Shown here: one piece after another, positions 1-28,151 of the stretch | Position numbering within the stretch: the stretch's first letter is position 1 | How the letters are laid out: the number at the start of each line of letters is the position of its first letter | From: a virus | Direction: 5' to 3' (one strand) | Length of the DNA: 28,151 bases | IMG/VR virus record: IMGVR_UViG_3300025087_000263 | Coordinates: 1-28,151 of that record | The notes under the pieces: model-generated | What the model was told of the DNA's origin: nothing | Database searches by the model: none | Seen by the model: the letters and a program-made list of their open reading frames with translations, nothing else | Program-made: the position numbers and the translations under genes

Positions 1-561
1 CGTTCCTCCGGTAATAGCATCATAGGTAAAATAGAGAGTTGCTGAATTAATTAAAGAACTTGGAGGAATGGTTAAATTTTGAAATCTTATGCCAATATCA
101 TAATCATCACTTGTTACATCGTCTTGCCCTATTTTCATGGTGCTAGCGTTATCGGTCCAGCTTGAGTTATCTGTCTCGTATCCGTCATCAGCACTTGCGG
201 ACACTTCAACGCTTATATCCGCTGTCCCTTGTAGGTTTCTGACAAATATTTTAGTTGATATATTTTTCCCATCTCCATCATCTTGGCTTCTCCAGGGACC
301 AATGACCTGATATTCAGACATATCTATACTTGACCCATTAGGAAGTAGACTCACCTCAGCGATAGAATCCTCAAACAGTGAAATATCCTGTTGAGTAAGG
401 ACAGGCACTGTAGACTTTGATTCGGTGATAAAATTGAAGATTGTACTTTGTCCAGAAGCTAGAATAGCTGATGCGGATATGGTAGGGCTAACTCTCACTA
501 AATCCAAATTCCTTTTTTTTACAGCAATAGGGTCTAAGTTTCTCTGGCTTTGTCTAGGCAT
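1..561 (-). CDS. Fibre-like virion protein, 3' end beyond window
   Basis: The frame is open from an ATG at 561 to the first base of the window, giving 187 codons and no stop, so the C-terminus is missing. The N-terminus is basic and polar (MPRQSQRNLDPIAVKKRNLD). The visible end carries a beta-rich stretch reading IPPSSLINSATLYFTYD, a type of strand pattern common in lectin-like or jelly-roll domains of secreted and phage fibre proteins. It lies downstream of the tail/neck genes, which fits a host-contact or baseplate-type protein. No Shine-Dalgarno is seen before the ATG, and the start lies inside the preceding 43-aa gene (28-nt overlap), so translation is probably coupled. The fibre role is an inference from composition and position. 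Confidence 0.7.
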   Translation of the reverse strand, partial: MPRQSQRNLDPIAVKKRNLDLVRVSPTISASAILASGQSTIFNFITESKSTVPVLTQQDISLFEDSIAEVSLLPNGSSIDMSEYQVIGPWRSQDDGDGKNISTKIFVRNLQGTADISVEVSASADDGYETDNSSWTDNASTMKIGQDDVTSDDYDIGIRFQNLTIPPSSLINSATLYFTYDAITGGT

Positions 562-665
562 AGTAAAAAGATAATTAAAACGATTATTAAGCAAATAACA
601 GGAATTAGAAGCATTAAAAGATTAGCAAACCAGATAAATTGGATTGTATAGATTAAATCTATCAT
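534..665 (-). CDS. 43-aa membrane microprotein
   Basis: A short gene whose ATG overlaps the TGA of the upstream 616-aa gene as ATGA, with a GAGGAGA ribosome site about 8 nt before the start. It ends in TAG inside the next gene. The product is almost entirely hydrophobic from residue 4 to residue 37 (a long run of I, L, V and F with a single Pro at 22), then a charged tail DKARET. It is expected to span the membrane once or to form a helical hairpin around the proline. A holin-like or virion-membrane role is possible, but nothing in the sequence fixes the function. The overlap, ribosome site and composition make it a real gene. Confidence 0.7.
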   Translation of the reverse strand: MIDLIYTIQFIWFANLLMLLIPVICLIIVLIIFLLCLDKARET

Positions 666-2512
666 CTGATCTTCTCCTCACTTAATGAGTTATAGTCAAA
701 ACTAAGCTCTATTACATTGGGGAAAGTTCCATCAACACTAGTTAAAGTAAAACCGAACTCAACCTCACCAAAGCGGTTAAAGATACCCACCTCTGCCTCT
801 GTACCAGTTGATGTGGCAGCAGTGCCAGCAGTGAATGAGCCCGACCTATCCAGCTGGTATTTAGTAGCCAGAGTTTCATTTGTTGCTAATGCCTTACATT
901 GGGCTTTAACTTGTAAAGCTAGTTTTTCCTTCCTGACATCTTCCGCATCAAAAATAAGGCTTTCATATACCCCTGATGTAACAGCACTAGCCCCAGGGAG
1001 TATCCTATCCACGCCATAGTTTGTATCGTCCCTCCAGGAGTAATACAGCTCATCCCCTATAACTTTGACAAAGCCTATTTTTACCGTAGTTCCTTGAGTT
1101 GTGCCTGTGGAGATTAAATGCAGTAAAACCAGGGCATCCTGCAATTTATTATCTTTTGCCCCATAAGCATAAATACCCTGCTCTAAGCCCGCAGAATCGT
1201 CTGTAGAGCCTCCAATACCGATTAAGGTGATACCATCTGAATGAGTAATTGCAGAAGGGTAGACATTTAAAACCTTACCCCTTGTTAGTTTGGGAGTATG
1301 AGAGATGGATTTTTCACCCAAACCCTCTCTTGAACCCTCATATAAAGCCCCTCTATTGCCGAATATCCCTCTTAATTTATTTCCTGAATTGGTGATAGCA
1401 TTTCCGGCTCCTGCCCATGTAGTATCGGTGTAAAAGTTCCAGGAGGGTTGAATAGTATCCCAGTAGAATATCCTTGACTCCTCAGCCTCATCAACAGAAG
1501 CCCCTTTATAACAAGTAACAATGACAAATTCATCTGTTTTATCAATTGATCTTACCTCAAACCCACGCTCTAAAAGTATCTTGTTGGGATCGTAACTAGC
1601 CTGGTCAAACACAGCCAGATAATCTTTATTCCCTATAATCAGCTTATCTTCAACTACAACCATTGAGTGAAATTCAGCATCGATCAAAGTCCCATAATTT
1701 ATCACATACTCCGCACCCTCTAAATCAGAGGCTACATTACTCGTTACTTTTGGCGCACCTGTTGTAGTTGAGGTAGTAACATGAAAATGGTAGTTATTAC
1801 CTATAATCAGTCTCAATGCAGTAGCAAAAGTAAAAGTATTATCGCCTGTAGTAACCGAGACAAAAGCAGTGGTTTTCGAGCCTATCGGATTGTTTTCACT
1901 ATCATGAACTGTTACTGTCCATGTTGGATCATCACCTGTATCGTTTATATCAATAACAAGTGATTTAAGAGGGTCTTTTCCTGCCTCAAAAGTCTGTATA
2001 TGGGTAGCACCCTCATTTATTGCTGTGGTTGTCGAATAGGTCTGTCCTGTGCCTCCCCCTGTATCCTGTATATCAGCAATAGCAGCATCCCACCAAGAAG
2101 TTAGAGCATCATCGAAAGCGGGAGTGCCGGATAACCTGCCATATCTACCAAGCTCTGTCGGAAGAGCATAAAATAAATAATCATCAAATACCTTTAATCC
2201 CTCACCTGTTGAGCCTGAAACTGTCCTTAAAGAAGACCAGGCATCAGCTGAGGTTTCCCTGTATATTTTCCCTCCTAAATCATAGAAATAACGGTTAGTA
2301 TCATAAGGTGAGCCATCCTCCATCCAAAAACATAGATTAGTAACTGTTGACCCTGACATTTTGGTCGGTGCTTTGGAAAGGGTTATATATGAGGGATCTT
2401 CAAATGGGTTTAAATTCTTAACAAACTTAGCAGAAAAAGGAATGTCTTTTTTTTCAGAGGTAGTTGCTATCCCACCGCTAAAGTCTCGGATAGAAATTGT
2501 ACGTATACTCAT
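662..2512 (-). CDS. Tail/neck structural protein, 616 aa
   Basis: A long beta-rich protein starting with a short basic segment (MSIRTISIRDFSGG) followed by a sequence typical of phage neck or tail-hub proteins that open with 'FSGG' and a list of residues mapped to the virion. Repeated short blocks such as DDYLFYAL, EDKLIIGNKDYLAVFD and DEFVIVTCYKG have the spacing of propeller-like blades. Position directly after the head-tail adaptor matches podovirus nozzle or stabilisation proteins, which close the portal channel. Start is joined to the adaptor stop by TAATATG. The structural class is well supported; the exact role (nozzle, stabiliser or hub) is inferred from gene order. Confidence 0.6.
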   Translation of the reverse strand: MSIRTISIRDFSGGIATTSEKKDIPFSAKFVKNLNPFEDPSYITLSKAPTKMSGSTVTNLCFWMEDGSPYDTNRYFYDLGGKIYRETSADAWSSLRTVSGSTGEGLKVFDDYLFYALPTELGRYGRLSGTPAFDDALTSWWDAAIADIQDTGGGTGQTYSTTTAINEGATHIQTFEAGKDPLKSLVIDINDTGDDPTWTVTVHDSENNPIGSKTTAFVSVTTGDNTFTFATALRLIIGNNYHFHVTTSTTTGAPKVTSNVASDLEGAEYVINYGTLIDAEFHSMVVVEDKLIIGNKDYLAVFDQASYDPNKILLERGFEVRSIDKTDEFVIVTCYKGASVDEAEESRIFYWDTIQPSWNFYTDTTWAGAGNAITNSGNKLRGIFGNRGALYEGSREGLGEKSISHTPKLTRGKVLNVYPSAITHSDGITLIGIGGSTDDSAGLEQGIYAYGAKDNKLQDALVLLHLISTGTTQGTTVKIGFVKVIGDELYYSWRDDTNYGVDRILPGASAVTSGVYESLIFDAEDVRKEKLALQVKAQCKALATNETLATKYQLDRSGSFTAGTAATSTGTEAEVGIFNRFGEVEFGFTLTSVDGTFPNVIELSFDYNSLSEEKIR

Positions 2513-2513
2513 A

Positions 2514-3488
2514 TTAAGATGTTGATAATATTGCGCTTCTTACAATAGGAAAATCTAAGGGGTCTCTAACAATAGGAGATCTGTCTAAAATCATTGAATC
2601 ATCCCTATCTTTATATGCATCAATTAAAGCTAACAACCCTCCATAATCACCATCCTTTTTAGCTTGCAAAGCTGTGACATTGTAATTACCTGACCAAAAG
2701 AAATTATCAAACCTTGTAGCGGTTTCTAAATCTTTCTGCTTCATGGCATAAAAGTCTGATATTGTGCCTATTGCCAAAAGATCATGCCCTTCTTCCGGTA
2801 TTTCAGGTGACTGACCCACCACATAAGTTGGAGTTGCTTCGGTAGCCTCTTCAAAATATGTTTCCAATTCAAAGGCTGCTGTACCTGCAGATATAGAACC
2901 TATCCGATACCATGATCCCCTTGGTTCTCCGCCTGAATCTGTCAAAGAAAACCAAAACCCAGCTTTTAGTGTTGTTGTAACACCCGTTGTTAAAGTAACT
3001 GTCTGATCGTTAACTGTAACGGCTGCTGTACCCGTCGAGTAATCCTCAAAATATAAAGGTACTGCCCTTTGTGTGTAGTTTATTGTTATAGTCCCATCAT
3101 CCTCAAAATCATAAGGCCAGATGCCGTAATCATTTGCCCGTCTAAAAAACCTTTCGGGGAAGTTACCCACTACGGTTTCAGCGTTAAGCCTATCCCATTC
3201 CTGCTGGGCATAGACAGGGGAAAGGGGATAATCAAATCCACCTATCGTAACTACAATAGATTCAATCTCCCTTAAATTAGGTGGATTGTAGTAATATTGT
3301 TGGGAATCACCATTAGCATCACCGGATGTTGCGCTTCTAGTTAAAACTTGTGTCCAGGTGTTTAATTTGTCAGTTACAACTTCATATCTTCTGTTTATTC
3401 TTTGTTTTAGGAAGGTTTTAATAGTTGAATTAGTCGTACCTGCCCCATCCTGAGCTGTAGTGATAATATCGGAAAAAGTTTGTCTCAT
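2514..3488 (-). CDS. Head-tail adaptor protein (SU10-adaptor-like)
   Basis: The 324-aa protein begins with a helical segment (TFSDIITTAQ...TIKTFLKQRINRRYEVV) and continues with the pattern PERFFRRANDYGIWPYDFEDDGTITINYTQR, which resembles the 'PExxxxRGNxxxxxPxPxxxxTixxxYxR' core of adaptor proteins that dock on the portal in SU10-like and P22-like phages. A beta-rich insert occupies about residues 145-220, and the C-terminal part is helical (DLLAIGTISDFYAMKQKD). It would connect the portal ring to the tail nozzle. The gene follows a promoter-hairpin leader and precedes the 616-aa tail protein. The family call rests on motif resemblance, without a search. Confidence 0.6.
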   Translation of the reverse strand: MRQTFSDIITTAQDGAGTTNSTIKTFLKQRINRRYEVVTDKLNTWTQVLTRSATSGDANGDSQQYYYNPPNLREIESIVVTIGGFDYPLSPVYAQQEWDRLNAETVVGNFPERFFRRANDYGIWPYDFEDDGTITINYTQRAVPLYFEDYSTGTAAVTVNDQTVTLTTGVTTTLKAGFWFSLTDSGGEPRGSWYRIGSISAGTAAFELETYFEEATEATPTYVVGQSPEIPEEGHDLLAIGTISDFYAMKQKDLETATRFDNFFWSGNYNVTALQAKKDGDYGGLLALIDAYKDRDDSMILDRSPIVRDPLDFPIVRSAILSTS

Positions 3489-3505
3489 AATTTAACAATA
3501 AAAAA

Positions 3506-3528
3506 GCCCCACGCAAAAAACGTGAGGC
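3506..3528 (-). terminator. Leader hairpin with T-tract before adaptor gene
   Basis: On the minus strand GCCTCACG pairs with CGTGGGGC-type sequence around a T6 loop, with one G-T pair, followed by CTTTTTT. It has the form of an intrinsic terminator for the 417-aa gene upstream (stop at 3558). However, the TATAAT box lies upstream of it, so it also falls in the 5' leader of the adaptor mRNA. Confidence 0.6.
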
Positions 3529-3550
3529 AAATACCTATGAGTATATTATA
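3529..3550 (-). promoter_or_regulatory. Promoter -10 and start motif for adaptor unit
   Basis: Minus strand reads TGTTATAAT at 3553-3545 (extended -10), then seven bases and TAGGTATTTGCC, a variant of the 12-mer shared by six gene starts in this window. No good -35 is present at 17-18 bp (TACCTT). The bases from the -10 to the start codon are nearly the same as in the portal leader. Confidence 0.55.
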
Positions 3551-3557
3551 ACACTAA

Positions 3558-4811
3558 TCAGCGCGGGAAAGGTACTACGCCCATGCCTATAATATCCTTG
3601 ACTACAGTAGTTGGTATTGATCCTACTACCAAATATAAAAACTGTCTGGCTGTAGCATCGGCAGTTCCATAATTTAGGGTAAAATCATCTGAATTGAAGG
3701 AATCCAAGTCTGCATCTGCTTCAGTTGTTGGCCCACCCGATGCTTCTGTTAAATGTTTTAATACAGCAGTTCTATCTAAATCAGATTTAGCTACTGTATC
3801 AGCTTGGTTATCTAAGTCCCCAATCCAAATATGCCCTCTCTGTGTAGTAGATGAAGCAGCACCTAATGAATTTCTACCGCTAGTTATAATCGAGGTAGTG
3901 GCTATATTATTAAAACCTGTTAGCAAAAGTCCTGTTGGAGTAAATCCTATACCAGACGTTGCTTGAGTACCCGTAGAGGTCTTTTGTGTATCAGCTCCTA
4001 CTTTATACTGTCCGCCTTTTAGGGCTAAATAAAAGATTTGTCCAGCTTCAGCAACTATGGTTGTCCAATTTAGGGTAAAACCATCACTATCAAGGCTAAC
4101 CAGCACTGCCTCCTTATTCTTTGTATCAGTAAAGGGATCAATCATTGCAAAAATGGAAGCTGTGCGTTGATACCGTGCTGTATCGCTAGGATCAGAAGCA
4201 TTCCCCTCTGTTTTCCATGAAGATACCCATTGTGCCGAGGAACTTGTACCAACCCCAAGTGACCATTGAATATGATGAAATCCGCCAGGAAGCGTGCTGT
4301 CCAAATGGCGTGGAGAAAAAAGGAGTAAACAGTCTGGTTGAAATCCTACGCCTGTTGTTCCTGCATTTCCTACAACAAGGGGATTTGTAAAACTTCCTGC
4401 TTTGACATTGCTTAAATCTGTGCCCCCCAAAGCTATATAGTTTATTACCCTTGATGTGGCATCGGCTGTAGTAACATTTATGGTAAACCCATCAGCATCT
4501 TGAGAAACAAAATCAGCAGCAGCCAAAACAGTATTGGCAGTATTGATAAAAGTGAGGCATTTTGTGTTATCTAAACGGTCTCTGGCAGCAGCAGTAGCAG
4601 CAGCATCATTCGAGATTCCCATTCCTGTCCATCTCTCTGTTGACGAAATAGCACAGCCCAACATCTCATTTGCATTAGCCCCCGACCCGTCAGCAGTTAA
4701 AGCATTGGCGAAAAAGAGAATGACTTTTGGTTGAAACCCCACTCCTGTAATCGCTTGATTACCGGTTGAGGTATTCATGGAAAATGATCCAACATAAGTA
4801 GAGAGTGCCAT
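3558..4811 (-). CDS. Fibre-like protein with three tandem domains
   Basis: The 417-aa protein is built from three copies of a domain of about 130 residues (roughly 5-130, 135-265 and 270-410). Each opens with a GxQxxxGxGFxP block (GVGFQPKVILFF, GVGFQPDCLLLF, GIGFTPTGLLLT) and closes with a DGFTxNxxTxxA....YxAL block. This is the repeat style of receptor-binding or decoration fibres. Start is coupled to the 111-aa gene by TAATATG. Host-surface binding is inferred from repetition, beta-rich content and location among tail genes. Confidence 0.6.
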   Translation of the reverse strand: MALSTYVGSFSMNTSTGNQAITGVGFQPKVILFFANALTADGSGANANEMLGCAISSTERWTGMGISNDAAATAAARDRLDNTKCLTFINTANTVLAAADFVSQDADGFTINVTTADATSRVINYIALGGTDLSNVKAGSFTNPLVVGNAGTTGVGFQPDCLLLFSPRHLDSTLPGGFHHIQWSLGVGTSSSAQWVSSWKTEGNASDPSDTARYQRTASIFAMIDPFTDTKNKEAVLVSLDSDGFTLNWTTIVAEAGQIFYLALKGGQYKVGADTQKTSTGTQATSGIGFTPTGLLLTGFNNIATTSIITSGRNSLGAASSTTQRGHIWIGDLDNQADTVAKSDLDRTAVLKHLTEASGGPTTEADADLDSFNSDDFTLNYGTADATARQFLYLVVGSIPTTVVKDIIGMGVVPFPR

Positions 4812-4812
4812 A

Positions 4813-5148
4813 TTATCCTAATAGAGCTAAATATTTAGTTGCGAAAGTTCTAACTTCAATAGGCAGAAGAACATTTTTCTCAATATCTTGTAGGGATTGT
4901 TTTAATTCTGCTAATTTCCGTAGTTGTTCAGACTCCAAATATGCTCTATCAACACCTGCTTCTTTTGCCTCAATAGTAGTTGCTGCCACTTTTTTATCAG
5001 CTAAATCTAATTTCCAGGGGCCATTTGCCAAATCAATATCCTGGGACAAATCAACCACTGTTTCATCTGTGGAAATAGATGGGTTGATATCAGTTGTGAT
5101 CCTTCTAATTACTCTGGTTTTTGTTTCTATAATTGCTTTTTGTGACAT
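4813..5148 (-). CDS. Small virion-region protein, 111 aa, unknown
   Basis: Not recognised. The N-terminal half is polar and strand-like (KAIIETKTRVIRRITTDINPS); the C-terminal half is a helical, charged stretch with heptad-like leucines (about residues 60-95) that could form a coiled coil. It sits between two fibre-like proteins, so a fibre-assembly or connector role is possible. It has the strongest ribosome site in the structural region, AAGGAGGTG six bases before ATG, in contrast to its neighbours, most of which have none; high translation is expected. Confidence 0.6.
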   Translation of the reverse strand: MSQKAIIETKTRVIRRITTDINPSISTDETVVDLSQDIDLANGPWKLDLADKKVAATTIEAKEAGVDRAYLESEQLRKLAELKQSLQDIEKNVLLPIEVRTFATKYLALLG

Positions 5149-5149
5149 T

Positions 5150-5158
5150 TTTTCACCT
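5150..5158 (-). promoter_or_regulatory. Strong Shine-Dalgarno of the 111-aa gene
   Basis: Minus strand AAGGAGGTG lies immediately before the run of A that precedes the ATG at 5148. It also overlaps the stop region of the upstream 421-aa gene. It shows that the host ribosome has a canonical anti-SD sequence even though many genes here lack one. Confidence 0.7.
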
Positions 5159-5160
5159 CC

Positions 5161-6426
5161 TTATACCTCGTATCCTGTAACTATCCCCTGAATGTTGCCC
5201 GCGCTAGTTGTAAGCAGGAGATCGGAAGCATCTTCCCCGCTAAATACAGGAGTTTTAAAGGGTCGTGACATTCCACTATTAGCAGCATAAGCACCACCAA
5301 TTCCTACTACTGAATCCCCTGCTGCCAAATCATCCTCAAATGTTACAGTGGCAGCAGCAGAAACAACATAATGAATATCGGTGATATACCATCTTTTACC
5401 TGCCGCAGGACTCCAAATGATTGCATCTGTTTGTGCGCCAGTTAGATTGAATGTTTTATTGACCTTATTACTTCCAAGTACTGCAAAATCTTCTTCTGAA
5501 TCTATTACATGAATTGCCCCCGATTTCGAATGAGAGGTAGGGATATAATCTAAATCTGTCCCCGCTAAAGCTACATTGGGAGTATCATTCCTTACCCCCA
5601 GATTCATTACGCCCGTATCACCCGAAGTATGTCCAGCATCTTCAGCTTTACCCAGGTTTGTTGCACCAGTTCCAGGCACAACAGATGATGTTATAGAAGC
5701 TAAGGTGACATCATTGTTTGTTCCTAAATTAACCAAGGTTCCATCTGTAGAATCGCCTTTTTGCCTATCCCAGGTTGTTCCATCAAAAACATATCCTAAA
5801 GCACTGACATTGATTGTATCCGTAGTATTTACTAGATCATCAGCTTGGGTAGTAGTAATTAAAGAAGCTGTACCCAAAACATTGGAAAAATCAGTTCCCA
5901 ACATCACATCTTGTGAATCTTGGACAGCAAAAGTGCCAGCATTAGAAACAGGTTGTGTAGCTTGCCAAAAGGTGCCACTTACGGGAACCGTTGCCCCACT
6001 TGCAGCAATATTTACATCCATTTGGGAGGAAGCATTTATAGCAGCTGCAAGTTCAGTAAGCCCTGTATTGGTTACAGCTACGGCATTCGTAATGGAAGTA
6101 ATTGTTCCTGAAGTTACAGTAATATCATTATTCGTACCTAGATTAACTAGCAAACCATCCGCTACAGTCCCTTGTATTGGCAGAAGGGTACTAGAAGCCC
6201 CCTCCATTAGCATAGCTGTACCAGTAATAGTAGTATCGGTATCGCCTTCGGTATATTGGGTTAAACCTAATATAGTGTCTATACCAACGATATGAACAGT
6301 TAAACCTCTAGTGGTAGTATCATATTGAAAAGGCCTAATAGAAGCTGCTGAATCAGTCGCAGAAGACACCCCCCCTACTGCTGCTATGAAATTTTGATCT
6401 TTTGGAAGCACACCCGCTGTAGCCAT
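5161..6426 (-). CDS. Beta-rich virion/fibre protein, 421 aa
   Basis: Low-charge, Thr/Ala/Gly/Val-rich protein of the kind found in phage fibres and capsid spikes. It contains the phrase SGTFWQATQPVS near residue 150, which recurs in many phage structural proteins, and an internal repeat DGxLVNLGTNND(I/V)T at about residues 89-101 and 225-237. The last about 110 residues look like a compact beta domain (GKRWYITDIHYVVSAAATVT). It begins a transcription unit behind its own promoter and hairpin leader; no Shine-Dalgarno is present. Placed upstream of the 111-aa and 417-aa genes, which end the unit. Confidence 0.6.
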   Translation of the reverse strand: MATAGVLPKDQNFIAAVGGVSSATDSAASIRPFQYDTTTRGLTVHIVGIDTILGLTQYTEGDTDTTITGTAMLMEGASSTLLPIQGTVADGLLVNLGTNNDITVTSGTITSITNAVAVTNTGLTELAAAINASSQMDVNIAASGATVPVSGTFWQATQPVSNAGTFAVQDSQDVMLGTDFSNVLGTASLITTTQADDLVNTTDTINVSALGYVFDGTTWDRQKGDSTDGTLVNLGTNNDVTLASITSSVVPGTGATNLGKAEDAGHTSGDTGVMNLGVRNDTPNVALAGTDLDYIPTSHSKSGAIHVIDSEEDFAVLGSNKVNKTFNLTGAQTDAIIWSPAAGKRWYITDIHYVVSAAATVTFEDDLAAGDSVVGIGGAYAANSGMSRPFKTPVFSGEDASDLLLTTSAGNIQGIVTGYEV

Positions 6427-6442
6427 AATTTAAATAATAAAA

Positions 6443-6464
6443 ACCCACACTCAAAAGTGTGGGT
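6443..6464 (-). terminator. Leader hairpin with T-tract before 421-aa gene
   Basis: Perfect 8-bp stem ACCCACAC/GTGTGGGT with a TTTTGA loop followed by TTTTATTATTT on the minus strand. It is 26 bases after the coiled-coil gene stop at 6490, yet downstream of the TATAAT at 6486, so it lies inside the leader of the 421-aa gene mRNA. Confidence 0.65.
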
Positions 6465-6489
6465 AAATTCCCATAAGTTAATTATACCA
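6461..6489 (-). promoter_or_regulatory. Promoter -10 and start motif for 421-aa unit
   Basis: TGGTATAAT (extended -10; TATAAT at 6486-6481), seven bases, then TGGGAATTTACC, a near-perfect copy of the shared 12-mer. The -35 region is poor (AAATAC at 18 bp), so the extended -10 probably compensates. Confidence 0.6.
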
Positions 6490-6996
6490 TTAAATAGAGC
6501 CTAAGTATTTGTCCACCTCTTGCCTGTCCCTTTTTAATCTCTCCTCTTTAATCTTCAACATCTGGGCTAAATTCTGCATTCCCTCTGTCTGTACTTTGAC
6601 CTTATTTTCCCCTTCCATAAGTATCTGCTTTGCTTTTTCAAGCTCTTTTTCTCTTGATTCTAGCCTTAACTTATCTTTAGATACCTCTTCTTTATCATTA
6701 TCTAATTTTTCTTTATCTATAACCATTCTTTGCCACTCGTCCTGTAGTTTCTGTTGTTTAGCCTCAATTTCTATTTTTTCTTTCTCATTTTGTCTTTTAA
6801 TTTCCTCTATAAAATGAGTTTCTTCTAAGACTTTTGATTCTCTCTGGGCTACTTTTAATTCCCTTACATTAAGGGTATTTTCTTTATCTGTCAATTCTCT
6901 ATCCTTAATCTCCGAATTGGCAATTAAAATTTCAACATTTGCCAATTCATTATTTAATCCTAATGCTAGATTTTTAACTTTTTCAAATGGATTCAT
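6490..6996 (-). CDS. Coiled-coil protein, 168 aa
   Basis: Almost the whole chain from residue 15 to 160 is charged heptad sequence rich in E, K, L and Q, with no Pro or Gly in the central part; it will form a long coiled coil. No enzymatic motif. Start overlaps the preceding stop as ATGA. Located before the fibre genes, it could be an assembly chaperone, an internal virion protein or a spacer rod. No family assigned. Confidence 0.6.
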   Translation of the reverse strand: MNPFEKVKNLALGLNNELANVEILIANSEIKDRELTDKENTLNVRELKVAQRESKVLEETHFIEEIKRQNEKEKIEIEAKQQKLQDEWQRMVIDKEKLDNDKEEVSKDKLRLESREKELEKAKQILMEGENKVKVQTEGMQNLAQMLKIKEERLKRDRQEVDKYLGSI

Positions 6997-7226
6997 ACCC
7001 TAATTACCTTTCTCAATTCTTCTCGCCTTTTTTCATAATTTGAATTAGCTGGGGGAGATTGCCAAAGCATCCGCTCTATAAGTTTACTTTCTAAAAGATC
7101 AGCCACATGATCCTCAAATTCTTTAATCTCACCCGCTTTTAGAGTGTGATACTGGGGATTTTCACCATATTGATCTATATAGGTGTTGATATCTTCCAAA
7201 GAAGGATTATATAGACTTCTGCTCAT
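6993..7226 (-). CDS. Small unknown protein, 77 aa
   Basis: Not recognised. Mixed charged sequence (SLEDINTYIDQYGENPQYHTLKAGE) followed by a predicted helix (EIKEFEDHVADLLESKLIERML) and a basic tail. It overlaps the preceding gene by 20 nt and shares its TGA with the ATG of the coiled-coil gene, showing tight translational coupling. Function unknown; gene is supported by packing and codon pattern. Confidence 0.55.
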   Translation of the reverse strand: MSRSLYNPSLEDINTYIDQYGENPQYHTLKAGEIKEFEDHVADLLESKLIERMLWQSPPANSNYEKRREELRKVIRV

Positions 7227-7410
7227 CTATCTTCTTCTCCAATTCATTGAAGGCTAATAGAAGTTCTATTATAATCTGGGTTTTAACATGGTTGGTAATT
7301 CCACCCGATCCTGATATGACCTGCATTTTAACTCTTAAATCATCTGCTGTAACACGGATCTTTACGATATTTGAAACTGATAAAAAGAGGTTCTCTGAAA
7401 TACTATTCAT
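7207..7410 (-). CDS. Small unknown protein, 67 aa
   Basis: The frame is open from an ATG at 7422, but the ATG at 7410 is chosen because GAGGAGGAAG immediately precedes it as a ribosome site; that gives MNSISENLFLSVSN as the start and an 8-nt overlap with the upstream gene. The sequence alternates strand-like and helical parts (IVKIRVTADDLRVKMQVI; TQIIIELLLAFNELEKKIDEQ). No family recognised. It sits in the small-gene run between the zinc-finger protein and the coiled-coil protein. Confidence 0.55.
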   Translation of the reverse strand: MNSISENLFLSVSNIVKIRVTADDLRVKMQVISGSGGITNHVKTQIIIELLLAFNELEKKIDEQKSI

Positions 7411-8149
7411 CTTCCTCCTCAACTATTTTAGGAGTATCTGGTTGTACTGGCTCTTTATGACTTCTTCTGTGACTCTGTAACCCAAAATCACTGGCGCACT
7501 CTTTTCCGCATACATCACACACTAAGCTAGTAGCAACCTTAGGTTCATCTGTTTGATTTTGGGTCATTGTAGCTTGTTGTGGGGCATTTTCGTCAATATC
7601 TGCTGGTGGAGTAGGCGTAATAGTCGGTTGACCACCTAAAACATCAATCCCTGGGTCAAATTCTGAGATGTGCTGTTTTCTATCTGTTGGCTGCTGGGTT
7701 TGTCCCCTAAGTCCATACTCTTTAACCAGACCTCCATCAAGTATTCTAACTATCTGCTCCCTTTTGCCCATTAAACTTTTAAGATTCCTGTTTTCAAGTC
7801 TTGGTTGTTCTGTGTGCAAATCCATCTTAGGGAAACCCCTTTGTAATCTTTTCTCATTTTCCTCAATAATAGCCCTATCTGATTTAACAGTAATTATCTT
7901 TTGTGACATTTCCTCAAGATATTTAATTCTGACATAGTTAGGGACTATTGCTTCCCCATTTCTATCCCTTTCTTTAGCTGGAATAGTCCATACCTCTGGT
8001 GAGATTTTGGCATTTAGGATAACTTCATAGGGTTGGTTGGTGGGATTAAAAACTTTGTATAGATCCCTGCTTTTACGCTCCAGTTCTACCCTTTGAATAT
8101 CAGCATTTCTTTTAGCTCCTGCAGATGGCCCGATAACATTAGGCTCCAT
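7403..8149 (-). CDS. Virion-region protein with C-terminal C2H2 zinc finger
   Basis: The start is placed at 8149 rather than at the more upstream ATG at 8188, because 8149 sits on the recurrent TAATATG junction after the upstream gene; this gives 248 aa. The N-terminal about 160 residues form a basic mixed domain, followed by a Pro/Thr/Gln-rich linker and a single C2H2 finger, C211-x2-C214-x12-H227-x3-H231, with the hydrophobic spacing of a true finger (VCDVCGKECASDFGLQSHRR). The tail ends in EEEDE. Single C2H2 fingers occur in some phage head or tail proteins and could bind DNA or act as a structural clasp. The overall family is not recognised. Confidence 0.6.
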   Translation of the reverse strand: MEPNVIGPSAGAKRNADIQRVELERKSRDLYKVFNPTNQPYEVILNAKISPEVWTIPAKERDRNGEAIVPNYVRIKYLEEMSQKIITVKSDRAIIEENEKRLQRGFPKMDLHTEQPRLENRNLKSLMGKREQIVRILDGGLVKEYGLRGQTQQPTDRKQHISEFDPGIDVLGGQPTITPTPPADIDENAPQQATMTQNQTDEPKVATSLVCDVCGKECASDFGLQSHRRSHKEPVQPDTPKIVEEEDE

Positions 8150-8150
8150 A

Positions 8151-8360
8151 TTAGTTTGCTTTACCTTTCGGTTTAGCATCCTCTTCATAAATAGCTATAA
8201 TTGTTGAAGGAGAGATAATCATTGCCCCCGAGTCTGTAAAATCAATTCTAGGACGGTTTGTCCCGATTAAAATACCATTTTCTTTTAAGAATTTATTTAA
8301 AACTATTTGCGCTGATTCTCTGGTAGATGGAATTGGTTTGCGGTTTTCAGATTCAGACAT
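8151..8360 (-). CDS. Small unknown protein, 69 aa
   Basis: First gene of a unit with its own strong promoter. A polar N-terminus (MSESENRKPIPSTRESAQ) precedes a helix (IVLNKFLKEN) and a strand-rich middle (GILIGTNRPRIDFTDSGAMIISP), with a basic end. No family recognised. The start lies only two bases after the conserved leader motif TAGGAATTTACC, so its 5' UTR is predicted to be about 15 nt and has no separate Shine-Dalgarno apart from the AGGA in that motif. Confidence 0.55.
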   Translation of the reverse strand: MSESENRKPIPSTRESAQIVLNKFLKENGILIGTNRPRIDFTDSGAMIISPSTIIAIYEEDAKPKGKAN

Positions 8361-8363
8361 GTT

Positions 8364-8413
8364 GGTAAATTCCTATTAAAATAATTATACCACAATGAAA
8401 TAAGCTATATCAA
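8364..8413 (-). promoter_or_regulatory. Strong promoter of the 8360 unit
   Basis: TTGATA at 8413-8408, 18-bp spacer, TATAAT at 8389-8384 preceded by TGTGG (TGG extended -10). Eight bases later is a perfect TAGGAATTTACC, which reaches to the start codon with only AAC between. The -35 box directly abuts the TAG stop of the 177-aa gene. No hairpin in this leader. Confidence 0.75.
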
Positions 8414-8947
8414 CTAATCCTGTTGGGGTGAAACAGCACCATTGGAAGAAAGAGGAATCCAAACTAGGAAAAACTTGATCACACCTGTTGTAGGCTCGGT
8501 AGTTGTTGTATAGACATATTCTATATCTGTATTTGCGGTAGGTTTTGCAACCACTACAAAAGGCGAAAAATAATCAGTTTCTAAAGTAGTTGGCTCCGAT
8601 ACTCTTTCTTGGGCTGCTGTTAAAAGTGTTAAAGCGGCTGCAGCTAACCCTTTTTTTACTAAAATAGATCCAACTGCTGCAGAGGAAATAGTAGTTCCCG
8701 TACTTAAGGTAATATCCGATTGTGCTGTCTGATCGTTTAACCTAAAATAAGCAGCTGTATGATTCGCTCCAACTACTGTTGTAACTACGCCATATAGTTT
8801 TTTAACTTCAACTGATCCTGTAATCCTAAATAATGACTCCTCTACTGTATCATTGGAAGCATCTAAAGTTAAAGAAGTTTGAGTACGGAAACCTCCCAAA
8901 TCAAGTGTCTGTCCATTATCATCTCTAAGTTGTATTCTGTCAGCCAT
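8414..8947 (-). CDS. Beta-rich virion protein, 177 aa
   Basis: A Thr/Val/Ala-rich protein with regular strand spacing (SLFRITGSVEVKKLYGVVTTVV; YFSPFVVVAKPTANTDIEYVY) and few charged residues, typical of capsid-attached or tail-attached structural proteins. It is the last gene of the coat protein unit; a new promoter begins at its stop codon. No catalytic motif. Role as a minor structural protein is inferred from composition and place. Confidence 0.55.
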   Translation of the reverse strand: MADRIQLRDDNGQTLDLGGFRTQTSLTLDASNDTVEESLFRITGSVEVKKLYGVVTTVVGANHTAAYFRLNDQTAQSDITLSTGTTISSAAVGSILVKKGLAAAALTLLTAAQERVSEPTTLETDYFSPFVVVAKPTANTDIEYVYTTTTEPTTGVIKFFLVWIPLSSNGAVSPQQD

Positions 8948-8955
8948 ATTTTATA

Positions 8956-9165
8956 TTATATCACTTCTTTTATACACTCAAAACTGGTTACATTATATTT
9001 ACTCATCCATTCAAATAATTCTTTAGAAAGATTTAGCTTTACCTTGAGATAATCTATCGGCATATCGCTATCGGGATCTATAAGTTCGAGGGTTCCGTCA
9101 TTATGATAATAGAGAACAGCATTTATATTATTGCGTTGGATTTCAAGTTTATATAACCGTGCCAT
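8956..9165 (-). CDS. Small unknown protein, 69 aa
   Basis: Not recognised. It is strand-rich in the first half (LYKLEIQRNNINAVLYYHNDGTLELI) with an acidic loop DPDSDMP and a helical end. It could be a small head-joining or chaperone-like component, since it lies between two virion proteins. No Shine-Dalgarno; the start is 10 bases after the beta-helix gene. Confidence 0.5.
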   Translation of the reverse strand: MARLYKLEIQRNNINAVLYYHNDGTLELIDPDSDMPIDYLKVKLNLSKELFEWMSKYNVTSFECIKEVI

Positions 9166-9175
9166 GAGTAGATTA

Positions 9176-10147
9176 TTATACTGTTGGATTTATTGCAATA
9201 CCAATAGTAGCTGTTGCAGTATTGTATGCTTGCATTTGAATTCTCCCAGAAGCGGTTGCTTCCCAGTCCGTAATGCCTGTACTGAGAAATGGCTCTCCTG
9301 TTATAAGAATATGTCCTGTTGCTGTTTGGGCAGATAAATCCATACATCCAGTAACTGCCTGACCATTATTAGTTGAGAAGGCATAAAAGCGACAATTATG
9401 AAATTCTGTCCAGCGGTCAATACCCGAAGTACCAGTTACTAATACATGTGTTTGTGTTCCGGCTGTATCTGCGTGCATTGTGAAGAAGCAACCATCAAAC
9501 ACATTTCTCTTTGACCCACCTTCCATCTCCAATGAGGTGTTGGCTACGCCACGAGTCATTGTATCTGCTCCAAAAGTACAACCTACAAAATTGTTTTCTT
9601 CTGCTCCATTTAGGTTCAATGCCCTCCAGGGAGTTGAATCTGCCGATGTAGCGTTAGAAGTTCCTTTAAAGTCGCAACCGAGAAAAGCATTATAGTCTCC
9701 TGTGATTGATACTGTTTCGTCAATATCAGCCGAACTCGTAAAAGTTAGACTTTTGAAAATACAACCATTCTCGGAAATTACCAACGAACCTCCTGTTGAA
9801 AAACCAAGCCCCGCTCTTGGATTCTGTACAGTTGGTGCTGCAGAACCAATTAAATGGGCAAATCTTTTACCCCAGGTGATTGCAGTAGTTTCAGCAGTCC
9901 TACCTGTACCTCCTGATGGGGCAATAATTACTACATCATGGTTTCCTGAGGTCATTACAGCATAAGCTGCTGCAACAGTATCAAAAGCCTGTGACTGCCT
10001 TCGTCCATTGTTATTATCTGATCCTGAATTTGCATCAACATATAAAACCTTACCTACATGAGGTAAGCCTAACATTCCCGCTATATCCTCGGGATATATT
10101 TTATGTCCTGCTTTTAATGCTGGTGCGTAATCGCTATATTTTCCCAT
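9176..10147 (-). CDS. Right-handed beta-helix virion protein, 323 aa
   Basis: After a short N-terminal segment the sequence opens with KVLYVDANSGSDNNNGR, the signature that begins many pectate-lyase-like right-handed beta-helices, and continues with short repeated rungs: ENGCIFKSLTF, GDYNAFLGCDFKG, EENNFVGCTFGA, KRNVFDGCFFTM, TEFHNCRFYA. Such proteins occur beside the coat gene in many environmental phages, as capsid-surface or head-fibre proteins that may bind sugars. No clear catalytic triad was identified. Start is joined to the zinc microprotein stop by TAATATG. Confidence 0.7.
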   Translation of the reverse strand: MGKYSDYAPALKAGHKIYPEDIAGMLGLPHVGKVLYVDANSGSDNNNGRRQSQAFDTVAAAYAVMTSGNHDVVIIAPSGGTGRTAETTAITWGKRFAHLIGSAAPTVQNPRAGLGFSTGGSLVISENGCIFKSLTFTSSADIDETVSITGDYNAFLGCDFKGTSNATSADSTPWRALNLNGAEENNFVGCTFGADTMTRGVANTSLEMEGGSKRNVFDGCFFTMHADTAGTQTHVLVTGTSGIDRWTEFHNCRFYAFSTNNGQAVTGCMDLSAQTATGHILITGEPFLSTGITDWEATASGRIQMQAYNTATATIGIAINPTV

Positions 10148-10148
10148 A

Positions 10149-10295
10149 TTATCTTTCTACCTTGCCTGTTCCCTTACAAAACTCACAAGGTGTCTTACCT
10201 GTTGCCGAACCCTCGCCATCACAATTCAAACAATCCTGAATTGTTGATTTTGCTTCATTTTTTATCTCTTGTTTAACTTCTTTTTTAACTTCCAT
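10149..10295 (-). CDS. 48-aa DnaJ-type zinc-finger microprotein
   Basis: A lysine/glutamate-rich helix (about residues 1-18) is followed by two CxxCxGxG motifs, C22-x2-C25-DGEG and C37-x2-C40-KGTG, the zinc centre of DnaJ/Hsp40-type fingers. No J-domain is present; the protein is just this finger. It sits between the decoration-like and beta-helix genes and behind a terminator/attenuator-like hairpin, so its expression is probably kept below that of the coat gene. Possible roles are folding assistance or structural zinc binding. Both motifs and the coupled stop (TAATATG with the next gene) support a real gene. Confidence 0.7.
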   Translation of the reverse strand: MEVKKEVKQEIKNEAKSTIQDCLNCDGEGSATGKTPCEFCKGTGKVER

Positions 10296-10300
10296 ATATT

Positions 10301-10337
10301 TTAAAAAACCCTCACGATATGAGGGTTAATCATATCG
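10301..10337 (-). terminator. Terminator overlapping a competing stem (attenuator-like)
   Basis: Minus strand: AACCCTCA (10327-10320) pairs with TGAGGGTT (10314-10307) around a 5-base loop and runs into TTTT. Overlapping it, CGATATGA (10337-10330) can pair perfectly with TCATATCG (10322-10315), which would use part of the terminator stem and its loop. The two stems are mutually exclusive in part. It lies between the decoration-like gene and the zinc microprotein. Confidence 0.6.
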
Positions 10338-10376
10338 GCTCCTGAATCAGCTATTTAGCTTTCCTCGTCAACCCGA

Positions 10377-11093
10377 TTATCTATCAATCATCAAGTAAAC
10401 TAATTGATATTCTGTTTCAACTCCACCCTGTGGTCCTTGGATACCGATTGTTGGATCACTTGCGGCTGATGTGTCTACTGTACCTGCGGTTTCATCCCCT
10501 GTGGATAAATCCGCACCTACTCCTGAGGTTTCGTCCTGCCATACTGAACATGGCCCCCATACTTGAACCCATCCATAGTAGAGAGTAGTCAAAGCAACTA
10601 CCGGAACTCCTGTAGGTACATCCAGATTATCTGATCCAGGTCCGATCACAATATCATCATATCTGTTCTTGATAATATCAACATTTACTTCAGCAAGTGC
10701 TCCAGCGGTATCAATTGGTTCTTTCAGATAATATGTATTGGCAACAGACGCTGTAATTGCATCATGGCTTTCAATTGGATATGCCCGTCCTTCTCCTGTA
10801 CCGTCCTGGACTACCAACCAACCGTCCTGGTATACATCTGCAACATCAGCTCCTGTTCCGACAGTAACACTAACTGATTTAGCTCCTACAGCCGGAGCGG
10901 TTGCAAAAGAAAGATTAACCCTTTGTGCATCCTGGTCGGCAGATACAGTCATTACTCCCCTGGCAATACTAGACCCGCCGGCTTGGGCATATTTAAAGAC
11001 CCTTCCGGATGAATCCAGATTTAGAGTGGAACCTAACTCCATAAGTCTTACTGTTCCTATTTCTGTGTATAATGATGGTGATAATTTACTCAT
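10377..11093 (-). CDS. Head decoration-like protein, 238 aa
   Basis: Follows the coat gene by the TAATATG junction, the usual place for a capsid-stabilising protein. Sequence features seen in environmental phage proteins next to coat genes are present: DGWLVVQDGTGEGRAYPI, then SHDAITA, IVIGPGS and a late TLYYGWVQVWGPCSVW block. It is mostly beta-strand, acidic and Gly-rich, ending in a variable acidic-Thr region. Role as decoration or head-fibre base is inferred from synteny and from these recurrent phrases. Confidence 0.6.
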   Translation of the reverse strand: MSKLSPSLYTEIGTVRLMELGSTLNLDSSGRVFKYAQAGGSSIARGVMTVSADQDAQRVNLSFATAPAVGAKSVSVTVGTGADVADVYQDGWLVVQDGTGEGRAYPIESHDAITASVANTYYLKEPIDTAGALAEVNVDIIKNRYDDIVIGPGSDNLDVPTGVPVVALTTLYYGWVQVWGPCSVWQDETSGVGADLSTGDETAGTVDTSAASDPTIGIQGPQGGVETEYQLVYLMIDR

Positions 11094-11094
11094 A

Positions 11095-12216
11095 TTATTC
11101 TATTCCGTCTATATTATATAATTGTCCATTTCTTCGTGGTTCATCCGCACAGACATTTCCGACTACTGCAAAGTAAGCTACTGTTCCAAGCTGAGTAACC
11201 AAAGACTCATCTTTTCTGTAAAACCAACCCACAGGTGATGGAGGCATATCAATCATAGCTGCGCTTGACTCATATCCTTCACCATCACCCAAAGATACTT
11301 TTTCATATCTTTCTCTCAATCTAGATGGAACCCTATCATTACCATACCAACCGAATGTTCTCTCGTTTAACATGTAAAGTGATTCTGCTTTGGCACTGTC
11401 GTCTTTAATAATAGGAACTTGTCGATAAAACATGGTTGTGAATCCTGCTCTTGCTCCAAATTCCCCTGGAGCCAGAACCTCTAAGCCCCGAAGCGGAAGT
11501 TTAGGCATTTGGTTTGACTGATATTGATTCTGTAAAAATGGAGTAAGTAACTCCTCAATGAAAGACCAGACTGTTTTAGTGGTAACCCCGATTGTAGGTG
11601 AACCCTCTTTTGATCCTGAAGCTGATACAGCATCCATGAGGGCTGAAATCTTAGCTGCCGTAACAACAGTTAAAGCATCTGTGTAAGTTCCTCTTAATAC
11701 CGTATATGTAGTTTTGGATTGTCCACCAATTGTAGTTTTTAGAGTTCCACTATCTGCAAATGAATCCAAACCCTCCGGCTGGTCACCTACTCCTGCATCA
11801 AAGATCACATCTCCCAACTCTTGTGTCACAACTGCTGCAGCCTCTTTATATTTGAAAGATTCCAAATCAATCACCCCTGCATCACCATCATTGGCAAAGT
11901 CCTCAAAGTCAATCATAGCCTTAGGCTGGACACCCATTACTCTAGCGTAATTTAACTCAATAGTGTTATTAACTGCTGATGCTGAAAGTTCCTCGCCTCC
12001 ACCACCAAGCCATCTGAACTGAGAATCTTTGGAGTGAGTAACAGTGAAAGTTTTATATTTACCAGAGAAGGACTTACCCATTGAGAAAACACGGGAACCA
12101 AATGTGGTTGCTACTAATACATTGTCAATCACCTTCCTATAAAGGTCTCTATTTGAAAAGTTTTCTACTCTGTTGGAGAGTGCTATTCCGTCATAAGTTG
12201 TGCTAAATGTAGGCAT
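11095..12216 (-). CDS. Major capsid protein
   Basis: The 373-aa protein fits the length and layout of HK97-fold coat proteins: N-terminal arm (about 1-45), an E-loop-like Gly-rich stretch (FRWLGGGGEEL at about 68-78), a spine helix (KEAAAVVTQELGDVIF) and a C-terminal ending with GNVCADEPRRNGQLYNIDGI, close to the 'GNLxxxNPRRxGxLxGI' end of many coat proteins. The scaffold gene lies directly upstream. It has the best promoter in the window, so high late expression is expected. No N-terminal protease domain is fused. The coat assignment is firm; a P22-like or other subclass cannot be settled here. Confidence 0.88.
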   Translation of the reverse strand: MPTFSTTYDGIALSNRVENFSNRDLYRKVIDNVLVATTFGSRVFSMGKSFSGKYKTFTVTHSKDSQFRWLGGGGEELSASAVNNTIELNYARVMGVQPKAMIDFEDFANDGDAGVIDLESFKYKEAAAVVTQELGDVIFDAGVGDQPEGLDSFADSGTLKTTIGGQSKTTYTVLRGTYTDALTVVTAAKISALMDAVSASGSKEGSPTIGVTTKTVWSFIEELLTPFLQNQYQSNQMPKLPLRGLEVLAPGEFGARAGFTTMFYRQVPIIKDDSAKAESLYMLNERTFGWYGNDRVPSRLRERYEKVSLGDGEGYESSAAMIDMPPSPVGWFYRKDESLVTQLGTVAYFAVVGNVCADEPRRNGQLYNIDGIE

Positions 12217-12226
12217 TTTTTTCCAT

Positions 12227-12252
12227 TAAAAAACCCCGACTTTCGTCGAGGT
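12227..12252 (-). terminator. Leader hairpin with GAAA loop and T-tract before coat gene
   Basis: Minus strand ACCTCGAC-GAAA-GTCGGGGT, an 8-bp stem with one G-T pair and a GNRA tetraloop, followed by TTTTTT. It lies between the coat promoter and the coat start codon, ending about 10 bases before ATG. Intrinsic-terminator form, but it is in the 5' leader. Confidence 0.65.
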
Positions 12253-12298
12253 AATTTCCTATGTTTTAATTATAGAACAATTAAAAATAGTTTGTCAA
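12250..12298 (-). promoter_or_regulatory. Consensus promoter of the coat protein unit
   Basis: TTGACA at 12298-12293 and TATAAT at 12274-12269 with an 18-bp spacer: both hexamers are perfect sigma70-type consensus. Seven bases later is TAGGAAATTACC, a one-base variant of the shared start motif, which runs directly into the hairpin stem. It is the strongest promoter seen in the window and lies just after the scaffold stop. Confidence 0.85.
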
Positions 12299-12313
12299 CT
12301 ATCGATTTTAAAG

Positions 12314-13045
12314 CTAAGATTCGTATTGGCCCTTGATTAAATCATCCATATCTGTTTTATGTAACTGGTCATAAGTAAGTCCACTGTTAGGAGTAGTTGA
12401 CCTACCCCCACCTGATACTGGTACATTAGCACCCGCTACTGTTTCCATCCTTAATATATTGGGATTTTCATAAAACACCTCTTTCAGAGTAGGAACATAA
12501 TCAATCCCATTTTTCTCATTCTCATCTAATATTTGTTTCATTTTGGTTAAGATTTTAACTCTGGCAATATTACCCGGATCGTTTTTATCATCTTTATTGG
12601 TAACTTTAGGGACTCTACCTACCTCTGCCAACTCATTATATTGGTTTGCCCAAAGAGTTTGGAATCTTTGCGCCCCCTCCTGAATTTGTGTCTCTCTTGC
12701 CTCTACTTGATCCTGCTCTCTTTTAGCCTGTTGGTTTAAAACCTCCTGTACACCTTTTTGGGTTTCTGCCCTGACAAACTTAGATAATTCGGCAGGATCG
12801 GTGGGTATCTTCTCTTCTGTTTCTTTTTTGGTTAAACCTAACGCCTCGCCTATTTTTGCAATAACCCCTTTAGATACCTTCTCCTCTAACCCTTTTAAAT
12901 CAGACTCTGTTGGTGGTGGGGTTGGTTCAGAAGGCGATGTTGCTGGTATCGTTGGCTCTGTTGGAGGTGTTGCGGGAGATGTTACTGGTGCTGTTTTGGT
13001 TGGATCTTCTGCAGGTAAGGTAGGATTATTGTCTTGTGGATTCAT
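12314..13045 (-). CDS. Scaffolding protein
   Basis: The 243-aa protein has a Pro/Thr-rich disordered N-terminus (residues 1-48), a helical, charged Gln/Glu-rich middle (about 50-190) and a Gly/Ser linker leading to SGLTYDQLHKTDMDDLIKGQ, a common end of phage scaffolds that contacts coat subunits. It lies immediately before the coat gene. Acidic-helical composition and position are the evidence. It has its own promoter and no Shine-Dalgarno. Confidence 0.8.
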   Translation of the reverse strand: MNPQDNNPTLPAEDPTKTAPVTSPATPPTEPTIPATSPSEPTPPPTESDLKGLEEKVSKGVIAKIGEALGLTKKETEEKIPTDPAELSKFVRAETQKGVQEVLNQQAKREQDQVEARETQIQEGAQRFQTLWANQYNELAEVGRVPKVTNKDDKNDPGNIARVKILTKMKQILDENEKNGIDYVPTLKEVFYENPNILRMETVAGANVPVSGGGRSTTPNSGLTYDQLHKTDMDDLIKGQYES

Positions 13046-13068
13046 ATGTATTATTTACTATTAAAAGA

Positions 13069-13098
13069 ATTATAACATAATAGACAAAATTATATCAA
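13069..13098 (-). promoter_or_regulatory. Promoter of the scaffold gene
   Basis: TTGATA at 13098-13093, 18-bp spacer, TATAAT at 13074-13069 within TGTTATAAT (extended -10). The -35 box overlaps the TGA of the upstream 150-aa gene. The leader that follows (TAGTAAATAATA) is only a weak relative of the shared start motif and has no hairpin. Confidence 0.75.
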
Positions 13099-13547
13099 TG
13101 GAAAGGGCTTTTTAATGCTTGTTGAGCTAAAGTAACTAATCCCAAGGGGTTTGCGGTATTCAAAGAACGCCTATATTTTATTGGCTCATTTAGTGTTGTT
13201 GATAGGGCAAAACGAGCAAGTCTGTTTGGAGAAGTTATTTGTCTTGACGGTCTGGGTTGAACAATAGACATCCTAGGACTAGATCTGAATGGTAAAACAG
13301 ATGCTTTGGAAGGAGGAGTAATAAGTGTTCTTCTTCCTTCACTAGTAATTGTATTAGGACGTACCACCGCTCCAATTCCTTGTTGTTTTAAATATTCTGC
13401 CATAGCGAAATCTACTTGACCACCACCCCCTCGTGGATCTGGGACCATAACCGCAGGAGTAATTATACCTGTTCTTTTTCTCCAATCCTCATAGCTTTCA
13501 TTAGGCAGGACTGAATTGTTATTTATTGATCTAATTCTTGGTTCCAT
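13095..13547 (-). CDS. Basic virion-region protein, 150 aa, unknown
   Basis: Not recognised. Rich in Arg, Pro and Ser (for example PFRSSPRMSIVQPRPSRQITSP) and largely free of long helices, with a Gly4 run near residue 40. A basic disordered protein between portal and scaffold could be a minor head or DNA-binding component. It starts about 11 bases after the 44-aa gene and ends inside the scaffold promoter. Confidence 0.5.
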   Translation of the reverse strand: MEPRIRSINNNSVLPNESYEDWRKRTGIITPAVMVPDPRGGGGQVDFAMAEYLKQQGIGAVVRPNTITSEGRRTLITPPSKASVLPFRSSPRMSIVQPRPSRQITSPNRLARFALSTTLNEPIKYRRSLNTANPLGLVTLAQQALKSPFH

Positions 13548-13558
13548 ATGAAATTGTA

Positions 13559-13693
13559 CTAATAACTTTTTAAAGCCCTTTTGGCTTTTTCAATGTTAGT
13601 TAGATTTTTACCATACTTTTTATCCCATCTTTTGGCTATCTTAGGTCTATTTATATGCATCCATACTCTTTGGTTATTACTCTTGTACGACAT
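13559..13693 (-). CDS. 44-aa phage protein of the 'MPYxSxxQxRxMHAxxPxIAxRWD' type
   Basis: Sequence starts MSYKSNNQRVWMHINRPK and continues IAKRWDKKYG, matching a small basic protein often found near the portal or terminase of phages, usually written as MPYKSxxQRRxMHAxHPxIAxRWDxxYG. Function in that family is not known to me. Its ATG lies inside the 3' end of the HNH gene (17-nt overlap). A second N-terminus of the same kind lies at 14200 on the far side of the HNH gene, so this copy may be the intact or regenerated one. Confidence 0.65.
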   Translation of the reverse strand: MSYKSNNQRVWMHINRPKIAKRWDKKYGKNLTNIEKAKRALKSY

Positions 13694-14123
13694 GATATCT
13701 TATATCTTTCCCAGCTTCATAGTGTCGTTCCAGGTGGCATCTAATACATAAAACTTCAAGATTCTCAATATTGTGGTCAATCTGATTTTTGCGTCCAATA
13801 AAATTCTTATGGTGGATCCAAAGCAATATTTTATATTTCTTATAGCCACAGAGTTCGCAAATTTCTCCTTTTTCTCTAAATGCTCGTTGCCGATAACTGC
13901 TTCTACCGTCTTTCCATTGTCCTGTCTGCTCACCATAACGGACTCTTTTATCAATAGTTCCTTTATGTTGACAAGCCATCGAGCAAAATCGAACAGGTTT
14001 ACCTCTTTTATTGCCTTGAGTAATACAAGAGGATCGAACAGAAAAAATCTTTCTACAAAAGTCACATTCAAGTTCAATATTGGGCTGACGGGTTTTATTA
14101 AGACTTCCCTTTGGTCTTCCCAT
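13677..14123 (-). CDS. HNH homing endonuclease
   Basis: The 148-aa protein has two zinc knuckles, C20-x2-C23...C47-x3-C51 and C89-x2-C92...C126-x2-C129, and the HNH core around residues 103-133: WIHHKNFIGRKNQIDHNIENLEVLCIRCHLERH, giving His-His, Asn and the final His of the beta-beta-alpha metal fold. The N-terminus MGRPKGSLNKT is a typical DNA-binding tail of phage HNH proteins. It is placed between two similar small-gene starts and has its own promoter. Likely a free-standing mobile endonuclease. Confidence 0.85.
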   Translation of the reverse strand: MGRPKGSLNKTRQPNIELECDFCRKIFSVRSSCITQGNKRGKPVRFCSMACQHKGTIDKRVRYGEQTGQWKDGRSSYRQRAFREKGEICELCGYKKYKILLWIHHKNFIGRKNQIDHNIENLEVLCIRCHLERHYEAGKDIRYHVVQE

Positions 14124-14200
14124 ACATTTATTATAACACGTCCACCTTTGGTATGTCTAGCGTGCATATATCTCATTTGGTCTTCTGATTGATAAGGCAT
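14124..14200 (-). pseudogene. 5' fragment of a small phage gene cut by the HNH gene
   Basis: Starts at the TAATATG junction after the portal and reads MPYQSEDQMRYMHARHTKGG, the N-terminus of the same small protein family as the 44-aa gene at 13693. The expected continuation (IAxRWDxxYG) is missing; instead the HNH promoter and gene begin. The frame stays open as a 166-aa reading to 13700, but that part is only the shadow of the HNH gene. Confidence 0.5.
14130..14159 (-). promoter_or_regulatory. Promoter of HNH gene at 14123
   Basis: TAGACA at 14159-14154, 18-bp spacer, TATAAT at 14135-14130 (TGT extended -10). Only six bases separate TATAAT from the ATG, so the transcript would begin at or next to the start codon (leaderless). 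It lies inside the interrupted small gene. Confidence 0.6.
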
Positions 14201-14201
14201 A

Positions 14202-16241
14202 TTATATTCCTATCATATTTCTAATCCCACCCATAGCTCTTTGCATGATATTAGGACTTCCCTGTGGCTCTGTAGCAACATTAGATATATCCTGGGGTGA
14301 TGGTATGGTAGGTGGTGGCTGTACTACTCCCGGTTGTCCACCGGCCTCTGCCCCTGGTATTTCTTGCTGTGTTTGTCCGACCACCTGGTTTGCCATTTCT
14401 GCAATATCCTGTCCTAAGACTATCTTTTTATACCACAGCTCAGGAGAGGTATTAAACAGGAATAATGCCTCAGCCCTACCTTCGGGATCGGGAATGCCAG
14501 TATCTTTATAGTAATAGTAGGGTTCTATTAGCTTAAGCTGTGCCATTTGCTGGGCGTTTCTCTCAGCCCTCAGCTTATCGGTAGTTGATGCCTTAACCAC
14601 TACCTCCAAGCCATCGTCTATTGAGTCATTGTTTAACCTCAAGTGTAAATATTTACCCTCCTCAACTCCTGCTATCTGCTTCCAGTGTTCCTCGGTATAG
14701 CGGAGCTTCATCATGTGCATACGCGCTTTAGCAGATTCTGTGGCAACGTGCAAAATAGTATCATTGACCAGATCATCATTAGCTGTAAAATCAGCCTCCC
14801 TTGATATTTGATTTGAAGTAGCAACCTGAGTTGTAAGCTCACCTCTTGTAGCCCCATGTACCGACACTTTGGCAAAAATTCTCTCTAATCTTGCCCTGAC
14901 GTGTTGAAACATCTCAGCCGGAGGCATCACAGGCTGGATAAAACCATGTGTTTGGTTAAGATCACCCTTAATACTTGTAATATCAGCATCAGGATTATTC
15001 ATATCCAGCTTCTTTAGATCTTTTTTAGTCATACCTGAATCAGCACCCCAAAGATGCTTACCTTTGTGGTTTTTAACCATATGGTCTATTTGGCGTTCTA
15101 CATCATCCCTGGATTTTTGAAGTGGGATAGTCTGCTCAATCCTGGAGGTTTGGTCTATAGCAGAAAGCAGGAACTGGTCAAAGGTCATAAAGATAAAAGG
15201 CTTTTTAGGGAACTCAAAATAATTATTAAAGACCTTTTTAATCTCAAAGCCCTGTGGCTGTTGGCCTGTCAGCATAATCTGCTCCATTATCTCAGGTGCT
15301 ATAGGCTCACCATTCACCATTGCCACATCGTGTCCTTCATAATCCCAATTAGGATTTTTACTCTTACCTAGTAATACCTCTTTAGATAGCTTCCAAGCTA
15401 CACCGGACATAAAGTTAAACTTAACATTGCTCTGCGGGTCAAAATCCTCTGCCTTATCAAACCAGTCATACCAGCACTCGGCCACTCTAACCTTTTGAGC
15501 CATTAACACATCCTCATCCTCTGCATTTTCGGCTAGTCTTGGGTGGGCTTTGGCAATATGCTTTTTAATATCCTCCTCTTTATCAGGAAACAACATAGCC
15601 CATTCTTTGGCGGTTTTCTCTACATAATGGATAATAAACTGCATCTCATCAGGGTCAGAGGATAGAGCAGTGTGGTCTACTACTATATGGTCAGGATTAA
15701 TAACTTCCTCTACAATATCCCCGATCTTTTTTCTTGAAGCATCCCACCTATATTTCCTGACAGCTATGAGGTAGGCAGGCATGTGCTTAAACATCATGCC
15801 TAAATCACGCTTGTTTTTATCACTATCAACTACCTTTTCTATAGCCTTGGTTAAAACCTCGGCTGTTAGTTTCCTGGCCTCATCTCCTCCCACACCACCC
15901 GGCTCAATAACAATATCAGGCATCTTAGATACAGCCAGCGCCTTGAGCATCTTTTCAAACTCATAGATAATGTTATCCACTAGCTCTGACTCATAGGGCT
16001 TAAGCTGTCTGCCTAGTAACTGCTTACCGAATAGATACTTAATATTCTGTTTTCTTCTCTCTTTTAGGTTGATGCCATCAGGTCCTGATTTATTCCAATG
16101 CTCATCAGCTGCCTTTTCCAGCCCTGTTAGATATCTAAGTAGCTTTTTATCCTCAATTTCCACTGTTAAAGGTGCAAGGGTGGGAATAACTCCTGTTTCG
16201 GGGGTAAACCTATTATTTGTATCAATAATCTGTGAATCCAT
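14202..16241 (-). CDS. Portal protein
   Basis: I place the start at 16241 (MDSQIIDTNN) rather than six codons upstream, because the upstream codons lie in the leader hairpin; this gives 679 aa, in the range of large podovirus portals. The layout fits: helical N-terminus, ERRKQNIKYLFGKQ, an internal region with IVVDHTALSSDPDEMQFIIHYV, a stretch with RDDVERQIDHMVKNHKGKHLWG, helices such as HVRARLERIFAKVSVHGATRGE around the channel, and a Pro/Gln-rich C-terminal tail. It would form the dodecameric ring at the capsid vertex and dock TerL. Upstream neighbours are TerL and a zinc-ribbon protein. Confidence 0.85.
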   Translation of the reverse strand: MDSQIIDTNNRFTPETGVIPTLAPLTVEIEDKKLLRYLTGLEKAADEHWNKSGPDGINLKERRKQNIKYLFGKQLLGRQLKPYESELVDNIIYEFEKMLKALAVSKMPDIVIEPGGVGGDEARKLTAEVLTKAIEKVVDSDKNKRDLGMMFKHMPAYLIAVRKYRWDASRKKIGDIVEEVINPDHIVVDHTALSSDPDEMQFIIHYVEKTAKEWAMLFPDKEEDIKKHIAKAHPRLAENAEDEDVLMAQKVRVAECWYDWFDKAEDFDPQSNVKFNFMSGVAWKLSKEVLLGKSKNPNWDYEGHDVAMVNGEPIAPEIMEQIMLTGQQPQGFEIKKVFNNYFEFPKKPFIFMTFDQFLLSAIDQTSRIEQTIPLQKSRDDVERQIDHMVKNHKGKHLWGADSGMTKKDLKKLDMNNPDADITSIKGDLNQTHGFIQPVMPPAEMFQHVRARLERIFAKVSVHGATRGELTTQVATSNQISREADFTANDDLVNDTILHVATESAKARMHMMKLRYTEEHWKQIAGVEEGKYLHLRLNNDSIDDGLEVVVKASTTDKLRAERNAQQMAQLKLIEPYYYYKDTGIPDPEGRAEALFLFNTSPELWYKKIVLGQDIAEMANQVVGQTQQEIPGAEAGGQPGVVQPPPTIPSPQDISNVATEPQGSPNIMQRAMGGIRNMIGI

Positions 16242-16274
16242 AAAAAAAGCCCCACACAAAAAAAAGCGTGAGGC
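16242..16274 (-). terminator. Leader hairpin with T-tract before portal gene
   Basis: Minus strand GCCTCAC (16274-16268) pairs with GTGGGGC (16255-16249), one G-T pair, around a T-rich loop, then TTTTTTT directly followed by the portal ATG. The terminator form abuts the start codon itself. Confidence 0.6.
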
Positions 16275-16296
16275 AAAGACCTATGAGTATATTATA
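16273..16296 (-). promoter_or_regulatory. Promoter -10 and start motif for portal unit
   Basis: TATAAT at 16296-16291, seven bases (ATACTCA), then TAGGTCTTTGCC. The seven bases and the following motif are nearly identical to those before the adaptor gene at 3488. The -35 is weak (TATTCA at 18 bp). Confidence 0.5.
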
Positions 16297-16299
16297 CTA

Positions 16300-16758
16300 C
16301 TAAATCAATCTTGTTGAATAATGTACCCCATTTGGAGTCTTTTTCTTTAAAAATAGTTTACTAACTATACCTCTAAATTCACCGCTATCATATTTCCCAT
16401 GACATTTATGACATAATTGCATCCAATCAGTTAAATCTCTTTTATACTCGTGTGAAATATTTGCCCATTCAATGTTTATTGTAGATATACATTGAGAACA
16501 AATAGTCGCTTTACCAAGATAATGTTTAACCCATTTATGTAATGCAGAATATCCAACCTTATCACCCTTCCACTTAGGGCTTCCTTCATTTTGCCTATTA
16601 GAAAGCACTTTGTCTCTATTCCATCCTATTTTACCTATATGGGCTAAGCTTATTTTCTTCTTAACTGCTTCAGGGTGTTTATATCCCTTTTTAGGTCCAC
16701 CTCCAGTATAAATATGAGATCCTTTGTTCCAAGGAGTATAACCTTTTTTAAATGCCAC
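16300..16758 (-). CDS. HNH homing endonuclease with NUMOD-like N-terminus
   Basis: The 152-aa protein begins at GTG (16758) with a Gly/Lys-rich DNA-contacting stretch, including a NUMOD3-like helix PEAVKKKISLAHIGK. The HNH domain follows at about residues 80-135: HKWVKHYLGKATICSQC, then IEWANISHEYKRDLTDWMQLCHKCHGKYD, with C87-x2-C90 and C127-x2-C130 zinc ligands and the His/Asn/His core. It sits between the zinc-ribbon protein and the portal, breaking no gene that I can see. It ends in a basic tail. Confidence 0.85.
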   Translation of the reverse strand: MAFKKGYTPWNKGSHIYTGGGPKKGYKHPEAVKKKISLAHIGKIGWNRDKVLSNRQNEGSPKWKGDKVGYSALHKWVKHYLGKATICSQCISTINIEWANISHEYKRDLTDWMQLCHKCHGKYDSGEFRGIVSKLFLKKKTPNGVHYSTRLI

Positions 16759-16764
16759 GCTTAA

Positions 16765-16776
16765 ATTATACCATTT
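16765..16776 (-). promoter_or_regulatory. Extended -10 of HNH gene at 16758
   Basis: TGGTATAAT, overlapping the stop of the zinc-ribbon gene, ends exactly six bases before the GTG start codon, the same distance as at the other HNH gene. The -35 is poor (TTCGTA). Implies a leaderless or nearly leaderless transcript. Confidence 0.5.
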
Positions 16777-17248
16777 CTGGGCTCAAAATACGAACCATTC
16801 CTAAATAAGTAAAGACTTGTTTACACATTGGATTACCGCATAAAAAAGACTCACCCTTTTTAGCATCAGCCTTAGACTGATAATGGATCACTTTATCCCC
16901 ACTAAAATATAAATTCCTCATTTGGCAGTTGTAGCAGTGGTAAGTCCTGACATTATCATCATTAAAATACTGATCCTGAATCCAGAAGTTAACAGATTGT
17001 GATTCATCCTCCTTACCCTCTTTAAATGAATACTGGATATTATCTGAAACTCTAACTGATTTAACTATAAACTGTGGCGTATCTTCAGGATCAAAACCAG
17101 GGTAAATAACCTTAACCAATCCCTGATACCTCATAATCTGGTTCTGGTTATATGGACAAAAGAACATCCTTAATCTGATAGTCTCCTCAATAGGAGGCTT
17201 GGAAACAAGGACTGTTAAAACATTCTTGCCTATTATATCTTTATACAT
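16766..17248 (-). CDS. Zinc-ribbon protein between TerL and portal, 160 aa
   Basis: N-terminal two thirds are beta-rich (RMFFCPYNQNQIMRYQGLVKVIYPGFDPE) and the C-terminal third has four cysteines as C105-x2-C108 and C137-x4-C142 around a strand-rich loop, a zinc-ribbon arrangement. Its ATG directly follows the TAA of the terminase gene without any gap. It may bind DNA or the portal/terminase complex, but no family is known to me. Confidence 0.6.
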   Translation of the reverse strand: MYKDIIGKNVLTVLVSKPPIEETIRLRMFFCPYNQNQIMRYQGLVKVIYPGFDPEDTPQFIVKSVRVSDNIQYSFKEGKEDESQSVNFWIQDQYFNDDNVRTYHCYNCQMRNLYFSGDKVIHYQSKADAKKGESFLCGNPMCKQVFTYLGMVRILSPEMV

Positions 17249-18727
17249 TTATTCTTCTTCATTAAATATTTCTGCATCTTCTATTATACTACTATTTGCC
17301 TCTGTTTCCTCACCACCTCTTGAGGCTGATTCAATCTTAGCATCAATCCACCTCAACTCTGAAAATCCATATCTTACAGAATCAAGTGCATCATCTTCCC
17401 CGGAGTCATCTATATCTTCAACTTTATTCTCATCATGTATAGCAATTGGTAGTGTCCTGATTAGATTTACACAACTTTCGGTTATCTGCCAGTAGGGTTT
17501 ACCATCAGGAGCCATAGATAACCATTGTTGCATATTCTCCCACCCTGCAACTCGGTTTTTACTGGCTGTTTTTAATAGACCATTGTAATTTGAGTCATAC
17601 TTATAAAATAAATCTGCTATGGTTGTTCCCATGTCTGTTGCAGAAGGTGAGAATATTTGATTATCAGACATAATGTCATTCAAATTTGATAACTTAATAC
17701 TATATCCTTCCAACCTGCCTTCAATAATCTTTGCCCATGCGTCAGGGTATTTATCGTTTCCATAAACTTCAATAAATGTAACAATCCGGTAAAAGGTTTG
17801 ACCATTAAAAGAAACGGGGAATACATGATGGATATAGAAAGCAAAATTATCTACACGCCCCCAATCCATACTGCCTAATAAAAACCCTTTTTCAATATCA
17901 GGGTAATATCTTGATATAACATGCAGATCCCATCTAAAGGTTTTGAAAAACTGCCCTGCAAATATATCCCATTCACCCTCCCGCCATGCTTTACCAAGAT
18001 CGCCTATTAAACTTTCTAAGAATTGAATATACTCCTTATTAAGATATGGATTTGACCTATAGGTTGAACCAATAAATCTAGTTTCTGTTTCTGTCCCTTC
18101 CCTAAATGGCAAGATATATCTACTTTTTACATGATCGTGACCTATCCCCCCAGGATTAAAAGAAGTATACATACGGGGTCGCCAATCTGGTTTACTTGTT
18201 CTTAAAGATCCTCTTAGTTTTAAATATTTATCACCTGTTAATTGATTTAATTCCTCTACAATAATAAAATCATATTCGATACCGATATACTTATCTATAT
18301 CACTCGCTGTTTTAAATCCTCCTAAAACAATTCTGGAACTATTAGGGAATTTTAATACATTGGTCGTTCTCTCATAAACAATTCTGCCTTTTATAACCTT
18401 CTCAATAAGATCATCAAACGATTCCTTTGCTGCAACCCCTGTTTGTCTTAAAAAAAGCCCTTTCAGGCCCGGAATACGTTGGCAGTCATCAAATGAGGCT
18501 TGTGCTAAAACTGCATGAGATTTACCTGGCCCTCTGGCTCCTCCTACACCAATATCAACCGGACCATTAGCGTCATCTGCCATTCTGGCTGCCGCATGAA
18601 ATTCCCATTGCCAAGGTAACGGAATATAACCTGAAGTTATAAATCTATCGGTTTGATCTCTAGGAGCACCTGCCTCTTTAGCTGTGGTTAAACACTTCAT
18701 CAGTGCTGTTTGTTTTGGGTTGTCCAT
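17249..18727 (-). CDS. terL: Terminase large subunit
   Basis: The 492-aa packaging motor. ATPase: Walker A GGARGPGKS at residues 62-70, Walker B DFIIVEE at 153-159 with the catalytic Glu, and the coupling motif SFNPGG at 189-194. Nuclease: GSMDWG with D288, then SATDMG and the late Asp in DALDSVRYG, giving the RNase H-like acidic cluster; the linker has the usual GEWDIFAGQFF. It cuts concatemers and pumps DNA through the portal at the capsid vertex. Start overlaps TerS by 50 nt; a second ATG at codon 10 would cut the overlap to about 23 nt, and neither has a clear Shine-Dalgarno. Confidence 0.95.
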   Translation of the reverse strand: MDNPKQTALMKCLTTAKEAGAPRDQTDRFITSGYIPLPWQWEFHAAARMADDANGPVDIGVGGARGPGKSHAVLAQASFDDCQRIPGLKGLFLRQTGVAAKESFDDLIEKVIKGRIVYERTTNVLKFPNSSRIVLGGFKTASDIDKYIGIEYDFIIVEELNQLTGDKYLKLRGSLRTSKPDWRPRMYTSFNPGGIGHDHVKSRYILPFREGTETETRFIGSTYRSNPYLNKEYIQFLESLIGDLGKAWREGEWDIFAGQFFKTFRWDLHVISRYYPDIEKGFLLGSMDWGRVDNFAFYIHHVFPVSFNGQTFYRIVTFIEVYGNDKYPDAWAKIIEGRLEGYSIKLSNLNDIMSDNQIFSPSATDMGTTIADLFYKYDSNYNGLLKTASKNRVAGWENMQQWLSMAPDGKPYWQITESCVNLIRTLPIAIHDENKVEDIDDSGEDDALDSVRYGFSELRWIDAKIESASRGGEETEANSSIIEDAEIFNEEE

Positions 18728-19196
18728 ATACTTTATTTAAAAGTTTATCTATATCTATTGGCTGAATTTTCTCACCATTAGTTGTTACGTCAACCTTATC
18801 AGTCAATCTCTTTTTTAATTTCAATGTCGTTTCCAAATATTTATGTCTTACTGCAAAATCTTCTACCTCAATAAAATCATCAGTATCAGTCATCGCATCA
18901 ACTTTAATCTCGTGTCCTGTTTTAGCACCCTGTACAATCTTTCTTGCCCCGATTTGTTTGGTTGCATCTAATCCTTCCAATATTTTCTGGTTTAACAAAG
19001 CATCTGTTAAGCCTGCTTCTTCCAAGAGATCAGTATAATCAACTTCTTTCAACATTCTACTACCCAACTCAGCTGCTGAATGTTCAGTAACTTTAGGATG
19101 TAATAATTTGTAGGCTTGACCCGCGTCTTTAAGTTTACAATAAGCCTTAATAAAAGCTCTTTGGGCTAACTCTTTTAATTTTTCACTTTTAGGCAT
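18678..19196 (-). CDS. terS: Terminase small subunit
   Basis: The 172-aa protein has an N-terminal helix-turn-helix region (QRAFIKAYCKLKDAGQAYKLL...TEHSAAELGSRMLK, about residues 11-52) of the type that recognises the packaging site in TerS proteins, followed by helices for ring assembly (ALLNQKILEGLDAT) and a later DFAVRHKYLETTLKLKKRL block that recurs in phage TerS. It sits directly upstream of TerL, overlapping it. AGGAG lies about 10 bases before the start. Confidence 0.8.
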   Translation of the reverse strand: MPKSEKLKELAQRAFIKAYCKLKDAGQAYKLLHPKVTEHSAAELGSRMLKEVDYTDLLEEAGLTDALLNQKILEGLDATKQIGARKIVQGAKTGHEIKVDAMTDTDDFIEVEDFAVRHKYLETTLKLKKRLTDKVDVTTNGEKIQPIDIDKLLNKVYGQPKTNSTDEVFNHS

Positions 19197-19214
19197 CTTT
19201 TATACTCCTATTAC

Positions 19215-19328
19215 TCATATTTGACTCTTAAATACTATTTTCTCTAAAGGTTTTTCTATACAACATTTTTTATACTTTTTTCCCGATCCACAAATACATT
19301 TAAGATTTCTTAACTTGCCCTTACCCAT
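19215..19328 (-). CDS. 37-aa SEC-C motif zinc microprotein
   Basis: Contains a textbook SEC-C motif: C11-I-C13-GSGKKYKK-C22-C23. This is the zinc-binding tail of SecA and of many small proteins, where it can bind SecB or ribosomes. The rest is a short basic lead and a hydrophobic tail (EKIVFKSQI). Its ATG overlaps the preceding stop as TAATG. As a free-standing phage protein its role is unknown; a chaperone or translocation link is possible. Confidence 0.75.
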   Translation of the reverse strand: MGKGKLRNLKCICGSGKKYKKCCIEKPLEKIVFKSQI

Positions 19329-19609
19329 TATTCGTCATCCTCCTCATCAGGCTCACCCATAACTCTTTCTGTTTCTTTGTACTCTTCTTTAAGTCTAGGG
19401 TTGTTTTCTATTGCTATCTCTTCAGCAGATGGTCTTTCTACAAATCCTATACTTGATTTAGAATCCTCAATAATAGCTTGTGTTCTACCTAGCTTGGGTA
19501 GTAGATAGTATCTTGTTATTTCGTTCTTTGTACTGGTTGGTAGCTCTGAATCAAGTATCTTGGAAACTAGATCAATAATAGTTAGTTTTTGTTTAGGTTT
19601 GTTTTTCAT
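19328..19609 (-). CDS. Small unknown protein, 93 aa, acidic tail
   Basis: Not recognised. Basic N-terminus, helical middle (TIIDLVSKILDSELPTSTKNEITRYYLL) and an acidic C-terminus ending in EPDEEDDE. Near the end it has NNPRLKEEYKETE, similar to RNPKLKDDYKVQE at the end of the 129-aa protein two genes upstream; a shared peptide or old duplication is possible. Overlaps both neighbours. Confidence 0.55.
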   Translation of the reverse strand: MKNKPKQKLTIIDLVSKILDSELPTSTKNEITRYYLLPKLGRTQAIIEDSKSSIGFVERPSAEEIAIENNPRLKEEYKETERVMGEPDEEDDE

Positions 19610-19829
19610 ATTTTACCTTATATATTTTTAATAATTCATCTAAAATATACCAACTTATAGGGTGAATTACTGCTATCTCATCTGGGCGATCACTTAAACC
19701 TGTTGCTACACGGGCATAACTTCTATATGTACCGAATTCTTTTACTGCTATCATTTTACCTATCTTACCTACAACTTCTATGTTTGGTTGATCTTTATCA
19801 ATATGTTCTAAAATAGTGCCTGTTTTCAT
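19593..19829 (-). CDS. Small unknown protein, 78 aa
   Basis: Not recognised. It is strand-rich (NIEVVGKIGKMIAVKEFG, YARVATGLS) with a C-terminal helix (WYILDELLKIYKVKY). It starts by an ATGA overlap and ends 17 nt inside the next gene. Position between the GroEL group and terminase gives no clear role. Confidence 0.5.
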   Translation of the reverse strand: MKTGTILEHIDKDQPNIEVVGKIGKMIAVKEFGTYRSYARVATGLSDRPDEIAVIHPISWYILDELLKIYKVKYEKQT

Positions 19830-20215
19830 TTTTCCTGTACCTTATAATCATCCTTTAACTTAGGATTTCTATTTAAACCCTTTTTGCCATTTTCTAATGT
19901 TCTATGATGCCTTGTCATTGATTTATATACATACTTGGCATTTTTAATGTCCTCTTTTGTTACTCCTGCCAGCTTTTCAGTTCCATTAACTTCTATAAAC
20001 TCCCTAGATAACACTCCATTTACCCAAGGCTGGTACATTTCTGATCCATATTCCAATCTGTCTGCCTTTGTCTTGGATGAGGCAAAATCAAACGTCCTAG
20101 TTTGTGAAGGGCTTATGATAGCTCTATCTTTAGCTAAACAATCCTCACACTTAAGGAAACCATACTCTCTACTAAACCCAGCCTTATTCTTACAACCAGC
20201 TTCCAGACAATTCAT
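19826..20215 (-). CDS. Zinc-knuckle protein, 129 aa
   Basis: Cysteines C3, C8, C23 and C26 make an N-terminal zinc knuckle (C-x4-C-x14-C-x2-C), followed by a charged region with no known fold and a basic C-terminus that ends RNPKLKDDYKVQEK. Start overlaps the previous stop as TAATG. Similar N-terminal knuckles occur in small phage proteins close to terminase, but no function is known to me. Confidence 0.55.
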   Translation of the reverse strand: MNCLEAGCKNKAGFSREYGFLKCEDCLAKDRAIISPSQTRTFDFASSKTKADRLEYGSEMYQPWVNGVLSREFIEVNGTEKLAGVTKEDIKNAKYVYKSMTRHHRTLENGKKGLNRNPKLKDDYKVQEK

Positions 20216-20526
20216 TACCTTGCCCTTTTAGCACTACCTGTACTAACTAATCCACTTGCTGTTGTCGGCATCATTGATGGTGACAAATTTACGTTCTGTA
20301 GCTTCTTATTAAAATCCTCCACTACATAGTGATAGGGTTTATAGACATTCAATCCTAAATGTCCAGTTAAAGCATTAAACTTTTCTTCTAATTCCCTTAT
20401 TCTTTCATTTGCCATTTGTCTAAATTCAGACTCAATAGTGCTATTTATAGCTCCTTGAATACCTTGTGGTAGTGCTTGCTCATCATAGGAATGTCTAACT
20501 GGCTTTTTCTTAAATAATCCAAACAT
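20215..20526 (-). CDS. Small unknown protein, 103 aa
   Basis: Not recognised. Basic N-terminus (MFGLFKKKPVRHSYDEQ), a helix with heptad character (EFRQMANERIRELEEKFNALTG) and a low-complexity Ser/Thr end. A strong Shine-Dalgarno (AGGAGG, six bases upstream) lies within the last codons of GroEL, so the two genes are coupled. Confidence 0.55.
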   Translation of the reverse strand: MFGLFKKKPVRHSYDEQALPQGIQGAINSTIESEFRQMANERIRELEEKFNALTGHLGLNVYKPYHYVVEDFNKKLQNVNLSPSMMPTTASGLVSTGSAKRAR

Positions 20527-20528
20527 TT

Positions 20529-22121
20529 TTATCCTCCTTTCCTTTCATCTTCTTCCTCTAAAACAACAGATATTGCATCGGAAGTTAAAAGCAGAATGGC
20601 TACAGATACAGCAGACCTTAGAGCCTCGGTAATAACTAGAGTAGGATCAATAATACCTGACTCTATTAGATTTTTAACTTGTAGGTCGAGGACATCTACT
20701 CCAAAACCAAACTCTTTATCTTCCAGCTTTGCCAGATAATAAGCATGGTTGACACCTGCATTAGATAACAATTTCTCAAAAGGTTTCTCTACAGCATTAC
20801 TTAAAATCCTGAAAGCATACTCTTCATCTTGTCCTTGGGCTTGTAACACTTTTCGGGCAGACAAAAGCGTTACTTCACCTCCGGGGACAATTCCCCCCTC
20901 TATGGCAGCTCTGGTGGCCAAAATAGCATCCTCAACTCTCTCTTTCCTTTCTCCCATTTCAATCTCTGTAGCACCGCCTGTTTTAATGACATATACCCCA
21001 CCAGTCATCTTAGACAACCTTTCTTTTAATTTCTCCTTATCTATATCAGTATCCGCATCCTGCATTAGTAACTTAATTGAAGCAATCCTTTGTTTGATGG
21101 CCTTCGAGTTACCTTTATTACCGAGAATAATTGTTGAATCCTTGGATGATTTAACTACCTCTGCAAAACCTAAATCCTCAAATGTTAAATCTTTAATAAG
21201 TTTGCCATCTGCATCATCAAGCACCGATCCACCGGTCATTATGGCAATATCCTCAAGCATCTCCCGCTGGTATTTGCCAAAGGAGGGGGATTTAACACAA
21301 AGTAGGTTCATTTTACCCTGTCTTTTAGTTTCTAAAATAGAGGCTAGAGCTGTACCTGTGACATCTTTGGCTATAATTACTAAGTTTCTGATTTGTTTGG
21401 GTTTTAACTGTTCTTCGATAAAAGGTAGCAGTTCATAAATATCCTCAAGCTCTCTATCCAATAGGAGAATATAGGCATCTTTAACAACTGCGGTTAGGGT
21501 GGCGACATCTGTAATAAACTTCCATGACATATATCCATGATCTATTGAAATACCCTCCTGATGTTCAAGGGTAGTTTCATTACTTTGGCTCTCATCAGCC
21601 GTTATTACCCCATCCACGCCAATCTTGTGGTATGTATCGCCAATCATCTCACCTAACTTGGGATCTTCTGAGGAAATAGTGGCAATTTGGATTTTTTCTT
21701 CCTTACTTTTAATTGATTTGGATAGTCTTTTAACTTCTTTAATAAGTAAATCCCTGCCTTTTTCAAGCCCATTCTTGAGGCTCATGGCATTAACGCCGGA
21801 GTCAATTAAGGTCATGGCTTCCTTGGCTATGTGATAACCTAAAACTATTGTCAAAGTTGTGCCATCACCTACCGCCGAAACGTGCTTTTCCGCAGCTTCC
21901 CTTAAAGTAAATGCCCCCACACTTTCAAACCTATTCTCAGGATTAACAAATCTCGAAGTCTTTAGACCATCATGTAAAAACTGCACGTCAAAACCTTTGT
22001 GGATTGCAACATTCCTGCCTCTTGGTCCTAAAGTTGCAGAAACTAAATCATAGACCTGTTTTGCCCCTGCCATCAGGGAATCTCTAGCTTCTTTGTTATA
22101 TTTGTGGGCGGTGTGACTCAT
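20529..22121 (-). CDS. groL: Phage GroEL-type chaperonin
   Basis: The 530-aa protein is a full-length group I chaperonin: SATLGPRGRNVAI (29-40), the catalytic DGTT block with D86, the hinge and apical regions (GYMSWKFI, DAYILLLDRE), and ERVEDAILATRAAIEGGIVPGG with D398, the ATP-hydrolysis Asp of the family. Differences from bacterial GroEL include LHDGLKT for the usual TNDGVT block, VPGGE for VPGGG, and a charged tail (EEDERKGG) in place of the GGM repeat. It folds substrate proteins in the central cavity, presumably the coat or other virion proteins. It overlaps groS by 4 nt. Confidence 0.93.
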   Translation of the reverse strand: MSHTAHKYNKEARDSLMAGAKQVYDLVSATLGPRGRNVAIHKGFDVQFLHDGLKTSRFVNPENRFESVGAFTLREAAEKHVSAVGDGTTLTIVLGYHIAKEAMTLIDSGVNAMSLKNGLEKGRDLLIKEVKRLSKSIKSKEEKIQIATISSEDPKLGEMIGDTYHKIGVDGVITADESQSNETTLEHQEGISIDHGYMSWKFITDVATLTAVVKDAYILLLDRELEDIYELLPFIEEQLKPKQIRNLVIIAKDVTGTALASILETKRQGKMNLLCVKSPSFGKYQREMLEDIAIMTGGSVLDDADGKLIKDLTFEDLGFAEVVKSSKDSTIILGNKGNSKAIKQRIASIKLLMQDADTDIDKEKLKERLSKMTGGVYVIKTGGATEIEMGERKERVEDAILATRAAIEGGIVPGGEVTLLSARKVLQAQGQDEEYAFRILSNAVEKPFEKLLSNAGVNHAYYLAKLEDKEFGFGVDVLDLQVKNLIESGIIDPTLVITEALRSAVSVAILLLTSDAISVVLEEEDERKGG

Positions 22122-22423
22122 TGTATTTTCAATAATATCCTTCCAAATGGAGCAATAATAAATCTATGTCTGGGATCACCTTTATATTCCAGTTTTGTCT
22201 CTTCGATTCCGGCTATTGAATATAATACAAAATCTCCAACCTTAACAGGACATTCCTGTTTTATTCCATAATCAGATATTTTGGTATCACCCACAGCAAT
22301 AACAGTACCCTTATAAGGTCTGTCAACGGAATCCTGGATAGTCATATAATCTGATTTTTTGTCTTTTTCGAGTGGGTCAATAAGACAAAAGCCTGAAGTA
22401 GGGATATAAGTTATCTTTGTCAT
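22118..22423 (-). CDS. groS: Phage GroES-type co-chaperonin
   Basis: The 101-aa protein has the co-chaperonin core: KGTVIAVG (39-46), PVKVGDFVLYSIAG and the final RHRFIIAPFGRILLKI strand. The mobile-loop region (about residues 18-36, EKDKKSDYMTIQDSVDRP) differs from bacterial GroES, so it may be tuned to the phage GroEL. It would form the seven-membered lid on GroEL. Its stop and the groL start overlap as ATGA. It is the first gene of a unit controlled by the same promoter type as the virion genes. Confidence 0.88.
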   Translation of the reverse strand: MTKITYIPTSGFCLIDPLEKDKKSDYMTIQDSVDRPYKGTVIAVGDTKISDYGIKQECPVKVGDFVLYSIAGIEETKLEYKGDPRHRFIIAPFGRILLKIQ

Positions 22424-22427
22424 TATT

Positions 22428-22477
22428 GGTAAATTCCTAATATACTAATTATAAAACTATTATTAGCACAATATCAA
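22428..22477 (-). promoter_or_regulatory. Promoter of the groS-groL-terminase unit
   Basis: TTGATA at 22477-22472, 18-bp spacer, TATAAT at 22453-22448. Eight bases later a perfect TAGGAATTTACC, then four bases and the groS ATG. No hairpin in the leader. Identical in design to the promoter at 8413-8364. Confidence 0.75.
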
Positions 22478-22489
22478 GAATTAGACTAG

Positions 22490-22564
22490 GGTGGCTTCCA
22501 CCAGCGTTACTCTCAACAGGCAAAGCAGAACCCGTTAAAATCGCCTAAACTTTCATTTACGCGA
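22490..22564 (-). ncRNA. Three-hairpin noncoding region upstream of groS
   Basis: The gap 22424-22599 has no convincing gene. On the minus strand it holds three hairpins in a row: TCGC-G-TAAA...TTTA-G-GCGA (22564-22541), AACGGG...CCTGTT (22536-22515) and GGTGG-AAG-CCACC (22502-22490). None is followed by a T-tract. It lies between the HNH-AP2 gene and the groS promoter. It could be a structured RNA, a decayed group I intron end or processing sites; no known class is recognised. Confidence 0.35.
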
Positions 22565-22599
22565 AACAATATACTTGTCGATAAAGAAAGTCGATTTAA

Positions 22600-22920
22600 T
22601 CATATATTATTTAACTTTGCAAACTTACCAAAATATTTTAATGCAGCATAATTATAAGCATAAGCAGCTTCTATTTTTGAATTAAAATAACCAAGATGTA
22701 TTTTTCTTGAATTTAAACGTATATAAGCCATCCAACGTTTACTATAAATAAACCAATGAACTCCTTTATATCCTGAAGTATTATTTTTATGTAATTTTTG
22801 GTTCATTCCATTCTGACTACCCGTAACGATTCTTAAATTCTCTTTTCTATTATCAAGAGTATTATGGTTGATATGATCTATTTGTTTATCTTTAAAAGGA
22901 TTGACTATAATTCTAAACAT
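22600..22920 (-). CDS. HNH-AP2 endonuclease, N-terminally truncated
   Basis: The 106-aa product starts at MFRIIVNPFKDKQIDHINHNTLDNRKENLRIV, the core of HNH endonucleases, followed by an AP2-type DNA-binding domain (SGYKGVHWFIYSKRWMAYIRL...HLGYFNSKIEAAYAYNYAALKYFG). Full-length family members usually have some 50-60 residues before this, including a strand-rich lead; here an in-frame stop lies four codons upstream of the ATG. So the N-terminal part is lost or replaced. Probably a decayed mobile element; the HNH catalytic part is only partly present. Confidence 0.75.
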   Translation of the reverse strand: MFRIIVNPFKDKQIDHINHNTLDNRKENLRIVTGSQNGMNQKLHKNNTSGYKGVHWFIYSKRWMAYIRLNSRKIHLGYFNSKIEAAYAYNYAALKYFGKFAKLNNI

Positions 22921-23068
22921 CTTTCTGCGCTAACTCCATATCAGTTTGGGTTACCCCTTTCCCTCCCTTATGAGGGTAAGCTGGCTTCTTATTATTTTTA
23001 ATAGCTTCAGTTCCTAATAATTTAGCTATATTTATATTAGCTTCTTTCCAAGGACTTTTAATGGTCAT
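22913..23068 (-). CDS. 51-aa unknown protein before HNH-AP2 gene
   Basis: Open from an ATG with AAGGGA five bases upstream, one base after the stop of the 99-aa gene. Product MTIKSPWKEANINIAKLLGT then a basic Gly-rich patch (PHKGGKGVTQTDMEL) and a short end. Its last codons overlap the HNH start (ATGTTTAG). It may itself be the front part of a gene cut off by the HNH insertion. No family recognised. Confidence 0.5.
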   Translation of the reverse strand: MTIKSPWKEANINIAKLLGTEAIKNNKKPAYPHKGGKGVTQTDMELAQKDV

Positions 23069-23069
23069 T

Positions 23070-23369
23070 TTATCCCTTACTCCTCCTGTTAGGGGAAAGG
23101 GAATCTAAAGCCTTATTCTGTTGTTTTTCTATAGCTGCATGATGAATACAGGAAGCCATACAGTTAGGACAATCATAAGCTAAAACATCTTCTTCTACCT
23201 TTTCTATTATCTCTTCTATTTTAGAGGTAAACAAATCTTTTACTCTTTTTGCTAACTCATCTAAATCTACAATCGTATGTTCACAACCTACTCCATATTC
23301 ACATTCAACCTCTTTGTAAGGAATTTCTATATCTTCCCACTCACTCATAGAGGAGCTTGGCTTAGTCAT
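23070..23369 (-). CDS. Cys-rich small protein, 99 aa
   Basis: Contains C23, C29 and H31, then after a helical stretch (ELAKRVKDLFTSKIEEIIEKVEE) a cluster C67-x2-C70-x3-C74 with H77 and H78, which should bind zinc. Charged and hydrophilic; no enzyme motif. Start overlaps the previous stop as ATGA. Member of a run of small zinc-binding genes in the accessory region. Confidence 0.55.
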   Translation of the reverse strand: MTKPSSSMSEWEDIEIPYKEVECEYGVGCEHTIVDLDELAKRVKDLFTSKIEEIIEKVEEDVLAYDCPNCMASCIHHAAIEKQQNKALDSLSPNRRSKG

Positions 23370-23548
23370 GGTCTTTGATTCCTTATATATTCTAAAACTG
23401 CTTTTGTTTCCACGTTTTCTATCAGTTCCTCAATAAATTCCTTAACTTCTTTTATTGAACCTAATCTTAGGAAATCATTAGTCTTTCCAAACCTAAATTG
23501 TTTATTAAATTGTTTTACCCAATTCTGTTTAGTAACTGTGGTCTTCAT
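23366..23548 (-). CDS. Small protein, 60 aa, sharing the MxTTVTK start
   Basis: Starts MKTTVTKQNW and continues as a helical basic-acidic protein (LGSIKEVKEFIEELIENVETKAVLEYIR). The first codons repeat those of the two genes upstream. Start is joined to the previous stop by TAATATG. Function unknown. Confidence 0.5.
   Translation of the reverse strand: MKTTVTKQNWVKQFNKQFRFGKTNDFLRLGSIKEVKEFIEELIENVETKAVLEYIRNQRP
23528..23548 (-). repeat. Start-region repeat, copy 3
   Basis: ATGAAGACCACAGTTACTAAA: the 15 nt ACCACAGTTACTAAA are identical to the copies at 23789 and 24520; three bases near the ATG differ or are missing. Confidence 0.65.
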
Positions 23549-23549
23549 A

Positions 23550-23789
23550 TTAGTTTTTTGATAAATGTTCCTTAATAAATTCCTTTGGCGGTACTGCTTC
23601 AGTCATAGTATTAAAACAATTATCACAGACTATAGCAGGATTATTTTTTAATAGTTCCTCTCCCCATAAACTGTTTGCCTCAGCTTCTGCTTCTTCGTCA
23701 GTCCAAGTCTTAGTAAATACTTCTTTGCAATTTTCACATTGATATTCATTCTTACCTATTTTTAATTTAGTAACTGTGGTAGTAGTCAT
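23550..23789 (-). CDS. Zinc-ribbon protein, 79 aa
   Basis: CxxC pairs at C18/C21 and C55/C58 flank a helix rich in Glu and Ala (WTDEEAEAEANSLWGEELL), a small two-knuckle zinc fold common in phages; the phrase 'WTDEEAEAEA' recurs in that family. Begins MTTTTVTK, shared with the methyltransferase gene just upstream. ATG overlaps the methyltransferase TGA. Confidence 0.6.
   Translation of the reverse strand: MTTTTVTKLKIGKNEYQCENCKEVFTKTWTDEEAEAEANSLWGEELLKNNPAIVCDNCFNTMTEAVPPKEFIKEHLSKN
23766..23789 (-). repeat. Start-region repeat, copy 2
   Basis: Identical over 24 nt to copy 1; encodes MTTTTVTK at the start of the 79-aa zinc protein. Confidence 0.7.
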
Positions 23790-24520
23790 GGGTTGGCTTC
23801 CTGGAATGCTTTTGCAAATCCTTGCGGAGTGATTGACCTCAAGGTTTGTCTTAACTTAGTTTGTTTCCAATAATCGGAATTATTTACCCCCTTGAGTTCT
23901 TTTAACTCTGGCATTAGTAACTTATCAAATTTAGGTAGTTTTTGAGAGTTAGTCTTGTGGGCTTCAATCTCCTCTTTGGTCATCACATCACTTATAGTGA
24001 CATGGATCTTTTTAGGAAAGCTGAAGTATCCCCATAAAGCTGTTCTCTTTTTGTAATTATCTCCAAATTCCCAAGGGTCAAAGATAAAGACTGGATTACC
24101 TAAAAACCACTTTAATCTACCATACCAGGGGTTCTCTAATGCCCAAAACCTAAGAGGGGATATTTTAGACTGATCGGAGCTATTGTGGTACATACACTCC
24201 TCTATAATCTTTAAACAAGCCTTGACCACCTCGTACCCCCCCCTTAAATCTCGTGGGGTTTTGGCGTTAGTTCTAGCATCTGAAAACATGGTACATGGTG
24301 GAGCTGCCAGTATTCCATAAATATCTTGATACTCTATAAAAAGATAATCACTAAAAATAATTCCCTTTACATTAAGGATGGCTTCTCTAACATCATAATT
24401 TGGCAAAGTTATATTTATAACTTCATACCCAGCATCTTTATATGGTTTGCTCCAACTACCTGTACCTCCACATAAGTCTAATATTATTTTCCTCTGTTTA
24501 GTAACTGTGGTAGTAGTCAT
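23786..24520 (-). CDS. DNA cytosine-C5 methyltransferase-like protein
   Basis: The 244-aa protein has an AdoMet-binding motif I (ILDLCGGTGS, residues 13-22) followed by an acidic strand end, the catalytic PPC (A-A-P-P-C, 74-76) of C5-cytosine methyltransferases and an ENP motif (129-131) matching their motif VI, then RTALWGYF and a C-terminal TPQGFAKAF block. The target-recognition part is short, so it is a compact phage type. It could protect phage DNA from host restriction. Some proteins of this build are annotated only as methyltransferase-like, and activity is not proved by motifs. Starts with the repeated MTTTTVTK segment. Confidence 0.65.
   Translation of the reverse strand: MTTTTVTKQRKIILDLCGGTGSWSKPYKDAGYEVINITLPNYDVREAILNVKGIIFSDYLFIEYQDIYGILAAPPCTMFSDARTNAKTPRDLRGGYEVVKACLKIIEECMYHNSSDQSKISPLRFWALENPWYGRLKWFLGNPVFIFDPWEFGDNYKKRTALWGYFSFPKKIHVTISDVMTKEEIEAHKTNSQKLPKFDKLLMPELKELKGVNNSDYWKQTKLRQTLRSITPQGFAKAFQEANP
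24497..24520 (-). repeat. Start-region repeat, copy 1
   Basis: A 24-nt segment from ATG through the eighth codon, encoding MTTTTVTK, at the start of the methyltransferase-like gene. Exactly repeated at 23789-23766. Confidence 0.7.
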
Positions 24521-24522
24521 AA

Positions 24523-24816
24523 TTAAAAATTCTCCGGCAATCCTTTCTGTGCCATTCTTAAAAGATTCTCTTTAATTTCCTCATCTGTTTTATGTACAAT
24601 TCTATCAGTTGCTACTTGAACACTATATTGACCATATCCCCATTTAAAACCTTGTTTATACATATCTGCACAAATCCCTTTCTCTCTATCGTTAATATCA
24701 AGTTGAACTATAGAAGGTGTTGGAATAATAGGTTTAGGATTAAACCAAATAGCCAACGGAATAATTAACGTACCTATTGCAATCAACCTTTTAATAGCTG
24801 TAATTTCTTTATTCAT
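24523..24816 (-). CDS. Membrane-anchored small protein, 97 aa
   Basis: A transmembrane segment or uncleaved signal (IKRLIAIGTLIIPLAIWF, about residues 8-25) precedes a Pro-rich linker (NPKPIIPTPS) and a soluble helical domain (RIVHKTDEEIKENLLRMA). A single cysteine (C49). Possibly located in the cell membrane with the C-terminus outside. Starts with GGGGAG ribosome site and ATGA overlap. Function unknown; could be a lysis accessory. Confidence 0.55.
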   Translation of the reverse strand: MNKEITAIKRLIAIGTLIIPLAIWFNPKPIIPTPSIVQLDINDREKGICADMYKQGFKWGYGQYSVQVATDRIVHKTDEEIKENLLRMAQKGLPENF

Positions 24817-24923
24817 CTCCCCTTCCCCTTATCAGTACAGGTATGTTTTTCCAGTCCCCAATGTTCGGGGAATATTAGTTTACATTTAATGCACTTTGTG
24901 GTTTTAGGTTTAATCTGATTCAT
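24813..24923 (-). CDS. 36-aa zinc-knuckle microprotein
   Basis: Residues C11-x2-C14, H21, H27 and C29 resemble a small zinc finger (CIKCKLIFPEHWGLEKHTC). ATG overlaps the previous TGA; AGGAGGGAAGGGG precedes it as a strong ribosome site. Ends basic (DKGKGR). It lies between two other micro-genes in a translationally coupled string. Confidence 0.55.
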   Translation of the reverse strand: MNQIKPKTTKCIKCKLIFPEHWGLEKHTCTDKGKGR

Positions 24924-25066
24924 TTCCCCTTCCCTCCTAATTGATCTAGTAGGGCTAATATCTTTTTAGTACAATTCTTGACGTAGGCATTCTTGTTATA
25001 CTGATCCCACCAATAATACCTTAATATCTCCTCTATTTGTTTTTCCAATCTTTTTTCTTCTTTCAT
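24920..25066 (-). CDS. 48-aa helical microprotein
   Basis: Starts at an ATGA overlap with the stop of the lytic transglycosylase-like gene. The chain is charged and helical (KEEKRLEKQIEEILRYYWWDQYNKN...TKKILALLDQLGG) with an aromatic patch YYWW. No family recognised; retained reading frame, ribosome coupling and biased composition support a gene. Confidence 0.5.
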   Translation of the reverse strand: MKEEKRLEKQIEEILRYYWWDQYNKNAYVKNCTKKILALLDQLGGKGK

Positions 25067-25635
25067 TTGTTAGCCACCAGCCTGTCACAAGCCCAAAGGT
25101 GAAAATTGCCGGATTCTTTATAAAGGTAAGCTGCATAAACTAAGTTGTTTACGGGCTGTTTCATAGCTTCTTCAAAAGACTGATTAAACATCTCCTCAAC
25201 TCTTTTCTTATGCCACCTATTGTTTATCTGGCTCAAGCCTAAATCTATTGACCCGTCTTTATTGACATTAACCCTATCCGGCTGGTGTGTCCCATTCTCA
25301 CACTTCAAGATAGCCATAAACCTCTCCTGGTCCTTCTTCTTAGGTATTAAAATCCCTAAGAGCTTTTTTATCTGGTCTTCGGACAGCTGCACCGCTTTAA
25401 CCTCTTTTGCTTGGACTGCTAAAACAATGTTTTCATCTTCGATCATTTCGAGTTGTTGCTCGATATGATCTACCTTTTGGGATAATTCCCAAACCTCAAC
25501 ACTTTTTATCTCCAATAATTTAGATAATCTGCCAAAAGAACCAATAACCAGCATGATAAAAACCAGGACTATTACACTCTTAAAAGAGTTCCGAAAGCAG
25601 TCATGCCATTTAGGATTTAAGTTGATTCTTTTCAT
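25063..25635 (-). CDS. Membrane-anchored lytic transglycosylase-like protein
   Basis: The 190-aa protein has a short N-terminal tail, a transmembrane segment (about residues 19-33, VIVLVFIMLVIG), a coiled coil (about 41-80) and a lysozyme-like domain from about 100. MAILKCENGTHQPDRVN (E113) and GSIDLGLSQIN (129-138) are the catalytic-Glu and substrate-cleft motifs of SLT-type transglycosylases. It would cut peptidoglycan while held at the membrane, either for lysis or DNA entry. GGAGG stands before the ATG, and its stop overlaps the next start. Confidence 0.7.
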   Translation of the reverse strand: MKRINLNPKWHDCFRNSFKSVIVLVFIMLVIGSFGRLSKLLEIKSVEVWELSQKVDHIEQQLEMIEDENIVLAVQAKEVKAVQLSEDQIKKLLGILIPKKKDQERFMAILKCENGTHQPDRVNVNKDGSIDLGLSQINNRWHKKRVEEMFNQSFEEAMKQPVNNLVYAAYLYKESGNFHLWACDRLVANK

Positions 25636-25961
25636 GGGTTAGCCTCCAACGGTAAACTAAAAGTTGGATTCATTTCTAATTCTGTCCAAGACCCAAAGTC
25701 CCCTTCCCAAAACTGAAAGCATCTTAATCTTAATTGGTCATAAGGCTCAATAGTAATAACAGGAAAGGAGCCCCCTTTTTTCATTCCACATTTCCGAACA
25801 TATTTTTCTAAAGTAATTGAAATTTGGGATGATTCTATTTTAAGGTCATGAATAATATTTTCATTAATCCTTAACTGATCTTCTAAATGCTTAACTTCTT
25901 CATGCCACCCCCATTGCAGAAGGAATAAAGTTACTAGACAAAGAATAATTATAATTTTCAT
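25632..25961 (-). CDS. Small membrane/secreted protein, 109 aa
   Basis: N-terminal hydrophobic segment (KIIIILCLVTLFLLQWGW, residues 2-19) followed by a coiled-coil-like stretch (EEVKHLEDQLRINENIIHDLKIESSQ) and a beta-rich tail with two Cys. An o-spanin or lysis-helper-like layout, but without a lipobox or other diagnostic residue. AGGAGAGG precedes the start. Next to the transglycosylase-like gene it forms a lysis-like cassette by inference. Confidence 0.55.
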   Translation of the reverse strand: MKIIIILCLVTLFLLQWGWHEEVKHLEDQLRINENIIHDLKIESSQISITLEKYVRKCGMKKGGSFPVITIEPYDQLRLRCFQFWEGDFGSWTELEMNPTFSLPLEANP

Positions 25962-25991
25962 AATTTTACCTCTCCTGAATAAACACCATAT

Positions 25992-26075
25992 TTATTTCCC
26001 AACTCCTAACAGCCAAACAACTATTCCAGCGAATATAATGCTAAGTAGTAGTAGTGTTACTATATCTTTATTCAT
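25992..26075 (-). CDS. 27-aa membrane microprotein
   Basis: Residues 5-24 (IVTLLLLSIIFAGIVVWLLG) are a clean single transmembrane helix with a Lys at each end. ATG overlaps the TGA of the 57-aa gene upstream (ATGA). Short single-helix proteins next to lysis genes may be holins or membrane modulators, but nothing here proves it. Confidence 0.55.
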   Translation of the reverse strand: MNKDIVTLLLLSIIFAGIVVWLLGVGK

Positions 26076-26245
26076 TTGTAAATCTTTAGAGAACTACGCA
26101 CAATTTTACAACCAAAGCAAATTTGGGTTAAGGCATCATGGAAGGTACTATAAATTGCTTGTTGGGTATGCAAACCTTCGCATGCCTTAATATGTTTCCT
26201 GACATCTTCCTGTTTTTCTATATATTCATATTCAAATATAATCAT
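26072..26245 (-). CDS. 57-aa unknown protein
   Basis: Starts by ATGA overlap with the repeat gene. Acidic start (MIIFEYEYIEKQEDV), then a His/Cys-containing part (C22, C43, C46, H18, H26, H36) that could bind a metal, and a basic end. No family recognised; coupling and biased reading frame support it as a gene. Confidence 0.5.
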   Translation of the reverse strand: MIIFEYEYIEKQEDVRKHIKACEGLHTQQAIYSTFHDALTQICFGCKIVRSSLKIYK

Positions 26246-27372
26246 TTTTTTCTCCCTAAATGATCTACCTCGTATAAAACTTTTCCTTTTCTAAAGGCTA
26301 TTTTATGTGGATATTCTGGATTTTCCCAAGCATATATATCTTTCTTGGATATTTCTATAGCAATGTATCTATCATTCGGATCAGACCTAAATTCATCACA
26401 AAAGTACGGTGTTGAACAAGCATGGAATTTACCCTCACCACACTCATCATCCTTTGGTTTCCAATTGGTGTGAGTAATAATACTTTTTAATTTCCAATTA
26501 GTCTCTTGTGGTTTTCCTTCTTGTGTCTTGAATTCCTTAGAAACCCTTTTATAGAGAATTACTTTAGTTTTAGACTCAATAGCATTTTTCTCGAACCAAC
26601 CTTCAACTCCTTTTTTATATTTTGGTTTAATAATAGTGGCTGTCTTTGAATTCTTTTTAATGATTGCTTCTACCATCTGAAATGCTACTGCGAAACCAAA
26701 TAAAGCAACCTGCACTCCTGGTGACATAAGATGAACACAGGCAGTCATAAAGGCTTCAACAGTAGAATTACCCAAGGCTTTAACAGTAGAATTACCCCAG
26801 GCTTCAACAGTAGAATTACCCCAGGCTTTAACAGTAGAATTACCCAAGGCTTTAACAGTAGAATTATCCCAGGCTTTAACAGTAGAATTATCCCAGGCTT
26901 TAACAGTAGAATTATCCAAGGCTTTAACAGTAGAATTACCCAAGGCTTCAACAGTAGAATTACCCCAGGCTTTAACAGTAGAATTACCCAAGGCTTCAAC
27001 AGTAGAATTACCCCAGGCTTCAACAGTAGAATTACCCCAGGCTTTAACAGTAGAATTACCCCAGGCTTCAACAGTAGAATTACCCCAGGCTTCAACAGTA
27101 GAATTATCCCAGGCTTTAACAGTAGAATTACCCAAGGCTTCAACAGTAGAATTACCCCAGGCTTCAACAGTAGAATTACCCCAGGCTTTAACAGTAGAAT
27201 TACCCAAGGCTTCAACAGTAGAATTACCCCAGGCTTCAACAGTAGAATTACCCAAGGAGCGATTCACATAAACTATTTCTTTAGTCTCTGTTATTCTGAC
27301 AACTCTATATTCATTAGAAGTAAGCGGAATTTTATCGAACTCTTTTTGTGTTTTAACTACTATAGTTTTCAT
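26242..27372 (-). CDS. Protein with 21 x 8-residue beta-type repeats and a C-terminal domain
   Basis: The 376-aa protein begins MKTIVVKTQKEFDKIP, then carries 21 tandem copies of (G/D)NSTV(E/K)A(W/L) (about residues 41-208), which probably coil into a beta-solenoid. A hydrophobic stretch (VALFGFAVAFQMV) follows, then a C-terminal domain of about 110 residues with ILYKRVSK...DDECGEGKFHACSTPYFCDEFR...YIAIEISKKDIYAW...KVLYEVD, a layout found in phage and gut-bacterial proteins of unknown function that also bear such repeats. AAGGAA precedes the start. Confidence 0.7.
   Translation of the reverse strand: MKTIVVKTQKEFDKIPLTSNEYRVVRITETKEIVYVNRSLGNSTVEAWGNSTVEALGNSTVKAWGNSTVEAWGNSTVEALGNSTVKAWDNSTVEAWGNSTVEAWGNSTVKAWGNSTVEAWGNSTVEALGNSTVKAWGNSTVEALGNSTVKALDNSTVKAWDNSTVKAWDNSTVKALGNSTVKAWGNSTVEAWGNSTVKALGNSTVEAFMTACVHLMSPGVQVALFGFAVAFQMVEAIIKKNSKTATIIKPKYKKGVEGWFEKNAIESKTKVILYKRVSKEFKTQEGKPQETNWKLKSIITHTNWKPKDDECGEGKFHACSTPYFCDEFRSDPNDRYIAIEISKKDIYAWENPEYPHKIAFRKGKVLYEVDHLGRKK
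26749..27252 (-). repeat. Minisatellite, 21 units of 24 bp
   Basis: Unit (minus strand) is GGTAATTCTACTGTTGAAGC plus CTGG or CTTG, and 21 units follow without gaps. Apart from the last codon of the final unit, units differ at only three bases, each changing an amino acid: G/D, E/K and W/L. Because 24 is a multiple of three, other frames are also open, which produces spurious ORFs. Confidence 0.95.
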
Positions 27373-27390
27373 ATATTCCTTAAGTCAGTG

Positions 27391-27417
27391 AAAGAGGTGT
27401 GTCCGTAACACCCCTTT
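27391..27417 (-). terminator. Terminator-like hairpin after the recombination gene
   Basis: A 10-bp stem (AAAGGGGTGT/ACACCTCTTT, one G-T pair) with a 7-base loop sits directly after the TGA of the gene at 27420. Only TTT follows the stem, so termination would be weak; it may instead separate or protect transcripts. Confidence 0.5.
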
Positions 27418-27419
27418 AC

Positions 27420-28151
27420 TCATCCTCCGACATTTTGTGTAGGAGGTTCATATTGAGAACAAGACCTAGAATGATACTTACCTGTTGTTCCACAGGTGCA
27501 GCCATTGGCAGAAACCCCAAAAGTCTTTTCAGCCTCTTGTACTATAGTTGGTTTACCCTCTAACCAGGGCTCTTCTTTGACCATTTCCTCAGCGGGAGTT
27601 TCACTTTGTTTGGCTACTACCTCCTTAACCTCATTTACAACTTCCGGATTAAATTGATCCATATCCTCTACATCTTGAGTGTAGAACTCTGACGCACCTG
27701 TAGCAATAAGCATCGCTCCAACAAATGCTCTTTTTTGAGCCATTTTTTGAATGGTATTTTTAAGTCCGAAAATATCGGGGTTTTGGATGCGGTAAAGTGT
27801 CCCGCCTATTTCCCATGCGTCTAATTCTTTTCCGGATCTGGTAGATTTTGTAATCTTTTTAGCGGTCCCGTTTTCTATAGCGTCTTTAAACTTCTGCCAA
27901 TACTCTGCCGGTTTGCCATACTGCCCTTGCGTTTCAGCTTTATCTACCGCAAAGTCAAACTCAGAGATAGTGCCGGATCTAACCTTTAAGGTAGCTTTAT
28001 CCGTATCTTCCGGCAGCTCATCCTCTTTAACCCACAAGTATCTGGTTTTTGGCTCCCAGGAATTGAAAGACCCCTCACATTGGGCGATAATCTGTCCCTG
28101 TTTTGTCTTAACTGTTGCCTTATAGGTGTAGTCAATGTATCCGGTTTCAAA
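27420..28151 (-). CDS. Phage recombination/ssDNA-binding-type protein, 5' end beyond window
   Basis: The frame is open to the last base of the window, giving 243 codons, so the true start lies outside. A central block reads GLKNTIQKMAQKRAFVGAMLIATGASEFYTQDVEDM, matching an 'NTxxKMAxKRAxVxAxLxxTxASxxFTQDxED' signature seen in phage proteins linked to recombination or ssDNA annealing. The C-terminus holds C-T-C and a later Cys (NGCTCGTTGKYHSRSC), perhaps a zinc site. The role in annealing or replication is inferred from that signature; the family name is not certain. Confidence 0.6.
   Translation of the reverse strand, partial: FETGYIDYTYKATVKTKQGQIIAQCEGSFNSWEPKTRYLWVKEDELPEDTDKATLKVRSGTISEFDFAVDKAETQGQYGKPAEYWQKFKDAIENGTAKKITKSTRSGKELDAWEIGGTLYRIQNPDIFGLKNTIQKMAQKRAFVGAMLIATGASEFYTQDVEDMDQFNPEVVNEVKEVVAKQSETPAEEMVKEEPWLEGKPTIVQEAEKTFGVSANGCTCGTTGKYHSRSCSQYEPPTQNVGG

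Follow-up and report, generated by a model that had tools for sequence, protein, structure and literature searches.

Leader RNAs of late genes in an uncultivated phage and its relatives resemble minimal transcription-attenuation switches

The leaders of four genes in an uncultivated phage, the coat and portal genes among them, each place an intrinsic-terminator-like hairpin between a promoter and the start codon, and in each the foot of the terminator can pair instead with a short block just downstream of the -10 box. We propose that these leaders are minimal transcription-attenuation switches for late genes, in which termination would be the default and a trans-acting factor would hold the alternative hairpin, here called H1; we put the probability of this reading at roughly 55%. 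The alternative pairing covaries across leaders from many related phages, and the loop that it encloses is nearly constant within a genome and differs between genomes.

Results

Four promoter-proximal terminator-like hairpins in the window

The window, which is the whole stretch of DNA analysed, is a virus record of 28,151 bases with most genes on the minus strand; its gene content includes a P22-type portal, a terminase, a coat protein (PHROG match), GroEL and GroES. The original prediction placed terminator-shaped hairpins in the leaders of four genes, past the TATAAT box and ahead of the ATG, and all four are present at those sites on the minus strand:

16242..16296, minus strand: putative switch in the portal leader; -10 box TATAAT 16296-16291, terminator stem 16274-16249, T7 16248-16242, ATG 16241
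12228..12298, minus strand: putative switch in the coat leader; -35 box TTGACA 12298-12293, -10 box TATAAT 12274-12269, terminator 12252-12233 plus T-tract, ATG 12216
6439..6486, minus strand: putative switch in the leader of gene 6426; -10 box TATAAT 6486-6481, terminator 6464-6443 plus T-tract, ATG 6426
3500..3550, minus strand: putative switch in the leader of gene 3488; -10 box TATAAT 3550-3545, terminator 3528-3506, T6 3505-3500, ATG 3488

Each stem has 8-9 bp with 5-6 G-C pairs, is followed directly by T4-T7 and lies 7-17 nt ahead of an ATG that opens a long frame. A GC-rich stem with a U-tract directly behind it, the sequence signature of an intrinsic (Rho-independent) terminator, is thus found in every case. 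The portal T-tract (16248-16242) adjoins the portal ATG, as had been noticed before, and the portal leader recurs as a near-identical copy at gene 3488. Under strict definitions, a T-tract hairpin with a -10 box lies within 25 nt of 4 of the 38 gene starts, whereas none of 200 dinucleotide shuffles of the window's minus strand gave the hairpin-promoter arrangement. Promoters and start sites in these leaders were assigned from consensus. Most strong promoters in these phages are of one of two types, near-leaderless (35) or switch (27), and k-mer enrichment over the leaders brought out A-rich words and the -10 box and nothing else.

An alternative hairpin shares the foot of the terminator

The leaders contain a second pairing that had been missed. 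From the -10 box onward they read block a, an A-rich loop of 4-7 nt, block a' and the rest of the terminator, and a' doubles as the 3' strand of H1 and the base of the terminator 5' arm. Because a' is common to both, H1 (a:a') and the terminator are mutually exclusive; an alternative hairpin sharing a terminator strand, the arrangement that marks terminator/antiterminator pairs, is therefore present, and it covaries across leaders. More than 20 distinct a/a' types occur, each complementary, including GAGT-AATTTA-ACTC (L287), CGAG-AATATA-CTCG (L321), GGAG-AAATAA-CTCC (L286), AGGT-AATTA-ACCT (L300), CGAC-AAAATA-GTCG (L303), GGCT-AATATA-AGCC (L270) and CGGA-ACACA-TCCG (L295). H1 starts 5-11 nt past the -10 box (median 8), which by usual promoter spacing would place it close to the RNA 5' end. 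It would be expected to form in read-through RNA as well as in the promoter's own transcript, a point against the proposed switch. T-tract counts behind leader hairpins are bimodal, and all leaders with a TATAAT box and the block belong to the group with 6-8. In the window the H1 elements are as follows:

AGGT(16282-16279)-CTTT-GCCT(16274-16271), minus strand: portal H1
AGG(12260-12258)-AAATTA-CCT(12251-12249), minus strand: coat H1
TGGG(6473-6470)-AATTTA-CCCA(6463-6460), minus strand: gene 6426 H1
AGGT(3536-3533)-ATTT-GCCT(3528-3525), minus strand: gene 3488 H1

These are short (AGG/CCU, AGGU/GCCU with a G-U pair, and UGGG/CCCA), and in three relatives (L036, L037 and L041) H1 is reduced to GG/CC; for the window and these three relatives, the case for H1 rests on homology and the conserved block.

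Covariation was assessed over 126 non-redundant leaders. The mean pairing score of each leader's own 5' block with its own terminator foot was 8.55, as against 5.14 (sd 0.32) when 5' blocks were exchanged among leaders, and the value for own blocks was reached in none of 2000 permutations. When exchange was restricted to leaders of the same contig, own blocks scored 8.98 and exchanged blocks 7.13 (1 of 2000 permutations); since pairing still falls, shared descent and base composition are not the explanation. With the geometry fixed beforehand (loop 6, offset 1), four of four Watson-Crick pairs were formed by 12.1% of leaders and by 0.7% after exchange. Ordinary T-tract hairpins at 80 cellular-genome loci showed no pairing excess (33% vs 31%).

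Loops of 5 and 6 nt mostly have A first and last, with U before the last A, and in three genomes (G001, G004 and G009) loops are kept while stems change. G001 combines GCA, GGAA and GGC stems with an ATATA loop throughout, and G004 has GAGT-ATATTTC-ACTC, CGGT-ACATTC-ACCG and GAGC-CATTTTC-GCTC. Loop similarity within genomes exceeded that between genomes by 1.75, where the maximum of 300 label permutations was 0.61. Arm similarity is also higher within genomes (1.10, permutation maximum 0.50), so loop constancy partly reflects common ancestry. A DNA operator of fixed sequence at the start site is not favoured, as the arms vary with complementarity kept and loop length is variable.

A proposed model for the switch

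From a strong promoter of the sigma-70 type, polymerase would run for about 37 nt and then, by default, stop at the intrinsic terminator. The first 15 or so nucleotides of RNA may fold as H1, which has an A-rich loop and a stem of 3-4 bp; the 3' strand of this stem is the foot of the terminator 5' arm. Were H1 held, the terminator would lack the pairs beside its U-tract and polymerase would continue into the virion gene. By nearest-neighbour energies, which leave out coaxial stacking that could favour H1, the full terminator is more stable than H1 and the upper stem together by a median of 5.4 kcal/mol. Given this margin of about 5 kcal/mol, termination near +37 would be the default, and read-through would need a ligand. 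The constancy of the loop within one phage suggests a protein that reads it; the factor holding H1 late in infection would probably be an RNA-binding protein made by the phage and able to recognise this loop. The sequences show the promoter consensus, the overlap of H1 with the terminator, the covariation, the T-tract, the conservation at the coat gene and the constancy of the loop within a genome; we infer termination in vivo, the existence of the factor, what it is and when it acts.

Among the roles first offered for these hairpins, antitermination is the best-supported family, in the form of a competing mini-hairpin on the terminator foot, that is, RNA-structure antitermination; the put or qut type named at the outset is disfavoured because the start site has no fixed DNA sequence and, with freely varying stems, pairing is all that is kept.

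Alternative explanations

The same layout could serve to insulate transcription units, with the hairpin terminating the upstream gene, the promoter placed between stop codon and stem, and the promoter's own transcripts often reading through because H1 weakens the terminator. The stem lies a median 37 nt past the upstream stop, 120 of 131 elements are within 100 nt of a same-strand gene's end, and other intergenic T-tract hairpins are few in these genomes; at homologues of g10147 in L036 and L037, the TATAAT is even enclosed by the loop of a repeat that resembles a terminator and that only read-through RNA could form. The upstream-gene statistic carries little force, however, as the genomes are mostly co-directional, and in the main class the hairpin is wholly downstream of the promoter, so that the promoter's own RNA would be terminated too. 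Insulation also gives the genome-constant loop no role, and one element (G011, +19515) seemingly follows a divergent gene, although its H1 is weak. As the whole explanation we regard insulation as unlikely; ending upstream read-through, which had also been suggested, may be a second role. Less probable again is that H1 tunes expression by itself, forming first and cutting termination efficiency by a set amount, with no trans-acting factor. H1 should be out before the 3' arm of the terminator, and the stems vary freely, as such tuning would allow; but H1 amounts to only about -2 kcal/mol and is beaten by about 5, and a loop that is constant in each genome and different between genomes points to a loop that is recognised.

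A phage factor of the Q, put or p7 type could instead modify polymerase at the promoter so that it ignores all terminators, the hairpin being a gate like lambda tR'. A constitutive-looking strong promoter followed by a terminator and late genes is indeed the lambda pR'-tR'-Q layout (PMC6606751). Q depends on fixed DNA elements, both in the promoter and in the start region, whereas here the sequence is free and pairing alone is kept, and H1 would go unexplained; we consider this reading improbable. The least credible of the alternatives is that the hairpin guards the mRNA 5' end or brings a Shine-Dalgarno-like AGGA near the ATG, even though AGGA stands at the normal distance from the ATG in the hairpin-less 8360 and groS leaders. 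Pure 5'-end protection, another of the earlier suggestions, does not need a T-tract, yet leader hairpins of this family always have one. Looping of a Shine-Dalgarno sequence to the ATG was rejected for the hairpin class: block a is often neither purine-rich nor Shine-Dalgarno-like (CGG, GAGT, CGAC, GGTT, AAGC), and several leaders carry, beside the ATG, a further Shine-Dalgarno sequence of the regular kind.

Distribution among relatives

The putative switch is most regular at the coat gene. A T-tract hairpin is present in 73 of 82 coat-homologue leaders surveyed, with H1 in 64 of those 73; two further searches contributed about 85 additional coat loci, whose leaders were read for the a/loop/a' plan. 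At the coat gene, eight coat relatives (~85% identity) follow the same plan; three of the eight (L038, L041 and L043) also have it at the 6426 gene, with different stems. The portal leader is identical in one contig (L052), whereas in relatives with 66-72% portal identity a near-leaderless promoter takes its place and the coat and 6426 hairpins are kept; at the portals of close relatives, TATAAT often lies 5-8 nt ahead of the ATG. Absence of the stems from close relatives, which had been named as grounds for doubt, therefore holds for the portal and 3488 leaders and fails for coat and 6426. That the former two are not kept indicates that the cassette is subject to gain and loss, the coat gene being the site where it is constant. 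In most compared genomes a scan found several elements, placed at genes of the structural region, the portal and coat genes among them.

No switch was found at the coat gene of known coat-sharing phages (TM7 phage MG269973 and MW202566). The likeness of coat and portal to a TM7 phage (about 25-32% identity) is only a hint as to the host, and a terminase-profile search of genome contigs gave relatives mostly in Chloroflexi, Verrucomicrobia and Clostridia and did not identify it.

Hairpin-less leaders and a fifth element

The groS and 8360 units lack the hairpin, as had been claimed. The original prediction overlooked that both carry the block AGGAATTTACC as the hairpin leaders do. A block after the -10 box, ATAGGAATTTACC or similar, is common to the two sets of leaders, and in the hairpin leaders its last CC or CCT is the stem foot. 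A fifth terminator had also gone unnoticed:

8361..8389, minus strand: hairpin-less leader of gene 8360; -10 box 8389-8384, block GGAATTTACC 8373-8364, ATG 8360
22424..22453, minus strand: hairpin-less groS leader; -10 box 22453-22448, block GGAATTTACC 22437-22428, ATG 22423
10303..10336, minus strand: putative fifth terminator, 10325-10309 plus T6, followed by a small ORF

The block of gene 8360 includes the Shine-Dalgarno-like AGGA and recurs at the homologous gene of four relatives (L036, L038, L041 and L043), and that of groS recurs at groS of another (L083). H1 directly before an ATG with no terminator is clear in none of the genomes outside the window's close clade, although G010 may hold one such case. 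A search of viral contigs with the pattern TATAAT-N6-10-AGGAATTTACC yielded 27 stretches, most of them apparently unrelated, with a single contig (L035) recognised as that of a relative. The fifth element has a stronger overlapping alternative hairpin of 7 bp, GATATGA(10336-10330)-TTAACCC-TCATATC(10322-10316), and no clear -10 box was found directly upstream of it.

Candidate factors

Two small proteins stand among several unproven candidates for the trans-acting factor:

19826..20215, minus strand: small Cys-rich protein, kept in 10 of 11 compared genomes
16766..17248, minus strand: small protein with a Cys motif, between terminase and portal, in 10 of 11 genomes

Structure models of both are of middling or low confidence; that of the 19826..20215 protein is middling and had no PDB match, and the protein itself had no Pfam or PHROG match. 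An ANTAR domain above the cut-off was found in none of 19 phage contigs, with one weak match in G007, nor was a CAT_RBD domain in any of the 19; in either case the protein could be the host's. Pfam searches of most window ORFs matched no Q-like, put-type or other known antiterminator gene, although distant homologues could be missed by such searches, and the window and 11 relative loci had no match in Rfam 15 at gathering score.

Discussion

Several known systems share features with these leaders. The nut site of lambda carries boxB, a small phage leader RNA hairpin with an A-rich five-base loop; in the present leaders, by contrast, the hairpin overlaps the terminator itself. In ANTAR-target leaders (EutV, NasR, AmiR), the loop-recognised P2 hairpin overlaps the proximal arm of the terminator, which it shortens and parts from its U-tract, and copies occur at several genes of one regulon (PMC3369936). 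A loop hairpin overlapping a terminator arm, copied at several genes, is common to both systems. ANTAR targets, however, need both P1 and P2, hexaloop hairpins that each have A1 and G4, while the phage leaders have a single hairpin at the RNA 5' end, with a 4-7-nt loop and no conserved G; the A1/G4 tandem-hexaloop pattern was not found in the leaders, where G is rare at loop position 4. The RAT of BglG, SacY and LicT is a protein-stabilised antiterminator that is mutually exclusive with the terminator (PMC3369936), but its internal loops are bound by a CAT-domain dimer, whereas the phage leaders have a plain stem of 3-4 bp. By the tests made, the switch belongs to neither the ANTAR-target nor the BglG/LicT RAT family.

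As at lambda pR'-tR', a promoter followed by a terminator would control late genes, and a phage factor would bring about read-through. Q acts on polymerase via DNA elements (PMC6606751); the leaders instead keep RNA pairing, and every late unit has its own copy. The proposed switch would combine BglG/ANTAR-like geometry with late-gene logic like that of lambda Q.

Going further, the leaders may represent a class undescribed in Rfam 15 and the open-licence literature, a very small RNA switch of ~35-40 nt placed where transcription of most late units begins. It would occur in a widespread group of uncultivated phages, and a phage-specific protein of unknown family would bind its loop and so read it. 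In the window's clade the loop block spans the ribosome site of hairpin-less genes, so that one factor might switch some genes on and others down. We advance this wider proposal tentatively, at somewhat less than even odds.

Late-gene timing in phages is usually attributed to new sigma factors, activators, the phage's own polymerases or processive antiterminators. If the proposal is true, a compact RNA switch, repeated from one late promoter to the next, would do this work in another way, and one visible from sequence alone in uncultivated phages. It would have a testable structural signature, in which the loop is conserved, the stem varies freely and the terminator foot is shared, and it would predict a new RNA-binding protein family and offer a minimal antiterminator for study.

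Terminator-like elements in the leaders

Upstream of the g10147 homologue in two relatives' loci, L036 and L037, lies a terminator-like inverted repeat that carries TATAAT in its loop, in the layout CCTCGCC-tataat...-GGCGGGG-TTTT-ATG. Because the TATAAT sits in the loop of the repeat, this terminator could be formed by read-through RNA only.

In the near-identical leaders of gene 3488 and the portal gene (3470-3543 and 16213-16289, minus strand), the 5' end, CUCAUA, is able to pair with the start-codon region, and this pairing would enclose the terminator. Immediately 3' of the coat terminator, at 12216-12227 on the minus strand, an out-of-frame ATG opens a mini-ORF of 7 codons that overlaps the coat start. 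A further terminator precedes a 48-codon ORF:

10303-10336, minus strand: terminator with an overlapping 7-bp alternative hairpin, GATATGA/TCATATC

Related layouts, with arms resembling GCAAGTG/CACTTGC, are present in the compared phage genome G009 and in loci L296 and L302.

Other proteins of the window

20529-22423, minus strand: phage-encoded GroEL and GroES
26242-27372, minus strand: protein with many GNSTVEAW/GNSTVKAW repeats

The GroEL/GroES pair is also present in most of the compared relatives, and Cpn60 is annotated in the TM7 phage.

Near-leaderless promoters

Many strong promoters, 35 of 97 across 11 genomes, place TATAAT 5-12 nt upstream of the ATG, both in the window (8955-8960, minus strand) and in relatives, including the portal genes of L036, L041 and L048 and several of the compared phage genomes. 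The mRNAs that arise from these promoters are probably leaderless.

Follow-up and report, generated by a model that had tools for sequence, protein, structure and literature searches.

A GroES-GroEL-like gene pair upstream of the terminase genes in a divergent clade of uncultivated phages

Known phage chaperonins and the window pair

Phages with both chaperonin proteins and single-ring phage GroELs are already known. In particular, some phages possess both GroEL and GroES (PMC7185714), and phages with both proteins as well as marine and soil viral GroELs have been published (PMC7185714, PMC5332604, PMC8407431, PMC8390657). For the chaperonins of phages EL, OBP and AR9, single rings or ring separation have been reported (PMC7185714, PMC9598537, PMC5934643), and these proteins are reported to act without a co-chaperonin (PMC9598537, PMC5934643). 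Phages T4 and RB49 encode only the lid, gp31 and CocO, respectively, which caps the host GroEL.

The locus described here lies in a 28,151-base linear IMG/VR virus record, the whole of which was analysed and is called the window below. Like EL, OBP and AR9, it encodes a phage-owned GroEL-like protein, but those three come from giant phages and reportedly need no co-chaperonin, whereas the window encodes a cognate GroES. That GroES is a phage co-chaperonin like gp31 and CocO and has the gp31 fold in common, but here the phage encodes GroEL too. Flavobacterium phage immuto (MW353176) and other phage pairs in IMG/VR have the arrangement of the window, with groES followed directly by groEL in a tailed phage. 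Immuto differs in lying on a separate tree branch, in keeping K51, V264 and IVL-like loops, in its 160 kb genome and in its pair adjoining DNA polymerase, whereas the window pair precedes the terminase genes. Since the immuto phages carry an annotated pair, as do many IMG/VR contigs, and PMC7185714 agrees, the view of an earlier note on this DNA that a coupled pair is in itself unusual is not supported.

The complete 39 kb circular genome MW202566 from Manatee Spring (Caudoviricetes sp. cthkR962) belongs to the viral clade described below and has GroES-GroEL upstream of TerL and portal. Its GroEL is 38% identical to that of the window and keeps G416 and T91, and its record names the GroES "mhsp60". 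We found no description of the clade in the literature searched, a comparison outside of which lies the main viral-chaperonin survey, Marine et al. 2017 (ISME J 11:2479).

The gene pair and a recurrent promoter element

Both open reading frames of the pair are intact, and the groES stop and groEL start codons overlap as ATGA (Table 1). The family assignments from Pfam, PHROG and NCBIfam are consistent, and the complete GroES-GroEL pair claimed in the earlier note is indeed present. Its placement inside a head/terminase unit needs amending: the terminase and head genes do lie 3′ in the same orientation, but the pair is upstream of the terminase genes and not between them, and the gap that separates them holds four small open reading frames. 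One of these encodes a putative Zn-ribbon protein with weak possible counterparts in the related loci L011 and L003.

Table 1. Features of the window discussed in the text
Feature	Position	Strand	Length	Evidence or context
GroES-like co-chaperonin	22118..22423	-	101 aa	Pfam Cpn10, PHROG groES, AlphaFold model, PDB comparison
GroEL-like chaperonin	20529..22121	-	530 aa	Pfam Cpn60, PHROG groEL, model, Z to 1SS8
Small putative Zn-ribbon protein	19826..20215	-		Between chaperonin and terminase; 55% identical in L002
Terminase small subunit (TerS)	18678..19196	-		PHROG 51, 1.5e-4
Terminase large subunit (TerL)	17249..18727	-		PF04466 8.6e-11; PHROG 979 6e-16
Portal protein	14202..16259	-		PHROG 156 7e-10; 69% identical to L002 homologue
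Major head protein, candidate chaperonin client	11095..12216	-		PHROG 9953 4e-17; 84% identical to L002 homologue
Promoter-like TTGATA-N18-TATAAT (22477-22448) plus leader TTAGGAATTTACC after -10 box	22428..22477	-		Directly upstream of groES
Promoter/leader element	16272..16296	-		Upstream of portal gene
Promoter/leader element, -35 TTGACA	12250..12274	-		Upstream of major head protein gene
Promoter/leader element	8364..8389	-		Upstream of gene 8151-8360
Promoter/leader element	6462..6486	-		Upstream of gene 5161-6426
Promoter/leader element	3526..3550	-		Upstream of gene 2514-3488

The GroEL-like protein scores above the Pfam Cpn60 cut-off (PF00118; 3e-50, 171.7 bits, cut-off 34.3) and above those of two NCBIfam subfamilies (NF009487, 484.6, cut-off 352; NF000592, 477.9, cut-off 397), and it matches PHROG 5725 groEL at 6e-117. 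With TIGR02348, the GroEL equivalog model, it reaches 469.1 bits, under the cut-off of 582.1. Thus, it is homologous to the curated bacterial GroEL equivalog and has the same architecture, yet lies outside the equivalog. Its predicted structure (mean pLDDT 87.3) has the three-domain GroEL fold with no built-in lid and aligns with solved GroELs at Z 44-45 over 519 residues (44.2 to E. coli 1SS8).

The GroES-like protein is above the Pfam Cpn10 cut-off (PF00166; 1.7e-6, 28.4 bits, cut-off 21.1), matches PHROG 3188 groES at 1e-7 and falls below the cut-offs of all 10 NCBIfam GroES equivalog and subfamily models listed (best 33.2 bits vs 136). A direct tblastn search of the phage collection with GroES gave no match, as the sequence is too short and too divergent, and profile searches were therefore needed for its relatives. 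The AlphaFold model (mean pLDDT 86.6) is of low confidence mainly at residues 21-40, which is expected because the mobile loop is situated there. In the PDB comparison it aligns with Thermus thermophilus Cpn10 (1WNR; Z 13.4), E. coli GroES in 1AON (12.0) and T4 gp31 (8.3 and 8.8).

The window and E. coli pairs thus have their fold, ATPase aspartates and operon order in common at only 37% (GroEL) and 22% (GroES) identity. The ATPase residues said in the earlier note to be kept, D51, D86 and D398, correspond to E. coli D52, D87 and D398, and the GDGTT motif is present. The departures it listed in GroEL, an altered DG loop (HDG), VPGGE and the lack of a GGM tail, are likewise all there. The first of these reflects histidine at the position of E. 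coli K51, which varies in cellular GroELs too (N in the Bacillota sequences). Other differences from E. coli are V264E, loss of the IVL loop and replacement of R452, E461, S463 and V464.

The promoter-like element upstream of groES recurs before the portal gene, the major head protein gene and three further genes, in agreement with the virion-class promoter proposed earlier. The combined pattern, TATAAT-N(4-10)-TRGGNNWTTNCC (TATAAT plus a TAGGAATTTACC-type leader), was written after the sites were seen; it occurs six times in the window, always on the minus strand, and in none of 100 shuffles. The exact pattern was not found in the other loci. A looser one, written afterwards, occurs at three sites: before groES in both L002 and L137 and, elsewhere on the L002 contig (L098), before the counterpart of gene 8151-8360. 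These sites are the only, partial, independent check of the pattern. Because it recurs before them, it is likely a control element common to the chaperonin and virion-cluster genes. We also note that in four of the six elements a short hairpin and then a T-run come right after the leader (3498-3550, 6426-6486, 12216-12274 and 16259-16296), which would resemble a terminator or attenuator before the gene.

On the 5′ side of the pair lie an HNH/AP2 endonuclease-like open reading frame, a DNA methyltransferase, an SLT-lysozyme-like protein and a baseplate-like protein. The first of these (22600-22920; HNH_3/AP2 homing-endonuclease-like) is just 5′ of the chaperonin promoter, and the HNH profile matches only from position 17; it is perhaps a remnant or intron-borne. 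A search of Rfam for a group I intron around it gave no match at E ≤ 1.

A divergent viral clade

The nearest relative, L002, has the same gene order, and its GroEL and GroES are 71% and 63% identical to those of the window. The terminase looks swapped between the two (window 17249-19196, L002 10508-12424), with TerL only 30-36% identical and no match for TerS, whereas identity is 69% for portal, 84% for the major head protein and 71% for GroEL. L011 and MW202566 also have the gene order of the window, with GroELs near 40% identical. Further relatives were found by a scan for DNA encoding VGDGTTLT.

In a tree of 66 GroELs, 15 viral sequences including that of the window lie on one side of a branch with support 99/93, apart from every cellular sequence and from the other phage GroELs in the sample. 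We call these 15 the HDG clade; the position of K51 is H in 14 of them and R in one. The cellular sequences in the tree are a thin sample (E. coli, a few other Proteobacteria, Bacillota and plasmid GroELs), so a cellular group could still fall inside the clade. In this phylogeny, of the kind that the earlier note had proposed as a check, GroEL groups with phage relatives, and the pair is not a recent host copy.

Gene order is well conserved in the clade. GroES lies directly 5′ of GroEL in 14 of 14 readable members (the L123 contig ends there), and TerL is within a few kb downstream in 12, L133 being counted only if its contig is circular. In L112 the portal gene is downstream and TerL was not recognised, which brings members with TerL or portal to 13. 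TerL is elsewhere in L028 and none was detected in L103, and these two form the earliest branch of the clade. A genome size of about 40 kb is probable, given the 36-41 kb length of several contigs. The pair belongs to a distinct, old and divergent branch in what are probably small (~40 kb) uncultivated phages.

In two pairs of close relatives, dN/dS values of 0.025 and 0.045 (GroEL) and 0.04 and 0.12 (GroES) indicate strong purifying selection on both chaperonin genes. The GroEL and GroES distances mirror each other (r 0.77, 0 of 2000 permutations), a correlation that is mostly due to shared ancestry and so is no proof of contact between the two proteins.

Lid contact, ring interface and proposed role

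The I-V-L tripeptide of the mobile loop, which docks on GroEL helices H and I, is typical of GroES without strictly defining it. The mobile loop of the window GroES (about residues 20-37, KDKKSDYMTIQDSVDRPY) was described in the earlier note as different, and the tripeptide is in fact absent, the loop reading S-D-Y-M-T-I. In E. coli the tripeptide contacts GroEL L234, L237 and V264 (PMC3514286), and I25A or L27A abolishes GroES binding (PMC5575113). Within the HDG clade, the window group has E at position 264; L011, L110 and L125 have S, L112 has N, and L133, L103, L028 and L003 carry a hydrophobic residue (V, L or I). An aromatic residue (Y, F or W) replaces I25 in the loop wherever 264 is E or S and GroES can be read, whereas the loop is aliphatic in members with a hydrophobic 264. 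This association would fit a re-fitted lid contact; it comes from one clade and may represent one or two evolutionary events.

The ring interface is changed as well. E461 is lost in all 15 GroELs of the clade, two of which retain R452. Positions 452/461/463/464 read E/N/A/Y in the window and E/A/A/A in the single-ring mutant SR1 (R452E/E461A/S463A/V464A; PMC5653362). As loss of R452 and E461 is common among other phage GroELs with an ordinary loop, it is not special to this clade. Since all four SR1 positions are replaced in the window, its GroEL may work as one ring or as two rings that are only loosely joined, a less certain reading than those given below of its expression, clients and partner. 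Engineered single-ring GroEL-GroES required weakened GroES binding (PMC5575113). We suggest, tentatively, that the clade could hold a natural, self-contained single-ring GroEL-GroES of small phages, in which, besides the change at the SR1 positions, the GroES contact has been adapted to allow continued release of the lid.

Overall, we consider it likely that the two genes encode a functional, phage-owned group I chaperonin that is made with the virion proteins and folds some of them, and whose parts mainly recognise each other. The domains, selection, gene order and promoter element behind this reading come from sequence and the folds from prediction; we infer when the pair is expressed, what it folds, how exclusive the pairing is and how many rings are formed. 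The pair would be expressed together with the virion proteins, and at least one of these, most likely the major head protein or portal, would be enclosed in the cavity and folded there, with the phage's own lid closing it. Changes on both sides of the contact, V264 to E or S in GroEL helix I and I25 to aromatic in the GroES mobile loop, point to two proteins that bind chiefly to one another, which would leave the system largely independent of host GroEL and GroES. As these contact changes suggest that the two work together and not with host partners, coat or portal folding without the host chaperonin is plausible. Of the earlier note's overall interpretation, what stands is that both partners are encoded, have a promoter element in common with virion genes and precede the terminase in many relatives; what is not supported is the rarity of a coupled pair.

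A complete chaperonin pair is retained across a divergent lineage of phages with genomes of probably only about 40 kb. Its placement with the head genes and under a common promoter element makes the old question of chaperonin-dependent virion proteins directly testable, and the paired changes in lid contact and ring interface could reveal, in a natural system, whether one ring is enough for a GroEL-GroES cycle. The pair is also a possible orthogonal folding system for laboratory use.

The pair could instead serve in a host that has no GroEL and GroES, or an unsuitable one, with the altered interfaces being drift in proteins that never meet host partners; we regard this as unlikely. Such a host would require the complete pair and not GroES alone, and there are bacteria in which no GroEL is detectable. 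A GroEL match was found in only 23 of 100 mostly small genomes sampled from the phylum-level (Bacillota) group of L090, genomes that were not chosen as hosts and for which completeness figures are not given, so many bacteria of that group may lack GroEL. However, the HDG-clade contigs come from many different metagenomes, and a single GroEL-less host group would have to be widespread. A genome scan with window and L002 patterns for host inference returned only an Erysipelotrichaceae GroEL, 33% identical.

Less probable still is a general stress or auxiliary pair that sustains proteostasis in the infected host (in the cold, for instance) and does not fold virion proteins. A stress role has been proposed for Southern Ocean viruses carrying GroEL/GroES (PMC8407431), but the promoter element that the pair has in common with the portal and head genes and the conserved position before terminase and portal both point to virion assembly. 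That the proteins are structural or moonlighting parts, such as virion components, that have lost their folding function is very improbable: the pair does adjoin the head and packaging genes, but purifying selection has preserved the ATPase residues, the fold and the co-chaperonin alike. Recent capture of a host groESL operon or a chimeric assembly, for which only the bacterial groES-groEL order speaks, can be dismissed, given that several independent contigs repeat the neighbourhood (the chimera check of the earlier note), that identity is about 41% with the nearest cellular GroEL seen and 60-71% with the closest phage relatives, and that the genome scan gave no close cellular relative.

Two other kinds of groESL locus were seen among the sequences compared. 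L128 (6192-8110) and L134 (6255-8148), on contigs of 38-46 kb, carry a phage chaperonin pair in reversed order, groEL then groES, on a very long tree branch (length 3.2). Mobile groESL of another sort is represented by L094 and L095, groES-groEL pairs carried on plasmids of Salmonella and Acinetobacter; that of L094 lies between a resistance gene and a transposase.
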